A DNA stretch of 64,000 nucleotides from Aureimonas sp. AU22 (GTDB lineage: Bacteria > Pseudomonadota > Alphaproteobacteria > Rhizobiales > Rhizobiaceae). Below are positions 1 to 64,000 of this stretch, one piece after another; positions within the stretch are counted from its first letter, which is position 1; the number at the start of each line of letters is the position of its first letter. The stretch lies in contig NZ_BBWJ01000037.1 in assembly GCF_001463745.1 (NCBI RefSeq), positions 1 to 64,000 on the forward strand, given 5' to 3'. The notes beneath the pieces were generated by a model, which saw nothing but the letters and a program-made list of their open reading frames with translations, had not been told where the DNA came from and searched no databases. Made by a program: the position numbers and the translations under genes.

Positions 1-1077
1 GAATACGCCCGCGCCAGCAGCCGCCGGCTCTTCTGGTGGCGGCTGCGCGCCCACCGTCTCGCCGTGCTCTCGCTCGTGTTCCTCGTCACCGCCTACCTCG
101 TCGCGGCCACGGCCGAATTCGTCGCGCCGACAGGCGTTGCCACGCGCGACACACGCCACATCTTCATGCCGCCGCAGCCGATCCATCTCTTCCACGAGGG
201 TCGGTTCGTCGGGCCCTTCGTCTACGCGATGAACGGTTCGCTCGACATGGACACGCTGCAGCGCCGCTATGTGCAGGACCGCTCGGCGCCGATGCCGCTC
301 CGGTTCTTCTGCCGAGGCGAGCCCTACCGCTTCTGGGGTCTCTGGGAGGGAGATCGCCACCTCTACTGCGCGCCGAAAGGCGGCACGGCCTTTCTTCTCG
401 GGTCGGACCGCCTTGGGCGCGACATGGCCTCGCGGCTGGTGCATGGAGCAAGGATCTCGCTGACGATCGGGCTTCTCGGCGTCACGCTGACGCTCGCACT
501 CGGCCTGCTGTTCGGAGGCATCGCGGGCTACCTCGGCGGCTGGGCCGACTTCTGGCTCGGGCGCGTGACGGAGATCCTGCGCTCGCTGCCCCATCTGCCG
601 ATCTGGCTCGCGTTGTCCGCGGCGCTCCCCGTGACCATGAGCCCGCTTCTGGTCTACTTCGCGATCACCGGCATCCTCGCGTTCCTGGAATGGCCGGGAC
701 TGGCGCGCGCCGTGCGGTCGAAGCTTCTGTCCCTGCGCGAGGAGGATTTCGTCGCCGCCGCCGAGATGATGGGGGCGGGTCCGACGCGCATCATCGCGCG
801 CCATCTCCTGCCCAACTTCATGAGCCATATCGTGGTTTCGGCGGCGCTCGCGATCCCTTCGATGATCCTGGCCGAGACGGCCTTAAGCTTCCTCAATCTC
901 GGTCTTCGCGCCCCGATCACGAGTTGGGGCGTGCTCCTGACGGAAGCCCAGAACATCGAGGCGGTGGTGCTGTATCCCTGGCTGCTTTTGCCCATGGCGC
1001 CCGTCATGGCGACGGTTCTCGCCTTCTCGTTCCTTGGCGACGGGCTGCGCGACGCGCTGGATCCCTTGTCGGACTGA
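1..1077 (+). CDS. ABC transporter permease, oligopeptide/microcin C type (DppC/YejE-like), 5' end outside window
   Basis: This is an inner-membrane permease of a peptide-type ABC importer. The frame is open from base 1, so the true start lies upstream. The visible N-terminus (RLFWWRLRAHRLAVLSL) leads into a first membrane helix. A long periplasmic segment of about 110 residues follows, and then the conserved LGSDRLGRDMASRLVHGARIS entry into the permease core. The cytoplasmic EAA-like loop is visible as GAGPTRIIARHLLPN, and the end (FSFLGDGLRDALDP) is the usual C-terminus of DppC/OppC proteins. The long extension between the first and second helices is typical of YejE-type permeases and is the reason for that comparison. 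Partner permease, ATPase and binding-protein genes would lie to the left of the window. Confidence 0.88.
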   Translation, partial: EYARASSRRLFWWRLRAHRLAVLSLVFLVTAYLVAATAEFVAPTGVATRDTRHIFMPPQPIHLFHEGRFVGPFVYAMNGSLDMDTLQRRYVQDRSAPMPLRFFCRGEPYRFWGLWEGDRHLYCAPKGGTAFLLGSDRLGRDMASRLVHGARISLTIGLLGVTLTLALGLLFGGIAGYLGGWADFWLGRVTEILRSLPHLPIWLALSAALPVTMSPLLVYFAITGILAFLEWPGLARAVRSKLLSLREEDFVAAAEMMGAGPTRIIARHLLPNFMSHIVVSAALAIPSMILAETALSFLNLGLRAPITSWGVLLTEAQNIEAVVLYPWLLLPMAPVMATVLAFSFLGDGLRDALDPLSD

Positions 1078-1086
1078 CGGGACGGC

Positions 1087-2319
1087 TTAAAGCCAAGACG
1101 TGGCGTCTTCGGAGAGAAGGCCGTAGAGGGCGGTGGTGTGGTGGGTTCCCCGCAGGGTGAAGTGCCCGACCTCGCGCCATTGCGGCGCATGGGCTCCCGC
1201 GATGTCTTCCGTCGCGAGCACCGGCACACCGAGGCGCTTCGTTTCCTTCTCGATCCGCTCTGCCTCGTTGACGGCCGGCCCGATCACGGAGAAGGAGAGG
1301 CGCTGGCGGATGCCGATATTGCCGAGCCGTACCTCGCCGACGCAAAGCGCGATGCCGAAATCGAACTCGATCTCGCCCGCTTCACGACGCCTGACATTGA
1401 TCTCGCGGCGCGCGCTTCGGGCCGCGCGCGCGGCCTCGACGCCCTGCCGGATCGCGTCCTGCTGCGTGAGCTTGTCCTCTTGGATCGGGAAGACGGCCAG
1501 CACCGCATCGCCGATGAAGGCGAGGATCTCGCCCCCCGCTTCCATCGCGGCGTGGCCGGAACACTCGAAGTAGTCGTTGAGAAGCGAGAGGTAACGATCC
1601 TCGCCGAGGTCTTCCGCAAGGCCGGTCGAATTTCTGAGATCGGAATACCAGACCAGCGCCCGGACCTGACTGCCGCTTCCCAGACGGATGTGACCGCCCA
1701 AGACCTCGCGCGCGATGGTGGGTCCAAGATACGTGTCGGCAACGCTCGTGATGAGGCGGGGATAGATGCCGAGCTTACAGGCGAGCGCCATGTAGCGCTG
1801 GAGCTGCTGCAGGATCTCCACTACAGTGTCGTGGAAGCCGCCGGGCGCGCGGGTGGCCCAGGTCACGTAGAGGCCGAGATCGTCCTCGCGCAGCGGCAGC
1901 ACGGATCGGCCCATGAACATCTCGGTGCGAAGGCCGATGAGATCGGTGAAACCGTCGCTCCGCAGTTCCTCGTAGAGGTCGAAGGGAAGGGCGCCGGTCA
2001 CGTCGAGCCGGCCCCTCAGGAAGGTCGCGCCGTTATCCAGCATCCACTTGATGGGGCTGCGGAGATATTCGGGCGACGATTCCTCCTGATGAAGAAAGCG
2101 CTTGGTGTCGATGCCCCGTCCTACGGTCCAGAGCACCGTTTCCGCCTCGAAGAGGGGATGAAGGGTCGACCAGGTCATGCGGCACCGGTCGATCGGGACG
2201 CCGACGCGATTGAGCTTGTGCGCCAGGCCCTCCAGCATCGACTCCAGGGGCTTTTCCGCGAGCGCCTGATGCAGGAGCCAGTCGCCGATCTCGAGGATCT
2301 TGGTAGTGTTGAGCACCAT
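1087..2319 (-). CDS. Class III adenylate/guanylate cyclase with degenerate substrate pocket
   Basis: 410 aa. The N-terminal ~200 residues form an unassigned sensor-like region, and residues ~218-405 form a class III nucleotidyl cyclase domain. Both metal-binding aspartates are visible (D227 in WYSDLRNST, D271 in FIGDAVLAVF), as is the transition-state pair N351/R355 in VNEAERIE. The lysine that normally selects the purine just before the GD motif is alanine (A267 in ILAFIGD), and the usual VIGD is VIGP (P348). The product could therefore be cAMP, cGMP or something else, or activity could be low. I chose the ATG 8 bp after the stop of the upstream hydrolase gene. The frame is open further upstream, but there it reads through that gene and is not plausible. 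It is the last gene of the four-gene cNMP module and ends 9 bp from the convergent permease gene. Confidence 0.88.
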   Translation of the reverse strand: MVLNTTKILEIGDWLLHQALAEKPLESMLEGLAHKLNRVGVPIDRCRMTWSTLHPLFEAETVLWTVGRGIDTKRFLHQEESSPEYLRSPIKWMLDNGATFLRGRLDVTGALPFDLYEELRSDGFTDLIGLRTEMFMGRSVLPLREDDLGLYVTWATRAPGGFHDTVVEILQQLQRYMALACKLGIYPRLITSVADTYLGPTIAREVLGGHIRLGSGSQVRALVWYSDLRNSTGLAEDLGEDRYLSLLNDYFECSGHAAMEAGGEILAFIGDAVLAVFPIQEDKLTQQDAIRQGVEAARAARSARREINVRRREAGEIEFDFGIALCVGEVRLGNIGIRQRLSFSVIGPAVNEAERIEKETKRLGVPVLATEDIAGAHAPQWREVGHFTLRGTHHTTALYGLLSEDATSWL

Positions 2320-2327
2320 CGCGGTTT

Positions 2328-3191
2328 CTATGCTTCCGCTTCGCGGCGCAAGGCCGAGAGCATGATCTCGAGCCCCGGCCGTCCGGCGACGACGCCCGGT
2401 CTCAATGCCTGCATCTCGCGCAAGATCTGCGCGAGGTCGCTGTCGCGGCGCTTGTGGGAATGGTGGAACAGAACGAGGTGCTCGATACCGGCATAGGTGG
2501 CCAGTCGCACGCCTTCCTCGTAACTCGAATGCCCGTAGCCCGCGTAGGTCTGCATCTCGGCATCGGTGAAGGTGGTGTCGAAGACGAGGACGTCCGCACC
2601 GCTCAAGAAGCCTTCCAGCGCGGCGTCTCGCTTGCCCGGCCGATGTTCGTGGTCCGTCGCGTAGACCATGGACCGCCCGGCTGACACGACACGATAGGCG
2701 ACGGCGCCGTTGGGGTGGTGGAGTTCGTGCGTCGTGATTTCGATCCCGGGGCCGGGACGCAAGAGATCCCCCGGCCGGAAGGTCACGTAGTCGATGTCGG
2801 CCTTGAACTTCTCCAGGCCGACCGGGTGGAACGGCGGGCGCAGGAAATCCGCCAGGAGTTCGCGGCAACTGCGGCCGTCCTGCATGTGGCCGGCATGGAT
2901 CCGGATGCGGCAGCCGGGATGGTAGAAGGGGGCGAAATAGGGCAGCCCGATGACGTGATCGTAGTGGGCGTGCCCGAGGAAAAGGTCGATCTCGCGCTGG
3001 TCCGATGCCATGATCCGGTTGCCGAGATCGACGATGCCGGTGCCGGCATCGAAGACGAGCATCCGTCCTTCCGCTTCGATCGAGACGCAGCAGGTCCGCG
3101 CGCCGAACTGGGAAGGGTCGTCGGGAGCGAAGGGAAGCGTTCCCCGTGCGCCCCAAACGACCATGCGCATTCCGTCCTCGGCAGTCCTCAC
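2328..3191 (-). CDS. MBL-fold metallo-hydrolase
   Basis: 287 aa. A metallo-beta-lactamase-fold hydrolase with the metal-binding signature GHAHYDHVIG (H74, H76, D78, H79) after the DAGTGI turn. Downstream histidines and aspartates (ATDHEH, FDTTF, LFHHSHKR) supply the remaining ligands. The general shape resembles RNase Z/PDE-like MBL enzymes, some of which cleave cyclic nucleotides (class II PDEs). Lying between a cNMP-binding protein and a cyclase, a cyclic-nucleotide phosphodiesterase role is attractive but is only inference. The start is a GTG 4 bp after the stop of the CNB gene; internal ATG codons at residues 8 and 10 are alternatives. It is co-directional with its neighbours and almost certainly in one transcript with them. 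Confidence 0.85.
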   Translation of the reverse strand: MRTAEDGMRMVVWGARGTLPFAPDDPSQFGARTCCVSIEAEGRMLVFDAGTGIVDLGNRIMASDQREIDLFLGHAHYDHVIGLPYFAPFYHPGCRIRIHAGHMQDGRSCRELLADFLRPPFHPVGLEKFKADIDYVTFRPGDLLRPGPGIEITTHELHHPNGAVAYRVVSAGRSMVYATDHEHRPGKRDAALEGFLSGADVLVFDTTFTDAEMQTYAGYGHSSYEEGVRLATYAGIEHLVLFHHSHKRRDSDLAQILREMQALRPGVVAGRPGLEIMLSALRREAEA

Positions 3192-3195
3192 GGCG

Positions 3196-3660
3196 TCACG
3201 TGAGCTGCGCTGCCGCGGCGCGCGCCGATACGAGTTCGGCCGACGTTCGATTCAATCGCATCGCCATTTCCCGAAGCATGACGCGCGCCATGGACGGGAA
3301 GGCGTCCATCATGTCCGACAGGCATTCCTTCCCCATGCGCAGCGTCGCGAGATCACCCGCCGCCCGCACCGTGGCGGTCCTCGGGATGTCGCAAAGAATG
3401 CCGATCTCGCCAACGACCTCGTTCGGCCCGAGGCGGGCCAGCTCGATCTCGCCGATCGGCGATTCGGCCACCACGATCGCTTCGCCCGACAGGATGAGAT
3501 AGGCGCTGTCGCCGACGTCGCCCTGGTGGAACAGCGCGTCGCCGCCGGAAAAGCGCATGACCTGCGAAGTGAAGGCCACAAGCTTCAGACGGCTGAGTGC
3601 CACCCCTTGGAACAGCGGCGCCCGACGAAGAACTTCCACTTCATCGACAAGAAGACTCAT
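3196..3660 (-). CDS. Cyclic nucleotide-binding domain protein (stand-alone)
   Basis: 154 aa. A single cNMP-binding (CAP/Popeye-type) beta-roll. The phosphate-binding cassette is well kept: VVGEIGILCDIPRTATVRA contains G84-E85, which bind the ribose hydroxyl, and R94-T95-A96, which bind the cyclic phosphate. There is no DNA-binding helix-turn-helix after the domain, only a short helix-rich tail, so this is not a CRP/FNR transcription factor but probably a sensor that acts by protein contact. The upstream degenerate ABC gene ends 27 bp before its start and the hydrolase gene follows after 4 bp. The context suggests it reads the nucleotide made by the cyclase at the end of the same operon. Confidence 0.9.
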   Translation of the reverse strand: MSLLVDEVEVLRRAPLFQGVALSRLKLVAFTSQVMRFSGGDALFHQGDVGDSAYLILSGEAIVVAESPIGEIELARLGPNEVVGEIGILCDIPRTATVRAAGDLATLRMGKECLSDMMDAFPSMARVMLREMAMRLNRTSAELVSARAAAAQLT

Positions 3661-3687
3661 GATGGCTGCTCCGGGGCGTCCTCGAAG

Positions 3688-6558
3688 TCATTGCGCCTTG
3701 GCAGGAAAGGATAGGCCGACGCGGCGCTGATCGGCAAGACTGTCACTTGTGACCTGTCCACGTTCGAAACGCACGATGCGGTCGAAAAGTTCTTCGTCCA
3801 CGGGCGCCGAGGGTACCCAGAACATGCCGAACGGACGCTGCGGGTCGCGCGACTGTTCGAGAACCGCCCTGAGGATGCGTGCCTGCGTGTCGGCGTCGAG
3901 CGACGACAGGCAACGATTGGCGATGAGGTAGTCCGGTGTCTTCAGGAGAGCGCGTGCCAGGGTCAGCTTCTGCTGCTGACCGAGACTGAGCCGCTTGGCG
4001 CCGGCGCCCACATCGAACTCGAGCGCCGTGCGCAGCAGGACGGAGCCGAGATCGAACGCGCCGATCGTCTCGGCGAGAAGTGCATCGATCATGGCGCTCG
4101 TCTTGGGCGTCGCGTTGGCCACGCGGCCGAAGACGATGTTGTCCTGAAGCGTCGCGGCCGAGTTGAAGTGCTCGGGATCGTAGAACACGACGCTCTCACG
4201 CACCATCGCGGACGCCGTCGCATGGAAGATGTCGCGGGCCTCGATCACCTGCGCGCGAAGCCCGTCATCCACGAGGCCGAGGCGGTAGCGGGGCTCGACA
4301 TAGGCAAGCGCCAGCCGGATGAGAGCGCCACGGTCCTCGCTCGTCTCGGCGGGGCGCCCCGTCATTCCCAACCGCATCACGAGCTGCCGGTAGAAGTCGA
4401 TGTCCTCGGCCTTGATGATGTCCATGCGGCGCAGCAGCGGATCGTCCGCGCTGAGTTCGCCGAACATTTCCACGAGGGTCACCGCGATCTTGCGTCCCAT
4501 TTCGACCAGGGTCCGGTCGAGGCCGGTCTGTTCCAGAACGCGTCGGGCATCCGAGCGAACAAGGAGGCGGGTGGCGACGAGTTCGTCCTCGCGAGACGCG
4601 CCGAAGACGAGGTTCTCCAAAAGCGTCGCATGGCTGATGAACGCGGCCGGGTCGAAGCGTTCCACGACCGCTTCCAGGCCTGCTTCCCGAAGCCGTTCGG
4701 CAAACTGTCTGCGCGCCCGGACCACCTTCGATCTCGCTTGGCCGGTAAGCTGCGCGGGGACGCGACCGGAGAGACCGATGCGCGTCATGTCGCGGCTCAA
4801 CTCCACGGTCGCCACGACCTCTTCGATCCGCCTGATCTCGCCGTCCGGCTCCGCCGGCAGGACCATCCGATCCACCCAGTCCGCGCCGGCGTCGAGCACC
4901 ATGTTGCCCGAAGCCTTCGCCTCCATTCGGGTCTGCGCTTCCGTGCGCGTCCGGGGCTCGGCGGCGTCCTCCAGCGGATAGTGCATCAGCGGATAGAGCA
5001 GGGCCTCGAGAAGGGTCGAGCGCGGGTAGTAGGGCGCGGCCTCGGCATAAGCGAGGCGGCGTCCGGTTACGGATTCCGGCCAGGCCGCTAGGGGGCGGTT
5101 CGAGAGCGTGATCGCGCCCGAGGCGAGGGGAGCGAGGCCCGCGAGCGCTTCCGCGACGCTCTCGGCGCCCTCACCGAGCGGCCCCACCGCGACCATGCGC
5201 TGTTGGAGCGGCAGTTCGAGCGTGATCCCGCTCGCAAGCGTCGCGCCGGTATCGTCGCGGATCGTCGCGTCGATCAGGTGGAACCCGCTTTCCAGGGTTT
5301 CGGGGCTGGTCCTGCCGGCGGCCTGCGTCGCCGGGTCGAGCAGGCCGTCGATCTCGAACTGCTGGGCGACCTGTTCGTACTTCACGTCGACGTCGAGGCG
5401 CATCAGGTCCCAGTCGATGAGGTCTTTGAGCGGTGCGGGCAGCTCGCGATAGGCCGCGATCACCGCGACGAGTTCGCCGATGTCGATCTGGCCGCGGATC
5501 GCGAAATATCCGCCGAACATGTAGAAGATGAACGGTGTCGCCTGCGAGAGGAAGTTGTTCAGGAACTTGACGAAGAACTTCCACTGGTAGATGTCGAAGC
5601 GGATCAGGAAGATGCGCCCGAGCTGCTCGGAGATGCGGGCCCGCACGATGTTGGACGTGTCGTTTGTGCGGATCGTCGGCATGCTCTCGATGATCTCGCC
5701 GACCGAGCCGGCCAGCCGCCGGGCGGTCAGCTGCCGCTCGCGGCCCAGCACCAGCAGCCGGCGGCGCATGCGCGGGATCAGCAGCGCCTGGAAGGCCGTC
5801 ACCGCGAAGGCGACGGCGCCGAGCGTCCAGCTCTGGAGGAAGATGAAGATCATCGCCGTCAGGATCTGGCTGGCGAGGTAGAGCGGCTGCACGAAGGCGT
5901 CGCCGATGAAGCCGCCGATCGGCTCCAGCTCGTCCTTGATCATCGAGGCGACTTCGGCCGGCCGCACCCGCCGGAACTGCCGGATGGGAAAGCGCAGGAC
6001 GCGGTCCACCATCTCGTAGCGCATGCGGCGCAGCATGCGCTCGCCGAGGCGCCCCTTGTAGGTGTTCAGATAGAACTTGAAGGCCCCGTTCACGATCACG
6101 AAGAGCAGGAACAGGGACGACAGGACGAACAGCGCCTCCAGCCGCTCGAACGGCGTGCCGTCCAGAAGCACGAGTTCGTCCGGACCACCGAAGAAGCCGG
6201 GGAGCGGGATCGTGAGCCGGAAGTAGTCCACGGTCGATCCGGGCGACCCGAAGCCGTCGCCCTGGATCGGGCCGTTGATGATGAGCTTGGGCAGGTTCAG
6301 CGACAGGAAGAACGGAATGATGGACAGGATGACCACCACCAGCATCCAGATCTGGTCGCGGCGCGTGTGGCGCCAGATGTAGCGATACAGGGAGGTCGCC
6401 ATGGGATGCGCTGCTGCTTCGAAAGGCTTGGTGGATTTCGTGGGCAGGAGCGCAGGAAGCTCGGCGTCCGTCAAGACGGGCGGAATGCGGACCGCGGCGG
6501 CGCTTCCCGAGGCGCTCGAACCCTTGTGGACGCGATCCGCGTCAGGTAGGTTTTCCAC
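3688..6558 (-). CDS. Degenerate ABC-exporter-like protein with repeated Q-loop segment
   Basis: 956 aa. Residues ~65-375 form an ABC exporter type-1 membrane domain with about six helices. Residues ~425-935 correspond to a nucleotide-binding domain stretched to twice the usual length and altered at catalytic sites. The Walker A position reads GPLGEGAES (459-467), lacking the Lys-Ser/Thr. The signature reads RLSLGQQQKLTLARALL (856-872). Walker B plus D-loop reads LIANRCLSSLD (878-888), where LxxDEATSALD is expected. The segment that follows a Q-loop occurs three times: STLLEALLYP (514-523), ATLLENLVFG (644-653) and ATLQDNIVFG (802-811). The start is a GTG only 23 bp from the divergent glycosyltransferase gene. 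An in-frame ATG at 6402 (residue 53, MATSLYRYIW) just before the membrane domain is an equally good choice and would leave room for promoters. ATP hydrolysis looks unlikely; a regulated scaffold or sensor is possible. Confidence 0.8.
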   Translation of the reverse strand: MENLPDADRVHKGSSASGSAAAVRIPPVLTDAELPALLPTKSTKPFEAAAHPMATSLYRYIWRHTRRDQIWMLVVVILSIIPFFLSLNLPKLIINGPIQGDGFGSPGSTVDYFRLTIPLPGFFGGPDELVLLDGTPFERLEALFVLSSLFLLFVIVNGAFKFYLNTYKGRLGERMLRRMRYEMVDRVLRFPIRQFRRVRPAEVASMIKDELEPIGGFIGDAFVQPLYLASQILTAMIFIFLQSWTLGAVAFAVTAFQALLIPRMRRRLLVLGRERQLTARRLAGSVGEIIESMPTIRTNDTSNIVRARISEQLGRIFLIRFDIYQWKFFVKFLNNFLSQATPFIFYMFGGYFAIRGQIDIGELVAVIAAYRELPAPLKDLIDWDLMRLDVDVKYEQVAQQFEIDGLLDPATQAAGRTSPETLESGFHLIDATIRDDTGATLASGITLELPLQQRMVAVGPLGEGAESVAEALAGLAPLASGAITLSNRPLAAWPESVTGRRLAYAEAAPYYPRSTLLEALLYPLMHYPLEDAAEPRTRTEAQTRMEAKASGNMVLDAGADWVDRMVLPAEPDGEIRRIEEVVATVELSRDMTRIGLSGRVPAQLTGQARSKVVRARRQFAERLREAGLEAVVERFDPAAFISHATLLENLVFGASREDELVATRLLVRSDARRVLEQTGLDRTLVEMGRKIAVTLVEMFGELSADDPLLRRMDIIKAEDIDFYRQLVMRLGMTGRPAETSEDRGALIRLALAYVEPRYRLGLVDDGLRAQVIEARDIFHATASAMVRESVVFYDPEHFNSAATLQDNIVFGRVANATPKTSAMIDALLAETIGAFDLGSVLLRTALEFDVGAGAKRLSLGQQQKLTLARALLKTPDYLIANRCLSSLDADTQARILRAVLEQSRDPQRPFGMFWVPSAPVDEELFDRIVRFERGQVTSDSLADQRRVGLSFPAKAQ

Positions 6559-6581
6559 TCGATGATCTCGGCGAATGGGCT

Positions 6582-7727
6582 ATGCCAATCGACTTGATGG
6601 CGGCTCGCCCTCCGCTTTTCTTCTACGCTCCGCTGAAGTCGCCGGACGATCCCGTACCCTCGGGGGATCGCACGGTTGCGCGTCTTCTCATGTCGGGCCT
6701 ACGGTCCGCCGGCTTCGACCCGCGTGTAGCCAGCACATTCCGGGCGTTCTCGCGCGATGGAGGCGACCAGACCGAGATCCTCGATCGCGGTCGCCGGGAA
6801 GCCGAGCGGCTTGTCGAGGCGGTCGCGAACCTGCCGCGCGAGCGACGTCCCCGCCTTTGGTTCACCTATCACAGCTACTACAAGGCGCCCGACCTCCTCG
6901 GGCCGACGGTCTCGCGCGCGCTCGACATCCCCTATGTCCTCGCGGAAGCCTCGCATGCCGAAAAGCGGCGGCATGGGCCCTACGCCCGGTTGCACGAGGC
7001 CTCGGCCGTCGCGGCGAGGGCGGCCGATCTCCATCTCGTCCTCAACCGACGCGACGGGCCGGGTCTTGCCGCGCTTCGAGGGGGCGACGCGGGTCTCGCC
7101 CATCTGCCTCCCTTCGTCGCGGGTGCGGCGACGACGGCACCGGCGCCCCTGTCGTCGACAGGCCCCTTGCGGCTCGTCGCCGTCGCCATGATGCGGCCGC
7201 CCGACAAGCTGCAATCGTATCGTCTGCTGGCGGAGGCGCTCACTGAGGTCGACGCCGACTGGTCGCTGGAGATCTGCGGGGACGGCACCGCGCGCACCAT
7301 GGTCGAGGCCGCATTCGCGCCCTGGCCCGAACGCGTGCGCTTCCACGGGCTCGTCACCGATCCCGATCGGCTCAACGACGTCTACCGCTCCGCCGATCTT
7401 CTGGTGTGGCCAGGTTTCAACGAGGCATTCGGCATGTCCTATCTCGAGGCGGCCAGGCACGGCCGACCCGCTCTTGCGATGCGCTATGGCGGCGTTTGCG
7501 AAGTCGTGGAGCACGGCGTTTCCGGTCTCCTCGTGGACGCCGGGGACTGCACGGGTTTCGCCGAAGGTCTGAGCCGCCTTGCCGACGACCGGGCGCTTCT
7601 TCGGCGCCTTGGGGAAGGCGCGCGCGCGCGGGCAACGGGGCGACACGGTTTCGAGGAGGCGGTTGGTCGATTGTCGGCGGCGCTTCGGCCTCTTCTGCGG
7701 GCAGGGACGGTGTCGTGCGCGTCCTGA
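6582..7727 (+). CDS. Glycosyltransferase, family 4 (GT-B fold)
   Basis: 381 aa. A retaining GT-B glycosyltransferase. The N-terminal half starts with PPLFFYAPLKSPDDPVPSGDR, the acceptor side. The C-terminal half has the nucleotide-sugar site with LEICGDG, WPGFNEAFGMSYLEA (the E-x7-E motif) and GRPALAMRYGGVCEVVEHG. It probably adds one sugar to a lipid-linked or surface polysaccharide at the cytoplasmic face of the inner membrane. The first ATG is used; ATG at 6597 (MAARPPLFF) is possible. The next gene begins inside its last codons, so the two are translationally coupled, and it heads the plus-strand arm of the polysaccharide locus. Confidence 0.85.
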   Translation: MPIDLMAARPPLFFYAPLKSPDDPVPSGDRTVARLLMSGLRSAGFDPRVASTFRAFSRDGGDQTEILDRGRREAERLVEAVANLPRERRPRLWFTYHSYYKAPDLLGPTVSRALDIPYVLAEASHAEKRRHGPYARLHEASAVAARAADLHLVLNRRDGPGLAALRGGDAGLAHLPPFVAGAATTAPAPLSSTGPLRLVAVAMMRPPDKLQSYRLLAEALTEVDADWSLEICGDGTARTMVEAAFAPWPERVRFHGLVTDPDRLNDVYRSADLLVWPGFNEAFGMSYLEAARHGRPALAMRYGGVCEVVEHGVSGLLVDAGDCTGFAEGLSRLADDRALLRRLGEGARARATGRHGFEEAVGRLSAALRPLLRAGTVSCAS

Positions 7728-9619
7728 TCGCGGTCACCCATCTCCTGGGCGTCGGCCATCTCGCGCGCGCCGCTCAACTGGCCCGGGGGCTGGTCGTCCG
7801 CGGACACGAGGTGTGCCTTGCGACCGGCGGTCGACCTGTGCCCCACCTCGATCTCAAGGGCGTCGACGTCGTGCAACTCCCGGCCGTGCATTGCCGGGAT
7901 GCGGATTTCCGAACGCTCTGGACGGACGCGGGGACGGTTCTCGACGATGCGGGAAAGGCGGCGCGGCGCGATGCGCTTCTCGCCGCCTTCCGTCGCTTCG
8001 TGCCGGACGTGGTGGTGACCGAAACCTATCCCTTCGGCCGCCGCTCTCTGCGCGGCGAGTTCGAGGCACTGGTGCGGGCAGTCTGGGAGCGTCCCGATCG
8101 CCCCGCGCTCCTTGCCTCGATCCGGGACATCCTGAACCCGCCGTCGCGCGCGGCGAAAGCGGCGGAGGCCGACGCCGTGGTTGCGGGGTACTACGACGGC
8201 GTCCTGGTTCACGGCGATCCGGCCGCCGTCCCTTTGGAGGCGTCCTGGCCGGTCGGCGAGCGACTGGGGTCGCGCCTGCGCTACACCGGCTACATCACGG
8301 ACGGAGCTTCCGGCGACAAGCCGCAGGAGCGGACGGATGAGATCATCGTCTCGGGCGGCGGAGGGACGGCGGGTCTTCCCCTGTTCGAAGCCGCCGTCGC
8401 GGCCTCGCATCTCGACGCAGATGGTTTGAGCTGGCGCGTCCTCGTCGGTCACGGCGTGCCGGACGACGCGTTCCGGCATCTGGCGGAACGAGCCCATCCG
8501 CGCCTCGTGGTGGAACGCGCCCGACGTGACTTCCGCGCGCTCCTCTCGCGGGCCGCTGTTTCCGTCAGCCAAAGCGGGTACAACACGGTCCTCGATCTCG
8601 CAGCGGCCGGAACGCCCGCCGTTCTGGTGCCCTTCGAAGAAGCGGGCGAGCGCGAGCAGGCTCTCCGGGCGGCGCGGCTCGCGGCATCCGGCCTCGCCGT
8701 GCTCCTGCCGGCACGCGAGTTGGCGCCGCAGACGCTTCTGCGTGCCGTCGACGCGGCGCGTTCGCTGCCGGTCGATGCCGCGCCCGCGATCGATACCGCG
8801 GGCGTTGCGCGAAGCGTCGCGCTGATACGGGAAGCCGGTACGCGGGCGCAGGAGGTCCGGGCAGCCTGGGCTGCCCTCGACCGGCAGCTCGAAACGCTAG
8901 CGGAAGGCGGGCGGCCGGCTACGGTCTGGTGGCGAGACGACGACGCGGCCGAGCCGACGGAGGCGCTGGACCGCTTGCTCGACCTGCGCGCGCGCCTCGG
9001 CATGCCGCTGGCGCTTGCGATCAGCCCGCGGCTCGCCACCGACAGGCTGGCAGCCCGGTTGCGCCGCGAGGGAGACGATCTCGCTGTACTCGTCCACGGC
9101 ATCGAGCATGCCAACCATGCGCCGACGGGCATGAAGAGCTGCGAACTCGGGTTTCGGCCCATCGGGGACCTTCTGACTGCGCTGACGGACGGTCTCGAAG
9201 ATCTGCGGACGCGCTTCGGCGCTCGGGTGCTGCCGGTTCTCGTGCCGCCCTGGAACCGGATCGATGCCGCCCTCGTCCCGGAGCTGTCCGCGATCGGCTA
9301 TCGCGGTCTTTCGACCTTCGGTCCGCGCGCCGGCGCCGCCCTGGATGGGCTGTGCATCGTCAACACGCATTGCGACCCGATCGCCTGGCGGCAGGGCCGC
9401 GGGCTGGCCGACGAGGTGGACATTCTGACGAAGCTTGTCCGCGATCTCGGGCGCGAGGAGTCGATCGGCCTCCTGACGCACCACCTCGTCCATGACGATC
9501 GGATCTGGCACTTCACGGAGACGCTGTTGTCCCGCCTTGCCGTTCATCCCGGAATCCGTTGGATGCGCACGGATGCCGTGTTTGCGGCCGCAATACCAGA
9601 CGAGGGGACAAGGGCATGA
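7715..9619 (+). CDS. Fusion of MurG-like glycosyltransferase and polysaccharide-deacetylase-like domain
   Basis: 634 aa. Residues 1-~390 form a GT28/MurG-like glycosyltransferase: it opens VRVLIAVTHLLGVGHLARAAQ, and its donor-binding part is seen as IIVSGGGGTAG (210-220) and SVSQSGYNTVLDLAAAGTPAVL. Residues ~400-634 resemble a carbohydrate-esterase-4/polysaccharide-deacetylase-like (NodB-related) domain, with WWRDDDAAEPT (405-414), a histidine pair in HGIEHANH (461-468) and VLVPPWNRID (507-517). The GTG start at 7715 gives a 13-bp overlap with the upstream gene. The next gene starts in its stop codon (ATGA). One protein may both transfer and deacetylate a sugar, or the second domain may be non-catalytic. 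Confidence 0.8.
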   Translation: MRVLIAVTHLLGVGHLARAAQLARGLVVRGHEVCLATGGRPVPHLDLKGVDVVQLPAVHCRDADFRTLWTDAGTVLDDAGKAARRDALLAAFRRFVPDVVVTETYPFGRRSLRGEFEALVRAVWERPDRPALLASIRDILNPPSRAAKAAEADAVVAGYYDGVLVHGDPAAVPLEASWPVGERLGSRLRYTGYITDGASGDKPQERTDEIIVSGGGGTAGLPLFEAAVAASHLDADGLSWRVLVGHGVPDDAFRHLAERAHPRLVVERARRDFRALLSRAAVSVSQSGYNTVLDLAAAGTPAVLVPFEEAGEREQALRAARLAASGLAVLLPARELAPQTLLRAVDAARSLPVDAAPAIDTAGVARSVALIREAGTRAQEVRAAWAALDRQLETLAEGGRPATVWWRDDDAAEPTEALDRLLDLRARLGMPLALAISPRLATDRLAARLRREGDDLAVLVHGIEHANHAPTGMKSCELGFRPIGDLLTALTDGLEDLRTRFGARVLPVLVPPWNRIDAALVPELSAIGYRGLSTFGPRAGAALDGLCIVNTHCDPIAWRQGRGLADEVDILTKLVRDLGREESIGLLTHHLVHDDRIWHFTETLLSRLAVHPGIRWMRTDAVFAAAIPDEGTRA

Positions 9620-10962
9620 GCCAGGAAGCGAACGCGGCGGCGATCGCGCTCGGGCGGTTGATCACGGAACGACGCGCGCGCGTCGCCGTGATCGGGCTCG
9701 GTTATGTCGGGTTGCCGCTGGCGCTGGCGTTGTGCCGTGCGGGTTTCCCCGTGCTCGGCTTCGACATCGACGAGCGTCGCGTCGCGCTGCTCAATCGGGG
9801 CGAGAGCGGTATCCGGCACATCGCGGCGGATGCGATCCGAACGGCGCTCGATGAAGACCGCTTCGAGGCCACCGCGGACTTCGCCCGGCTCGGCGAGGCG
9901 GATGCGATCCTGATCTGCGTGCCGACCCCGCTGACGCGCCAGCGCGAGCCGGACCTGTCCTTCGTCGAGCTTGCCAGCCGTCAGATCGCCAGGACCCTGC
10001 GGCCCGGACAGCTCGTGGTGCTGGAATCGACGACCTGGCCGGGGACCACGGAGGAGTTCGTGCGGCCCATTCTCGAAGAGGGTGGCGCGCGCTCGGGCGA
10101 AACCTTCTTCCTCGCCTTCTCGCCCGAGCGCGAAGACCCCGGCAATCCGAACTACGGAACGCGCGACATTCCCAAGATCGTCGGCGGCGACGGAGCGGAT
10201 GCGCTGCGGCTGGCCGAGGCGCTCTACGGTGCGGCGATGGCGTCCACGGTGCCCGTATCGAGCCCGGCCGTGGCGGAAGCGGTGAAGCTCACCGAGAACA
10301 TCTTCCGGTCGGTCAACATCGCGCTCGTCAACGAGTTGAAGGTCGTCTACGGCGCGATGGGCATCGACGTCTGGGACGTCATCGCCGCGGCGTCGACCAA
10401 GCCCTTCGGCTTCATGCCGTTCCAGCCCGGGCCGGGCCTCGGAGGGCACTGCATTCCCATCGATCCGTTCTACCTCGCCTGGAAGGCACGCGAGTTCGAG
10501 GTTCCCACGCGGTTCATCGAACTGGCCGGGGAGATCAACACGGCCATGCCCCGCCACGTGGTGGATCGCCTGGCCGAAGCGCTGGATCGCCGCTTCGGTC
10601 TCGGCCTCAACGGCGCCCGCATTCTCGTGCTCGGCGTTGCCTACAAGCGCAATGTCGAGGACACGCGCGAAAGCGCTTCGTTCCGGCTGATCGAGCTGTT
10701 GGAGGACCGGGGCGCGCAGACAAGCTACCACGACCCGCATGTGCCCGAGATCGGCCCGACCCGGGAGCACGCGCAGTTGGCGGGGCGTCGGTCGATCGAC
10801 CTGAGCGCAGACGCGATCGCGGGCTTCGACGCCATCCTGATCGCGACCGACCACGACGACGTCGACTACGCGCTCGTGGCGCGCCACATGCGACTCGGTC
10901 TCGACACGCGCAACGTCTTCGCCAAGCGGAACCTCGACCTCACGCGCGTCGTCAAGGCGTGA
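9616..10962 (+). CDS. Nucleotide-sugar (UDP-glucose/UDP-GlcNAc type) 6-dehydrogenase
   Basis: 448 aa. It oxidises C6 of a UDP-sugar to the uronic acid using two NAD+. The NAD-binding motif VIGLGYVGLP is at residues ~24-33, the catalytic cysteine is C279 in GPGLGGHCIPID, and the C-terminal UDP-binding domain has VLGVAYKRNVEDTRES. The GGHCIP form and the PKIVGG element are shared by the TviB/WbpA and UDP-glucose dehydrogenase groups, so the exact substrate is open. The ATG overlaps the stop of the upstream fusion gene (ATGA). The epimerase at 13752-14789 could take its product from a glucuronate to a galacturonate form. Its end overlaps the convergent glycosyltransferase gene by 11 bp. Confidence 0.9.
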   Translation: MSQEANAAAIALGRLITERRARVAVIGLGYVGLPLALALCRAGFPVLGFDIDERRVALLNRGESGIRHIAADAIRTALDEDRFEATADFARLGEADAILICVPTPLTRQREPDLSFVELASRQIARTLRPGQLVVLESTTWPGTTEEFVRPILEEGGARSGETFFLAFSPEREDPGNPNYGTRDIPKIVGGDGADALRLAEALYGAAMASTVPVSSPAVAEAVKLTENIFRSVNIALVNELKVVYGAMGIDVWDVIAAASTKPFGFMPFQPGPGLGGHCIPIDPFYLAWKAREFEVPTRFIELAGEINTAMPRHVVDRLAEALDRRFGLGLNGARILVLGVAYKRNVEDTRESASFRLIELLEDRGAQTSYHDPHVPEIGPTREHAQLAGRRSIDLSADAIAGFDAILIATDHDDVDYALVARHMRLGLDTRNVFAKRNLDLTRVVKA

Positions 10963-12250
10963 GTTCGACGTCCATCAGGCTGTCGTGGAGAAGGCGCTTC
11001 AGCGTCGTGATTCCGCCGTCGAGTGAGAATTGATCGACGAGCGTGGCGAACGCGGCCGCGCCCAGACGCTCTCGCGCATCCGGATCGGCGATCAGTTCGG
11101 CCAGCACAGCGGCCAGCGCGGCGGCATCGCCGGGGGGGACGAGACGACCGTTCGCGCCGTCCGTGACGAATTCCGGCACGCCCGCGTAGTTCGTCGAGGC
11201 GATTGCGAGTTTCTGCGATGCGGCCTCCATCAGGACGTTCGGTAGGCCGTCGCGGTCGCCGCCATCCCCCTCGCGGCAGGCGAGCACGAAGAGATCGGCC
11301 TCGCGCAGTGCCTTCACCACGCCGTCCTGCGGCTGCGAGCCCTTCCATTCGATGCGACCGGCGATGCCCAGCCGTTCCGCCTGTGCCTTGAGCTGATCCT
11401 TCAATTCGCCCGACCCGATATGGACGAGGCGCCAGTGTCGGTCCGCGGGCAGCATCGCGAGCGCGTCGAGGAGGTCCGAGAAGCCCTTCTTCGCCACCAT
11501 CCGCCCGACGCTCACGAGGTGGATGGGATCTTGAGGATCATGGCCGTCGCGCCGCGCGGTTCGCTGGGGGGGCGGTGGGAAGCGCGTCAGATCCAGCCCG
11601 TGATAGGCGAGCCGAACCCGGCCGGGGTCGTCCGTCGGGGACAGGCGCATGAGCTCTGCGTAGCCCTGCCGTGTGCACGTTACGCCCCAGCGGCTCGCGG
11701 CGATCTTCTCGCGTCTTTCCCACTCCGGGGTCGTCCAGATATCCTTCGCATGCGCCGAAAAGCTCCAGGTGCCGTTGCGTAGCAGCGCGGCGTATCGAGC
11801 GACCGAAGCGGGCGTGTGGAGGAAGTGCACGTAGAGATGCGCGAGCTCGGGATCGAGTTCGCGCGCCAGGACCAGCGCCTGTCCGAGCCGGCGCATGCGA
11901 TTGGGCGTCGGATCGCGCCGCAGGTCGCGCAGGGCCGTGGACAGGAACGCACCCCAACCCGGCAGCTGCCGCGCATGGAGAAGGCCTGCGAGCACCCGCC
12001 GCGGCGCCTGGTAGAGATATTCCGGGAGGTAGTGAAGCCGCGCCCGTATGCGTTTGTGAAGCTCGTGGCGCGCGCTGTCGGTCGGTCGGCGCAACGACCA
12101 GATCTCGACGAGGAAACCTGCCTCCTCCAGAGCCAGGATTTCCTGCGCGATGAAGGTCTCGGAAAGGCGAGGGTACCCCTTCACCACGATCGGAAGGCGA
12201 CGGGCGGCCGGGCCGTGCGTATCCGGCCTCGTTCGAATGTCCATCTTCAC
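10952..12250 (-). CDS. Glycosyltransferase, family 4, exopolysaccharide type (WcaL/AmsK-like)
   Basis: About 430 aa. A GT-B glycosyltransferase with the N-terminal signature PIVVKGYPRLSETFIAQEI, typical of the colanic/amylovoran-type branch. The C-terminal donor site has VSVGRMVAKKGFSDLLDAL, a GDGGDRDGLPNVLMEA element (the E-x7-E position) and AGVPEFVTDGANGRLVPPGD. The GTG at 12250 overlaps the stop of the upstream glycosyltransferase gene (GTGA); an ATG two codons later at 12244 is equally acceptable. It is the second gene of the minus-strand arm of the polysaccharide locus and converges on the dehydrogenase gene with an 11-bp overlap. Confidence 0.88.
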   Translation of the reverse strand: MKMDIRTRPDTHGPAARRLPIVVKGYPRLSETFIAQEILALEEAGFLVEIWSLRRPTDSARHELHKRIRARLHYLPEYLYQAPRRVLAGLLHARQLPGWGAFLSTALRDLRRDPTPNRMRRLGQALVLARELDPELAHLYVHFLHTPASVARYAALLRNGTWSFSAHAKDIWTTPEWERREKIAASRWGVTCTRQGYAELMRLSPTDDPGRVRLAYHGLDLTRFPPPPQRTARRDGHDPQDPIHLVSVGRMVAKKGFSDLLDALAMLPADRHWRLVHIGSGELKDQLKAQAERLGIAGRIEWKGSQPQDGVVKALREADLFVLACREGDGGDRDGLPNVLMEAASQKLAIASTNYAGVPEFVTDGANGRLVPPGDAAALAAVLAELIADPDARERLGAAAFATLVDQFSLDGGITTLKRLLHDSLMDVELTP

Positions 12251-13509
12251 GCCCGAACCGCGCCACGGTCCGCCCCGGAATATCCGTCCGCCAGGAGCCC
12301 GTGCGCCGCGATCTCGATGCGGTCGAGTCCTTCCATCAGGCCAGCCGGAAAGCTCTGCGACGGCAGCGGCTGTTGCGCGAGGGCGCGGATCGCCTCGCCC
12401 ATGACGCCGGGGTCGCGCCGGGCTCCGGGCTCCAGCATCGCCCCGTCCAGCATGGCGATGAGACCGAGCTCCGCCGCCCGCTCGGCGCGGATCGTCTGCT
12501 CCAGGCGAGGCGTCCGCCGGGGCACGATCAGCGCACGCTTGTCGAAGGACAGGATCTCGCAGAACGTGTTGTATCCCCCCATCGCGATCACCCCTTCGGA
12601 GCGATGCATGAGGTGCTCGATCTTGGAATCGAAGGTGATGGCATCCACGCGGGGCAGTGTCGCGACACGCTCGATATAGAGGGCACGGCGCGCACGCGGG
12701 ATGAAGGGTCCGAACACCAGCAATGCGCCGAGCGGGATCGTGGGATCGGCTTCGTAGGCCGAGATCACCCAGTCGATGAGTTCCTCGCCGTCGCCGCCAC
12801 CCCCCGTCGTGACGAGCGCGAACGGCTCGCGGGTCAGGCGTGGATAGCGTGTCGTCTGGGGCCGGGGCGGCAGTTCGCGGCGGATGTAGCCGGTATAGAC
12901 GATCCGTTCCGCCACGGCTGGCGGGAGGTCGAAGGCATCGAGCGGCTTGTGCATCTCGGGCAGTCCGTAGACCCAGATCTCGTCGTAGAAGCGCTCCAGC
13001 GCGGACAGCGCATCCTTGCGCTCCCATTCGGGCACGATCACTGCCGGCTCGTCGAGAATGTCGCGAAGTCCGAGCACGATACGGGTTCCCACGCCCTTGA
13101 GATACTGAAGCGTCGGGAGAAGCTCGTCGCGAAAGCCGGTGGGCTCCTTGTCGACGATCAGGATGTCGGGCTTGAGACCCCGCGCGGTCGCCATAATGAT
13201 GGCTTCGCGCATGCGAACGGTTTCTTCGAGGTCGAGGGAGAGGCTGGACGTGGAGTAGGTGCCGTCCGGCAGCTTCACAACGCCGGGCACGCGCACGAAG
13301 TCGATCCCGTCGCCGAACTCGAAGCTGCCGATCACGGGAGATCCCGATATGATGACGATCGAGGGCCGATCGAGGCCGAGAGCCAGTCGGTTGGCGATGG
13401 CGCGGCATCGACGGATGTGGCCGAGGCCGAACGTGTCATGGCTGTAGATCAGGATGCGCGGGCCGCCCGAGCGTGCCGGATGAGGCGTCCTGAGGGGTGT
13501 GATCGACAT
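12247..13509 (-). CDS. MurG-like glycosyltransferase (GT28 superfamily)
   Basis: 420 aa. It opens after a short tail with PRILIYSHDTFGLGHIRRCR, the GHxxR glycine-rich acceptor site of MurG-like enzymes, and carries LVTTGGGGDGEELIDWV and GVIAMGGYNTFCEILSF in the donor domain. It is clearly related to the first half of the fusion protein at 7715-9619 (same GLGHIRR / GVGHLAR element and same GGGG turn), so the locus carries two members of this family. The ATG at 13509 was chosen because upstream in-frame sequence lacks any family similarity. A TATAAC-like -10 element lies ~50 bp upstream on this strand. It is the first gene of the minus-strand arm. Confidence 0.85.
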   Translation of the reverse strand: MSITPLRTPHPARSGGPRILIYSHDTFGLGHIRRCRAIANRLALGLDRPSIVIISGSPVIGSFEFGDGIDFVRVPGVVKLPDGTYSTSSLSLDLEETVRMREAIIMATARGLKPDILIVDKEPTGFRDELLPTLQYLKGVGTRIVLGLRDILDEPAVIVPEWERKDALSALERFYDEIWVYGLPEMHKPLDAFDLPPAVAERIVYTGYIRRELPPRPQTTRYPRLTREPFALVTTGGGGDGEELIDWVISAYEADPTIPLGALLVFGPFIPRARRALYIERVATLPRVDAITFDSKIEHLMHRSEGVIAMGGYNTFCEILSFDKRALIVPRRTPRLEQTIRAERAAELGLIAMLDGAMLEPGARRDPGVMGEAIRALAQQPLPSQSFPAGLMEGLDRIEIAAHGLLADGYSGADRGAVRA

Positions 13510-13556
13510 CAAAGATTTCCAGGCCTCCGACGCGAGACCGATTGTCTGCGGGGGTT

Positions 13557-13590
13557 CGTTATACGACAGAGGCGCGCGATTGGCGAAAGC
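13557..13590 (-). promoter_or_regulatory. Possible promoter for the minus-strand glycosyltransferase pair
   Basis: Reading the minus strand, TATAAC (13558-13563) resembles a -10 box ~50 bp before the ATG at 13509. The -35 region (TTCGCC at 18-bp spacing) is poor. It is the only recognisable -10-like element in this otherwise GC-rich divergent gap. Confidence 0.3.
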
Positions 13591-13751
13591 GGAAAATACG
13601 CCTTGCGCCGGCTGCGGTCCGGCACGGCGCCTTTCCCGGCCTGTATGGCATGTTCCTCGCACGTCCGGAATCGACGGACGAACTCGGGCGCCGGCTTCTT
13701 TCGGCGCCCCGTTCCGGCTAGGAACTGCGAATCGAAAGGACGCAGGGTCGC

Positions 13752-14789
13752 GTGCAAGACGGCCTGCAGCGTCCGAGCTGGCGGCAGACTGCCGGGAGGT
13801 TTCGCATCCAACGCGTTCTCGTCACCGGCACCGCCGGTTTCGTCGGCCATCACCTTTCGCTCCGGCTGCTGCAGGAGGGCCGGGAGGTCCTGGGCATCGA
13901 CAACTTCGACCCCTATTACGACCCCGCGCTCAAACGCGCGCGGCTCGAGCGACTGATTCACGAGCGCGGCTTTCGTTTCCACGAGCTGGATCTCAGCGAA
14001 GGCACGGCGTTCTTCGAGCTGATGGAGCGGTTCCGCCCCGACATCGTCGTCCATCTGGCGGCGCGGGCGGGCGTACGAAACCCGAGCGGAGACCTCTGGG
14101 CCTATGCGCGGCCGAACCTCGACGGCTTCGTCTCCGTCCTCGACGCGTGTCGGCGCGTGCGGCCGCAACTCATCGCCTACGCGTCGTCGAGCTCCGTCTA
14201 CGGCGTCGGATCGCCGGTCCCCTATCACGAGGACGATCGAAGCGATCGACCCGCCTCGTTCTATGCTGCCACGAAGCGGGCCAACGAACTGATGGCGCAG
14301 GCGTTCTCAGGTCTGGAGGACATTCCCTGCGTCGGAATGCGCTTCTTCACGCTCTACGGTCCCTGGGGTCGGCCGGACATGGCCTATTACAGCTTCACCC
14401 GAGACATCCTGGCCGGGCGCCCGATCGCGCTGCACGAGGCAGAAGCCATGCGGCGCGATTTCACCTATATCGACGACGCCGTGGAGGCGGTGGTCCGCCT
14501 GCTCGATCGTGGTATCGCGGCGCGCGCATCGTTCGCCGAGACCAGGCATTCCCTGTACAATATCGGAAACGCCCGGCCGATCGGGCTGCTCGACTTCGTC
14601 AACACGTTGGAGCGTCTTCTCGAGCGCGAGGCGCCGAAGGTCCACCGGCCACGCCAGCCGGGCGAAGTGGTGCTTACCTATGCCGACACGACGCGTCTGC
14701 GCGAGGCCATCGGTTTCGTCCCCTCCACCGACATCGCGGACGGATTGGCATCGTTCGTGACCTGGTTCAGGCACTACCACGCTGTTTGA
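13752..14789 (+). CDS. NAD-dependent nucleotide-sugar epimerase (UDP-glucuronate 4-epimerase-like)
   Basis: 345 aa. An extended short-chain dehydrogenase. The NAD-binding motif is VTGTAGFVGHH (GxxGxxG), the active-site pair is the S-S-S of YASSSSVYG and Y/K of FYAATK, and the RDFTYIDD element is typical of sugar epimerases. IDNFDPYYDPALKRARLE closely follows the pattern of UDP-glucuronate 4-epimerases, which interconvert UDP-GlcA and UDP-GalA. That fits the UDP-sugar dehydrogenase in the same locus. The start is GTG with a GAAAGGA element about 15 bp upstream. It is separated from the divergent glycosyltransferase gene by 242 bp containing a GGGCGCC/GGCGCCC hairpin at 13686-13709. Confidence 0.87.
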   Translation: MQDGLQRPSWRQTAGRFRIQRVLVTGTAGFVGHHLSLRLLQEGREVLGIDNFDPYYDPALKRARLERLIHERGFRFHELDLSEGTAFFELMERFRPDIVVHLAARAGVRNPSGDLWAYARPNLDGFVSVLDACRRVRPQLIAYASSSSVYGVGSPVPYHEDDRSDRPASFYAATKRANELMAQAFSGLEDIPCVGMRFFTLYGPWGRPDMAYYSFTRDILAGRPIALHEAEAMRRDFTYIDDAVEAVVRLLDRGIAARASFAETRHSLYNIGNARPIGLLDFVNTLERLLEREAPKVHRPRQPGEVVLTYADTTRLREAIGFVPSTDIADGLASFVTWFRHYHAV

Positions 14790-15149
14790 ACATTGCTTTG
14801 GCGTCCGCTGGCCCGTGAGCCGATCCGTTAGGCGGGCCGCGTGGGAGTTAGTGCGCGTCTCGTCGGATTGTCCGAGTTCCCTGCAGGATCTGGTTTGGAG
14901 GCTCGGAGCAGCACGCAAAGAGCATCCGCATCCCCGCATCCAGGGACGGATGTCGCGAACTGCAACCCCCACGCCGGTACCAGCGCCTCGACATCGCGGA
15001 CCAGCAGTCGTTCTGGAGGCTTAGTTGTCAACGGATTGTCAGGGGTTCGTAATGGTGTTGCCCAAAACACCACTTCCCAGACAACCCATGGTCAACCTCG
15101 CCGACAGGCCAGCGCGTTCCAAATGCCGAAGTAGTCAGTCAGGAAAAAA
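14790..15149. other. Gene-free stretch next to tRNA-Thr
   Basis: 360 bp without a convincing coding frame. Its base composition is less GC-rich towards the tRNA. It has a perfect 7-bp hairpin (TGGTGTT at 15053-15059, AACACCA at 15066-15072). It could be a decayed remnant at the 3' side of the tRNA gene, where integrative elements insert, but no integrase fragment or duplicated tRNA end was seen. Confidence 0.5.
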
Positions 15150-15225
15150 TGGTGCCGCTTAGGTGATTCGAACACCTGACCCCATCATTACGAATGATGT
15201 GCTCTACCGACTGAGCTAAAGCGGC
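15150..15225 (-). tRNA. tRNA-Thr (anticodon CGT), CCA encoded
   Basis: 76 nt on the minus strand. The acceptor GCCGCTT pairs with AAGCGGC, followed by discriminator A and an encoded CCA. The D arm has AGTCGGTAGA, the anticodon stem CATCA/TGATG encloses loop TTCGTAA (anticodon CGT, threonine ACG codons), and the T arm has GGTTCGAATC-like TTCGAAT. A run of six T residues follows the CCA directly on the transcript strand and may help termination. Confidence 0.95.
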
Positions 15226-15318
15226 CCGGCCGAAGCGGTTGTGCCCGGCGGATGGCGTTCTGATAGCGCCAAAGCGTTTGCGTTTCAAGCGGGTTCGAGC
15301 CCGAATGTGGAGCCGAGC

Positions 15319-16272
15319 TCAACGCAGGGCGAGACGGGCGCGCGCCGTGTCGTATTCGGCGGCGAGACGGTCGACGAGGGCGGCGACCGAGGTGACCGCG
15401 TCGATCGAACCGATGCCTTGGCCGGCGCCCCATATGTCGCGCCAGGCCTTCGCGCCGCCATCGGCACCGAAATCCATCTTCGACGGATCGCTCGTCGGGA
15501 GGTGCTCGGGGTCGAGACCCGCCGCTTCGATCGAAGCGCGCAGGTAGTTTCCGTGGATGCCGGTGAAGAGGTTCGAGTAGACGATGTCCTGGGTGCGACC
15601 GGCGACGATGGCGGCCTTGTAGCGCTCGTCGGCGCGGGCTTCCTCGGTTGCGATGAAGGCGGAGCCGACATAGGCGCCGTCGGCACCCGCTGCTTGAGCG
15701 GCGAGGATGCCGGCACCCGTCGCGATGGCACCGGACAGGAAGAGCGGGCCGTCGAACCAGCGTCGGATTTCCGCGACGAGCGCGAAGGGAGAGAGCGTGC
15801 CGGCATGTCCGCCCGCACCCGCGGCCACCGCCACAAGACCGTCCGCGCCCTTCTCGATCGCCTTGTGGGCGAACCGGTCGTTGATGACGTCGTGGAGCAC
15901 GATGCCGCCGTAGGAATGGACGGCCTGGTTGACCTCCTCGACCGCTCCGAGAGACGTGATCACGATCGGCACCTTGTGGCGCACGCAGACGGCAAGATCG
16001 GCTTCGAGGCGCGTATTGGAACGGTGGACGATCTGGTTCACCGCGAACGGTGCGGGCTGCCTTCCGTCCGGACCGGGCGCCCGAAGCGCTTCGGCGATTT
16101 CGGAAAGCCAGTCGTCGAGCTGTGCCGCCGGCCGCGCGTTGAGGGCGGGAAAGGCCCCGACGACCCCGGCGCGCGCCTGCGCGATCACGAGTGCCGGATG
16201 CGAGATGATGAAGAGCGGCGCGCCGATGAGCGGAAGCCGGAGGCGTCCTTGCAGGATCGGGGGCAGGGTCAT
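15319..16272 (-). CDS. NAD(P)H-dependent flavin oxidoreductase / nitronate monooxygenase family
   Basis: 317 aa. An FMN-binding TIM-barrel enzyme of the nitronate monooxygenase family. LIGAPLFIISHPALV is the N-terminal strand, FAVNQIVHRSN and VAVAAGAGGHAG (the active-site AGGH element) follow, and the phosphate-binding GAIATGAGILAAQAAGADGAYVGS is the C-terminal part. Members oxidise nitronates or act as flavin reductases and enoyl reductases; the substrate here cannot be told. A palindromic site similar to MerR-family LiuR/AtuR operators lies 16 bp before the start, hinting at control with branched-chain amino acid or acyclic terpenoid catabolism. It is monocistronic and transcribed divergently from the exonuclease gene. 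Confidence 0.88.
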   Translation of the reverse strand: MTLPPILQGRLRLPLIGAPLFIISHPALVIAQARAGVVGAFPALNARPAAQLDDWLSEIAEALRAPGPDGRQPAPFAVNQIVHRSNTRLEADLAVCVRHKVPIVITSLGAVEEVNQAVHSYGGIVLHDVINDRFAHKAIEKGADGLVAVAAGAGGHAGTLSPFALVAEIRRWFDGPLFLSGAIATGAGILAAQAAGADGAYVGSAFIATEEARADERYKAAIVAGRTQDIVYSNLFTGIHGNYLRASIEAAGLDPEHLPTSDPSKMDFGADGGAKAWRDIWGAGQGIGSIDAVTSVAALVDRLAAEYDTARARLALR

Positions 16273-16287
16273 GGCATCGCTCCATCA

Positions 16288-16303
16288 TTGACGTAAACGT
16301 AAG
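16288..16303. promoter_or_regulatory. Palindromic operator candidate (LiuR/AtuR-type, MerR family)
   Basis: TTGACGTAAACGTAAG is an imperfect palindrome with half-sites TTxACGT/ACGTxAA. It lies just upstream of the flavin oxidoreductase start. The pattern resembles the TTTACGTTAACGTAAA consensus known for MerR-family LiuR regulators of branched-chain acyl-CoA degradation. No such regulator gene is in the window. Confidence 0.45.
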
Positions 16304-16450
16304 GCAAGCCTTAGCCCGATCCGGGCGATGCGCCAAGGATGCTTAAGGGGAAACGCCGCCCCGATCCCGTCGGTCGAGGAGACCGCACCCGGCCGATCGC
16401 GATCCTGCGCCGCACTGGCGTCGGCGGGCGGGAACGCCGATATATCCCGC

Positions 16451-17263
16451 ATGCCGGATCTTTTCCCTCCCGTCGCCGCCACGCCCAGCCTGTTTGCCGG
16501 GATGCCCGACCTCGTGGTTCGCGTGATCGACGTGGAAACGGCCGGGCATCGGCTCGAGGACGATGCGGTGATCGAGATCGGATCGGTCGACGTCGACCTT
16601 TCCGCCGGGGCGATCTTCGATCCGCGCGAAAGTCTGGTCGATCCCGGCGGTGTCGAAATCTCGCCCGGCGCGCGCCGCGTGCATCGGATCTCGGACGAGA
16701 TGCTGGCGGGCGCGCCCGATTTCGCGACGGCCCGGTCGCGGTTCGCGGGGGCTCCGATCTATGCCGCGCAGCGCGCGTCGTTCGACCGGTCGCGTCTGGC
16801 GCTGCCGGGCCGATGGCTCTGCACCTACAAGCTGGCGCTGCGTGCGTTTCCCGAGGTGCGGGCGCACGGGCTCCAGTCGCTGGTGAAGTATGTGCCGCTG
16901 GATCTTTCGGACGTGGCGGACCGCCTGCGCGATTCGCACGCGCATCGCGCTTTGTATGACGCGCTCTGCACGGCCGTGCTCCTGCGCCGCATCGCGCAGG
17001 AGTTGATGCCGCGCTGTGCGGACGCGGCGGATTTCCTTGATCGCGCCGAGCGGGTGTCCGCCGAACCGGCGCTTCTGGCGCGCCTGCGGTTCGGACGCCA
17101 CAAGCACGTGCCGATCCGCGAGGTGCCGACCGACTACCTCGAATGGCTCGTGCGGGAGCCGGGGATGGATGCGGATGCGGTCTTTACCGCGAAACATCAC
17201 GTCGCCCTGCGCGAGCGCGCCGCGATGGCGGCGATCGCACGTCCGCTGCCGGTGACGGCGTAG
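16451..17263 (+). CDS. DEDDh 3'-5' exonuclease (exodeoxyribonuclease X-like) with DUF3820-type C-terminus
   Basis: 270 aa. Residues ~18-190 form a DnaQ-fold exonuclease: RVIDVETAG holds the first Asp-Glu pair, AQRASFDRS the middle aspartate, and SHAHRALYDALCT the final H-x4-D. Residues ~215-250 (FGRHKHVPIREVPTDYLEWLV) match the small C-terminal domain found in ExoX-like proteins, in which GKHKG...VPxxYLxWL is typical. The ATG at 16451 was chosen because the open sequence before it has no family likeness. It precedes the DNA ligase gene by 146 bp on the same strand, suggesting a repair pairing, but there is no overlap to prove one transcript. Confidence 0.85.
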   Translation: MPDLFPPVAATPSLFAGMPDLVVRVIDVETAGHRLEDDAVIEIGSVDVDLSAGAIFDPRESLVDPGGVEISPGARRVHRISDEMLAGAPDFATARSRFAGAPIYAAQRASFDRSRLALPGRWLCTYKLALRAFPEVRAHGLQSLVKYVPLDLSDVADRLRDSHAHRALYDALCTAVLLRRIAQELMPRCADAADFLDRAERVSAEPALLARLRFGRHKHVPIREVPTDYLEWLVREPGMDADAVFTAKHHVALRERAAMAAIARPLPVTA

Positions 17264-17409
17264 CGGTCGGTGGATCGAACGCCGACGGCCGAAAGGGGCT
17301 GCCCGACCGGCACGCGGCGGAACGCCTGCGACGATAGGGTCGCCATGTGCTGGCCGATCCGTGGGCCGGAGCTATCTAGAAGGGTCGACCGACACCGGGT
17401 TCAGCCCTC

Positions 17410-19077
17410 TTGCAGCGTTTTGCCGATCTCCTCGACCGTCTCGTCCTGACGCCGTCCCGCAACGGGAAACTGCGGTTGATGGCCGACCATTTCCGCAGCG
17501 TCCCCGATCCGGAGCGCGGGTACGCGCTGGCGGCCATCACGGGCGAACTCGGCATCCGCTCCGTGAAGCCTGCGATGCTGCGAGACCTGATGACCGAACG
17601 CATGGACGAGGTGCTGTTCGGCTATTCCTACGACTATGTCGGCGATCTCGCGGAGACGATCGCGCTGGTCTGGCCTGCGCCGCATGACGGAGAGGTTCTG
17701 CGCCGCAACGACACGCCGACCCTCGAACAGGTCGTGACTGAGCTGGATGCCGCGACGCGGGCGGAAGGGCCACGCCTCGTGGAGGACTGGCTCGACAAGC
17801 TAGACTCGTCAGGGCGCTATGCGCTGCTGAAGCTCGTGACCGGCGCCATGCGCATCGGCGTTTCCTCGCGCCTTGCCAAGCAGGCACTGGCCGACTTCGG
17901 ATCGAAGGACATCGTCGAGATCGAGGAGTTGTGGCACGGGCTCGAGGTGCCGTATCTCGAACTCTTCGACTGGCTGGAAGGGCGGGCCGAGAAACCCGTT
18001 TCGGCCGCCGCCTCGCCGTTCCGCCCGGTCATGCTCTCGCAACCGCTGGAGGAGCCGGATTACGGGCGGATCAATGCGGACGACTACGCCGCCGAATGGA
18101 AATGGGACGGCATTCGCGTCCAGGCGACGGTGGAGCGCGGGGTCAAGCGGCTGTATTCGCGCACCGGCGACGACGTATCGGGCGCCTTTCCCGATCTTCT
18201 CGACTTCATGACGTTTGAGGGCTCGCTCGACGGCGAGCTTCTCGTGGCGCGTCCCGCCGCGAAGGGAAGCGGGCGCCCGGCCGTGCATCCGCACCAGGGC
18301 GCGGTGCGCGACGATATCGTGGTCGGCACCTTTTCCGACCTTCAGCAGCGGCTGAACCGCAAGACGGTGTCCGCCGCCGTGATGAAGAAGCATCCGGTGT
18401 TCCTGCGCACATACGATCTCCTGCAGGATGGGACGCAGGACCTGCGCGCGCTGCCGTTCGCCGAACGCCGGAAAAGGCTGGACGCCTTCGTGGCAGGGCT
18501 CGAGCCGAGCCGCTTCGACATCTCGCCCTTCGTCCCGTTCGAGCGTTTCGAGGACCTCACGCGGCTGCGCGCCGATCCACCTCATCCTGTGATCGAAGGG
18601 CTGATGCTGAAGCGGTGGGACAGCTCCTACGTGCCGGGCCGTCCCAAGGGGCCCTGGTTCAAATGGAAGCAGGACCCCCATCTGATCGACGCGGTGCTGA
18701 TGTACGCCCAGCGCGGCCACGGCAAGCGGTCGAGCTTCTACTCGGACTATACGTTCGGGGTCTGGACGGGGCCGGAGGACCAGCCGGAGCTCGTGCCGGT
18801 CGGCAAGGCCTATTTCGGCTTCACCGATGAAGAGCTGAAGCAACTCGACAAATATATCCGCGACAACACGATCGAGCGGTTCGGTCCGGTGCGTTCGGTG
18901 CGCGCCGACCCGGACCACGGGCTTGTCCTCGAGGTGGCGTTCGAGGGGCTGGCCCGCTCGAGCCGCCACAAGTCGGGCGTTGCCATGCGCTTCCCGCGCG
19001 TGTCGCGCCTGCGGTGGGACAAGCCGGCCGCCGAGGCCGACCGTCTGGAAACGCTGCAGGCGATGATCGACGGCTGA
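17410..19077 (+). CDS. ATP-dependent DNA ligase (LigC/'cisplatin damage response' type)
   Basis: 555 aa. The order is an N-terminal DNA-binding domain (1-~200), an adenylation domain with motif I EWKWDGIRVQ (adenylated lysine K231), LDGELL (motif III), VIEGLMLKRWDSSYVPG (motif IV) and PWFKWKQDP (motif V), and an OB-fold end. It seals nicks with ATP and belongs to the bacterial group linked to DNA damage tolerance in rhizobia and pseudomonads, distinct from NAD-dependent LigA and from LigD. The TTG start is supported by family similarity of the first residues (LQRFADLLDRL); the next ATG would remove them. The MBL-fold exonuclease and DEXH helicase that often neighbour this ligase are not here. 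Confidence 0.9.
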   Translation: MQRFADLLDRLVLTPSRNGKLRLMADHFRSVPDPERGYALAAITGELGIRSVKPAMLRDLMTERMDEVLFGYSYDYVGDLAETIALVWPAPHDGEVLRRNDTPTLEQVVTELDAATRAEGPRLVEDWLDKLDSSGRYALLKLVTGAMRIGVSSRLAKQALADFGSKDIVEIEELWHGLEVPYLELFDWLEGRAEKPVSAAASPFRPVMLSQPLEEPDYGRINADDYAAEWKWDGIRVQATVERGVKRLYSRTGDDVSGAFPDLLDFMTFEGSLDGELLVARPAAKGSGRPAVHPHQGAVRDDIVVGTFSDLQQRLNRKTVSAAVMKKHPVFLRTYDLLQDGTQDLRALPFAERRKRLDAFVAGLEPSRFDISPFVPFERFEDLTRLRADPPHPVIEGLMLKRWDSSYVPGRPKGPWFKWKQDPHLIDAVLMYAQRGHGKRSSFYSDYTFGVWTGPEDQPELVPVGKAYFGFTDEELKQLDKYIRDNTIERFGPVRSVRADPDHGLVLEVAFEGLARSSRHKSGVAMRFPRVSRLRWDKPAAEADRLETLQAMIDG

Positions 19078-19168
19078 GGCGTGCGTTCATACCTGTGACG
19101 GGCGGGGTGCTTGCATCGCCACAATCCGCCCTCTACCTCGAAGTCGGACTGGAACGAAGAGGACCGAC

Positions 19169-19438
19169 ATGGCGGATCGCGTGACGACATTCCTGGGCGG
19201 CTCGCCGCTGGCCGTGATCGTCCGGCTTCTGGTGATCTCGCTGCTCGTGGGCATCCTCCTGTCGTGGTTCGACATCCGCCCCTACGAGATCGTGGATTGG
19301 ATCAAGGACTTCGTCCAGTGGGCTTGGGTGAGCGTCTTCGGGTCGCTCAACCGCGTGATCGACTACGTGCTCCTCGGCGCGGCCGTGGTGGTGCCGGTCT
19401 TCATCGTCTCCCGTCTCCTGAAGACGGGGCGCGGGTGA
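19169..19438 (+). CDS. Small membrane protein, DUF6460-like
   Basis: 89 aa. Two hydrophobic helices (residues ~13-33 and ~65-84) flank an amphipathic, tryptophan-containing middle (IRPYEIVDWIKDFVQWAW). The opening FLGGSPLAVIVRLLVISLLVGILLS is characteristic of a small rhizobial membrane-protein family, which I recall as DUF6460. The function is unknown. It is a single gene between the ligase and the convergent HDAC-like gene, whose stop lies only 4 bp away. Confidence 0.75.
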   Translation: MADRVTTFLGGSPLAVIVRLLVISLLVGILLSWFDIRPYEIVDWIKDFVQWAWVSVFGSLNRVIDYVLLGAAVVVPVFIVSRLLKTGRG

Positions 19439-19442
19439 CGGC

Positions 19443-20342
19443 TCAGTCGAACTCGCTCGCCACGCGATGCAGGATCGTGTGGCGGCGCGACAGCGCCTCG
19501 ATGTCCCTGGAGTAGCCACCGCCGATCACGCCGGCGACGGGCACGCCGCGATCGCGGAAAAAACCGATGACGCGCCGGTCGCGCTCGGCGAGCCCCGCGT
19601 CGGTAAGGGACAGCCGGCCGAGCCTGTCCTCGGCATGCGGGTCGACGCCGGCATTGTAGAACACGATCTCGGGTCGCGCTCTGTCGTAGGCCGTCTGCAG
19701 GAGATCGGGCAGGACGGCAAGATAAGCGTCGTCGCCTGTCCCGTCCGGCAGGCCGAGATCGATGTCCGATACGGCCTTCGGATGCGGGTAGTTGCGCTCG
19801 CCGTGGATCGAGACGGTCAGGACCGCATGGTCGTCCGCGAAGATCCGCGCCGTCCCGTCGCCCTGATGGACGTCGCAGTCGAACACCAGCGCCCGGCCGA
19901 CCTCGCCGTCCGCGATGAGGACGCAGGCCGCCACCGCCACATCGTTGAAGACCGAGAAGCCGGCACCGCCCTGGCGGGCGGCGTGGTGACTGCCGCCCGC
20001 CGTGTTGCAGGCCAGCCCGCGTTCCAGCGCGAGGCGCGCCGCAAGAACGGTGCCGCCGGTGGCAAGGCGCGACCGCCGCGCGACCCGCTCGTCCACCGCG
20101 AAGCCGATGGCCTTTTCGGTCGCCTTGTCCACGCGCTGGGTGAGCACGGCATCGACGTAAGCGGCGTCGTGGGCGAGTTCGAGCCACCCTTCGGGCGCCG
20201 GGATCGGCTGGAAGAAGCCGTTCGGGGCCAGTCCGTCCTCGACGAGGATGGCGGCGAGGCGCGTGAACTTCGACATCGGAAAGCGGTGCGCCTCGTTGAA
20301 CTGCGCATCGAAGGCCGGGTGGTGGACGATCGCGAGCGCCAC
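19443..20342 (-). CDS. Histone deacetylase family (acetoin utilization/polyamine deacetylase-like) protein
   Basis: 299 aa. A zinc-dependent arginase-fold deacetylase. The active-site dyad GGSHHAA, the metal ligands in VFDCDVHQGDGT and YNAGVDPHAEDRLG, and the late GGGY are all present, so it should be active. Bacterial members deacetylate acetylpolyamines or other small molecules or proteins; the substrate here cannot be told. Its GTG start lies 13 bp after the pyrD stop, so it is probably the third gene of a DUF952-pyrD-HDAC transcript. Confidence 0.9.
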   Translation of the reverse strand: MALAIVHHPAFDAQFNEAHRFPMSKFTRLAAILVEDGLAPNGFFQPIPAPEGWLELAHDAAYVDAVLTQRVDKATEKAIGFAVDERVARRSRLATGGTVLAARLALERGLACNTAGGSHHAARQGGAGFSVFNDVAVAACVLIADGEVGRALVFDCDVHQGDGTARIFADDHAVLTVSIHGERNYPHPKAVSDIDLGLPDGTGDDAYLAVLPDLLQTAYDRARPEIVFYNAGVDPHAEDRLGRLSLTDAGLAERDRRVIGFFRDRGVPVAGVIGGGYSRDIEALSRRHTILHRVASEFD

Positions 20343-20355
20343 CGGCTTCAGTCCC

Positions 20356-21477
20356 TCACGGCCGCCGGACCTCCCAGCCCAGAGGCGGGCCGCCGGACAG
20401 GATCTCGTCCACCCGGCTGTCGCGAACGCTGGCGATCGTATCGATGCCGGCGCGGTCGAGATGGCGCGACAGGTCGTTGAGGATGCGGATCGGAAGGCCC
20501 GGTCCGCGGTAGACGAGGGCCGTATAGAGCTGGACGAGATCGGCTCCGGCTTCCATCTTGCGCAGGAAGGTCGACGCGTTCTCCACGCCGCCGACGCCGA
20601 TCAGCGGAACATCCGGTCCCATCGCGCGGCGGAACATCGCCAGCACATAGGTGGAGCGATCGAACACCGGGCGCCCGGAAAGGCCGCCGGCCTCGTCGGC
20701 ATGCATGCGGCCCTCGACGCCATGCCGCGACAAGGTGGTGTTGGAGACGATCAGCCCTTCCACCTTGCGGTGCTTGGCAGTGTCGGCGATGGCCCAGATC
20801 TCGTCTTCCGAAAGGTCCGGCGCGACTTTCAGGAACACCGGTCGACGTTTGGTGGCGGCGATCGCCGCTGCGCCGTCGCGCGCGGCCATGACGAATTCCA
20901 GCAGCCGGTCGAGGTCGGAACCTTGCTGCAGCTTGCGAAGGCCCGGCGTGTTGGGCGACGAGATGTTGACCGTCAGATAGCTCGACAGCGCCTCGAAGCG
21001 GTGGATGCCGGCGACGTAGTCGGCGATCCGATCCTGCGCATCCTTGTTGGCACCGATGTTCACTCCGACGATGCCGGCCTTGCGCGAACGTGCCTCCAGC
21101 CGCTCGGCGACGTCGGCATGCCCATGGTTGTTGAAGCCGAGACGATTGATGACGGCGGAAACCTCGGGCAGGCGGAAGACGCGTGGCTTCGAATTGCCCT
21201 CCTGGGGCAGGGGTGTGACCGTGCCGATCTCGACAAAGCCGAAACCCAGCCGAAGCGCGGCGTCCGGAACTTCGGCGTTCTTGTCGTATCCGGCGGCCAG
21301 ACCGAGCGGATTGGGGAACGAGAGGCCCGCGACGTCGGTGCGCAGCCGCGGATCGATCGGTCGGTTGCGCCGCGGCACGAGACCGCGTTTCAGCGCCTCC
21401 ACCGACAGGCCGTGCGCGCGCTCGGCGTCGAGCTTGAACAGCAGGGGCCGGGCGACGTCGTAGAAGGCCCGGCTCAT
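20356..21477 (-). CDS. pyrD: Dihydroorotate dehydrogenase (quinone), family 2
   Basis: 373 aa. It oxidises dihydroorotate to orotate in pyrimidine synthesis, using FMN and membrane quinone. The N-terminal ARPLLFKLDAERAH helix is the membrane-association part of family 2. LGLAAGYDKNAEV, LGFNNHG and NISSPNTPGLR (catalytic serine loop) follow, and the FMN-phosphate site is GVGGVENAST with YTALVYRGPGL. The ATG overlaps the stop of the upstream DUF952 gene (ATGA). Length and all motifs are normal. Confidence 0.95.
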   Translation of the reverse strand: MSRAFYDVARPLLFKLDAERAHGLSVEALKRGLVPRRNRPIDPRLRTDVAGLSFPNPLGLAAGYDKNAEVPDAALRLGFGFVEIGTVTPLPQEGNSKPRVFRLPEVSAVINRLGFNNHGHADVAERLEARSRKAGIVGVNIGANKDAQDRIADYVAGIHRFEALSSYLTVNISSPNTPGLRKLQQGSDLDRLLEFVMAARDGAAAIAATKRRPVFLKVAPDLSEDEIWAIADTAKHRKVEGLIVSNTTLSRHGVEGRMHADEAGGLSGRPVFDRSTYVLAMFRRAMGPDVPLIGVGGVENASTFLRKMEAGADLVQLYTALVYRGPGLPIRILNDLSRHLDRAGIDTIASVRDSRVDEILSGGPPLGWEVRRP

Positions 21478-21827
21478 CGCACGCTTCCCGGAAAGACATG
21501 GCGCCCGTCGTCGCCGAGCGGCACGTCGGCGACGTAGACGACCGCCTCCATCGGCAGTTCGCCATAGAGATGGGGAAAGACGTCGCCGCCGCGCGACGGT
21601 TCCCACTTCAATGGCGGCCCGAGCTTCTCCGGGTCGACGGCGGCGACGATCAGCGCGGTCTCGCCCGCGAAATGCCTGGCCGCCGTTTCGCGCACCTGCG
21701 CGCCGGTGGAAAAGTGGATGTAGCCGTCCTTCAGGTCGACCGGCGCGCCGATGAAACGGCCGGAAGCCTCCGCCTCCAGCCATTGCGAACGGGGCGAGAG
21801 TTTGAAGATGAGCGCGCGCTGTTCCAT
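21474..21827 (-). CDS. DUF952 family protein
   Basis: 117 aa. Characterised by FKLSPRSQWLEAEASGRF, DGYIHFSTGAQVRETAARHF and GDVFPHLYGELP, the conserved core of DUF952, a small family of unknown function often encoded just before pyrD in alphaproteobacteria. Its stop overlaps the pyrD start, so the two are translationally coupled. There are no membrane segments or signal peptide. Confidence 0.88.
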   Translation of the reverse strand: MEQRALIFKLSPRSQWLEAEASGRFIGAPVDLKDGYIHFSTGAQVRETAARHFAGETALIVAAVDPEKLGPPLKWEPSRGGDVFPHLYGELPMEAVVYVADVPLGDDGRHVFPGSVR

Positions 21828-21859
21828 GCGAATTCGCCTGCCAGACGGGCCGGCCGCCG

Positions 21860-22873
21860 TCAATCGGCGCCGGCCTCCAGCGCGGACGTCGGACCCGATG
21901 ATGCAACCTTCGCGATCCGATGAACGAGGAAATCCGCCATCGCCTGCTCGGACCGTGTGCCCGCCTCGCTGGCGAAGGTCTCGTAGACATGGCACCCGTC
22001 CGGCTGGACGCGAAGCTCCGCTGCGTTGCCGGCCGCACGCCAGCGCGCGGCCATGAACAGCGTATCGTCCAGAAGCAGGTCGCGCGTGCCGACGCTGAAG
22101 TGGGCCGGCGGCATGCCGTCCAGTCGCGCATAGAGCGGCGACACGGCGGGGTCGCGAACGTCCTGCGTTTCCGGCACGCAGCGCCGCACGAACTCGGCGA
22201 TGTCGTCCGTGTTGAGAATCAAGCGCTCCGCGCCGAAGTTGCGCACGCTCGGGCTCATGGACAGGTCGTAGCAACCCGCCACCAGATTGGCCGCGTGGAA
22301 GGGAGCGGCTTGGTGACGGTCGCGCAGGCGCAGAAGCGTCAGGACGGAGAGATGGGCGCCGGCCGACTCGCCGCCGATGGCAAGGAAGCTAGTGGGCAGA
22401 TCCGCGATCCGTCCCGCGACGAGCGCCAGGGCGGCCGCCTCGCAATCGTCCGGGCCGGCGGGAAAGGGATGCTCCGGCGCCAACCGGTAGTCTACCGAGG
22501 CCACGCAGAGCCCCGTCGCATCCGCGAGGCGGCGCAGGCGCGGGTCGTTCTCGACCGCCTCCCCGAAGACCCATCCGCCACCATGGAAGTGCAGATAGGT
22601 GCCGAGCGAGCGCCCGTCGGCGGGCCGCAGGATGCGGATCGGGACGGTGCGTCCGTCCTCGGTCGGCAGTTCCAAGACCGAAGCGTTGCCGTCCGGCGCA
22701 ACACCTGGAAACACCCCGAGCCCTTGTCGTCGCGCCTCCCGCACGACATCGATCGGGAAGGACCAGGGACTCGGACGACTGGCCTGGAAAGCCGCAATCT
22801 CCGCGTTCAGCCGGCGCAGTTCGTCGTCGCGCTCGAGGAAGACGGACGCCCAAAGGCCGTTGTCGCCGCTCAT
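21860..22873 (-). CDS. Alpha/beta hydrolase, hormone-sensitive lipase family
   Basis: 337 aa. An esterase of the HSL (family IV) type: the oxyanion-hole motif FHGGGWVFG, the nucleophile elbow GGESAGAH, and a late DGCHVYETF carrying the catalytic histidine. It probably hydrolyses short acyl esters in the cytoplasm. The ATG at 22873 has GGAGAG 7-9 bp upstream. It is followed 32 bp later by DUF952-pyrD on the same strand and is divergent from the YjbQ gene. Confidence 0.88.
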   Translation of the reverse strand: MSGDNGLWASVFLERDDELRRLNAEIAAFQASRPSPWSFPIDVVREARRQGLGVFPGVAPDGNASVLELPTEDGRTVPIRILRPADGRSLGTYLHFHGGGWVFGEAVENDPRLRRLADATGLCVASVDYRLAPEHPFPAGPDDCEAAALALVAGRIADLPTSFLAIGGESAGAHLSVLTLLRLRDRHQAAPFHAANLVAGCYDLSMSPSVRNFGAERLILNTDDIAEFVRRCVPETQDVRDPAVSPLYARLDGMPPAHFSVGTRDLLLDDTLFMAARWRAAGNAAELRVQPDGCHVYETFASEAGTRSEQAMADFLVHRIAKVASSGPTSALEAGAD

Positions 22874-22940
22874 CGGTCTCTCCTCTCGCCGCGTCCGGCC
22901 CGGAGGCCATATGGAACGGCACGCGAGGGATAAGTCGATC

Positions 22941-23378
22941 ATGCAATCGGTCACGCAGCAGTTTCTCCACCGGTTGGGCATCCAGACCCGTGGGCGGGGC
23001 CTTACCGACATGACGCGCGAGATCGCGGCCGTCCTGGCGTCGGAGGGGGCTGGCGACGGCCTCCTGACCGTCTTCATCCGGCATACGTCGGCCTCGCTGA
23101 CGATCCAGGAGAACGCGGACCCCGACGTGCGAACGGATCTCGTTGCCGCCTTCGACCGACTGGCGCCCGAAACCGCTCCCTACGTCCATACGATCGAGGG
23201 GCCGGACGACATGCCGGCCCATGTCAAGACGGCACTGACCGACACGAGCCTGTCCGTTCCCGTCGAGCGCGGGCGCATGGTGCTGGGCACATGGCAAGGC
23301 ATCTATCTGTTCGAGCATCGAAGCCATCCCCGCCGGCGGGAAGTCGTCCTGCACTTCCTGGGAACCGGTCGCGGCTGA
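22941..23378 (+). CDS. YjbQ/UPF0047 family protein (secondary thiamine-phosphate synthase-like)
   Basis: 145 aa. A small, highly conserved family with the motif FIRHTSASLTIQENADPDVR and later GTWQGIYLFEHR. E. coli YjbQ shows weak thiamine-phosphate synthase activity, but the true role is unsettled. The ATG at 22941 has GAGGGA about 11 bp upstream; an ATG at 22911 in frame is an alternative. It is divergent from the esterase gene and precedes mscL. Confidence 0.9.
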   Translation: MQSVTQQFLHRLGIQTRGRGLTDMTREIAAVLASEGAGDGLLTVFIRHTSASLTIQENADPDVRTDLVAAFDRLAPETAPYVHTIEGPDDMPAHVKTALTDTSLSVPVERGRMVLGTWQGIYLFEHRSHPRRREVVLHFLGTGRG

Positions 23379-23479
23379 AACCGCCTGCGGCGCATCGTTT
23401 CGCCCGGCAGTTGCAATCGCGCACCCCTGCGATACGTTGATCTCACGAGGTCGTGAGTCGGCTAAAGGGGATACAGGCC

Positions 23480-23938
23480 ATGCTCAAGGAGTTTCGTGAG
23501 TTCGCCCTCAAGGGCAACATGGTCGATCTGGCGATCGGCATCATCATCGGCGCGGCCTTTTCCGGCCTCGTCAATTCGATCGTCGCGGATCTCATCATGC
23601 CCATCGTCGGCGTCGTGTCGGGCGGCGTCGACTTCTCCAACAAGTTCATCGCGTTGAGCTCCAACGTCACCGCCAGCAGCCTCGCTCAGGCGCGCGAGCA
23701 GGGCGCGGTGATCGCCTACGGCAACTTCCTGACGCTAGCGATCAACTTCCTGATCGTCGCCTTCGTGCTGTTCATGGTCGTCAAGGGCATGAATCGCCTG
23801 AAGCGCAAGGAAGAGGCGAAGCCTTCGGAAGCCAAGGAGGTGCCGCGCGAGCAGGAACTTCTGGAGGAGATCCGCGATCTCCTGGCCAACGGACGGTCCA
23901 GCGTGCGGCCGGGTCAGGTGCCGGGCGGCGACTTCTAG
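23480..23938 (+). CDS. mscL: Large-conductance mechanosensitive channel MscL
   Basis: 152 aa. A homopentameric inner-membrane channel that opens at high membrane tension to release solutes during hypo-osmotic shock. The N-terminal amphipathic helix [15 protein letters not shown]1 (14-45, with [17 protein letters not shown] lining the pore), a periplasmic loop, TM2 (76-103) and a charged C-terminal bundle (EEIRDLL) are all intact. It has its own short upstream region after yjbQ. Confidence 0.97.
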
Positions 23939-24046
23939 CGTCTTCGTTGCCGGTTCAGACTTGACGAACCGGACGGAAAGACCGAGTCCCGGCTGAACGG
24001 ACCGCGAAGCACGGGCGGTCCGAACCGATCTCCGGGACTGCCCGTC

Positions 24047-25216
24047 ATGAGCCTGCTCCAGCGTCTGCGTCCGGCTGCGCTCGCCGCGCCCGAAAGCGGA
24101 ATCGTCGCCGTCATCAACCACGCTCGAGGCCGGGAAGGGCTGATTCCCCTTTGGGCCGGCGAGGGGGATCTGCCGACACCGGCCTTCATCGCTGACGCGG
24201 CGGCGCAATCGCTTCGCGACGGCGAGACATTCTACACCTGGCAGCGCGGCATCCCCGAACTGCGGCAGGCGATCGCCGGCTACATCGAGCGCCTCTACGG
24301 CCGCTCCACCTCGGCCGACCGCGTCTTCGTCACCGGGTCGGGCATGCACGCGATCCAGCTCGTGCTGACTGCTCTTGCGGGCGAGGGCGACGAGGTCGTC
24401 TTCGTGTCGCCGCTCTGGCCGAATTTCGCGGCAGCCGCAGGGGTTTGCGGCGCACGGGCCGTCGAGGTCGCGCTAAATTGGGACGGCGCCGCGTGGCAGC
24501 TGGATCTCGATCGGCTGCGTGATGCGATCACCCCGCGCACCCGCGCGATCTTCGTCAACACCCCCAACAACCCCACGGGCTGGACCGCCGATGCCGCGAC
24601 GATCCAGTCGATCCTCGGCATCGCGCGCGAGGCCGGCGTCTTCGTGGTGGCTGACGAAATCTACAGCCGGTTCTTCTACGCCGGCGCCCGCGCTCCGTCC
24701 TTCCACGATGCGATGACCGACGAGGACGCGCTGGTCTTCGTCAACTCCTTCTCGAAGAACTGGGCGATGACCGGCTGGCGCGTCGGCTGGATCGAAGCGC
24801 CCGCGGCCTTCGGCCAGCTCATCGAGAACCTCGTCCAGTATTCCAACTCGGGCGTTGCGACCTTCATGCAGCGCGGCGCGGTGGCCGCCATCGAGCAGGG
24901 CGAGGCGTTCGTGGCGAGCCAGGTCGCGCGCGCCAGCGAGGCACGCCGCATCTTCACCGGGGCGCTCGCCGCAACCAACCGGGTGTCGATCGCGCCACCG
25001 GACGGTGCCTTCTACGCCTTCTTCGCGATCGACGGGATCGACGACGGCATGCAGGCCGCGCTGCGCATCGCCGACGAGGCGCTGGTCGGCCTCGCACCGG
25101 GGGCCGCCTTCGCGCCGACGACGCCGGGCTACCTGCGGGCCTGCTTCCACCGGCGGCTCGATCAGGTCGAGATGTCGGCCGCCCGACTTGTGGAGTGGAT
25201 CGGGCGTCAGCCTTGA
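24047..25216 (+). CDS. PLP-dependent aminotransferase, class I/II
   Basis: 389 aa. A fold-type I aminotransferase. The PLP-binding lysine is K237 in NSFSKNWAMTGWRVGW, and NTPNNPTGW and DEIYSRFFY are the substrate and cofactor contacts. It resembles the aspartate/aromatic aminotransferase branch, but the amino donor cannot be told. The downstream AbrB-family gene starts within or at its stop codon, so the two are coupled. Confidence 0.88.
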   Translation: MSLLQRLRPAALAAPESGIVAVINHARGREGLIPLWAGEGDLPTPAFIADAAAQSLRDGETFYTWQRGIPELRQAIAGYIERLYGRSTSADRVFVTGSGMHAIQLVLTALAGEGDEVVFVSPLWPNFAAAAGVCGARAVEVALNWDGAAWQLDLDRLRDAITPRTRAIFVNTPNNPTGWTADAATIQSILGIAREAGVFVVADEIYSRFFYAGARAPSFHDAMTDEDALVFVNSFSKNWAMTGWRVGWIEAPAAFGQLIENLVQYSNSGVATFMQRGAVAAIEQGEAFVASQVARASEARRIFTGALAATNRVSIAPPDGAFYAFFAIDGIDDGMQAALRIADEALVGLAPGAAFAPTTPGYLRACFHRRLDQVEMSAARLVEWIGRQP

Positions 25217-26325
25217 ACCGCTTCGCCCAGGCGGCGCTGACGATCGCCATCGGAGCGATCGGCGGCGGCCTTGCCGCGATGGCTCAGCTGCCGGTGGCCT
25301 GGCTTCTCGGGGCGACGCTCGCCGTCGTCGTCGCCACCCTGTCCGGCCTCACGCTGCGCGTACCCGACCGGTTGCGCGATGTCACCTTCTTCATTCTGGG
25401 TATCCAGGCAGGGTCCGGCGTCACGCCGGATGTGGTCAACCAGCTCGCGCTCTGGCCGCTGTCGTTCGCGATCCAGATGGTCGGCGTCGCGCTCATCGTG
25501 GTGGCGACCAAGGTGTTCCTGGAGCGCGTCTTCGGTTGGGATCGCGAGACCGCGCTGTTCGCCTCGTTGCCGGGGGCGATGTCCTTCGTGCTGGCCGCCG
25601 CGTCGGAAACGCGCGCCGACATGACCCGCATCATCGTCGTTCAGTCGGTCCGACTGCTTCTGCTCATCGGCGCACTGACGCCGCTCCTTGCGTGGTTGGA
25701 AGGCGGAAACGTCCTAGAGGGTGGCTTGCGCGGAGGGGTCATCGGCACGCCGCTTCAATATGCGACGCTCGCGGGTCTCTGCGCACTGTGCGCCTTCGTC
25801 GGGGTGCGCAGCCGGCTGCCCGGCGGGCTGATCCTCGGCGCCCTGTTCGCCAGTGCCTTCCTGCACGGCACGGATATCGCGCCTGTCGCCATTCCGACCT
25901 GGATCGCGATCCCCGCCCTCGTCGTGCTCGGCTGCTCCATCGGGGCCCGTCTGCGGCCGGAGCACCGCAAGGCCATGGTGGAGCTGCTGACGGCGTCGCT
26001 CGGCGCTTTTGCGATCGGCTTGGGGCTCTCGGGGCTCGCGGGACTTGCCGCATTCGCGACGCTCGGCATCGCATTCGGCAAGATCGCGCTGGCCTATGCG
26101 CCGGGCGCGCTGGAGGCGCTGACGGTGCTCGCCTTCCAGTTCAACCTCGATCCCGCCTACGTCGCGGCACACCACGTTGTGCGCTTCGTTGGCCTCGCGC
26201 TCATGGTCCCCGTGTTGGCTCGACGCCTGCCGCGAGCGCAAACGGAAGGGAGCATGATCCGAAAGGAAGCCGCTCCTGCCGCCGCAGCGCACGATACCGA
26301 GGACGATCCGACGCGCGAGGCCTGA
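25213..26325 (+). CDS. AbrB-family (Gneg_AbrB_dup) membrane protein
   Basis: About 370 aa and strongly hydrophobic, with roughly ten membrane segments in two similar halves. The halves are seen as repeated AAAMAQLPVAWLLGA-like and GGLILGALFASAFLHG-like stretches with LGIQAGSGVTPDV and LGCSIGARLRPEH. This is the duplicated AbrB membrane family, sometimes misnamed ammonia monooxygenase or transcriptional regulator; it is an integral membrane protein of unknown function. The start is TTG at 25213 overlapping the aminotransferase stop (TTGA), or GTG at 25195. The last ~25 residues are charged and look recently added. Confidence 0.82.
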   Translation: MNRFAQAALTIAIGAIGGGLAAMAQLPVAWLLGATLAVVVATLSGLTLRVPDRLRDVTFFILGIQAGSGVTPDVVNQLALWPLSFAIQMVGVALIVVATKVFLERVFGWDRETALFASLPGAMSFVLAAASETRADMTRIIVVQSVRLLLLIGALTPLLAWLEGGNVLEGGLRGGVIGTPLQYATLAGLCALCAFVGVRSRLPGGLILGALFASAFLHGTDIAPVAIPTWIAIPALVVLGCSIGARLRPEHRKAMVELLTASLGAFAIGLGLSGLAGLAAFATLGIAFGKIALAYAPGALEALTVLAFQFNLDPAYVAAHHVVRFVGLALMVPVLARRLPRAQTEGSMIRKEAAPAAAAHDTEDDPTREA

Positions 26326-26332
26326 TGCGCAG

Positions 26333-26353
26333 GCGCCCGCGCGATGCGGGCGC
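26333..26353. terminator. Bidirectional hairpin between abrB-family gene and hemA
   Basis: GCGCCCGC and GCGGGCGC form a perfect 8-bp stem with a 5-nt loop in the 48-bp gap between the two convergent genes. There is no clear U-tract on either side. Confidence 0.6.
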
Positions 26354-26373
26354 TCACGCCATGCCGTCAGCTG

Positions 26374-27654
26374 TCAGCCGCCGGCCTTCGCCAGAACCAG
26401 GGCCGGCGCATGGTCCTCGCGGTCTTCGCCAGCTGGTCGCTCCGAGGCGAAGGGGATGCCGAGCGCCGTCCACGTCTCGACCAGCGCCGCGCGCAACGCC
26501 CCGACGAGCACGTCGTCATGCAGAGGGGTCGGCGTGATCCGCAGCCGCTCCGTGCCGCGCGGCACGGTCGGGTAGTTGATCGGCTGGATGTAGATGCCGT
26601 GGCGATCGAGGAGGCGGTCGCTGGCCTGCTTGCACAGGTCGGGATCGCCGACCAGAAGGGGCACGATATGCGTGTCGGACGGCATGACCGGCAGGTCGGC
26701 GCCCGCCAACTCGCGTTTCACCTCGGCGACCTGCCGCTGCTGGCCCGCGCGCTCGCTGGCCGACTGCTTGAGGTGACGGATCGAGGCGGCCGCCGCCGCG
26801 GCCAGCGCGGGAGGCAGAGCGGTGGTGAAGATGAAGCCCGGCGCGTAGGAGCGAACGGCGTCCACCAGGGCGCGGCTGCCGGCGATGTAGCCGCCGAGGA
26901 CGCCGAATGCCTTCGCGAGGGTACCCTCGATCACGTCGAGCCGGTGCGCGACGCCCTCGCGATCGGTGATGCCGCCGCCGCGCGGGCCGTACATGCCGAC
27001 CGCATGGACCTCGTCGATATAGGTCATCGCGTTGTAGCGCTCGGCGAGATTGCAGATCGCGGCAATGGGCGCGACGTCGCCGTCCATCGAGTAGACGCTC
27101 TCGAAGACGATGAGCTTGGGTCGCGCGGGATCGGCGGCCTTGAGAAGTTCTTCGAGATGAACGAGATCGTTGTGGCGAAACACCTGCTTGCGGCAGCCGG
27201 AGCGGCGCACGCCCTCGATCATCGAGGCGTGGTTCAGCTCGTCCGACAGGATCAGGCAGTCGGGCAGGAGTTTGGCGATGGTCGAGATCGACGCGTCGTT
27301 GGACACGAAGCCGGAGGTGAAGACCAGCGCCGCTTCCTTGCCATGGAGGTCGGCGAGTTCCGCCTCGAGTTCGACCAGCGGATGGCTGGTGCCCGAGATG
27401 TTGCGCGTGCCGCCCGCACCCGAGCCCATGCAGGCAACCGCCTGCGTCATCGCATCGACCACGGCGGGGTGCTGGCCCATGCCGAGATAGTCGTTCGAGC
27501 ACCACACGGTGATTTCGCGCGCTTGTCCCTCGTGGCGCCAGATGGCGGCGGGGAAGCGGCCTACGATGCGCTCCAGGTCGGCGAAGACCCGGTAGCGGCG
27601 TTCTGCGTGGAGGGCCTCGATCGCGGATGCGAAGTGGGTTTGATAGTCGATCAT
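26374..27654 (-). CDS. hemA: 5-aminolevulinate synthase
   Basis: 426 aa. It condenses glycine and succinyl-CoA to 5-aminolevulinate with PLP, the first step of heme synthesis by the Shemin pathway, a hallmark of alphaproteobacteria. Visible elements are [52 protein letters not shown] and [14 protein letters not shown] (PLP lysine). The ATG at 27654 has GGAG 8 bp upstream. The C-terminal ~20 residues run slightly past the usual family end. It is convergent with the AbrB-family gene. Confidence 0.96.
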
Positions 27655-27726
27655 CCGGAACTCCTTCGTGAGAAGGGTTCTAATTTCAGGTCCCGGTGAA
27701 GTCCACCCGGACAGAATGTCCAAGCC

Positions 27727-27903
27727 TCACCCTTGGGCCGCGTCGTCGTCGGCCGTTTCCGGCGTCGCGTCCGAGGCGTCGTCAGGCGATGCGTCGGCCC
27801 GGCCGCGGGCCTGTTCCTTGCGCCGCCGCAGGTTCTCGCGGAGCGTTTCCTCCAGCCGTTTCTGGCGCTTCTGCTTGGCGGGATCGATGGGGGCGTGGGT
27901 CAT
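27727..27903 (-). CDS. Small conserved charged protein
   Basis: 58 aa, starting MTHAPIDPAKQKRQKRLEET and continuing with an Arg/Lys-rich helix (LRENLRRRKEQAR), then an Asp/Ala-rich acidic tail. This is a small rhizobial hypothetical-protein family by its pattern; the function is unknown. The basic helix could bind nucleic acid. It lies between the epimerase stop (9 bp from its start) and hemA (72 bp downstream), on the same strand as both. Confidence 0.6.
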   Translation of the reverse strand: MTHAPIDPAKQKRQKRLEETLRENLRRRKEQARGRADASPDDASDATPETADDDAAQG

Positions 27904-27912
27904 GGTCGGGCT

Positions 27913-28845
27913 CTAGCGCCGCTTGCCCCGCCGCTTCAAGTGCAGGTCGCGCAACATGCGGCGAAGCCCGTCTTCGGTGGTCTCCGGCGGTTGCCAGTTG
28001 GTGGCGGTGCGAAAGGCCCTGTCGTCCACCACGAGCGACCCGAAGACGTGCTCGTACTGCTTCTTGCGTCCGAAAAGGCTCGCGAGCCTCGCAAGGGTAT
28101 GCGTCGGCAGGGAGAAGAGGCGCGGCGAGCGGCCCATCTCCTGGCGCGAGAAGGCGACCATCTCGCCGAGGCTCCAGGGCTCGCCGTCGCAGATCAGGAA
28201 CGTGCCGCCCGCCGCATCCGGGGCCGCTGCCGCGACAGTCAGCGCATCCACCGCATTGGCGATGGACAGGAGACTGCGGCTGGCGCTGGGCGCCGCGAGC
28301 GGAAGCGGCACCGGCAGGCTGGAGATGCGCAGAAGCGCGGCGACGCCGCCCCGTCCCCCCGGTCCGTAGACCGGCGGCAGGCGGAGAACGACGCCTTCCG
28401 TCGAACCGGAACCGAGCGCGCCCCATACGGCGGTCTCGCCGGCGAGCTTGGACGAGGCATAGGCGTTCTGCGGTCGCTCGGGCGCGCTCTCGTCGAAGGG
28501 TTCGGACGTCAGCGGGTGCACGAGGTTGGTCGAGGCGTAGACGAACCGCCCGACGCCGCGTCGGACGGCGGTCTCGGCGAGCGTTTTGGTCACCGCGACA
28601 TTGGCCTCCATCAGGGCCGCGTCGTCCCGGGCGGCCGCTTCCGAGCGCGCGGGGTTAAGCGCCGCCAGATGGATCACCGCGTCGAGGCGTTGCGGCCAAC
28701 CCGCCCAGTCGTCGACCTGCCGCAGATCGTCCGGCGCGCCGTCGCGACCGCGCGAAACGGCGGTCACCTCGTCCCCACGTTCCGTCAGATGGGCGACGAG
28801 GTGCCGGCCGATGAAACCGGATGCACCGGTCACGAGAATGCGCAC
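27913..28845 (-). CDS. NAD-dependent epimerase/dehydratase (extended SDR)
   Basis: 310 aa. A nucleotide-sugar epimerase-like extended SDR. RILVTGASGFIGRHLVAHL is the NAD site, VIHLAALNPARS is the conserved strand, and the active-site region reads YASTNLVHP with NAYASSKLAGE (Tyr-x3-Lys). GalE-type and WcaG-type enzymes are both possible. The GTG at 28845 begins exactly at the family start. It is divergent from the sugar-transferase gene with a 52-bp gap, so both probably belong to envelope polysaccharide synthesis. Confidence 0.85.
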   Translation of the reverse strand: MRILVTGASGFIGRHLVAHLTERGDEVTAVSRGRDGAPDDLRQVDDWAGWPQRLDAVIHLAALNPARSEAAARDDAALMEANVAVTKTLAETAVRRGVGRFVYASTNLVHPLTSEPFDESAPERPQNAYASSKLAGETAVWGALGSGSTEGVVLRLPPVYGPGGRGGVAALLRISSLPVPLPLAAPSASRSLLSIANAVDALTVAAAAPDAAGGTFLICDGEPWSLGEMVAFSRQEMGRSPRLFSLPTHTLARLASLFGRKKQYEHVFGSLVVDDRAFRTATNWQPPETTEDGLRRMLRDLHLKRRGKRR

Positions 28846-28897
28846 GTCGGATCGTCCCCCACTTGCTCTGTCCGCGTTTTCGCGGCACTCGCCACTC

Positions 28898-29461
28898 ATG
28901 AAGCGTGTGTTCGACATTCTGGCAAGCGGTGTAGGCCTTATCGTGTTCGGTCCGGTGATCCTGATCCTGGCCGCCCTGGTGCGTCGGGACAGTCCCGGAC
29001 CCGGAATTTTCGCACAGGAGCGGGTCGGGCGAGGCGAGCGCGTCTTCACCTGCTACAAGTTGCGGACGATGCGACAGGGCACCGTGTCGGCGGCCTCGCA
29101 CGAGACGCCGGTGTCGGCGGTGACGCGCCTGGGCACCTTTCTGCGCAAGTGGAAGCTGGACGAGCTGCCCCAGCTGTGGAACGTCTTCAAGGGCGAAATG
29201 AGCTTCGTCGGCCCGCGTCCCTCGCTGCCGGTGCAGGGCGAGGTGATCGAGGCGCGGCGCGCGCGCGGCGTCTACGCATTGCGCCCCGGCATCACCGGGC
29301 TCGCGCAGGTCCAGGACATCGACATGTCGCAGCCGGAGCGACTGGCAGAGGCCGATGCCTTGTATCTGGCGAAGCGCAACATCTTCGGTGACGTGCTCCT
29401 GATTCTGCAGACGGTCACGGGCAGAGGGCGAGGGGATCGTGTCGGAACCGAGCGCAACTGA
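28898..29461 (+). CDS. Undecaprenyl-phosphate sugar transferase (ExoY/WcaJ C-terminal type)
   Basis: 187 aa. An initiating phosphoglycosyl transferase. A single hydrophobic segment near the N-terminus ([27 protein letters not shown]) is followed by the catalytic core with [16 protein letters not shown] and the highly conserved [27 protein letters not shown]. This is the short, monotopic form (like ExoY), without the four-helix N-terminal half of WbaP. It would load the first sugar onto undecaprenyl phosphate for exopolysaccharide synthesis. Its end overlaps the next gene by 23 bp. Confidence 0.92.
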
Positions 29462-30140
29462 CGGTCTGCGGATCGCGACATGGAACCTCCACGGCTTCGT
29501 CGGCGAGGGGCGACGGCCCGATCCCCACCGCAGCTTCCGGGTGATCGACAGCCTGGCGGCGGACATTCTCGCGCTTCAGGAAGTGGACGGGCGGACGCAC
29601 CTCAGGCGCCTTCCACAGGCATTCGAGAGGGTGCGGGACGCGCTCGGCGGCCATCTGGTCGAGGCGCGTCTCTTCGGTCCTTCGGGACGCGAATACGGGC
29701 ACGTTCTCTGGTCCCGCCATCCGATCGAGACCTCCGCAATCCACCCGCTCCCGGGACCGGGCATGGAGCCGCGCGGGGCGATCGAGGCGTTGATCGTGAC
29801 ACCGCTCGGACCGCTGCGCATCGTTGCGGCGCATTTCGGCCTCGACCCCCGCTGCCGACCTCGGCAGGCCGCTGCCGTCGTCGGTCTCAGGACGGCGGGC
29901 GTGCCGACGGTCGTGCTGGGCGACTTCAACGAATGGTGGCGCGGGGGGCCCGTGCATCGCCGGCTCGCGTCGGCGCTCCCGGTCCACACGCCCGTGCCGA
30001 CCTGGCCCGTCGGGCGACCCTTCGCCTGCCTCGATCGGATCTACGCCTCGTCGGACGTGACGCTCCGCACCATCCGGGCGCGGTCGGATGCGGCGGCAGC
30101 GTCCGACCATCTGCCGCTCGTCGCCGAGATCGTGTTCTAG
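29439..30140 (+). CDS. Endonuclease/exonuclease/phosphatase (EEP) family protein
   Basis: 233 aa. The EEP fold is seen as RIATWNLHGFVG, LALQEVDGR (metal-binding Glu), VLGDFNEWW (catalytic Asp/Asn) and the terminal ASDHLPLVAEI (general-base His). It could act on nucleic acid or on a phospho-lipid or sugar. Starting with GTG inside the sugar-transferase gene, it is translationally coupled to it, which makes a role in polysaccharide or lipid-carrier metabolism worth considering. Confidence 0.87.
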   Translation: MSEPSATDGLRIATWNLHGFVGEGRRPDPHRSFRVIDSLAADILALQEVDGRTHLRRLPQAFERVRDALGGHLVEARLFGPSGREYGHVLWSRHPIETSAIHPLPGPGMEPRGAIEALIVTPLGPLRIVAAHFGLDPRCRPRQAAAVVGLRTAGVPTVVLGDFNEWWRGGPVHRRLASALPVHTPVPTWPVGRPFACLDRIYASSDVTLRTIRARSDAAAASDHLPLVAEIVF

Positions 30141-30199
30141 CTGCCTGCCTGTCGCATGGTCCGGATGCGAGAGCCGACACGGTTTTCGCCGGAGATGCT
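30141..30199. repeat. Rhizobial-type intergenic palindromic element (RIME-like remnant)
   Basis: A 59-bp gap with a TCGCAT..ATGCGA hairpin around GGTCCGG, followed by a G/C-rich arm ending GAGATGCTCTAG. The arrangement, with a central GTCCGGA and an end of ATGCTCTAG, is seen in short palindromic repeats scattered in Rhizobiales genomes. A partial copy of the first arm (TCGCATGGTCCG) occurs near 52941-52952 after the DD-carboxypeptidase gene. Family assignment is from memory of the pattern. Confidence 0.5.
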
Positions 30200-31021
30200 C
30201 TAGCGCCGCGTCTTCGGATCGAACCGGTCGCGAAGACCGTCTCCGACGAGGTTGAAGCCGAGAACCGCGAGCGCGATCGCGCAGCCCGGCGCCAGCGCCA
30301 GCCAGGGGGCGGCGCCCATGTAGGTCTGCGCATCCGCCAGCATCCGTCCCCAGGAGGGAGCGGGCGGTGGCCGGCCGAGGCCGAGATAGCCAAGGCCCGC
30401 TTCGGTCAGGATCGCGAGGCCCAATTGCAGGGAGACCTGGATCGCGATCGTGCCGGCGATGTTGGGCAGGACGTGCTGCCGGGCGATCGCCGGCCCGCTT
30501 CGCCCGAGCGCGCGCGCGGCGGTGACGAAGTCGCGCGCGAGGACCGACACCGTCGCGGCCCGCGTCACGCGCGCGAAGACCGGCAGGGTGAAGAGGGCGA
30601 TCGCGCTCGTGGCGCTCCAGAAGCCCGACCCGAGGGCCGCCGCCAGCATCATCGCCGACAGGAGAGGCGGGAAGGCGAAGAGGATATCGACGGCGCGCAT
30701 CAGGGCCTCGCCGATGCGCCCGCCGACCTCCGCCGCCAGAAGCCCGACCGACCCACCAAGAACGGTGCCGATCGCGACGGCGACCAGCGCGGTGCCGAGG
30801 CTGTTGCCGGCGCCGAGCATCAGAAGCGACAGGACGTCCCGCCCGAGCTGGTCGGTGCCGAGGAGCCCGCCGGACAGCGGCGCTTCGAGCCGCTCGGCGA
30901 GGCGCAGCCGTAGCGGATTGGCGGAAGGGGTCCACCAGGGGGCGACGAGCGCTGCCCCTGTCAGCGCGGCAACGATGAGGCCGCCGACGAGAAGGCGTGC
31001 GTTGGCGCGACCCCGCCTCAC
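30200..31021 (-). CDS. ABC transporter permease, peptide/nickel type (DppC-like)
   Basis: 273 aa, about six membrane helices. The LLGTDQLGRDVLSLLMLGAGNS element and the cytoplasmic EAA loop AARALGRSGPAIARQHVLPN are typical of the second permease of Dpp/Opp/Nik importers, ending in FNLVGDGLRDRFDPKTRR. The GTG at 31021 overlaps the stop of the DppB-like gene (GTGA). It is the third gene of the operon; no ATPase gene follows, because the next gene is on the opposite strand. Confidence 0.9.
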   Translation of the reverse strand: MRRGRANARLLVGGLIVAALTGAALVAPWWTPSANPLRLRLAERLEAPLSGGLLGTDQLGRDVLSLLMLGAGNSLGTALVAVAIGTVLGGSVGLLAAEVGGRIGEALMRAVDILFAFPPLLSAMMLAAALGSGFWSATSAIALFTLPVFARVTRAATVSVLARDFVTAARALGRSGPAIARQHVLPNIAGTIAIQVSLQLGLAILTEAGLGYLGLGRPPPAPSWGRMLADAQTYMGAAPWLALAPGCAIALAVLGFNLVGDGLRDRFDPKTRR

Positions 31022-31965
31022 GCCGGCGACCTCGTGCGCGGATCGATCCAAAGTTGCAGGAGATCCACGAAAGCGTTCACGAGAAGGACGCTGGCCGCGA
31101 GCAGCAGCGCCACGGCCTGCATGGTCACGAGATCGCGCTGCACCAGCGCCTGGTAGGCGAGTTGTCCGAGACCGGGCAGGGCGAAGACGTTTTCGACGAG
31201 GACGGCGCCCGCGACGAGGAAGGCGAACTGGAAGCCGATGATCGTGAGAATCGGGGGCAGTGCGTTCGGCGCGCCGTGGCGCAGGAGTGCGGCCGTATCC
31301 GAAAGGCCCTTGGCGCGCGCGGTGCGCAGGAAATCCTCGCTCGCCGTCTCCAGAAGCGCGCCGCGGGTCACGCGGCACAGAACGGCAGCCTGCGGCAGGG
31401 CGAGCGCGACGGCCGGAAGCAGGAGCGATTTAAGCGCCACACCGACGCCCGACGTCCAGCCAGGGAAGCCGCCGCCCGGCATCCAGCCGAACGTGGTGGA
31501 AAAGACGAGGATCAGAAGGAGCCCGATCCAGAAGTTCGGCACCGCCATGCCGACCTGCGCGAAGACCGTCGCCGATCGGTCCGCCCACCCGCCCGGTCGG
31601 CGCGCGGCGAGGAAGCCGGCGGAAAGACCGAGCGCCAGCGCGAGCCCGAGCGACAGGACGGCGAGCGGCAGCGTCACGGCGATCCGCTGGCCGATCAGGC
31701 CCGAGACCGGCATCCCATAGGTCAACGAACGCCCGAAGTCTCCCGTCAGCGCCGCACCGAGCCATCCGAGCCAGCGAAGGATCACCGGCTGGTCGAGCCC
31801 GAGTTCGGCACGTAGCGCGGCCAGCGTATCGGGACGCGCCGAGGTCCCCAACATCACCGAAGCCGGATCGCCCGGCAGGAGGTCGAACACCACGAAGACG
31901 AGAAGCGATACGCCGACCAGAAGGGCGAGGAGGCTGCAGGACCGCCGGAAAAGGAGAGCCGCCAA
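31018..31965 (-). CDS. ABC transporter permease, peptide/nickel type (DppB-like)
   Basis: 315 aa, six predicted helices. It opens with FRRSCSLLALLVGVSLLVFVVFDLLPGDPASVML, the usual start of DppB/OppB. The GFLAARRPGGWADR turn and the EAA loop RTARAKGLSDTAALLRHGAPN follow. It should dimerise with the DppC-like protein encoded downstream. It begins 14 bp after the stop of the binding-protein gene. Confidence 0.9.
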   Translation of the reverse strand: MAALLFRRSCSLLALLVGVSLLVFVVFDLLPGDPASVMLGTSARPDTLAALRAELGLDQPVILRWLGWLGAALTGDFGRSLTYGMPVSGLIGQRIAVTLPLAVLSLGLALALGLSAGFLAARRPGGWADRSATVFAQVGMAVPNFWIGLLLILVFSTTFGWMPGGGFPGWTSGVGVALKSLLLPAVALALPQAAVLCRVTRGALLETASEDFLRTARAKGLSDTAALLRHGAPNALPPILTIIGFQFAFLVAGAVLVENVFALPGLGQLAYQALVQRDLVTMQAVALLLAASVLLVNAFVDLLQLWIDPRTRSPA

Positions 31966-31979
31966 GACGATCGTTCGAC

Positions 31980-33485
31980 TTACTCGGTCCAGCGGACGTC
32001 GGTCAGATCGTTGGACGGGATCGGCTCGTTCGCCCAGAGGCCGGTGAGACGCTTGTCCCAGAGGCCGAGCTTGGGCATCACGAAGAGGTAGAGGGCAGGA
32101 AGATCCGCGGCGAGGATCTCCTGAGCGCGTCCGTAGTGCTCGAGACGCGTCGCCTCATCGGCAGCGCGTTCGGCCTCGTGATTCTCCGTGTCGAAGGCTT
32201 CGCTGCGGTAGCCGAAATAGTAGTCCGGCCGGGCATAGATGCCGATGTCGAGCGGTTCGGCATGGGCGACGATCGTCATGTCGAAGTCGTGCCCCTTGAG
32301 CACCTGGTCGACCCAGACGGCGGGAAACTCGGTCGGCACGATCTCCAGCGTCACCCCGATCTCGGCAAGGAACGCCTGAAGGATCTCGGACGTGCGCGTG
32401 GCGTAGGCCATCTGCGGCGTGCGGATCGTCGTCTTGAACCCATCGGGATAACCGGCCTCGGCGAGCAAGGCCTTGGCGGCTTCCGGATCGTAGGGTGCGA
32501 CGCCCGTCAGGTCGCGATAGCCGGGATCGTTGGGTGTGTAGTGGCTGCCGATCGGCTGGCCGTAGCCGCTCATCGCCGCTTCCACCAGCCCGGCACGGTC
32601 GACCGCCATCATCAGGGCGCGACGCACGCGCGGATCGTCGAAGGGCTTGCGGCGCAGGTTCATGCCGGCGACGACCTTGAGCTCGGTATTGCCGACGACG
32701 CTGGCAAGCCGCGGATCGCCCTCGAAGCTCTTGTAGAGTTCGGGGGCGCCGAATTCGGCGATGGCGTCGACGTCGCCGGACCGGATCGCCGTTGCCTGCG
32801 CCTGCGGGTCGGTGATGAAGCGGAACTCGGCTTCCCGCAGCGCCGGCCTGTTCGCCTCGTCCCAATAGCTCTCGGCCCGCTCCAGGCGGACCCTGTCGCC
32901 CGGCCGCCATTCGGCGAACCGAAACGGTCCGGTGCCGACGGGCTGGGAACGGTTGGTCTCGGCTGAGCCAGGCTCCACCATGACGGAGGCCGGCCACCCC
33001 AGCCAATAGAGCAGGTTGCCGGACGGCTCCTTCAGGTGCAGCACGAGCGTCGCGGGATCGGGCGTCTCGATGCTGTCGATGACCTGGAAGAACTGCTTCT
33101 GCGGGTTGGTGGACGTCTCTCCCCGCGCCCGATCGAGCGTGAACTTGGCAGTCGACGAATCGAAGGCCGCGCCGTTGTGGAAGGTCACGTTCTCCTGGAG
33201 TTGAAACGTGATGGTCTTCGCGTCTTCGGAAACGGTCCACTGCTTGGCCAGCTGCGGCAGGACCTTGCCCTCGGCGTCGATCCGCGTCAGCCCCTCGAAC
33301 AGGTTCTGCCAGACCACCTGGCCAATGAAGACGGGCGCGGCGATCGTCGGATCGAGCCCCGCCGGCTCGACGCCGATGCTGATCGTGATCGTATCGCGGG
33401 GCGCGGCGCCGGCAGGCGCGCTTGCGGCGAGGAGCACCAGCGCGGCGGCCGTCATTCGCAGGGCGCGGAATGAGAGGATCGTCAT
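31980..33485 (-). CDS. ABC transporter substrate-binding protein, family 5 (peptide/nickel/metallophore)
   Basis: 501 aa. A periplasmic cluster-C binding protein. A Sec signal peptide (residues 1-27, ending ASAPAGA) precedes IGVEPAGLDPTIAAPVFIGQV, WTVSEDAKTITFQLQENVTFHNG, GTGPFRFAEWRPGD and MNLRRKPFDDPRVRRALMMAVDRAGLV, all conserved in SBP_bac_5 proteins. The ligand may be a peptide, nickel complex or metallophore. The divergent siderophore-interacting protein gene 186 bp away suggests metal or siderophore uptake. Confidence 0.9.
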   Translation of the reverse strand: MTILSFRALRMTAAALVLLAASAPAGAAPRDTITISIGVEPAGLDPTIAAPVFIGQVVWQNLFEGLTRIDAEGKVLPQLAKQWTVSEDAKTITFQLQENVTFHNGAAFDSSTAKFTLDRARGETSTNPQKQFFQVIDSIETPDPATLVLHLKEPSGNLLYWLGWPASVMVEPGSAETNRSQPVGTGPFRFAEWRPGDRVRLERAESYWDEANRPALREAEFRFITDPQAQATAIRSGDVDAIAEFGAPELYKSFEGDPRLASVVGNTELKVVAGMNLRRKPFDDPRVRRALMMAVDRAGLVEAAMSGYGQPIGSHYTPNDPGYRDLTGVAPYDPEAAKALLAEAGYPDGFKTTIRTPQMAYATRTSEILQAFLAEIGVTLEIVPTEFPAVWVDQVLKGHDFDMTIVAHAEPLDIGIYARPDYYFGYRSEAFDTENHEAERAADEATRLEHYGRAQEILAADLPALYLFVMPKLGLWDKRLTGLWANEPIPSNDLTDVRWTE

Positions 33486-33671
33486 GTCTGCTGATCTCCG
33501 CTGTGCGGCGGTTCGACGCCGTTGAAGCCCATGGCGGGGCGGCCATAGGCACCATATGGCCTTGCGAAAGTCGAGAGTGCGCCGCGAAGAAACATGCGGA
33601 CTGCGCCGCTGCAGAAACTTGACTTCAGTTCTCCACAAATCGTAGGCCGGAGCATCTTGATAGGAGCCGGC
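33486..33671. promoter_or_regulatory. Divergent promoter region, importer operon / siderophore-interacting protein
   Basis: 186 bp between two divergent starts. On the plus strand TTGACT at 33619-33624 could be a -35 box, with a weak CGTAGG/TAGGCC -10 region 16-18 bp on. AGGAG lies 6 bp before the ATG at 33672. No confident Fur, Irr or RirA box was seen by eye. Confidence 0.35.
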
Positions 33672-34808
33672 ATGGATCAGATCGAACCGATCGCGCAGTC
33701 GACCGACGCGGGGCGATCGACGCGCCCGCTGGTCTCGCGGCTGTCCGCTCCCGTCGCCGACCGCGCGGAGTTCCTGCGCCATCTCCTCGAACACCTCGAC
33801 GAGGATGCCGCTGATTCCGTCGATCCCGACGGCGAGACGCGTCTGATGCTATACGACTGCGACATGCGCCTGCGCTTCTCCGGCCCGACGCTCTCGGTGG
33901 TCGTCGAGGGTCGGGAGCCCGGTCAGCATGGCGTCGCCAAGGGCGTCGTCGCTTATTACCTCCAGCATATCCTCGGCGACGATTGCCCGCCGCTGGTCTG
34001 GTCGGGGGACGGGGCGGACACGCGCGAACTCGCGCATTTCCGCGAAATGCGCGTGGTGTCCTCGATCCAGCTGACGCCGCATATGCGCCGCGTGCGGCTG
34101 GCGGGCAGCGATCTCGCCCGCTTCGCGAGCGGTGGCCTGCATGTCCGGCTTCTCTTCCCGCCGCAGGGGCGAACGCCGGTCTGGCCGCATTCCGGACCCG
34201 CCGCTCTGCCGGTCTGGCCGGAGGGCGAGGACGAACTCGTCACCCGCGTCTACACGATCCGAAACATCGACGCCGAGGCGGGCCATGTCGACATCGACGT
34301 GGTGCTGCATGATCCGCCAGGCGCCGGCTGTCGCTGGTGCCGGGAGACCCGGCCCGGCGATCCGGTCGGCATGCTCGGACCCGGTGGGGGCGAGGTCGGA
34401 AAGGCGGAGCGCTACCTTCTGCTCGGTGATGAAACCGCCCTGCCGGCGATCGCCCGCACGCTCGCAGAACTCCCCGACGACGCGAAGGGCCATGCCTTCA
34501 TCGAGGTGGACGGGGAAGACGAGGAGCAATCGCTGCGCCATCCCGTGGGGATGCAGGTGCGATGGCTCCATCGCAACGGAGCGCCGGCCGGCACCACCAC
34601 GCTTCTGGAGGACGCGGCGCGCGCGTCGGTGGCGCCGGGAAGCCCGCCGCCCTTCGTATGGGCAGGCTGCGAGTTCGAGGCCTTCAAGGCGATCCGCCGC
34701 TTCTGCCGCAAGGACCTCGGGCTCAGGAAGAACGGGCATCTGGTCGTCGCGTACTGGCGGCGCGGCAAGAGGCAGGACGACGCACCGTCCGCCGACGAGG
34801 AGGCGTGA
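33672..34808 (+). CDS. Siderophore-interacting protein with N-terminal DUF2218
   Basis: 378 aa. Residues ~20-110 resemble DUF2218. Residues ~125-240 form the FAD-binding barrel with R192-V-Y-T-I-R197, and residues ~245-365 form the SIP nucleotide-binding end (LLGDETALPAI, FVWAGCEFEAFKAIRRF, NGHLVVAYWRRG). SIP proteins use FAD and NAD(P)H or ferredoxin to reduce ferric siderophores in the cytoplasm. AGGAG 6 bp upstream fixes the ATG. It is divergent from the family-5 ABC importer, which may bring in the ferric or metal complex. Confidence 0.9.
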   Translation: MDQIEPIAQSTDAGRSTRPLVSRLSAPVADRAEFLRHLLEHLDEDAADSVDPDGETRLMLYDCDMRLRFSGPTLSVVVEGREPGQHGVAKGVVAYYLQHILGDDCPPLVWSGDGADTRELAHFREMRVVSSIQLTPHMRRVRLAGSDLARFASGGLHVRLLFPPQGRTPVWPHSGPAALPVWPEGEDELVTRVYTIRNIDAEAGHVDIDVVLHDPPGAGCRWCRETRPGDPVGMLGPGGGEVGKAERYLLLGDETALPAIARTLAELPDDAKGHAFIEVDGEDEEQSLRHPVGMQVRWLHRNGAPAGTTTLLEDAARASVAPGSPPPFVWAGCEFEAFKAIRRFCRKDLGLRKNGHLVVAYWRRGKRQDDAPSADEEA

Positions 34809-34824
34809 GCCGGTCGGCTCACGC
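34803..34824. terminator. Hairpin terminator between SIP gene and idonate-type dehydrogenase
   Basis: GCGTGAGCC and GGCTCACGC form a perfect 9-bp stem overlapping the SIP stop codon, in the 27-bp gap between convergent genes. It could act on both transcripts; no long U-tract follows. Confidence 0.6.
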
Positions 34825-34835
34825 TCCGAAGAGCG

Positions 34836-35870
34836 TCAAGCAGTCAGCACGACCTTGACGCTCTGGCTGCGGTCGAGGGCGAGGCGGAACGCGTCCGGGG
34901 CCTCCGTCAGCGGCCGGCGCGCGGTGACGATCGAGAGGACGTCCACCTTGCCCTGCGAAATCAGGCCGACGGCTTCCGCGAACTCGACGTCGAACCGGAA
35001 GGAGCCGCGCAGGTCGAGCTCCTTCGACATGACCGAATTGGCCGGGATCGGCAGCGGTCCGGCGGCCAGGTTGCCGACCTGCACCACGATGCCGCCGCGG
35101 CGCACGTTCTGGATGGCCGAGGACAGGCCCTGCGGGGTGCCCGAGACCTCGAACACGACGTCGGGCGGCGTGATCTTCGAGAAGCCGTCCGCATCCTTCG
35201 ACAGATCGATGACCTCGTCCGCGCCGAGCTTGCTGGCGAAGGCGAGGGGAGCCGCGGCCATGTCGACGACCGTGGTGCGGCCTGCGCCCTTCAACTGGGC
35301 GGAGAGGAGCGTGAAGAGACCGATCGGCCCGGCGCCGACCACCGCGACCGACTTGCTCGTCAGATCGCCCGCGCGCTTCACGGCATGGAGGCAGACAGCC
35401 AGCGGCTCGGCGAGCGCCGCCGCTTCGATCGCCACGTGGTCGGGCACCGGCACGCACTGGCCGGGTGTCGTGTCGAAATAGGAGGAGAAACCGCCCTGCA
35501 TGTGCGGGTTCTTCGAGGCCGAACCCATGAAGAACACGTTCTCGCAAAGGTTTGCCCGGCCCTCGCGGCAGCGCGGGCACTGGCCGCAGGGGCGGAACGG
35601 GTTGACCGCGACGCGTGTGCCGGGCTCGAGGCCCGTGACGTCGGAGCCGACCGCGTCCACGATGCCGGAAATTTCGTGGCCCAGCACCAGCGGTTCGCGC
35701 ACGACGTAGTCGCCGGTCTTGCCGTGGCGGAAGTAGTGCATGTCCGAACCGCAGATGCCGCCGGCTCCGAAGCGGATCCGCACGAGCCCCGGCGCCAGCG
35801 CGCCGAGATCGCGGTCCACGACCCGGAGGTCCTCTGCGCTGAAGATCGTCGCTGCGCGCGCGGTGTTCAT
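34836..35870 (-). CDS. Zinc-dependent L-idonate 5-dehydrogenase-like alcohol dehydrogenase
   Basis: 344 aa, medium-chain dehydrogenase. GGICGSDMHYFRHG holds the catalytic-zinc cysteine, VLGHEISGIV the histidine-glutamate, and CGQCPRCREGRANLCEN the four cysteines of the structural zinc. The NAD(P) site reads VAVVGAGPIGLFTLL. The pattern matches L-idonate 5-dehydrogenases, which oxidise L-idonate to 5-ketogluconate. Its ATG overlaps the stop of the TRAP large-permease gene (ATGA), making it the last gene of gntR-dctPQM-dehydrogenase. Confidence 0.88.
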   Translation of the reverse strand: MNTARAATIFSAEDLRVVDRDLGALAPGLVRIRFGAGGICGSDMHYFRHGKTGDYVVREPLVLGHEISGIVDAVGSDVTGLEPGTRVAVNPFRPCGQCPRCREGRANLCENVFFMGSASKNPHMQGGFSSYFDTTPGQCVPVPDHVAIEAAALAEPLAVCLHAVKRAGDLTSKSVAVVGAGPIGLFTLLSAQLKGAGRTTVVDMAAAPLAFASKLGADEVIDLSKDADGFSKITPPDVVFEVSGTPQGLSSAIQNVRRGGIVVQVGNLAAGPLPIPANSVMSKELDLRGSFRFDVEFAEAVGLISQGKVDVLSIVTARRPLTEAPDAFRLALDRSQSVKVVLTA

Positions 35871-37273
35871 TGGATCAGTCCCATCTGCGTCGGAAGCCAG
35901 AGCGTTACTATGGGGAAGAAGGTGATGACCAGCAGGGCCAGGAACAAGGGCACCAGCCAGGGCAGGATCGCCATCGTCGTTCGCTCCACCGACAGCTTCG
36001 CGACCCGCGACAGCACGAAGAGCACCATGCCGAGCGGCGGATGCAGCAGGCCGATCATCAGGTTGAGCGTGAGGATCAGGCCGAAATGCACGGGGTCGAT
36101 GCCGAGGCGCAGCGCGATCGGCAGGAGGATCGGCACGACGATGGTGATGGCCGCGATCGTGTCGAGGAAGCATCCGACGATCAGGAGCAGGATGTTGACG
36201 AGGATCAGGAAGACCCACGGGTTGTCGGTGATCGAGAGGATCAGGTCCGACATTGCCTGCGCGGCCTGGCTGACCGTCAGGAGCCAGGCGAAGACGGAAG
36301 CCGCGGTTACGATGAAGAGCACCGACGCGGTGGTCTCGATCGTGTCGAAGCTTGCCTTCGCGAGGGTACGGAACGTCATGGTGCGGTAGCGCACGAGGCC
36401 GAGAAAGAGCGACCAGATCACGGCCGCGACGGCCGCTTCCGTCGGGGTGAACCAGCCCATGGTCATGCCGCCGATGAGAATCACGGGCGTCATCAGCGCC
36501 ATCACGGCGGAGAAGTCGAACTTCCAGTCCAGCGCGACGAGCGCGGCCAGCGCGATCAGCACCGACAGGTTCAGGGACAGGCCGAGGTGGACCAGCACAT
36601 AGACCGAGATCGGAAACAGCGCGACGACGAGGATCTCGAGCGAGGCCGACAGGAGACGGCGCATCTCGAAGGGCGTGTCGGAGCCCCAGCCCTTGCGATA
36701 GGCGAAGATCGCCACGGTGATCATCATCAGCACCGTCATCACGACGCCGGGGATGATGCCGGCCATGAAGAGCGCGCCGATCGAGACGTTGGCCATCATC
36801 CCATAGATCACGAAGGGCAGGGACGGCGGGAAAATCGGCCCGAGGGTCGCGGACGCGGCGGTGACGCCGACCGCGGCCTCCACGGGGTAGCCGTGGTCCT
36901 TCATCGCCTTGATCTCGATCGTGCCGATGCCGGCGGCGTCCGCGAGCGCGGTGCCAGACATGCCGGAGAAGATCACCGAGCCGATGATGTTCACCTGCGC
37001 GAGGCCCCCCTTCATCCAGCCGACGAGGGCGACGGCGAAGGCGTAGATGCGGCCCGTGACGCCCGCAACGTTCATCAGGTTGCCGGCCAGGATGAAGAAG
37101 GGCACGGCGAGGAGCGGAAAGCTTTCGACGCCGGCCATCATACGCTGGGCGATGATGATGTCGGGCGCGACGCCGTAGATCAGGAGATAGAGGCCCGAGG
37201 CGACGAACATGGAGATCGCGACGGGCACGCCGACCACCATGAGGACGAGAAAGGCGCCGATCAGAACCAGCAT
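35867..37273 (-). CDS. TRAP transporter large permease (DctM family)
   Basis: 468 aa, about twelve hydrophobic segments. The DctM signatures FILAGNLMNVAGVTGRIYAFAVAL, GMSGTALADAAGIGTIEIKAMKDHGYP and PPSLPFVIYG are all present. It forms the sodium-driven translocation channel for a carboxylate substrate delivered by the DctP-like protein. It starts 3 bp after the small-permease stop. Confidence 0.95.
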   Translation of the reverse strand: MLVLIGAFLVLMVVGVPVAISMFVASGLYLLIYGVAPDIIIAQRMMAGVESFPLLAVPFFILAGNLMNVAGVTGRIYAFAVALVGWMKGGLAQVNIIGSVIFSGMSGTALADAAGIGTIEIKAMKDHGYPVEAAVGVTAASATLGPIFPPSLPFVIYGMMANVSIGALFMAGIIPGVVMTVLMMITVAIFAYRKGWGSDTPFEMRRLLSASLEILVVALFPISVYVLVHLGLSLNLSVLIALAALVALDWKFDFSAVMALMTPVILIGGMTMGWFTPTEAAVAAVIWSLFLGLVRYRTMTFRTLAKASFDTIETTASVLFIVTAASVFAWLLTVSQAAQAMSDLILSITDNPWVFLILVNILLLIVGCFLDTIAAITIVVPILLPIALRLGIDPVHFGLILTLNLMIGLLHPPLGMVLFVLSRVAKLSVERTTMAILPWLVPLFLALLVITFFPIVTLWLPTQMGLIQ

Positions 37274-37276
37274 GGA

Positions 37277-37849
37277 TTACTCTCCCAGGCCGTCGAAGGC
37301 GCCGGGGCGCTCGAGAACGGAATAGCCGCGGCGCCAATTGCCCCAGGCGACCTGGACGGCGCGCAGGAGCATCAGCACGAAGGCGGCGAACACGGTGTAG
37401 AAGACGATCGAGCGCGGCAGGTCGATCGTGACCATCCGCTCGCGCGAGACCACGTTGACGTAGCGCCATAGGAGATACGAGGCGTAGGCGAAGAAGGCGA
37501 TGCGCAGGACGTCCACGAAGGTGGACAAGAGCCGCGCGATACCAGCCGGGAGGTAGTGGTAGAGCACGTCCACCTGAATGTGGCGCGACATGCGCACGCA
37601 GGCGACGGAGCCCAGGAACACGACCACCACGAGGCAGTTGATCGCGATCTCCTCCGTCCACGCCAGGCTGTTGTTGAGGACGTAGCGCGTGAAGAACTGG
37701 AGGAACACGCAGACCGCCATGCCCCAGAAGACAAGGAGCGTCACCCAGTCCTCGAAGGAATAGGGCGAGAGGTCGGCGGTCGGGCCTGAGTCCTCGAAGG
37801 CGTGCGCGATCTCTTCGGGCGTGGTCTGCGTGTGGTGTTCTGTGGCCAT
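37277..37849 (-). CDS. TRAP transporter small permease (DctQ family)
   Basis: 190 aa, four membrane helices. WGMAVCVFLQFFTRYVLNNSLAWTEEIA is the characteristic DctQ core, and the N-terminal ~40 residues are cytoplasmic. It pairs with the large permease encoded 3 bp downstream, and follows the binding-protein gene by 106 bp. Confidence 0.93.
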   Translation of the reverse strand: MATEHHTQTTPEEIAHAFEDSGPTADLSPYSFEDWVTLLVFWGMAVCVFLQFFTRYVLNNSLAWTEEIAINCLVVVVFLGSVACVRMSRHIQVDVLYHYLPAGIARLLSTFVDVLRIAFFAYASYLLWRYVNVVSRERMVTIDLPRSIVFYTVFAAFVLMLLRAVQVAWGNWRRGYSVLERPGAFDGLGE

Positions 37850-37955
37850 GACGGCTCCTTGCGGGGCGCCGGGGCCCCGCGTGACGTTCGGCGCGGAAAG
37901 GATGGCAAGCGGCCGCGCCGCGCCCCGGTCTCGCGGGACGCGGCATGGAGGGGCG

Positions 37956-38930
37956 TTACTGGACGGCGCGGATGGCGTCGTAGTCGGCCTGGCGGTAGCC
38001 GTAGGTCTCCAGCGGCGCCTTTTCCTTCACGTTCTTCTCGAAGTCGGCCTTGTCGACCTCGACGACGTTGAGGCCCTTGTCCTTGAAGGTCTGGACGAGC
38101 TTCGCCTCGCGCTCCTGCACGATCTTGGTGGCGCGCTCGGCGGCCTCCAGCGTCACCTCGGTGAAGATCTTCTTGTCCTCGTCGGAGAGCGAGGCCCAGC
38201 GGGTCTGCGAGATCACGGTGTTCAGGTGGTCGACGATGTGGCCGGTGAGGGCGATCGTCTTCTGCACTTCGTAGAACTTCTTGGCCTCGATGGCGGTGAG
38301 CGGATTTTCCTGCGCCTCCACCGTGCCGTTCTGAAGCGCCAGATAGACCTCGGCGAAGGCGATCGGCGCTGTGTTGGCGCCGCAGGCGCGCGGCATGGCG
38401 AGATAGGCCGGCACGTCCGGCACGCGCATCTTCACGCCGGCGAGGTCGGCGCAGGTCTTGATGTCCTTGTTCGCCGTGGTGTGGCGCGTTCCGTAGTAGG
38501 TCACGGCCGTGATGTGATGGCCGGACTCTTCCTCGTAGCCCGCCGCGAGTTCGCGGAAGATGTCGCTCTTGGTGTAGGCGAGCAGGTGCTCGGGATTGCG
38601 GAAGATGTAGGGGTAGTAGGTCACCCCGATCGGCGTGAACTCGCGCGAGGCGAAGCTCGAACCGGAGATGATCATGTCCACGGTGCCGAGGGTCAGGCCC
38701 TGGTTGAGATCGGCTTCCTTGCCGAGCTGCGAGGCCGGGAAGACGCTGATCTCGTAGCGGCCGTCCGTGCGCTTCTTGATCTCTTCGGCCGCCCAGACGG
38801 ACTCGGTGTGGAAGGGTTCCGTCACCTCGTAGACGTGGCCCCAGGTGAGCTTGGTCTGCGCGAGCGCAGAGCCCGACATGAGGGTGGCAAAGGCCAGGGC
38901 GCCGAGCGCCCATGTCGTCTTCGTCATCAT
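37956..38930 (-). CDS. TRAP transporter substrate-binding protein (DctP family)
   Basis: 324 aa. A periplasmic solute receptor with a signal peptide (1-24, ending GSALA). KLTWGHVYEVTEPFHT, PASQLGKEADLNQG, the binding-site arginine in LAGVKMRVPDVPA and FAEVYLALQNGTVEAQENP are standard DctP elements. Sugar acids such as gluconate- or idonate-type compounds are likely ligands given the dehydrogenases around it. The start codon overlaps the gntR stop (ATGA), so regulator and transporter are co-translated. Confidence 0.93.
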   Translation of the reverse strand: MMTKTTWALGALAFATLMSGSALAQTKLTWGHVYEVTEPFHTESVWAAEEIKKRTDGRYEISVFPASQLGKEADLNQGLTLGTVDMIISGSSFASREFTPIGVTYYPYIFRNPEHLLAYTKSDIFRELAAGYEEESGHHITAVTYYGTRHTTANKDIKTCADLAGVKMRVPDVPAYLAMPRACGANTAPIAFAEVYLALQNGTVEAQENPLTAIEAKKFYEVQKTIALTGHIVDHLNTVISQTRWASLSDEDKKIFTEVTLEAAERATKIVQEREAKLVQTFKDKGLNVVEVDKADFEKNVKEKAPLETYGYRQADYDAIRAVQ

Positions 38931-39715
38931 GTTTCGTTCCTCCCGTTGATACCCGCGCCGGCCTTCGCCTTGCGCCGCGTTGGGGGCGCGTCCGGCATCC
39001 TCCCGCCGGCCTTGCCCATGCCGGCGTCCTCGCCGAAACTGTGTTGAAAGCGAAGCTGCGACTGGCGCAGGTGCTGGCGCATGGCGGCCTCGGCGGCTGC
39101 CGGATCTCCAGCGGCGATGGCGTCGCGCACCGTCCGGTGCTCGGCATGAGCCACGAGCCAGGTCTGCCCAGTCTCGAAATATTCCGAGAGACGCGCGAAA
39201 TAGGGTGTCATGCGCTGATCGAAGAGTTCGCCCACGAAGCGCGTGACCACCGCATTGCCGAGAATCCCCGCAACGGCGACGTGAAACTCGCGGTCCAGTG
39301 CGATGGTCTCGGGCGAGGGATGGTTGCCGCTTTCCATGCGCGAGAGAATGGCATCGAGCGCCGCGACGTCCGTCGGCGTCGCCTTCACGGTCGCCTCGCG
39401 CACGAGCGCGCTCTCGATCAACTCGCGCGCGCGCAGCAGTTCGAAGGGGCCCTCGATCTCGCCGCCGACCGGCTCGTCCGCCGGCGGCGCCGTGACGTAG
39501 ATGCCCGAGCCGACACGAATGCGGATGCGGCCTTCGACCTCCAGCGCGATCAACGCTTCGCGCACCGTCGGGCGCGAGATGCCGAGACGCTCGGCGAGTT
39601 CGCGCTCAGTCGGAAGCCGGTCGCCGACCCCGTACTCGCCCGACTCGATAAGAAGGCGGAGCTGGTCGGCGACCTGGCGATAGAGCCGGCGGGGTTCGAT
39701 GGCCTCGAGGGGCAT
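38927..39715 (-). CDS. GntR-family transcriptional regulator, FadR/FCD subfamily
   Basis: 262 aa. The winged HTH is at residues ~8-75 (RLYRQVADQLRLLIESG, LPTERELAERLGISRPTVREAL), and the all-helical FCD effector domain at ~85-235. The metal-binding ligands are visible as D-x3-H in LDREFH and histidines in HAEHRTVRDAI and MRQHLRQS. FCD proteins sense carboxylates, so it probably responds to the TRAP substrate. A palindromic operator lies 28 bp upstream (39744-39770), suggesting autoregulation. The ATG at 39715 starts the family-like sequence; earlier in-frame starts would run into the operator. Confidence 0.92.
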   Translation of the reverse strand: MPLEAIEPRRLYRQVADQLRLLIESGEYGVGDRLPTERELAERLGISRPTVREALIALEVEGRIRIRVGSGIYVTAPPADEPVGGEIEGPFELLRARELIESALVREATVKATPTDVAALDAILSRMESGNHPSPETIALDREFHVAVAGILGNAVVTRFVGELFDQRMTPYFARLSEYFETGQTWLVAHAEHRTVRDAIAAGDPAAAEAAMRQHLRQSQLRFQHSFGEDAGMGKAGGRMPDAPPTRRKAKAGAGINGRNET

Positions 39716-39743
39716 GCCGCAACAGCCCTCCCAAGCCGCGCGT

Positions 39744-39770
39744 TGGCCAATTGATCTGACCAATTGGCCA
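39744..39770. promoter_or_regulatory. Palindromic GntR/FadR-type operator upstream of gntR-TRAP operon
   Basis: A perfect 10-bp inverted repeat, TGGCCAATTG and CAATTGGCCA, separated by 7 bp (ATCTGAC). Read on the minus strand, its centre TTGGTCAGATCAA fits the TGGTC-N-GAYCA core recognised by FadR/FCD-type GntR proteins. It lies between the Ldh-type gene and the gntR start. Confidence 0.75.
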
Positions 39771-39807
39771 GATACTGTCCGGCTGTGTCGCTTTCGTCAA
39801 GCCGGCG

Positions 39808-40848
39808 TTACCGAGGCTTGTCCAGACCCAGGAACCGCGCCGTATCCGGATCCACCGGAATGCCTTCCGCCGTCCGCCGCGCTTCCACGTCCCACTCGCG
39901 ATCGCCGGGCGCCATGACCTTACCGCCCTCCACTGGCGGAACGGCCCGCAGCGCTTCGAGATAACGCCGCATGCCGTCGGCGAAGAGTGCCGCCCCGGCG
40001 AAGCGTTCGGGATCGAGCGCGAGGAAGAAGTGTCCCATGTTGCGAGGGGTGCTGTAGTCGACGTCGCCGACCATCGGGATGAATTCGTGGTCGAGCGTGG
40101 TGCCGTTGAGGATGCCCGTGAACAGCGTGGCGACGCCGGCCAGCGCGGCGCCCTTGAAGCCATAGCCTTCGCCGCCGAGCGGCAGCAGCATGTCGGCCTC
40201 TTGCGGGTCGCGCGTGGCCAGACCCTGCGTGTCGGCCGCGACGCCGGCCGGCAGCATCTGCCCGAGCGAACGATAGAGGAGCACCCGGTTCATCGGGATC
40301 GAGGAGGTCGCCATGTCGAGGAGCCACGGCTTCTGTCCCTCTACCGGCGCTGCGAAGGCAAGCGGGTTGGTGCCGTGGAAGGCCTGCGTTCCGTCGAAGA
40401 GACCCACCACCGAATCGGTGTTGGTGGTGGCAAAGCCGATCATGCCGGCCTCGGCGATGGCCAGCGCATAGGCGCCGGCGGCTCCGAGATGGGACGAGCG
40501 CACGGCGCCCACCGCACCGATGCCGCTTTCCCGGGCGATCTCGACCGCGAACGCCGCGGCGCGATAACTCGTGAGATGGCCGAGACCGTCGTCGCCGTCC
40601 ACGGTCCCGGTTCCGGCCGCGGTGCGCCTGACCGAGACGTTGGGGCGCGGATTGACGCGTCCGCCGGCGATGACCTTGCAGTAGTGGGGAACGAGCCGCA
40701 CCCCGTGGCTGTCGACGCCGACGCGCGAGGCATGCATCAACGCCCGCGTGGTGGCGTCGACGGCTTCGCTGGAGGCTCCCGCCCCTTCGAGCGCCGCCCG
40801 GACGCTGAGCTTCAGTTGCGCCGCGTCGACCAAGATCGCGCTCGTCAT
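39808..40848 (-). CDS. Ldh family oxidoreductase (malate/L-lactate/ureidoglycolate type)
   Basis: 346 aa. An NAD(P)-dependent 2-hydroxyacid oxidoreductase of the LDH2/MDHG fold. ALMHASRVGVDSHGVRLVPHY contains the conserved catalytic histidine, and AVRSSHLGAAGAYA, TNPLAFAAP and LLPLGGEGYGFKGAALA are typical. Members act on malate, lactate, ureidoglycolate or 2,3-diketogulonate. Its ATG (40848) has GAGGAA just upstream. It is on the same strand as the gntR operon but before its operator, so it may be transcribed separately. Confidence 0.9.
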   Translation of the reverse strand: MTSAILVDAAQLKLSVRAALEGAGASSEAVDATTRALMHASRVGVDSHGVRLVPHYCKVIAGGRVNPRPNVSVRRTAAGTGTVDGDDGLGHLTSYRAAAFAVEIARESGIGAVGAVRSSHLGAAGAYALAIAEAGMIGFATTNTDSVVGLFDGTQAFHGTNPLAFAAPVEGQKPWLLDMATSSIPMNRVLLYRSLGQMLPAGVAADTQGLATRDPQEADMLLPLGGEGYGFKGAALAGVATLFTGILNGTTLDHEFIPMVGDVDYSTPRNMGHFFLALDPERFAGAALFADGMRRYLEALRAVPPVEGGKVMAPGDREWDVEARRTAEGIPVDPDTARFLGLDKPR

Positions 40849-41017
40849 GTCCGTTTCCTCCACTCGTGCCGAATGCATCCGCGTAGCGCGATCAGGCCGC
40901 GCGGCGCAAACGCTCTGATCGTGGGGACGACGGGAGAAGCCGTTTGAGATCGGCGTCGATCACCGCTATCGCAGAGATCGGAGGCAGACCCCGTCGCTGA
41001 GCCTCCGGGGAGGACGA

Positions 41018-42043
41018 ATGAGCGAACGACCCTTGGTGATCGTCGCGCCGCATCCGCGCGACCTGGACATGATCTTCACGCCCGATGCGCTGGTCCGGTT
41101 CCGCGAGCGCTACGAGTTGGTGGAAACGACGGCCGGCGAGATCGACGCCCTGCCGGCCGATTCGTTGGCGCGGGCGCGCTACCTCGTCGGCCAGCCCGAC
41201 ATCTCGGACTCGCTGCTGGCGGCGATGTCGGGGCTCCGGGCCATCGTGAACGTCGAGGGCAACTTCACCGACAACATGCCCTATCAGGCCTGCTTCGAGC
41301 GGGGCATCCACGTTCTGATCACGAGTTCGGTCTTCGCCGAGCCGGTGGCGGAAATGGGCCTCGGCATGGCGCTGTCGCTGCACCGGCAGATCGCGGAAAG
41401 CGACGCCGCCTTCCGGCGAGGGGCCGAGGTCTGGGGCCTCGACGGCAACGGGTCCGCACGGCTCCTGTCCGGTTCGAAGATCGGCATCGTCGGCTTCGGG
41501 GACCTCGGCCGTGCCCTTCATCGGCTGCTCCTCGGCTTCCGAGCCGATGTGCATGTCTACGATCCCTGGCTGCCCGCCTCCGTCATCGCCGACCACGGCG
41601 CCGCGGCGGCGCCGCTGGAGGACGTTCTCGCGAACTGCGACACCGTGTTCGTCACCGCCTCCGTGACGGGCGACAACCAGCATCTCTTCGACGCTTCCGC
41701 GTTCGCCGCCATGAAGCCCGGTGCCGCGTTCGTGCTGCTGAGTCGTGCGGGGATCGTCGATTTCGATGCGATGCGCGAGGCGGCGCGGAGCGGGCGCATC
41801 AAGGTGGCGACCGACGTCTTTCCCGAAGAGCCGCCCACAACGGACGATCCCGTTCGCTCCACACCCAACCTTCTGCTTTCGGCGCATCGCGCCGGCGCCC
41901 TCGATGTCGTGTTCCAGCGCATGGGCGACATCCTCCTCGACGATCTCGCGCTGATGGACAGGGGGCTGCCCCCGGTTCGCGCCCGCCGCGCCGAGCGCGA
42001 GACCGTCCGCCGCATGCGCTCCAAACCCGTCTCCAAAAGCTGA
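41018..42043 (+). CDS. D-2-hydroxyacid dehydrogenase family protein
   Basis: 341 aa. NAD-binding Rossmann motif GIVGFGDLGRAL, with catalytic Arg in LLSRAGIVD, Glu in DVFPEEPP and His in LSAHRAGAL. It acts on an unknown 2-hydroxyacid or 2-keto acid, probably in the same sugar-acid pathway. It is divergent from the Ldh-type gene (169-bp gap) and is followed by the mutarotase gene after 10 bp. Confidence 0.88.
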   Translation: MSERPLVIVAPHPRDLDMIFTPDALVRFRERYELVETTAGEIDALPADSLARARYLVGQPDISDSLLAAMSGLRAIVNVEGNFTDNMPYQACFERGIHVLITSSVFAEPVAEMGLGMALSLHRQIAESDAAFRRGAEVWGLDGNGSARLLSGSKIGIVGFGDLGRALHRLLLGFRADVHVYDPWLPASVIADHGAAAAPLEDVLANCDTVFVTASVTGDNQHLFDASAFAAMKPGAAFVLLSRAGIVDFDAMREAARSGRIKVATDVFPEEPPTTDDPVRSTPNLLLSAHRAGALDVVFQRMGDILLDDLALMDRGLPPVRARRAERETVRRMRSKPVSKS

Positions 42044-42053
42044 GAACCGTTCC

Positions 42054-42500
42054 ATGCTGAAGAACATCCCACCGATCGTGACGGCCGACCTCCTCACCAT
42101 CCTCGCCGAGATGGGGCATGGCGACGACCTCGTGCTGGTCGATCGCAACTATCCCGCGGAATCCACCGCCGCCGAGACGGTGACCGGCACCTGCGTCCAG
42201 CTTTCCGGTGTCGGCACGACCGAGGCCGCAAAGGCGATCCTGTCGCTGCTGCCGCTCGATTCGTACGTGGACGCACCGGTCCGCCTGATGGCCGTCGTCG
42301 GCGATCCCGACGCCACCCCCGACGTGCATCGCGAGATGCAGGAGGTCGTGAATGCGGCCGAGGGCAAGGCGATCACCATCGAGCGCGTCGAGCGCTTCGC
42401 CTTCTACGACGCGGCGAAGTCGGCCTATGCCGTGGTGCGCACCAGCGAGGCCCGGCCGCACGGCTGCTTCATCTTCAAGAAGGGCGTCATCTTCGATTGA
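42054..42500 (+). CDS. RbsD/FucU family sugar mutarotase/pyranase
   Basis: 148 aa. MGHGDDLVLVDRNYP contains the family's N-terminal histidine-aspartate site, and FAFYDAAKSAYAVVRTSEARPHGCFIFKKGVI the C-terminal Tyr/Lys site. It speeds anomer or ring-form interconversion of an aldose such as fucose or ribose, or of a related sugar. It starts 10 bp after the hydroxyacid dehydrogenase, which makes a neutral sugar entry point into this locus likely. Confidence 0.9.
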   Translation: MLKNIPPIVTADLLTILAEMGHGDDLVLVDRNYPAESTAAETVTGTCVQLSGVGTTEAAKAILSLLPLDSYVDAPVRLMAVVGDPDATPDVHREMQEVVNAAEGKAITIERVERFAFYDAAKSAYAVVRTSEARPHGCFIFKKGVIFD

Positions 42501-42625
42501 TCGCGGAAGGAAATTTGACGGGCACAATCAGGTTTCCTACACGACGCGCGAGGGCCGGAACGAGCCCATGATACGGAGACCGGGAAGGCGGGCGTGTTCG
42601 CCCGTGCCCGGTCCGAGAGGCTGCC

Positions 42626-44380
42626 ATGCTCGCGCGTTTCCTTTCCTACTACGCTCCTTGGCGCGGGCTGTTCCTGCTGGATTTCTCCTGCGCCGTGGTG
42701 GCTGGACTTCTCGAACTCGGCTTCCCGATCGCGGTGAAGCTCTTCGTGGACGACCTCCTGCCGAGCGGCAACTGGGGCATGATCGTCCTGGCGTCGGCGG
42801 GGTTGCTGGGCATCTACGTCCTCAATACGGGCCTGATGGCGGTGGTCACCTATTGGGGCCATATGCTCGGCATCAACATTGAGACCGAGATGCGCCGCAA
42901 GGCCTTCGAGCATCTTCAGACGCTCTCCTTCGGCTTCTTCGACAACCAGAAGACCGGCCACCTCGTCGGTCGGCTGACCAAGGATCTGGAAGAGATCGGC
43001 GAGGTTGCTCATCACGGGCCGGAAGACCTCTTCATCGCCGTGATGACCTTCATCGGCGCCTTCCTTCTGATGCTGTCGGTGCATGTCGAGCTGGCTGTCA
43101 TCACCGCCGTGGTGGTGCCGGTCGGCTCCTGGGTGACGACGCGCTACGGCGCTCGGATGACCGCCACATGGCAGGCGATCTACGGTTCGATCGGGGACTT
43201 CAACGCCCGTATCGAAGAGAATGTCGGCGGTATCCGCGTGGTGAAGAGCTTCGCCAACGAGGAGCACGAGCGGGCCCTCTTCGCGCACAACAACACGAGC
43301 TATCGCTCCCGCAAGCTCGACGCCTACCGCATCATGGCTGTCAGCCAGTCGCTCAACTACCTGACCATGCGCCTGACGCAGGTGATCGTGATGCTGGCCG
43401 GCACCTGGTACGTGATGGCCGGTGAACTCAGCTACGGAGGCTTCGTCGGGTTCCTGCTTCTGGTCGGCGTGTTCTTCCGTCCGGTCGAGAAGATCGCCGC
43501 GGTGCTCGAAACCTATCCGAAGGGCATCGCGGGCTTTCGGCGCTACACCGAGTTCCTGGACACGGAGCCTGAGATCGCCGACGCGCCGGATGCGGTCGAA
43601 CTTCGCGGCGCCCGAGGCGCGATCGCCTTCCGCGACGTCCATTTCGCCTACAAGGATTCGCGACCCGTTCTGAAAGGGATCGACCTCGACATCCGACCGG
43701 GCGAGACCGTGGCCTTCGTCGGACCTTCCGGGGCCGGCAAGACGACGATCTGCTCGCTGGTGCCGCGCTTCTACGACGTCGACGGCGGCGCGATCCTGAT
43801 CGACGGGCAGGACATCCGTTCCCTGACGCTCGCGTCGCTTCGCCGGCACATCGGCATCGTGCAGCAGGACGTGTTCCTGTTCGGCGGCACGGTGCGCGAC
43901 AACGTCGCTTATGGCCGTCTGGGCGCCTCCGAGGCCGAGATCGCGCAAGCGATCGAGCGTGCTCACCTCGCGCAAACCGTCGCGGCCTTGCCGGACGGGC
44001 TGGATACCGTGGTGGGCGAGCGCGGCGTCAAGCTGTCCGGCGGTCAGAAGCAGCGCCTGTCGATCGCGCGCATGTTCCTGAAGAACCCGGAAGTGCTGAT
44101 TCTCGACGAGGCGACCTCCGCTCTCGACACCGAGACCGAGCGCGCCATCCAGGCCTCGCTTGCCGATCTCGCCCGGGGTCGCACGACGCTGGTGATCGCT
44201 CACCGTCTCTCGACGATCCGCCACGCCGACCGTATCGCGGTGGTCGTGGACGGTCATATCGCCGAACTCGGCACCCATGCGGAACTGATGGCGCAGGGCG
44301 GGGCCTATCTCCGATTGACGCAGGCGCAGGATCGCCTGCACCTTGGCGAGGACAGCGTGGCACGCCCGGCGGCGGAATAG
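42626..44380 (+). CDS. ABC exporter half-transporter (membrane domain plus ATPase)
   Basis: 584 aa. Residues ~1-320 form a type-1 exporter membrane domain with six helices. Residues ~335-575 form a complete nucleotide-binding domain, with Walker A GPSGAGKTTI (K372), Q-loop GIVQQDVFLF, signature KLSGGQKQRLSIARM and Walker B EVLILDEATSALD. It should work as a homodimer, exporting lipid, drug or peptide-like cargo. All catalytic residues are present, in contrast to the degenerate protein at 3688-6558. A strong hairpin overlaps its stop. Confidence 0.93.
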   Translation: MLARFLSYYAPWRGLFLLDFSCAVVAGLLELGFPIAVKLFVDDLLPSGNWGMIVLASAGLLGIYVLNTGLMAVVTYWGHMLGINIETEMRRKAFEHLQTLSFGFFDNQKTGHLVGRLTKDLEEIGEVAHHGPEDLFIAVMTFIGAFLLMLSVHVELAVITAVVVPVGSWVTTRYGARMTATWQAIYGSIGDFNARIEENVGGIRVVKSFANEEHERALFAHNNTSYRSRKLDAYRIMAVSQSLNYLTMRLTQVIVMLAGTWYVMAGELSYGGFVGFLLLVGVFFRPVEKIAAVLETYPKGIAGFRRYTEFLDTEPEIADAPDAVELRGARGAIAFRDVHFAYKDSRPVLKGIDLDIRPGETVAFVGPSGAGKTTICSLVPRFYDVDGGAILIDGQDIRSLTLASLRRHIGIVQQDVFLFGGTVRDNVAYGRLGASEAEIAQAIERAHLAQTVAALPDGLDTVVGERGVKLSGGQKQRLSIARMFLKNPEVLILDEATSALDTETERAIQASLADLARGRTTLVIAHRLSTIRHADRIAVVVDGHIAELGTHAELMAQGGAYLRLTQAQDRLHLGEDSVARPAAE

Positions 44381-44390
44381 CCGCCGGGCG
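44363..44390. terminator. Bidirectional hairpin terminator
   Basis: CGCCCGGCGGC and GCCGCCGGGCG form a perfect 11-bp stem with a 6-nt loop, overlapping the stop codon of the ABC exporter and ending 9 bp before the convergent kinase stop. There is no obvious U-tract. Confidence 0.6.
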
Positions 44391-44398
44391 TCGCTTCC

Positions 44399-45430
44399 TC
44401 ACGCCGTCGGCATCTCGCGCCAGCCCCAGCGCTCGGCGAGTGCGAGGCAGTTCGCTGCTGTCTCGACGCTGCCCGTCGTGCCGACGCTGCGCAGCGATGC
44501 GGCCGCGCTGGCATGGGCGAGCTTGAGGCAATCGCCGACCGGCTGATCTTCGTGATGGCCGTACATGAAGCCGGCGGCAAAGGCGTCGCCGGCACCGTTC
44601 GCCCCGCGAACCTCGGACTGCGGTACGTTGACCGAGGGATGGCGATGCACCGTGCCGTTGCGCGTAAAGGCGACCGCCGCGCGCGGGAAGTGGATGGCAA
44701 GGACCTTGATGGCGCTCGCTTCCATGATGCGACGGCCGGCCGCCTCGCAGGCCGCGATGTCGGTCTGGCCGTCCCGGGTCGTCTGCGTGCCGGTGATCGC
44801 GCCGATCTCGTAGTCGTTGATGACCAGCGTATCGAGATGGGGCAGGCAGGGCTCGGCGAGTTCGCGCAGGCGCTCGGGCGCGATCTGCAGGAGCTCGAAA
44901 TTCGTCTCCAGCCCTGCCGTGCGCGCTGCCTTCAGCGTCGCAACCCAGCCGTTCACCTCGCCCTTCCAGGCATTGTCCATCACGTCGTGGATGCCCGGCA
45001 GGCCGAGATGGAAGATGCGCGCGGTGGTGCTTCCGAAGTCGAAATGGTCGGGCGAGAGGAGGGCGCTCGTGCCCTGGTGGAAGATATGCGTGCGCTTGCC
45101 GGTGTCGCGCGCGCTGTAGGCGTCGGTGTAGTTGGTGCGCCCACCCTTGATCACGCGCATGCCGCTGCGCTCGATGCCGTTCTCGTCGGCATAGCGAAGG
45201 AGGATGCGTCCGTCCTCGTCGTCGCCGACGCAGCCGATGGTGGCCACCGGCATCGACGGGTCGAGCCGGCGGATGTCGATGCCGAAGTTGCAGGCCGATC
45301 CGCCGCCCTCGACACTTTCCTCGAGGATGCGCGTGACGGTTTCCTCGACCGGCCAGCGGTCGAGGAGCTTGTTGTGGTCGGCGCACCAGGTTCCCCCGGT
45401 GAGAAAGCCGCGCCGCTGCGCTGCCGCCAT
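44399..45430 (-). CDS. PfkB/ribokinase-family sugar kinase
   Basis: 343 aa. A PfkB-fold kinase. The glycine pair of VEGGGSACNFGID near the N-terminus binds the sugar, and the anion hole and catalytic base are in EVRGANGAGDAFAAGF. LTGGTWCADHNKLLDRWP is unlike classic ribokinase or adenosine kinase openings, so the substrate is not assigned. Its start lies 4 bp after the aldolase stop. The likely role is to phosphorylate an imported sugar, or its oxidised product, before aldol cleavage. Confidence 0.88.
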   Translation of the reverse strand: MAAAQRRGFLTGGTWCADHNKLLDRWPVEETVTRILEESVEGGGSACNFGIDIRRLDPSMPVATIGCVGDDEDGRILLRYADENGIERSGMRVIKGGRTNYTDAYSARDTGKRTHIFHQGTSALLSPDHFDFGSTTARIFHLGLPGIHDVMDNAWKGEVNGWVATLKAARTAGLETNFELLQIAPERLRELAEPCLPHLDTLVINDYEIGAITGTQTTRDGQTDIAACEAAGRRIMEASAIKVLAIHFPRAAVAFTRNGTVHRHPSVNVPQSEVRGANGAGDAFAAGFMYGHHEDQPVGDCLKLAHASAAASLRSVGTTGSVETAANCLALAERWGWREMPTA

Positions 45431-45434
45431 GGGG

Positions 45435-46442
45435 TCAGGCTCCCATTTTCAGCGACGGATCGGTGATCTCGAGATCCTCGGCCAGCGCCTTCTTCGGGCG
45501 GATGCCGTTCTTCTGGAGATGATCGTGGTAGGCCTTGGTCGCCTCCTCTGAGGAAACGTCGTCCTCGATCACCGAGCGCATGGCGCGCACGATGGCCTTT
45601 GAGTCCTCGGCAAAGAAGATCTTGCGGCCGAACAGGGCGACGCGCGCGCCGTAATTCTCGGCCTGCTTCACCATTTCCAGCGTGTCGCGGTTGGTCGACG
45701 AAGCGCCGCCCAGGATGCCGACGATGAGGTTGCCGGGGTCGAAGGACGCCAGCTCCTCGGTCGCCTTCGGGCCGTTGTAGACGACCTTCAGGAACTCCGG
45801 CCGGTCGTGCTTCGACACCCCGGCGAGGATCTTGGCGATGAAATCGTTGTTGTAGGTGTAGAAGTCCGAGCCCGGCGCCTTCACCTCGAACTGCGGATTG
45901 AACACCTCGAGGAAGTGGCGCACCCCGGACGCCGACGCCTCGTCGCGAAACTTCGCATAGGCCTCGATCGTACGCAGGTCCTGGTCGAGCTCGTTGAAGA
46001 AGGTCACGGCGTAGAGGCCGAGGTCCGAAACCGGCTTCACCCGGTCGAGGCGCGCTGTGCGGAAGGGCACGGTCGGCAGGTGCTTGTAGTTCGCGCCGCG
46101 CCAGTGCCAGATGTCGCTGCCGTCGTTGAGGCGCACGGCGGGCGTCACATCGGAATGGGCATAGGCGCCGCGCGACTGAAGGTGCTCGGCGGACGAAAGC
46201 GACGTCAGCATGATGTCGACGAGGCCGGACTGGACCATCTCCTCCATCGCGTCGCGATAGACCTTGAGCGGGCGCATGCGGCCCGTCGGCTTCCCCTCGG
46301 CGTCGTGCTCGGGGCCGGACACGCCGACGCCGAGCGCCATGTCGCCGTCCTTGGCGTCCGCGATGATGAAGTCCTTCGGCGTGTATTCGCCGCGCCGGAT
46401 GCGGGCGAGCTTGAGGTCCATGGTCTTGGCGGTTGTGGTCAT
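45435..46442 (-). CDS. Class I DeoC/LacD (DhnA)-type aldolase
   Basis: 335 aa. A TIM-barrel class I aldolase-like protein. The probable Schiff-base lysine is in DRPEFLKVVYNGP, and LASFDPGNLIVGILGGASSTNRDTLEM forms the phosphate-binding end, similar to DhnA and LacD enzymes that cleave ketose bisphosphates or related 6-carbon phosphates. The N-terminal ~70 residues (ALGVGVSGPEHDAEGKPTG) are unusual. With the PfkB kinase 4 bp downstream, it completes an import-phosphorylate-cleave route. Confidence 0.8.
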   Translation of the reverse strand: MTTTAKTMDLKLARIRRGEYTPKDFIIADAKDGDMALGVGVSGPEHDAEGKPTGRMRPLKVYRDAMEEMVQSGLVDIMLTSLSSAEHLQSRGAYAHSDVTPAVRLNDGSDIWHWRGANYKHLPTVPFRTARLDRVKPVSDLGLYAVTFFNELDQDLRTIEAYAKFRDEASASGVRHFLEVFNPQFEVKAPGSDFYTYNNDFIAKILAGVSKHDRPEFLKVVYNGPKATEELASFDPGNLIVGILGGASSTNRDTLEMVKQAENYGARVALFGRKIFFAEDSKAIVRAMRSVIEDDVSSEEATKAYHDHLQKNGIRPKKALAEDLEITDPSLKMGA

Positions 46443-46485
46443 GGGTATGCGCTCCGAGGAATGCGGGTAACGTGGTGGAGGGGGA

Positions 46486-47535
46486 TCAGGCCGAGACCTT
46501 GCGGATCCACTGGTCGAGGCCGACGGCCACGATGATGAGGACGCCGACGGCGAATTCTTGCCAGAGGGCGTCGAGGCCGGAGAGGGCGAGCCCGTTGCGG
46601 AAGACGCCGACGATCAGGGCCCCGATGAGGGTGCCGACGATCGAGCCGCGCCCGCCGAAGAGCGAGGTGCCGCCGATCACGACCGCGGTGATGGAATCGA
46701 GGTTGGCCGTGCCGCCGGACGTCGGGCTGATCGCGCCGACGCGCCCGATCAGCACCCAGGCGCCCAGCGCGCAGATGACGCCGGACAGGGAGTAGACCGC
46801 CAGCAGCACGCGCCGCGTGTCGATGCCCGACAGGCGCGCCGCCTCCGGGTCGTCCCCGGTGGCGTAGACGTGGCGGCCGAAGGCGGTGCGGTTCAGGATG
46901 TACCAGACGACCGCGGCGACGATGAGCGTGAACACCGTGCCGAAGGTGAGGCGCGCGCCGCCGCCCTGGATGGCGGTGGCGGTCAGCTGGAGGAACGGCG
47001 CTTCCGCCGCGACTTCCTGGGCGCGGATCGTCTGCGACCCGCTGTACCAGAGGAAGATCGCGCCGAAGATGCTCCAGGATCCGAGCGTCACGATGAAGGG
47101 GGGCAGCTTGACGTAGGTGATCAGGAGCCCGTTCACGAAGCCGCAGGCGAAGCCGACGCCGAGACCGATGCAGAAGGCCAGTTCGGCCGGGACGCCCATC
47201 ATCACGGCGAGGCGGCCCATCACGACGGTCGCCAGGATCATGATCGCGCCGACGGACAGATCGATGCCGGCCGTCAGGATCACCAGCGTCTGCGCGATGC
47301 CGATGACGGCGATGATCGTCACCTGTTGCATGATCAGCGACAGGTTGAACGGCTGGAAGAAGCGCGAGCCGACGATCGCGCTGAAGACCAGGAGCCCCGC
47401 GACCAGGACCACGAAGGGCACGATCGTCGGATACTGGTGCAGGAGATGCTGCAGGCGCCGCAGCGGCGACCGGCGCTCTTCGGCGAAATGGGCGACGGCG
47501 TCCGCGTTGTTTGCTGCCGGTTCGATGCTGGCCAT
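46486..47535 (-). CDS. Sugar ABC transporter permease (RbsC/FrcC-like)
   Basis: 349 aa with ~8-10 hydrophobic segments. GIAQTLVILTAGIDLSVGAIM, GFACGFVNGLLITYVKLPPFIVTLG, ATGDDPEAARLSGIDTRRV and VIGGTSLFGGRGSIVGTLIGALIVG are hallmark BPD_transp_2 elements of ribose/fructose-type importers. The N-terminal ~40 residues are a cytoplasmic extension. It lies between the binding-protein and aldolase genes; no ATPase gene is present. Confidence 0.92.
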   Translation of the reverse strand: MASIEPAANNADAVAHFAEERRSPLRRLQHLLHQYPTIVPFVVLVAGLLVFSAIVGSRFFQPFNLSLIMQQVTIIAVIGIAQTLVILTAGIDLSVGAIMILATVVMGRLAVMMGVPAELAFCIGLGVGFACGFVNGLLITYVKLPPFIVTLGSWSIFGAIFLWYSGSQTIRAQEVAAEAPFLQLTATAIQGGGARLTFGTVFTLIVAAVVWYILNRTAFGRHVYATGDDPEAARLSGIDTRRVLLAVYSLSGVICALGAWVLIGRVGAISPTSGGTANLDSITAVVIGGTSLFGGRGSIVGTLIGALIVGVFRNGLALSGLDALWQEFAVGVLIIVAVGLDQWIRKVSA

Positions 47536-47645
47536 GGTCCCACACCTTTCTCTGCGCCTGTCGAAACGGTCGGTGCGAAAGGGGTTTTCGCACCGACCGC
47601 GGTTGCGGCGCCGGAGCCGGCGCGCGCATCGTCAGGACGAGGGGA

Positions 47646-48689
47646 TCAGCCCCAGCACTTCTTGAGGGCTTCGGCGGAGGTGATGGACTCCACCCCGTCC
47701 ACCGGCTTGTCGGTGACGAGGGTCACGCCCGTATCGAAGAAGTCGAGCCCCTGCGTCGCCGCCGGCTTCTCGCCCGTCTTCTTGAAGTTCACGATCGCCT
47801 CGACGCCCTTCGAGGCCATCAGCAACGGGTACTGCATGGCGGTCGCGCCGATCACGCCGGCCTTCACGTTCTCGACGCCCGGGCAGCCGCCGTCCACCGA
47901 GGTCATGACGACCGAGCCTTCCTTGCCGGCGGCCTTCAGCGCCTCGTACGCGCCTGCGGCGGTCGGCTCGTTGATCGTGTAGAAGACGTTGAGATCGGGG
48001 TCCTTCTGGAGAAGCAGTTCGGCTCCGGTGCGGCCGCCTTCCTCCGATCCCGCGCCCCACTGGTGGCCGACGATGCGCGCGTCGTCCTCGTCGAGATAGC
48101 GGCTCATGTCCTTCGGATCGATGCCGAAGCCCTTCATGAAGCCCTGGTCGCGTTGCACGTCGACCGTCGGTTGCGTCTCGATGGCGTCAAGGAACCCGAC
48201 CTTGGCGGTCTTCGGATCGGCGACCGTCTTGGCGGCCCACTGACCGATCAGCTCGCCCGCCTTCACGTTGTCCGTGGCGAAGGTCTGGTCGGCGGCGTCG
48301 GCGGGGTCGAGCGGCGTGTCGAGCGCGATCACGAGGATGCCGGCCTGGCGCGCCTGGTCGAGCACAGGGGCGATCGCCTTGGGGTCGCTCGCGGTGATGA
48401 GGATGCCGCTCGCTCCGGCGGAGATGAGGTTCTCGACGGCGGTGACCTGACTGTCGTGGTCACCGTCGTACTTGCCGGCGAAGCCCTGGAACTTCACGCC
48501 CAGTTCGGCCGCCTTCTGGCTGGCGCCCTCGCGCATCTTGGCGAAGAACGGGTTGGCCTCGGTCTTCACGACGAGCCCGACCAGGATGTCCTCCTGGGCA
48601 CGGGCGGGCGCCGCCGCGATGAGGCAGGTGGCCAAGGCCGTGCCGGCGATGAGGCCGGTGAGGCGGTGGATGGTGCTGCGCGACGTCAT
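47646..48689 (-). CDS. Sugar ABC transporter substrate-binding protein (ribose/fructose type)
   Basis: 347 aa. A periplasmic type-1 binding protein: signal peptide (1-31, ending AAPARA), then [42 protein letters not shown] and [22 protein letters not shown]. These are standard Peripla_BP_4 elements of sugar-binding proteins of the FrcB group. AGGGAGGAAGC before the ATG at 48689 is a strong ribosome-binding site. It is first in an operon with a permease, aldolase and kinase. Confidence 0.92.
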
Positions 48690-49189
48690 GCTTCCTCCCT
48701 TGTGGTTCATGGGACGCCTCTTCGGGCGTGCCCGCTCCCTTGCCCGGCGATTCGCGCCCGACATTCGTCTCGGAACCGACTGGCCGACGGTGCCGCGATT
48801 TCACGGCAGACGGCTCGCCGCCGCCATGCCCGCGCGCCTTTCCGCCCGGCACGCCTCCCAGGATCGAAGTAAAATCGCGATCGGCTGAAAACACAATCGC
48901 CATCTGCTCAGGTTCAGAACTTTTTGCGCGCGGTTGGAAGGTTTACGGGTTCAATCGATATGGTCGGCATACGAACCGATGCGATTGGTCGGCGGGCGTC
49001 ATCGCATCTGCGCAAAACATGTCGAAACCGATCATGCAAGGTGTCCGGGCGCGGAGTGTGACGGCATTAGGCCCACCCTCGAGCCGCAAACATCGATTTT
49101 TCCGCAAACTTCGTCGTGGATTGCTAACCCAAGTCGCGGTAGGGCAGGGCCGCATCCTCGCTCGACCGACAGGTACGAAAGGTTCATCC
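48690..49189. promoter_or_regulatory. Long divergent intergenic region, sugar operon / mdh
   Basis: 500 bp with no convincing gene. The middle (48880-49140) is distinctly less GC-rich, with several A/T runs (GAACTTTTTGCG, CGATTTTTCCGC), so promoters for both the sugar operon and mdh probably lie here. No clear LacI- or DeoR-type palindrome was found by eye, and no operator-binding regulator gene is adjacent. Confidence 0.45.
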
Positions 49190-50167
49190 ATGACGCAGCC
49201 CAAACGCATCGCCGTCACCGGCGCGGCCGGTCAGATCTGCTACTCCCTGCTGTTCCGCATCGCCAACGGCGACGTCTACGGCAAGGACACGCCGGTCTCC
49301 CTTCAGCTTCTCGATCTGCCCCAGGCGCAGAAGGCCGTGAAGGGCGTCGTGATGGAATTGGAGGATTGCGCCTTCCCGCTGCTGCAGGACGTCGTGATCA
49401 CGGACGATCCGAAGGCTGCCTTCCGCGACATCGACGCAGGCTTCTTCGTCGGCTCGCGCCCGCGCACGCAGGGCATGGAACGCCGCGATCTGCTCAATGC
49501 CAACGCCGAGATCTTCCGCGTCCAGGGTGAGGCCCTGAACGAGGGCGCCAAGCGCGACGCCAAGGTGATCGTGGTCGGCAACCCGGCCAACACCAACGCC
49601 ATGATCCTGGCCGCCAACGCCAAGGACTTCCCGACCGAGAACATCACCGCGATGCTCCGGCTCGACCACAACCGCGCCCTCACGCAGTTCGCCCAGAAGG
49701 CGGGCGTCTCGGTCGACGCGATCAAGAAGTTCGTGGTCTGGGGCAACCATTCGCCGACGATGTTCGCCGACTGGACCAACGCCACGGCGGACGGGCGCAA
49801 GCTCTCCGAGGTGATCGGCGACGAGGCGTGGTACAAGGAGACGCTGATCCCGACCGTCGCCAAGCGCGGCACGGCGATCATCGAGGCGCGTGGCGCATCC
49901 TCGGCCGCCTCGGCCGCGAATGCTGCGATCGACCACATGCGCGACTGGATCCAGGGCTCGGACGGCGACTGGGTGTCGATGGGCGTCTCCTCGGACGGCT
50001 CCTACGGCATCCCGGAGGGCCTGATGGCCGGTGTGCCGGTGATCTGCGAGGGCGGTTCCTACAAGCGCGTCACCGGTCTCGAACTCGGCGAGTTCCAGCG
50101 CCAGATGCTGGACCGCACGGTCGCCGAGCTTTCCGAAGAACGCGAAGCCGTCTCGGCGCTTCTTTGA
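49190..50167 (+). CDS. mdh: Malate dehydrogenase (NAD-dependent, cytosolic-MDH-like type)
   Basis: 325 aa. It interconverts malate and oxaloacetate in the TCA cycle. The NAD site is [20 protein letters not shown]. The substrate arginines lie in [14 protein letters not shown] and the loop around MLRLDHNRA, and the catalytic histidine is in [14 protein letters not shown]. This is the cytosolic-like subtype (as in Thermus and many actinobacteria and betaproteobacteria), rather than the LDH-like MDH usual beside sucCD in alphaproteobacteria. It is monocistronic, with a strong terminator 24 bp downstream. Confidence 0.93.
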
Positions 50168-50190
50168 TCCCAGCGTACTGACGCCGTTCG

Positions 50191-50227
50191 AAAGGGCCGT
50201 CCCGCTGTCTCGGCGGGGCGGCCCTTT
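50191..50227 (+). terminator. Rho-independent terminator after mdh
   Basis: AAAGGGCCGTCCCGC pairs with GCGGGGCGGCCCTTT (15 bp with one G-U pair), with a short loop, followed by TCGC. The A-rich 5' side and the T-rich 3' end of the stem allow action in both directions. Confidence 0.85.
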
Positions 50228-50300
50228 CGCATCCGAAAGGATCAACCGGTCCTTAAGCTTCCGGCGCGAAATTCACCCGACGTTGCAAACGGGCCGCAGG

Positions 50301-50981
50301 ATGTCTCGGAGCCGAAGCCTAACACTCATCATGGCCGCCGCGGGTTTGAGCGTCGCGGGCGGCTGCGCGCGGATGGAGCCACGCATGGGCGCCGAGGAGT
50401 GCCTGGCGCGCGCCATGTATTTCGAGTCGAACCGCTCGTCCGAGGCGGGCATGCTCGCGGTCGGTACCGTTGTGATGAACCGGCTGGAGTCGGGCAAATA
50501 CCCGAAATCCGTCTGCGGTGTCGTCGGCCAGAAGAACCAGTTCGCGCCCGGCGTCCTGTCGAAGCCCATGGGCAAGGGCAGGGACCTCGCGACCAAGACG
50601 GCCCGGCAGGTGCTTCGTGGCGCCCGTCATTCCGACGTGCAGAAGGCCATGTTCTTCCACACCGCGGGCTACTCATACCCCTATTCGAACATGCATTACG
50701 TGACGATCCAGGGCGGCAACTCGTTCTACGAGAAGCGCAAGAACGCGACGTCGACGCAATCCATGGTGGCCGAGCGGATGGAGGCGGCGAAGGCGGGGCG
50801 ACTGCCGTTCACCCCGCGCGAACGCGCCATGGCCGCTGCCCAGGCACCGGCCCCGGCCGGGATGCGCGCGCCGGTCCGCGAAAGCCGCATCGCCCGCCGG
50901 ATGGCGACCACCGCCACCAGCGCGCAGCCGGCGCTGGAGACGATGAGCATCGAGGACCTGATCCGCGAGAACGGCGGCTGA
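50301..50981 (+). CDS. Cell wall hydrolase, SleB family (possible lipoprotein)
   Basis: 226 aa. The N-terminus has a signal-type hydrophobic stretch ending SVAGGC (C22), an imperfect lipobox. The SleB-like domain follows with catalytic glutamate E42 in ARAMYFESNRSS, GTVVMNRLESGKYPKSVCGVV and MFFHTAGYSYPY. The last ~80 residues are low-complexity Ala/Arg-rich. It is a murein hydrolase or transglycosylase for peptidoglycan turnover. The ATG at 50301 was chosen over TTG at 50283. Confidence 0.85.
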   Translation: MSRSRSLTLIMAAAGLSVAGGCARMEPRMGAEECLARAMYFESNRSSEAGMLAVGTVVMNRLESGKYPKSVCGVVGQKNQFAPGVLSKPMGKGRDLATKTARQVLRGARHSDVQKAMFFHTAGYSYPYSNMHYVTIQGGNSFYEKRKNATSTQSMVAERMEAAKAGRLPFTPRERAMAAAQAPAPAGMRAPVRESRIARRMATTATSAQPALETMSIEDLIRENGG

Positions 50982-50987
50982 GCTCGC

Positions 50988-51836
50988 TCAGGCGTCGGGG
51001 AAGTCGGCCGACAGGCTTTCCGCCTTCAGGCCTTCGATCTCGGCGAGACGCTGCTTGAGCTTCGCGGTGATACCCTCGTAGGCCACCTTGCCGAGCACCA
51101 GATGGCGCGGGGCCTTCGTCATCTCGGTCACGCGGATCATGGCCTCGCCGGCTCGCACGGGATCGCCGGCCTGCTTGCCGCTGATATCGGCCGTCATCTT
51201 CAGACGCGCGCCGGCCGTTTCGGCGTATTCCGCGATCTGGTTCGGCGTCTGGCGCAAAGAACGGCCGGCCCAGTCCGTCCGGAAGGGGCCGGGCGCGACG
51301 CAGGTCACCTGCACGCCGAAGGCTGCGACCTCCGCCGCCAAGGCGTCGGAGAAGCCCTCCACCGCATGCTTGGTCGCGGCGTAGTAGCCGGACCCCGCGA
51401 AGCCGATGAAGCCGGCCTGGCTCGTGAGATTGAGGATATGGCCCGAGCGCTGTCGCCGCATGATGGGCAGCACGGCGCGCGTCATCGCGAAGAGGCCGAA
51501 GACGTTGGCGTCGAACTGCTCGCGGATCTCGGCGTCGTCGCCCTCCTCGATCGAGGCCTGGTAGCCGTAGCCGGCATTGTTGACGAGGACGTCGATGCGT
51601 CCGAACCGCTCTTCTGCGGCCTTCACCGCCGCGTCGATCGCCACCCGGTCCGTCACGTCGAGCGAAAGGGGGAGGACGTTGTCGCCGGCCAGCGCCGTCA
51701 GGCTCGACAGCCGCTCCTTGTCGCGCGCCGTGGCGACGACCCGCCATCCGCGGCCGATCACCAGCTTGGCGAGTTCGTGGCCGAAGCCGGTGGAGCAGCC
51801 GGTGATGAACCAAACGGGCGTTTCGATGGAGGACAT
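50988..51836 (-). CDS. Short-chain dehydrogenase/reductase (SDR), classical type
   Basis: 282 aa. NAD(P) motif FITGCSTGFGHELAKL (TGxxxGxG), NNAG motif in VLVNNAGYGYQ, active-site Ser in LTSQAGFIGF and YAATK in GYYAATKHAVEG. GCSTGFG and PGPFRTDWAG are typical of a rhizobial oxidoreductase subgroup whose substrate is unknown. It is convergent with the cell-wall hydrolase gene (6 bp between stops) and divergent from the DD-carboxypeptidase gene. Confidence 0.9.
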   Translation of the reverse strand: MSSIETPVWFITGCSTGFGHELAKLVIGRGWRVVATARDKERLSSLTALAGDNVLPLSLDVTDRVAIDAAVKAAEERFGRIDVLVNNAGYGYQASIEEGDDAEIREQFDANVFGLFAMTRAVLPIMRRQRSGHILNLTSQAGFIGFAGSGYYAATKHAVEGFSDALAAEVAAFGVQVTCVAPGPFRTDWAGRSLRQTPNQIAEYAETAGARLKMTADISGKQAGDPVRAGEAMIRVTEMTKAPRHLVLGKVAYEGITAKLKQRLAEIEGLKAESLSADFPDA

Positions 51837-52010
51837 GGGCTCGGCTTTCGATCGGTGAGGGATGGATCTTCGTCGACTGAGCCCGGTATCTGGGAGCGGC
51901 CGAGCGTCCTGCCAGACGCAAGTGTGGGAAGCGAACGATTCGGAAAGCTTACCGAAACGTTTGCCGTGCTACTCGATCCTTCGAGATTGGATTCAGCCGG
52001 ATTTCAGCCC

Positions 52011-52925
52011 TTGTCGTCGCATCATTTCGGCCGCTCGTCCTTCGTCCGGCGCCTGTACCTCGCGTCCGCCCTGCTTCTGTCCGTCGCGCTCGCCTCGTGC
52101 CAGTCGATGGATCTGTCGCGCAGCGACGTTCGCGCCGGGCTGATCCCCCCGTCCAAGGCGCCGGCCTTGAGCGTCGGCGCCGAGGTCGTGGCGGAGCGCA
52201 TGCCGGCCTCGATTGTCGTGGACATGGACAGCGGCCGGGTGCTCCATGCCGACGACGCCGATGGCCTGCGCCATCCCGCTTCGCTCACCAAGCTGATGAC
52301 GCTCTACCTCCTGTTCGAGGCGATCGAGGCCAGGCGCATCGGCCTCGACGACGCCATGCCCGTCACGGCCTTCGCCGCCGCGCGCGCGCCGTCCAAGCTC
52401 GGCCTGAGGCCCGGCGAGACGATCCGCGTGCGCGACGCGATGTCCGGGCTTGCGGTGAAGTCGGCCAACGACGTCGCCTCGGTGGTCGCCGAGGCGCTCG
52501 GCGGCACGGACGACGCCTTCGCGCTCGCGATGACGCGCAAGGCGCGCCAGCTCGGCATGACCCGCACCAATTTCGCCAACCCCAGCGGCCTGCCCGACGA
52601 GGCGCAGATCTCGACCGCGCGCGACATGGCGATCCTCGGCCAGCAGATCCGGAAGCGCTTCCCGCAATATGCCGCGCTGTTCAAGACAGAGGGTTTCGAA
52701 TACGGCGGCCGGCACTATGCCGCGACCAACAAGCTGCTCGGCCGCGTCGCGGGCGTCGACGGCATGAAGACCGGCTACGTCAACGCCTCGGGCTTCAACC
52801 TCGTGGCCAGCGCCCGCCGCAACGGGCGCGGGGTCATCGTGGTGGTGCTGGGCGGCCGGACGGGGCGCGAGCGCGACGCCTCGGTCGAGGCGCTGATCGA
52901 CACCTATCTCGGCCCCGGCAGCTGA
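52011..52925 (+). CDS. D-alanyl-D-alanine carboxypeptidase (DacA family, lipoprotein-like)
   Basis: About 304 aa. A penicillin-binding serine peptidase that trims pentapeptides in peptidoglycan. The three active-site motifs are S91-x-x-K94 in HPASLTKLM, S151-A-N153 in AVKSANDVAS and K253-T-G in GMKTGYVNASG. The N-terminus has a basic stretch, a hydrophobic stretch and a good lipobox LALASC (C30 from this start). There is no ATG in frame near the 5' end. TTG at 52011 gives the best signal peptide, while GTG 51966 and TTG 51987 are alternatives. The C-terminal PBP5 domain is missing, as is common in alphaproteobacteria. Confidence 0.85.
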   Translation: MSSHHFGRSSFVRRLYLASALLLSVALASCQSMDLSRSDVRAGLIPPSKAPALSVGAEVVAERMPASIVVDMDSGRVLHADDADGLRHPASLTKLMTLYLLFEAIEARRIGLDDAMPVTAFAAARAPSKLGLRPGETIRVRDAMSGLAVKSANDVASVVAEALGGTDDAFALAMTRKARQLGMTRTNFANPSGLPDEAQISTARDMAILGQQIRKRFPQYAALFKTEGFEYGGRHYAATNKLLGRVAGVDGMKTGYVNASGFNLVASARRNGRGVIVVVLGGRTGRERDASVEALIDTYLGPGS

Positions 52926-52954
52926 GAGCTCTCTCCGTCGTCGCATGGTCCGAC

Positions 52955-52976
52955 GGCGATGCGCGCCCGCATCGCC
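52955..52976. terminator. Hairpin terminator between DD-carboxypeptidase and SDR
   Basis: GGCGATGCG and CGCATCGCC form a perfect 9-bp stem with a 4-nt loop in the 61-bp gap between convergent stops. A copy of the TCGCATGGTCCG element found at 30141-30199 lies just before it (52941-52952). Confidence 0.6.
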
Positions 52977-52986
52977 CGGTGACGTT

Positions 52987-53778
52987 TCAGAGCCCCTTCT
53001 GCATCCCGCCGTCGACGAAGTATGTCGAGCCGATCGAATACGTCGCCTTGTCCGAGCACAGGAACACGAAGAAGTTCGCGAGTTCCTCCGGCGTGCCGAA
53101 GCGCTTGATCGGCGCGTGCTCGTCCGCGACGCCCTGGAGGTAGCCCTCCCAGTCGCCTCCTGAATTTTCGGTCAGCTGGCGCGCGGTCTTCTTCCAGTCG
53201 GGTGTCAGGATCAGGCCGGGATTGATGCAGTTGACGCGGATGTTGTCGCCGACGACTTCCGTCGCCAGGCACTTCGAGAACATCATCAGGGCGGATTTGG
53301 TGACGTTGTAGATCGGCTCGTACCACAGCGGCTGCACCGCGCAGATCGAGGCGTTGTGCAGGATCACGCCGCCGCCGCGCCGGCGCATCTGGGGGATCAC
53401 GCCGCGCGCGAGGCGAACCGCCGCCATGACGTGGAGGTCCCAGTAGGCCTGCCACTTGTCGTCGGGCGCATCCATCACCGTCTCGTTGGAACCGGTGCCG
53501 GCGTTGTTGATGAGAATGTCGGTCCCGCCGAACCGCTCCTCGACGGCGCGCATGAGCGCGTCGACGCCCTCGACGGTGGAGACATCCGCCTCGACGCCGA
53601 GCGCTTGGACCCCGTGGGCGTCCGCGATGCGTCTGGCTTCCGCCTCGGCCCGCTCGCGGCCGCGCGCGGCGAGGACGACGTTCGCACCCTCCGCGGCGAG
53701 CCCCTCGGCCACCGCCAGCCCGATGCCGACCGAACCGCCGGTGACGATCGCGACCTTCTCCCTCAGACCCATGTCCAT
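52987..53778 (-). CDS. Short-chain dehydrogenase/reductase (SDR), classical type
   Basis: 263 aa. TGGSVGIGLAVAEG is the NAD(P) site, ILINNAGTGSNETV the NNAG motif, HNASICAVQPLWYEPIYNVTK the Ser-Tyr-Lys active site, and GSTYFVDGGMQKGL the usual C-terminus. It resembles 3-oxoacyl-ACP reductase or sugar dehydrogenases of unknown substrate. It is a single gene on its strand, and is preceded by the sulfite-oxidase-like gene with a different promoter. Confidence 0.9.
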   Translation of the reverse strand: MDMGLREKVAIVTGGSVGIGLAVAEGLAAEGANVVLAARGRERAEAEARRIADAHGVQALGVEADVSTVEGVDALMRAVEERFGGTDILINNAGTGSNETVMDAPDDKWQAYWDLHVMAAVRLARGVIPQMRRRGGGVILHNASICAVQPLWYEPIYNVTKSALMMFSKCLATEVVGDNIRVNCINPGLILTPDWKKTARQLTENSGGDWEGYLQGVADEHAPIKRFGTPEELANFFVFLCSDKATYSIGSTYFVDGGMQKGL

Positions 53779-53871
53779 CAGCGTATCTCCCTTCGGCCCT
53801 CCCGGCCGATTCGTGATGGGGATTGTGGGCCGGGCAGGGCGGGGAAGGCCAGCGCTAAGCGTGCCCGCTCG

Positions 53872-54537
53872 TCAGTCGGAATACCGCTCTTCCGTCCACG
53901 GGTCGCCGCGCTCGTGATAGCCGCGCACTTCCCAGTAGCCGGGCTGATCCGCGGTGCGGAACTCGATCGAACGCAGCCATTTCGCGCTCTTCCAGAGGTA
54001 GAGATGCGGCACCAGCAGCCGCACGGGTCCGCCGTGCTCCTTGGTGAGCGGCCGGCCTTCCCAGGAGTGCACGAGCATCGCGTCGGCCGCCGCGAAATCC
54101 GCAAGCGGCAGGTTGGTCGTATAGCCGTCGTAGGAGCCGAGCACGACGAAGGCCGCGTCGTCTCGAGGTCGCACGACGGCCATGAGATCCCGCGTCAGTA
54201 CGCCCGCCCAGCGGTTGTCGAAGCGCGACCATGTGGTCACGCAGTGCATGTCGGTGGTCTCCTCGCTCTGCGGCTGGTCTTGGAAGCGAGCCCAGTCCCA
54301 GATCTGGGGTGCGTCCACCGCGCCGTTGATCTGCAGCTGCCAGCGCTCGGTCGACACGTTCGGCTGGAGCCCGAGGTCGAGCACCGGCCAGTTCTTGACG
54401 AGGTGCTGACCGGGGGGAAGGCGGTCGCTCTCCGCCCGCTCCTGCCGGCCGGTCAGAAAGCGCCCGAGCCTCGCCCATTCCTGCTTGGTGCGGGTGAGCT
54501 TGGACTCCGGCGGGGTGTCCTCGGGTTCATCGGCCAT
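53872..54537 (-). CDS. Sulfite oxidase-like (molybdopterin) oxidoreductase
   Basis: 221 aa. The SUOX-fold Mo-cofactor domain is shown by WQLQINGAVDAPQIWDW, the Mo-ligand cysteine in TTDMHCVTTWSRFDNRWAGV, and LLVPHLYLWKSAKWLRSIEF. There is no Tat or Sec signal peptide, so it should be cytoplasmic, unlike MsrP/YedY. The electron partner is unknown. It is divergent from the copper-binding pair, with 242 bp between that contain a 12-bp tandem repeat. Confidence 0.88.
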   Translation of the reverse strand: MADEPEDTPPESKLTRTKQEWARLGRFLTGRQERAESDRLPPGQHLVKNWPVLDLGLQPNVSTERWQLQINGAVDAPQIWDWARFQDQPQSEETTDMHCVTTWSRFDNRWAGVLTRDLMAVVRPRDDAAFVVLGSYDGYTTNLPLADFAAADAMLVHSWEGRPLTKEHGGPVRLLVPHLYLWKSAKWLRSIEFRTADQPGYWEVRGYHERGDPWTEERYSD

Positions 54538-54581
54538 GGCGAAGCCTCCGTTGAAACGTCTGCGCGGAAGATGGGGCGCCC

Positions 54582-54611
54582 GTCTGCAAAATCAGGCCAG
54601 TCTGCAAGATC
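54582..54611. repeat. Short tandem direct repeat upstream of sulfite-oxidase-like gene
   Basis: GTCTGCAAAATC (54582-54593) and GTCTGCAAGATC (54600-54611) repeat at an 18-bp step, 11 of 12 bases alike. They lie 45-74 bp upstream of the divergent start at 54537 and may form a repeated regulator site. Confidence 0.4.
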
Positions 54612-54779
54612 GGGGATGAACGGGCGATCTTCCGTCCGCCGCCCGCGTAACCACCTTGAAATGGCGGCCCGCGACGGCACGTTGTCCTCGATGAACCGGT
54701 GTCGGGCCGGTGGCATGCCCGCGGGGCGTTCCCGCGACGAGCCCGGCCGATCCCTGCGCGAACCGGACAGGATTGCACC

Positions 54780-55112
54780 ATGACCCATCACGACATGCAG
54801 GCCTGCATCGACGCCTGCCTTGCCTGCTACCGGACATGCCTCTCCACGGCCATGCACCATTGCCTCGAAGCCGGCGGCCGGCATACCGAGCCCTCGCACT
54901 TCCGCCTGATGGCGGCCTGCTCAGAGATGTGCCGTGCCTCGGCGCACATCATGCTGACCGGATCGGAGGCGCACCGCCATTCCTGTGCCGCCTGCGCCGA
55001 GATTTGCGACGCCTGCGCGGCCGACTGCGAGCGCGTCGGCGACATGGACGAATGCGTCGCGGCCTGCCGCGAATGCGCGCGCCTCTGCCGCGAGATGGGG
55101 GCGGCTCGATGA
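54780..55112 (+). CDS. Cys-rich four-helix-bundle copper-binding protein (DUF326/Csp-like)
   Basis: 110 aa with 16 cysteines (9, 13, 16, 20, 28, 47, 51, 69, 72, 76, 79, 83, 92, 96, 99, 103) spaced as Cx2-3C along four helices, the DUF326 pattern found in copper-storage proteins that bind many Cu(I) ions in a helical bundle. There is no signal peptide, so it resembles cytosolic Csp3-type proteins rather than Tat-exported Csp1. It is translationally coupled (ATGA) to a DUF305 gene. Confidence 0.88.
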   Translation: MTHHDMQACIDACLACYRTCLSTAMHHCLEAGGRHTEPSHFRLMAACSEMCRASAHIMLTGSEAHRHSCAACAEICDACAADCERVGDMDECVAACRECARLCREMGAAR

Positions 55113-55495
55113 TCCGGGCGAGCGGCGCCGCCGCAACTCTCCTGGCCATGGCATTGGCGCTGGGAAGCGCTGCGGCACAGGAGGTCGATCACGGTGCGAT
55201 GGGGCACGGCGTCCAGGCCGACGGCTCGAACAGCCCGGCCAGCCAACGCATGATGCGGGCCATGGACGACATGAACACCGCGATGGCGAAGACGCCGATG
55301 ACCGGCAAGCCGGGCCTCGACTTCGCCACCATGATGATCCCGCATCACCAGAGCGCGATCGACATGGCGAAGGCCTATCTCGACAGCGGCGAGACGGACC
55401 CGACGCTCACACGCATCTCGCGCGACGTCATCTCCTCGCAGGAAAAGGAGATCGCGGAGCTCAGGGCCTGGATCGAGGCGAACCGCAACCGCTAG
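55109..55495 (+). CDS. DUF305 family protein (exported, metal/copper-linked)
   Basis: 128 aa. A Sec signal (1-23, ending GSAAA) precedes a mature part with the DUF305 core MMIPHHQSAIDMAKAYLDSG (residues 75-94) and ISSQEKEIAEL. DUF305 proteins bind metal through their HH-containing helix and are often encoded with copper-resistance genes. Here the gene's start overlaps the stop of the 16-Cys copper-binding protein, so a joint role in copper handling is likely. Confidence 0.9.
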   Translation: MIRASGAAATLLAMALALGSAAAQEVDHGAMGHGVQADGSNSPASQRMMRAMDDMNTAMAKTPMTGKPGLDFATMMIPHHQSAIDMAKAYLDSGETDPTLTRISRDVISSQEKEIAELRAWIEANRNR

Positions 55496-55556
55496 GAGCG
55501 ATTGAGGCGGGGCTTATCCACGCGGTCCGCGTCTCGCCGGCTCGCGGCCGCGCCAT

Positions 55557-56312
55557 ATGTTGCCGCCGATGGAACCCATCGACGCACCCGCCAACCTCGC
55601 CAAGTCATCCCGAGCGATCGGGCGCGTCCCGATCCTGCGCAAGGTCGAGGTCCGCGGGCTTCTCATTCTCGGCGTCGTGTCCGCTTCGCTCTTCGGCTTT
55701 CTGACGATCGCGAGTGAGGTGAGGGAAGGGGAAACCCACGCCTTCGACGACGCGATCCTTCGGGCGCTGCGCAACCCGGCCGACGCGGCCGATCCGATCG
55801 GACCGTTCTGGGTCGAGGCGGTGATGCGCGACCTCACGGCACTCGGCGGCTACACCGTGTTGGCACTGCTGACGGTTCTGGCGATCACCTACCTTCTCAT
55901 GAAGGGCAAGCGGGCTTCGGCGATGCTGATGGGGGTTTCGGCTCTCGGCGGAATGATCCTGTCGAATCTCCTGAAGCTCGGCTTCGATCGGCAGCGGCCC
56001 GACGTCGTCGCGCATCTCGTGGACGTCCACAGCCTGAGCTTCCCCAGCGGTCACGCGATGCTGTCCGCGGCGACCTACCTCACCCTGGGGGCGCTGCTTG
56101 CAAGGGCCGAGCAGAGTATCGTCATGCGCGCCTACTTCATCGGCGTCGCGATCGCGTTGACGCTGATGATCGGTGCGAGCCGGGTGTATCTCGGCGTCCA
56201 CTACCCGACGGACGTCCTCGCCGGCTGGTGCGCCGGATCCGCCTGGGCCTTCCTGTGCTGGTGGGTGGCACGCTGGCTGCAGCGGCGCGGCAGCGTCGAG
56301 CCCAGCACCTGA
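55557..56312 (+). CDS. PAP2-family membrane phosphatase
   Basis: 251 aa, five to six membrane helices. The three phosphatase motifs are KLGFDRQRP (KX6RP), SFPSGHAM (PSGH) and SRVYLGVHYPTDVL (SRX5HX3D). It may dephosphorylate undecaprenyl pyrophosphate or phosphatidic acid at the outer face of the inner membrane, supporting peptidoglycan and polysaccharide carrier recycling. It is a single gene followed by a shared terminator hairpin. Confidence 0.93.
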   Translation: MLPPMEPIDAPANLAKSSRAIGRVPILRKVEVRGLLILGVVSASLFGFLTIASEVREGETHAFDDAILRALRNPADAADPIGPFWVEAVMRDLTALGGYTVLALLTVLAITYLLMKGKRASAMLMGVSALGGMILSNLLKLGFDRQRPDVVAHLVDVHSLSFPSGHAMLSAATYLTLGALLARAEQSIVMRAYFIGVAIALTLMIGASRVYLGVHYPTDVLAGWCAGSAWAFLCWWVARWLQRRGSVEPST

Positions 56313-56320
56313 TACGAACA

Positions 56321-56352
56321 CGGCGCCGGCCCCCCTTCGGGAACCGGCGCCG
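56321..56352. terminator. Bidirectional hairpin terminator
   Basis: CGGCGCCGG and CCGGCGCCG form a 9-bp stem enclosing a small CCC/GGG inner stem, placed between the convergent PAP2 and sugar-binding-protein genes. Confidence 0.75.
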
Positions 56353-56371
56353 CTTGCCGTCGGCTTCGACC

Positions 56372-57475
56372 TTAGAAGTCGAAGTTGTTGATGTCGGCCT
56401 TGGTGAAGACCTTCGGCGCGCCGAGCAGGATCTGGCTCTGATTGACGATCTGCAGATCGCCGAGACGGCCGGCCTTGAAGGTCGTGTCGCCGGGCTTCAG
56501 CGTGCCGTCGGCAACGGCACGCATCGCCATGCCGGCGGCGTAGCCGAGATCGACGGTGGACCACAGGATGGTCGTCTTGATGCAGTCGTTGTTGATGTAG
56601 GGCTTCATCGCGTTGGGCAGCGCGAGGCCGACCACGGCGACCTTGCCGCAGAGATTGCCCTGCTGCACGGCTTCCGACGCGGCCGGGGTCGCGACCGAGG
56701 TCATGCCGAGAATGCCCTTCAACTCGTCGCCGTACTTGTTGATCAGCGTCTGGGCCTGATTGAAGGACAGGATGTTGTCCTCCTGAGCTTCCACCGTCTC
56801 CAGGAACTTGATCTTCGGATGGCACTTCTCAGCATAGGCCGCCATCTCGGTGATCCAGCGCGCCTGGTTGGGCGTGGTGAAGGTCGAGGTGACGATGGCG
56901 AAGGAGCCTTCCTCGCCGATCTCCGAGGCGAGCTGGTCGATCATCGACTTGGCGACGCCGTTGGGCTCGGCCTGGTTCACGAACCACTGGCGCGCATCGG
57001 CTTCTGCATCCGCGTCGTAGCCCACGACGTTGATGCCGGCTTCCAGCGCGCGCTTGAGCACCGGTGCGATGGCGACCGGGTCGTTGGCGGCGAACAGGAT
57101 GCCGTCGACGCCGGACGTGATGTAGTTGTCGATGAAGGTGATCTGCTCGTCGATGTTCGCCTTGGTCGGGCCGTCGGTGGTGACGGTCATCGACCCGAGT
57201 TCCTTGGCCGCTTCCTGGATGCCGGAGGCGGTGGAGTTGAAGTAGCCGACGCCGACGAGCTTCGGAATATCGACGACGGTGAGCGGCTTGCCCTTGCGGT
57301 CCGGCGCGCCGGTGGGCTCGCCGCCGTTGTAGTCGCCGGGCGGCACGGCGGTGACGCTGGCGTCGCAGGCCAAGGGGTTGGCGGGAAGCTCGTCGCCCCC
57401 GGTCCAGGCGCTCTGCGCCATGGCGGGTGCGGTCAGAAGGCTGGTGCCGACGAGAAATGCCAGAAGGGTGCGCAT
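56372..57475 (-). CDS. Sugar ABC transporter substrate-binding protein (type-1, rhamnose/AI-2-like group)
   Basis: 367 aa. Signal peptide (1-20), then an unusual ~45-residue extension with two Cys-containing loops (PLACDASVTAVPPGDYNGG) before the ribose-type fold. KLVGVGYFNSTASGIQEAAKELG is the first strand-helix, and GILFAANDPVAIAPVLKRALEAGINVVGYDADA and GILGMTSVATPAASEAV are standard. It should bind a polyol or pentose for the two downstream-encoded permeases and ATPase. It is the last gene of the operon. Confidence 0.9.
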   Translation of the reverse strand: MRTLLAFLVGTSLLTAPAMAQSAWTGGDELPANPLACDASVTAVPPGDYNGGEPTGAPDRKGKPLTVVDIPKLVGVGYFNSTASGIQEAAKELGSMTVTTDGPTKANIDEQITFIDNYITSGVDGILFAANDPVAIAPVLKRALEAGINVVGYDADAEADARQWFVNQAEPNGVAKSMIDQLASEIGEEGSFAIVTSTFTTPNQARWITEMAAYAEKCHPKIKFLETVEAQEDNILSFNQAQTLINKYGDELKGILGMTSVATPAASEAVQQGNLCGKVAVVGLALPNAMKPYINNDCIKTTILWSTVDLGYAAGMAMRAVADGTLKPGDTTFKAGRLGDLQIVNQSQILLGAPKVFTKADINNFDF

Positions 57476-57545
57476 GCCGTTGTCTCCTCCACGATGACGT
57501 TTGGCGTGTCGTAGTCCCGGCCGATGGCGACCGGAGCTTTCGTCC

Positions 57546-58490
57546 TCAGTCGCCGGAATAGCGGCTGAGGAAGTTCGAGATGAGCACGGCTGCGATCAGC
57601 ACGGCTCCGATGATGACGATGGTGCCGTCTCCGCGCACGCCGGACAAGGCGAGGCCGTTCTTCAGCACCTGGACGAGGCAGAGACCGAGCAGCGTGCCGA
57701 CCACGAGGCCGCGTCCGCCGAAGATCGAGGTGCCGCCGAGCACCACGGCGGTGATGACGTCGAGCTCGATGCCGGACCCCATGTCCGAGCGGGTGGTCGA
57801 AACCCGACTGACGAAGACGACGGCCGCCAACGCCGACACGAAGCCCGACGCCGCGTAGATCCAGAGCTTCGTCTTCGCGACGTCGATGCCCGAGAACGCC
57901 GCACCTGCCTCGTTGTTGCCGATGGCATAGGTCGCTCGCCCGAACGCGGTGTAGCGCAGGATGAAGAAGCCCGCGAAGGCGACGACGGCCAGCAGCCATA
58001 GCTGCGTCGGCACGCCGAAGACGTTGCCCTGTCCGAGCTCGAAGAACCACTTCGGGTATCCGCGGATCGACTGCGCCTGGCTGATGCCCTCGGCAAGGCC
58101 GCGATACAAAGCGAGGGTGGCAAGCGTCGCGATCAGCGGCGGCACGCGGAATCGCGTGATGATCAGGCCGTTGATGAAGCCGGCGAGCGTTCCCACAGCC
58201 ATCGAGAGCACGATCGCGACCGGCAGCGGCAGTCCGAGCGTCTTCCAGAAGACGCCGATCAGGATGGCGCAGAGGCCGAGGATCGAGCCGACCGAGAGAT
58301 CGATGCCGCCGGTGACGATGACGAAGGTCATCACCACCGCGATCAGTCCGACCTCGGTCAGGAGACGGCCTTGGTTGAGAAGGTTGGCGGCGGTGAAGAA
58401 GCGCTCGTTGTCGATCGCGAGGACCGCCAGCGCCAGGGCCAGGATCAGCGCGAGGATCGCCTCGTGGCGGAGAAGGGAGCGAAGGGTCAT
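57546..58490 (-). CDS. Sugar ABC transporter permease (RbsC-like), second of two
   Basis: 314 aa. VIVTGGIDLSVGSILGLCAI, LAGFINGLIITRFRVPPLIATLATL, AIGNNEAGAAFSGIDVAKTK and VLGGTSIFGGRGLVVGTLLG are the conserved elements. GGAGAGAACC lies directly before the ATG at 58490. It probably forms a heterodimer with the permease encoded upstream, as in rhamnose and AI-2 importers, which use two permeases. Confidence 0.93.
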   Translation of the reverse strand: MTLRSLLRHEAILALILALALAVLAIDNERFFTAANLLNQGRLLTEVGLIAVVMTFVIVTGGIDLSVGSILGLCAILIGVFWKTLGLPLPVAIVLSMAVGTLAGFINGLIITRFRVPPLIATLATLALYRGLAEGISQAQSIRGYPKWFFELGQGNVFGVPTQLWLLAVVAFAGFFILRYTAFGRATYAIGNNEAGAAFSGIDVAKTKLWIYAASGFVSALAAVVFVSRVSTTRSDMGSGIELDVITAVVLGGTSIFGGRGLVVGTLLGLCLVQVLKNGLALSGVRGDGTIVIIGAVLIAAVLISNFLSRYSGD

Positions 58491-58503
58491 GGTTCTCTCC
58501 TCC

Positions 58504-59457
58504 TCAGTCGGCTCGCCCGCGCCGTGCCATGTCGGCAAGAACGGTCGCGAGGATGAGGATGCCCTGGACCGCGCGCAGCCAGTAGGCGGAAACGTTGAGG
58601 AAGATCAGCGACGAGCCGATGGCCGCGAAAAGGATCGCGGCCAGCGTCGAGCCCACCACCGTTCCGATGCCGCCGAGGATCGACACGCCGCCGACAACCG
58701 AGGCGGTGATGACGATGAGTTCCAGCCCGTTCGGGACGGTGGATTGGATCACCTGGAGCTGCGTGGCGAAGAGAATGGCGGCGACGCCGGCGATCAAGCC
58801 GTGCAGCGCGAAGACTTTGACGATCGTCGCCCTGTAGGGGATGCCCGACGCCTCTGCCGCTTCCGGGTTGCCGCCGACCGCATAGATCGAACGCCCAAAC
58901 GCCGTGGAGCGCAGCATGAAGGCGAAACCGATCGTCATGACGATCATGAACCAGACCGGGGAGGGCACGTCGAACAGGCGGAACTGGGCGAGCTGGAAGG
59001 CGGGCGGCAGCCCGGAAATCCAGGCGCCGCCCGTCACGGTGATAAGCCCGCCGCGCAGGATCGAGAGCATTGCCAGCGTCGCGATGATCGACGGAACCTT
59101 GAGATAGGCGATCAGAGCGCCGAGCCCTGCGTTGACCGCGCCGCCGATCAGCACCGGCAGCAGCCACGACAGCCAGACGGGATATCCGTTCGTCACCAAG
59201 ATGCCGGAGACGGTGGCCAGGACGCCGATCAGCGCACCGACCGACACGTCGATATGCCCGGAGATGATCACCATCGACATGCCGATCGCGGCCACCGCGA
59301 TGTAGGCGTTGCCGACGAAGATCGACGTCAGGTTGTTCTGCGAAATGAAGCGCGGATTGAGGGTGCCGACAATGAGGAACAGCGCCACGATCGCGACGAC
59401 CAGGAGGATTTCCTGGCCGGACGACGAAAGGCGGCGCGAAAGCGTCGGGCCCTTCAT
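58504..59457 (-). CDS. Sugar ABC transporter permease (RbsC-like), first of two
   Basis: 317 aa. MVIISGHIDVSVGALIGVLAT, VNAGLGALIAYLKVPSIIATLAML, AVGGNPEAAEASGIPYR and VVGGVSILGGIGTVVGSTL are the conserved elements. The ATG overlaps the ATPase stop (ATGA), and the second permease follows after 13 bp. Confidence 0.93.
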   Translation of the reverse strand: MKGPTLSRRLSSSGQEILLVVAIVALFLIVGTLNPRFISQNNLTSIFVGNAYIAVAAIGMSMVIISGHIDVSVGALIGVLATVSGILVTNGYPVWLSWLLPVLIGGAVNAGLGALIAYLKVPSIIATLAMLSILRGGLITVTGGAWISGLPPAFQLAQFRLFDVPSPVWFMIVMTIGFAFMLRSTAFGRSIYAVGGNPEAAEASGIPYRATIVKVFALHGLIAGVAAILFATQLQVIQSTVPNGLELIVITASVVGGVSILGGIGTVVGSTLAAILFAAIGSSLIFLNVSAYWLRAVQGILILATVLADMARRGRAD

Positions 59458-60962
59458 GCGGCGTGTCCCGTCATCATGGCGGTGCCCACGGCGTCCGGCG
59501 TCGCCTCCGCGCGATCGAGGATGGCGGTCATCCGGCCGCCGTTCATCACCAGCACTCGGTCGCTCATGCCGAGAACCTCGGGCAGTTCGCTCGAAATCAT
59601 GATGATGGCGAGCCCCTGGCGCGCGAGCTGGTTCATGAGTTTGTGAATCTCGGTCTTGGCACCGACGTCGACGCCGCGCGTCGGCTCGTCGAGGATGAGG
59701 ATACGGGGATCGGTCGCCAGCCACTTGGCGATCACGACCTTCTGCTGGTTGCCGCCCGAGAGCTGCGCCACGACCTGTCCGGGCCCGCGCGCGCGGATGG
59801 CGAAGCGCTTTATGGCATCCTCGGCCAGCGCCTTCTCGCGCGACGTATCGACCACTGCGCGGCGCGTCAGGCGGTCGAGGATCGCCATCGAGACGTTCTC
59901 GCGGATCGTCTGCGGACGCACCAGCCCGTGCTGGGCGCGGTCTTCGGGCACGTAGGCGATGCGCTTGTCGATCGCCTCGCGCACGCTGCCGACCGTCACG
60001 GGCTGGCCGTCGATCAGGATCTCGCCGGCCGTTGCCGGCGTCACCCCGAAGATCGTCTGCGCGAGCTCGGTGCGGCCGGACCCGACGAGCCCCGCGATGC
60101 CGAGGATCTCGCCGGCGCGGACGGAGAAGGAGACGTCGCGCACCTTGCCGGCATGCGCCAGACCACGCACCTCGAGAACCGTCTCGCCGATCGGGATGTC
60201 CTCTTTCGGAAACAGCTCGTCGATGTCTCGGCCGACCATCATCGAGACGAGGCTTGCCTCCGTCACGTCCCCGACGGCCCTCGTGGCGATGGTCTTGCCG
60301 TCGCGCAGCACGGTCACGCGGTCGGAGATCTCGAAGATCTCGTTCATGCGGTGGCTGACATAGATGATGCCGACGCCGTCGGCGCGCAGCGAGCGCACCA
60401 CGTCGAGGAGACGGCGCACGTCGGCCTGCGCAAGCGCTGCCGTCGGCTCATCCATGATCAGCGCGCGCGCGTCCTTGGACAGGGCGCGGGCGATCTCGAC
60501 ACGCTGGCGGTTGGCGACCGACAGGCTCGAGACGGTCGCGTCGACGTCGAGATCGGGACAGTCGAGGCGATCCAGGATCTCGCGAGCGCGGCGGCGCATG
60601 GTGGCCCAGTCGAGCGTGCCGCGCTGGGTTCGCGGGGCGTGGCCGACGAAGATGTTCTCCGCCACGGTGAGCGCCGGGAACAGCAGCAGTTCCTGGTGAA
60701 CAACCGCGATGCCCCGGCCTTGCGCGTCGCGCGGGTTGTCGAGCTTGCGCGCTTCGCCGTCGATCTCCACCGTCCCGCCATTCGGCTGGTGGGCACCGGA
60801 CATGATGCGGATCATCGTGGACTTGCCGGCGCCGTTCTCGCCCATCAGGGCATGAACCTCGCCCGGACGCAGGTCGAAGTCGACGCCCTTGAGCACGGAG
60901 ACCGGGCCGAACGACTTCTCGATGCCGCGAAGGGCGATGATGGGCGCAGCGTCAATTGACAA
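59454..60962 (-). CDS. Sugar ABC transporter ATP-binding protein (RbsA/XylG type, two NBDs)
   Basis: 502 aa, duplicated ATPase. The first domain has full Walker A LMGENGAGKSTMIRIM, signature SLSVANRQRVEIARAL and Walker B ALIMDEPTAAL. The second has the usual altered P-loop GLVGSGRTELAQ, LSGGNQQKVVIAKWL and RILILDEPTRGVD. It powers the two permeases encoded downstream. The start is TTG at 60962, which overlaps the SDR gene end by 11 bp; no ATG fits. Confidence 0.93.
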   Translation of the reverse strand: MSIDAAPIIALRGIEKSFGPVSVLKGVDFDLRPGEVHALMGENGAGKSTMIRIMSGAHQPNGGTVEIDGEARKLDNPRDAQGRGIAVVHQELLLFPALTVAENIFVGHAPRTQRGTLDWATMRRRAREILDRLDCPDLDVDATVSSLSVANRQRVEIARALSKDARALIMDEPTAALAQADVRRLLDVVRSLRADGVGIIYVSHRMNEIFEISDRVTVLRDGKTIATRAVGDVTEASLVSMMVGRDIDELFPKEDIPIGETVLEVRGLAHAGKVRDVSFSVRAGEILGIAGLVGSGRTELAQTIFGVTPATAGEILIDGQPVTVGSVREAIDKRIAYVPEDRAQHGLVRPQTIRENVSMAILDRLTRRAVVDTSREKALAEDAIKRFAIRARGPGQVVAQLSGGNQQKVVIAKWLATDPRILILDEPTRGVDVGAKTEIHKLMNQLARQGLAIIMISSELPEVLGMSDRVLVMNGGRMTAILDRAEATPDAVGTAMMTGHAA

Positions 60963-61677
60963 GGAAGCCCCCTTCGATCGGCATGGCGTGGCCGTGGATC
61001 ATGGCGGCGGCATCCGAGAGGAGGAACAGGATCGTTTCGGCGACGTCCCCGGTCTCGGCGAAGCGGCCTACAGGCGTGCGGGCCAGCATTGGGCCACCCT
61101 TTTCCGGTGCGCTCCACGCGACGCGGGCGAGCTCCGTCAGGGTGATGCCGGGGTTCACCGCGTTTACCCGGATGCGATGCGGGCCAAGCTCGTTGGCCAT
61201 GACACGCGTCAGGCCGTCCAGCGCTCCCTTGGACGCGCAGTAGGCGGCATGGTCGCGGAAGCCGAGGAAGGAGGAGATCGACGAGACGTTGACGATCGCG
61301 CCGGGCGCCGAGCGTCGAATGAGGTCGCGGGCGAAGACCTGGGAGACGATCGCCGCCGCGCGAACGTTGATCGCCTGCACCGTATCGAAGGACTCGTCCT
61401 TCATCTCGAGGAATGGCTCCAGGATGTTGATCCCGGCACAATTCACGAGAAGATCCGCGGGCAGGGCCTCGGTCGCCGCCTGTCGTGCAGCTGCGGCGTC
61501 GCCGAGATCCACCGTGATCGTGCGGCAGCCGATCTCGGTCGCCAGCGTGTCGAGGTCGGCGCGGGTCCGCCCCAACGCCACCACCTCGGCGCCACGCTGT
61601 TTCAGCAGCGTCGCCACATGGCGGCCGATGCCTTTTCCGGCACCGGTGACGATGGCGGTCCTACCGTTGAAGTCCAT
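60952..61677 (-). CDS. SDR-family sugar/polyol dehydrogenase (L-xylulose reductase-like)
   Basis: 241 aa. AIVTGAGKGIGRHVATLL is the NAD(P) site, LLVNCAGINILEPF the NNAG-position motif (with Cys for Asn-Ala), VNVSSISSFLGFRDHAAYCASKGAL the Ser-Tyr-Lys active site, and AMPIEGGFLVN the end. The pattern resembles L-xylulose/polyol reductases. It sits between a xylitol-dehydrogenase-like gene and the ABC ATPase gene, which it overlaps by 11 bp, so it probably interconverts the transported polyol and a ketose. Confidence 0.88.
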   Translation of the reverse strand: MDFNGRTAIVTGAGKGIGRHVATLLKQRGAEVVALGRTRADLDTLATEIGCRTITVDLGDAAAARQAATEALPADLLVNCAGINILEPFLEMKDESFDTVQAINVRAAAIVSQVFARDLIRRSAPGAIVNVSSISSFLGFRDHAAYCASKGALDGLTRVMANELGPHRIRVNAVNPGITLTELARVAWSAPEKGGPMLARTPVGRFAETGDVAETILFLLSDAAAMIHGHAMPIEGGFLVN

Positions 61678-61715
61678 CCTCGTCCCTCCCAAAACGCGGT
61701 GGATGGGTTTGGGCT

Positions 61716-62801
<1,086 letters not shown>

Positions 62802-62910
62802 GACCGAATCTCCTCCCATGACCCTTGTTGGTGCCGGGCGACGCTAGGCGCCAGCACCTGAAGAGGCGACGCCTCAACGGACGTCCTTGCAAAGTTTCTT
62901 GGCTCTTGCT

Positions 62911-63849
62911 TCAGGCGGCTCGGGTTTCGCCCGGACGACTGCTTCGAATGCGACGCGCTTCGTCGCGGTAGGCGGATGGGGTCTGCTGGCACACCGCATG
63001 GAACTGGCGATTGAAATTCGCGGTGTTGTTGTAGCCGACCTCGTAGCAGATTTGGGTGACCGGCATGTCGCTTCCCGCAAGGAGCGCGCAGGCCTGCTGC
63101 ACGCGCAGTCGGTTCACGTAGGACGTGAAGTTATGCCCGGTCTGATGTTTGAAGAAACGGGAAAAGGCTGTGACCTCCATGTTGCAGATCGCCGCCGCGT
63201 CGCTGAGCGAGATGTCGCTCGTGTATCGTTCGGTGATGAAGGCGATCACCCGGTCCAGGCGGCGGGAGGCCGACGTGTGCAATCCGAGCGAGGGCGCGCA
63301 ACGGGCCAGAACCCGGCGCTCCTCGGGACGCGAGGCGAGATCCGCCAGGAGAGACAGGAAGGAAACCAGCCGTCCGGCCCCGCGCTCGTGCTCCATCGCG
63401 CAAAGTTTTCTGCGCGCCCCTTCGGCCGTTCCCCCTGTGAATTCCACCCCGAACGCGGCATCGCGCAGGAGACACTGCAGGTCCGCGAACTCGCTGAAAC
63501 CCTTCACGAGCGTATCCGTGATGGCGGCATCGAATTGAACCAGAACGTCCCGGCCCGGCAGGCTGGCGCCGGGTGCAAGATCGCTGATCCAGTTGTGCGG
63601 AAGGTTCGGACCCGCCAGCACGAGGCAGCCTTCCGCGAATGGGCCGACATAGTCGCCGATCATCATTCGACCCCGGCCCGCGGTCACGAGGTGAAGCTCG
63701 TATTCAGGATGGCGATGCCACTTCGCGAGATGATGGGGATAGTCGTGCTTCGCCCATCGGAAGGATTCGCCCGGCCCCCGCAGAATGATCTCGAGAGCGG
63801 GATCGTTGGGGGACGGGGAGGGCGTGACGTCGAGACGGTCGTGGGTCAT
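62911..63849 (-). CDS. AraC-family transcriptional regulator
   Basis: 312 aa. The N-terminal cupin-like effector domain (residues ~35-130, with HRHPEYELHLVTAGRGRM) is followed by a C-terminal pair of HTH motifs (~205-300: ISLSDAAAICNMEVTAFSRFFKHQTG and MPVTQICYEVGYNNTANFNRQF). It probably activates the downstream polyol operon in response to the sugar. Its ATG overlaps the stop of the upstream kinase gene (ATGA), so regulator and kinase are coupled. Confidence 0.92.
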   Translation of the reverse strand: MTHDRLDVTPSPSPNDPALEIILRGPGESFRWAKHDYPHHLAKWHRHPEYELHLVTAGRGRMMIGDYVGPFAEGCLVLAGPNLPHNWISDLAPGASLPGRDVLVQFDAAITDTLVKGFSEFADLQCLLRDAAFGVEFTGGTAEGARRKLCAMEHERGAGRLVSFLSLLADLASRPEERRVLARCAPSLGLHTSASRRLDRVIAFITERYTSDISLSDAAAICNMEVTAFSRFFKHQTGHNFTSYVNRLRVQQACALLAGSDMPVTQICYEVGYNNTANFNRQFHAVCQQTPSAYRDEARRIRSSRPGETRAA

Positions 63850-64000
63850 GCCGTCTCCTTCGATCGAGGGGCGTAGGCTGCGGCGAGCCAGGCATCACGA
63901 TAGGCGTCGAGCCCGGGCAAGGGAGCGTTGGTAATCTCTCGTTCCGCCGCCGGCTCGATCGAGGCGTCCGCCCCGAGCGCGAGAAGGGCGGCTCCGGCGC
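63846..64000 (-). CDS. C-terminal end of a probable FGGY-family carbohydrate kinase
   Basis: Partial: only the last ~51 codons are in the window. The end reads AGAALLALGADASIEP, then a variable stretch, then PLPGLDAYRDAWLAAAY before the stop. The G-A-A-L-L-A start and the tail of the last helix fit the C-terminus of FGGY kinases such as xylulokinase. That suits the D-xylulose that the neighbouring dehydrogenase would make, but the fragment is too short for certainty. Confidence 0.5.
   Translation of the reverse strand, partial: AGAALLALGADASIEPAAEREITNAPLPGLDAYRDAWLAAAYAPRSKETA

Follow-up and report, generated by a model that had tools for sequence, protein, structure and literature searches.

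ABC exporters are viewed as machines driven by ATP, and their nucleotide-binding domains (NBDs) are usually their best-conserved part. The exporter fold has nevertheless been put to other uses. SUR1 and SUR2, the regulators of KATP channels, employ it for regulation and not for transport: with one site that binds and hydrolyses nucleotide, they gate a K+ channel. SbmA/BacA consists of an exporter-type membrane domain without an NBD and runs without ATP hydrolysis. A degenerate ATP site within the exporter fold is found in TM287/288, TmrAB, BmrCD, CydDC, MRP1 and CFTR, and according to an excerpt of PMC7756269, exporters of the TM287/288 type that have one degenerate site retain one consensus site per dimer. 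A junction between an exporter and a cyclic-nucleotide-binding (CNB) domain is also on record. HetC of Nostoc, as described in an excerpt of PMC10986499, is a peptidase ABC exporter with an N-terminal CNB domain, needed in vivo; it has a C39 peptidase domain and an essential catalytic ATPase residue, and its CNB domain binds ppGpp best.

Here we describe an exporter-fold protein which shares traits with each of these systems. It is encoded in a window of 64,000 nucleotides from Aureimonas sp. AU22 (the whole stretch of DNA that was analysed). The gene and its parts are as follows.

3688..6558, minus strand: degenerate ABC-exporter-like gene; ORF of 956 codons from a GTG, matching Pfam ABC_membrane and ABC_tran
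5299..6402, minus strand: membrane domain, residues 53-420; Pfam ABC_membrane at 77-368; the best-conserved portion of the protein
5158..5184, minus strand: former Walker A, GPLGEGAES, residues 459-467; Lys replaced by Ala and Ser/Thr by Glu
4204..4989, minus strand: extra region, residues 524-785; additional copies of the NBD helical subdomain, with no Pfam family found in a Pfam scan
3895..3927, minus strand: former Walker B and D-loop, LIANRCLSSLD, residues 878-888; Asp replaced by Asn and the catalytic Glu by Arg

The gene probably starts at the ATG at 6402, giving a protein of 904 aa, because among 38 aligned relatives residues 1 to about 52 are unconserved and conservation begins only near residue 53, which is where this in-frame ATG lies. 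The protein matches ABC_membrane with an E-value of 1.2e-22 and ABC_tran with 1.2e-8, over the cut-off, the best stretch being 791-880. ABC_membrane was present in all 29 family members scanned, identifying the membrane domain as that of a type IV exporter. The predicted structure matches exporters across model residues 1-901, with both the exporter fold and the NBD fold complete; an earlier note on this DNA, made from the sequence alone, had proposed that the exporter fold was retained, and these matches support it. The protein thus has the same membrane domain and complete NBD fold as the homodimeric type IV exporters MsbA, BmrA and ComA/PCAT1, and shares with them the D-loop and part of the signature. 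In contrast to SbmA/BacA, an NBD fold is present and conserved.

The family to which this protein belongs is widespread. Relatives of full length occur in 18 of 41 close genomes, and the family was found in 98 of 289 alphaproteobacterial genomes (E <= 1e-60) and in 26 of 299 genomes drawn from the phylum (E <= 1e-50), where the sole match outside Alphaproteobacteria was a membrane-domain fragment. Among the named genomes, the genera with the family include Aureimonas, Cypionkella, Rhodobacter and Pararhizobium, and there are 262 plasmid records with it, mostly from Rhizobium and Sinorhizobium. Public records name the gene merely "ABC transporter ATP-binding protein" or similar. In S. meliloti, we presume that the tag SMb20813 may be close to the family gene. 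SMb20813 is termed an msbA homologue in an excerpt of PMC10945364.

Unlike in MsbA, BmrA and ComA/PCAT1, the Walker catalytic residues of the window protein are replaced. Ala465 stands at the position of the Walker A Lys and Glu466 at that of the Mg-binding Ser/Thr, and Asn881 and Arg882 take the places of the Walker B Asp and the catalytic Glu, in two motifs whose letters the earlier note had given correctly; the D-loop Asp888 is retained, and neither the H-loop His nor the Q-loop Gln is found. The signature reads LSLGQQQK against LSGGQ. To place these changes within the family, we counted motif residues in 90 of the 92 distinct family sequences, namely those longer than 800 aa, the window's own included. 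L039 and L051, which are cut by contig ends, were excluded, and the diverged paralogue L106 was included. Among the 90, the Lys is retained in 32, the Ser/Thr in 8, the Walker B Asp in 11 and the catalytic Glu in 28, and 42 have none of the four.

In a tree of the membrane domain the query falls in a clade of 34 members (SH-aLRT 99). No member of this clade has the Lys, while Asn881 is found in 34/34 and Arg882 in 30/34; Gln861, Gln863, Arg869 and the D-loop Asp are each present in 34/34, as is a Ser or Thr at position 858. Since the new motif residues are constant across the clade, a new motif has been fixed there, so that the claim of lost catalytic residues is borne out with the addition that other conserved residues stand in their place. 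Beyond the clade, the Lys is retained in 32/56 members and the catalytic Glu in 28/56; therefore the family may contain members which use ATP, and its ancestral protein may have done so. Homologues with intact motifs, which by the earlier note's own reasoning would speak against a non-hydrolysing protein, are scarce: one of the 90 (L105) has all four residues and four have three. Such homologues weigh only weakly against the proposal.

The second departure from MsbA, BmrA and ComA/PCAT1 is one of size, the NBD half being about 290 residues larger and containing repeated helical subdomains. The three related segments, of an "ENxxFG"-like type, lie at 514-523, 644-653 and 802-811 as had been noticed in the letters. 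When the alignment of the 90 members was split into three pieces and these were compared as profiles (hhalign), copy 2 (612-770) matched copy 3 (768-905) with E = 1.5e-16 (98.7%, 77 columns), and copy 1 (495-612) matched copy 2 with E = 1.6e-7 and copy 3 with E = 2.3e-7. The short segments are therefore parts of larger repeats, and the internal insertion or amplification suspected earlier is a genuine amplification (E from 1.5e-16 to 2.3e-7). All 90 members have the motif Asn in copies 2 and 3; at the corresponding position of copy 1, Asn is found in 56/56 members outside the query's clade, and inside it the residue is mostly Ala (18/34). This pattern makes the repeats a feature of the whole family, including the members outside the clade that lost every Lys. 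The insert (residues 497-852) is predicted with a pLDDT of 88.8 from a model built on 75 of 79 filtered sequences, and its middle copy gives a weak structural match to ABC helical subdomains.

Immediately downstream of the ABC-like gene lies a gene for a CNB protein, which is followed by two further genes on the same strand.

3196..3660, minus strand: stand-alone CNB protein, 154 aa; Pfam cNMP_binding 3.6e-18; 27 bp downstream of the ABC-like gene
2328..3191, minus strand: metallo-beta-lactamase-fold protein, 287 aa; Pfam Lactamase_B_2 2.7e-17; 4 bp downstream of the CNB gene
1087..2319, minus strand: class III nucleotide cyclase-like protein, about 410 aa (start assumed); Pfam Guanylate_cyc 5.4e-5

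The four genes appear to be an operon; 27, 4 and about 8 bp separate them in turn (the last value depending on the assumed cyclase start). The phosphate-binding cassette of the CNB protein, GEIGILCDIPRTATV, is intact. The Guanylate_cyc match of the cyclase-like protein scores 23.3 bits against a cut-off of 21.9. The metallo-beta-lactamase-fold protein matches NCBIfam models for RNase Z and for cyclic-nucleotide phosphodiesterase, all under their cut-offs, and a role as a phosphodiesterase is possible.

The CNB partner is common across the family. A CNB homologue is found in the locus of 85 of the 92 distinct members, and in 8 it forms the C-terminus of the same ORF; Pfam cNMP_binding was detected in 9/9 fused ORFs scanned, always C-terminal and never N-terminal. 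Where the CNB gene is separate, it lies on the same strand in 64/64 clustered loci, a median of 4 bp past the ABC-like frame. Seven members have no CNB homologue: L039 and L051 (at contig ends), L064, L074, L075, L100 and L106; no CNB gene was found in larger stretches around L064 and L075 either. The cassette Gly is conserved in 86/86 rows, the Glu in 83/86 and the Arg in 86/86 (the window's own sequence counted twice). Because these residues are kept in nearly all rows, the partner seems to have preserved ligand binding where the membrane protein has given up ATP catalysis. As with HetC, then, an exporter is joined to a CNB domain; here, however, the domain is separate or C-terminal and the ATPase residues are lost, and, unlike in HetC, neither a C39 nor any other peptidase domain was found in Pfam scans of the window gene with its neighbours and of family ORFs. 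As a separate observation, among the five members with at least three catalytic residues, L064, L074 and L075 are without a nearby CNB gene and L077 and L105 have one. A trade-off between catalytic residues and the CNB partner is possible, as seen in the one clade of L064, L074 and L075.

On its other side, the ABC-like gene is flanked by genes for glycan enzymes, and a transporter permease is encoded at the far end of the operon.

6582..7727, plus strand: glycosyltransferase of GT4 type; Pfam Glyco_trans_1_4 1.8e-24; divergent from the ABC-like gene; homologues in 33/75 loci
7712..9619, plus strand: protein with a GT28 C-terminal-type glycosyltransferase domain; Pfam 1.1e-10; homologues in 33/75 loci
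9616..10962, plus strand: UDP-glucose/GDP-mannose dehydrogenase family protein; Pfam 5.7e-44; homologues in 14/75 loci
10952..12130, minus strand: GT4 glycosyltransferase co-occurring with the family; Pfam 1.4e-32; in 91/98 family genomes and 41/75 loci
12247..13542, minus strand: GT28-like glycosyltransferase co-occurring with the family; Pfam Glyco_tran_28_C 3.7e-5 on ORF 12247-13662; in 92/98 family genomes and 37/75 loci
64..1077, plus strand: binding-protein-dependent transporter permease; Pfam BPD_transp_1 2.9e-27; in 19/75 loci

The 75 loci are those longer than 8 kb with duplicates removed (the 86-locus neighbour set includes duplicates), and the stretch read was roughly 5-7 kb per side at most. 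The window proteins served as queries, and open frames counted at E <= 1e-15 were each given to the best one. At least one of the window's four glycosyltransferase types was found in 45/75 loci, and 30/75 had none of them within the stretch read. The theme recurs in annotated replicons. R. etli p42e and R. beringeri pRlX2 have a substrate-binding protein, three glycosyltransferases, the ABC-like gene and the CNB gene, and binding-protein-dependent permeases are again part of this Rhizobium version of the cluster; the pRlX2 locus adds a cyclase and a nucleotide sugar dehydrogenase. The S. meliloti pSymB record is a further example. The loci of Azospirillum pAB510d and Sulfitobacter have glycosyltransferases, a histidine phosphatase and an ABC-like ORF with a fused CNB domain, and that of Sulfitobacter also a nucleotide sugar dehydrogenase and a polysaccharide deacetylase. 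Such glycan neighbours were not found in the annotated Ruegeria record, in which the family gene is present.

Across whole genomes, the family and two of the glycosyltransferases are rarely found without each other. Of the 289 genomes, 98 have the family, 94 the GT28-like gene and 93 the GT4 gene (cut-offs 1e-60, 1e-25 and 1e-40, respectively). The family and the GT28-like gene occur together in 92 genomes, the family only in 6, the glycosyltransferase only in 2 and neither in 189 (Fisher p 2.6e-65, uncorrected for kinship of the genomes); both glycosyltransferases are missing in five family genomes. The odds ratios for the family against the two glycosyltransferases are 1449 and 1229. As a control, an unlinked DNA ligase gene (17410-19077; cut-off 1e-60) was found in 71/289 genomes, 37 of them with the family, giving an odds ratio of 2.8 (p 3e-4). 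Phylogeny alone thus yields some signal, far below that of the glycosyltransferases. The family gene and the GT28-like gene were placed relative to one another in 90 genomes, after the window's own and G111 had been set aside from the 92 that have both: 63 pairs lie within 1.5 kb, 60 of these divergently, 8 lie farther apart on the same contig and 19 are on separate contigs. The pairs that lie apart argue that the co-occurrence is more than a by-product of adjacency.

Together, these data suggest a surface-sugar machine under cyclic-nucleotide control, instead of or besides ATP. We give an even chance to this reading, in which an exporter-fold protein that hydrolyses ATP barely or not at all is set by cyclic-nucleotide binding and serves a glycan pathway. 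Judging from its fold, the ABC-like protein would be a symmetric dimer, and with its ATP sites rebuilt it would hydrolyse no ATP or hardly any. The triplicated helical subdomain would be the likely dock for the CNB partner, whether encoded next door or fused at the C-terminus. When the partner bound cAMP or cGMP, it might shift the NBD pair into an open, closed or locked state, and the membrane domain along with it. In ABC exporters, the helical subdomain passes the motions of the NBDs to the membrane domain; a ligand-driven change in this relay could therefore open or close the membrane domain. The switched output might be translocation of a glycan or glycolipid that the linked enzymes produce, or recruitment of the glycosyltransferases themselves. 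In the window, synthesis of the signal would fall to the cyclase, and its removal perhaps to the metallo-beta-lactamase-fold protein. The data demonstrate the fold, the repeats, the exchanged motifs, purifying selection, the linkage and fusion of the CNB protein, and the linkage and co-occurrence of the glycosyltransferases; the lack of ATP hydrolysis, the contact with the CNB protein, its cyclic-nucleotide ligand, the glycan substrate, transport and gating are inferred from these. The most specific form of the proposal is that ligand gating has replaced the ATP engine, with a CNB subunit on the triplicated helical subdomain moving dead NBDs and so controlling the passage or assembly of an undescribed surface glycan in roughly one in three of the sampled Alphaproteobacteria; this we put forward tentatively, as a possibility that may well prove wrong.

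A static scaffold or receptor, which the earlier note had proposed from the letters, is a weaker alternative to such a cyclic-nucleotide-gated exporter, and one we think rather unlikely; the neighbouring genes point to the more specific setting of a CNB partner and a glycan pathway. The exporter fold would then serve as a membrane anchor and as a dimer that senses something, with the CNB protein or the cyclase relaying the signal and nothing being transported. SUR is a non-transporting ABC protein and offers a precedent, SUR entries are among the structural matches of our model, and both the loss of catalytic residues and the cyclase in the window operon, with homologues in 19/75 loci, fit a relay. 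No channel gene was seen among the window neighbours scanned with Pfam, unlike the setting of SUR. The membrane domain is the best-conserved portion and the exporter fold is complete, which exceeds the needs of an anchor, and the link to glycan enzymes is broader than that to the cyclase. Homologues of the metallo-beta-lactamase-fold protein were found in 28/75 loci, and neither this gene nor the cyclase is general in the family.

The reading of a cyclic-nucleotide-set exporter would also change if the NBDs were still ATPases with a rearranged site, in which an acidic residue at the Walker A Mg position and the Walker B Asn swapped roles, allowing a slow ATP cycle or one without turnover. The exchange is indeed patterned, with Glu or Asp at the Mg position in 71/90 members and Asn in Walker B in 65/90, and the D-loop and signature Gln are retained. 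In known exporters, ATP is bound at degenerate sites, which serve as hinges (excerpt of PMC7756269). But the query's clade has also lost the Lys and the catalytic Glu, and the query lacks the H-loop His and the Q-loop Gln, and we consider a working ATPase improbable.

We are more doubtful of a heterodimeric exporter in which this protein would be the degenerate half and a gene at another place in the genome would supply the canonical partner. In heterodimers the degenerate half continues to contribute motifs to a single consensus site; in this protein, by contrast, every catalytic Walker residue is changed, and a homodimer of the family, as we suppose it to be, would hold zero consensus sites. 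Heterodimers with one degenerate site are common, as stated in an excerpt of PMC7756269, and the same window encodes an intact exporter (42626-44380). At the 75 loci no canonical partner half was evident: another ABC ATPase occurs in 15, of which 14 match essentially by the NBD only and so belong to an importer or other type. The sole possible exporter half is in L102 (1/75 loci), which has another ORF whose match to an exporter spans the NBD and a portion of the membrane domain.

Selection bears on whether the family is functional at all. For five close pairs, dN/dS was 0.08-0.36 in the membrane domain, in both NBD cores and in the insert, and 0.12-0.48 over the 19 codons round Walker A, the value of 0.48 coming from one pair; the large regions are thus under purifying selection. 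In six genomes, family identity is 47-71% in the NBD against 74-89% in the membrane domain, so the NBD evolves faster; the intact exporter of the same window, taken as a control in the same six genomes, gives 75-79% and 78-87%. The faster NBD and the dN/dS of 0.48 near Walker A indicate that constraint may be weak in part of the NBD. Decay into pseudogenes, which the fast-changing NBD and a copy with stops in all forward frames in the S. meliloti 1021 record might suggest, is refuted by the low dN/dS over every large region, by new motif residues constant in 34/34 and by occurrence in 98/289 genomes, and has next to no chance of being correct.

The fold is known, and every element of this system has precedent; the loss of the ATP site, the triplication of the helical subdomain and the CNB partner are together unmatched in the open-access literature searched. 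No description of the family was found in that literature. What emerges is a widespread family in which the exporter fold has been kept, the ATP site rebuilt, the coupling subdomain multiplied and a second-messenger sensor acquired. Members with a retained Lys and Glu may continue to bind ATP or to use it, so that the family may offer a graded series from ATP-using to ATP-free proteins and a good test bed. It permits a direct test of the idea that exporters might be driven or gated in the absence of ATP hydrolysis. Further, it opens a function-linked route into a glycan pathway that seems not to have been described, and into cyclic-nucleotide signalling in rhizobia and roseobacters.

An ordinary ABC exporter with intact motifs, encoded in the same window as the family gene, served as a control:

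42626-44380, +, ordinary ABC exporter, intact (GPSGAGKTT, LSGGQ, LDEATSALD)

The window also carries an exonuclease-family protein gene followed by an ATP-dependent DNA ligase gene (16328-19077, +). The substrate of the window's class III cyclase (1087-2319, −) is uncertain, because in the stretch GGEILAFIGDAVLAVF the substrate-selecting position is occupied by Ala in place of the expected Lys.

In the pSymB record of S. meliloti 1021, none of the three forward frames of the family gene (locus L155, NC_003078.1 841723-844435) is free of stop codons; in the record of S. meliloti strain R28, it is an open CDS and annotated as such. A partial family membrane domain was found on a 3.2-kb contig of a genome from outside Alphaproteobacteria (L158 in G436), and this fragment possibly reflects transfer or contamination.

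Three loci hold a diverged paralogue of the family:

L106:3434-6022, L162:4956-7802, L163:3039-6086, same order, diverged paralogue

It shares with the family the nucleotide-binding half and the repeated insert (HMM positions ~388-493 and ~539-902), and its membrane domain bears hardly any likeness to the family's. The L163 copy adjoins a gene for a metallo-beta-lactamase-fold protein, and the L162 copy a CHASE3-cyclase gene.

Among the five family members that retain at least three catalytic residues, three (L064, L074 and L075), which form a single clade, lack an adjoining gene for the cyclic-nucleotide-binding protein. There may be a trade-off between ATP use and control by that protein.
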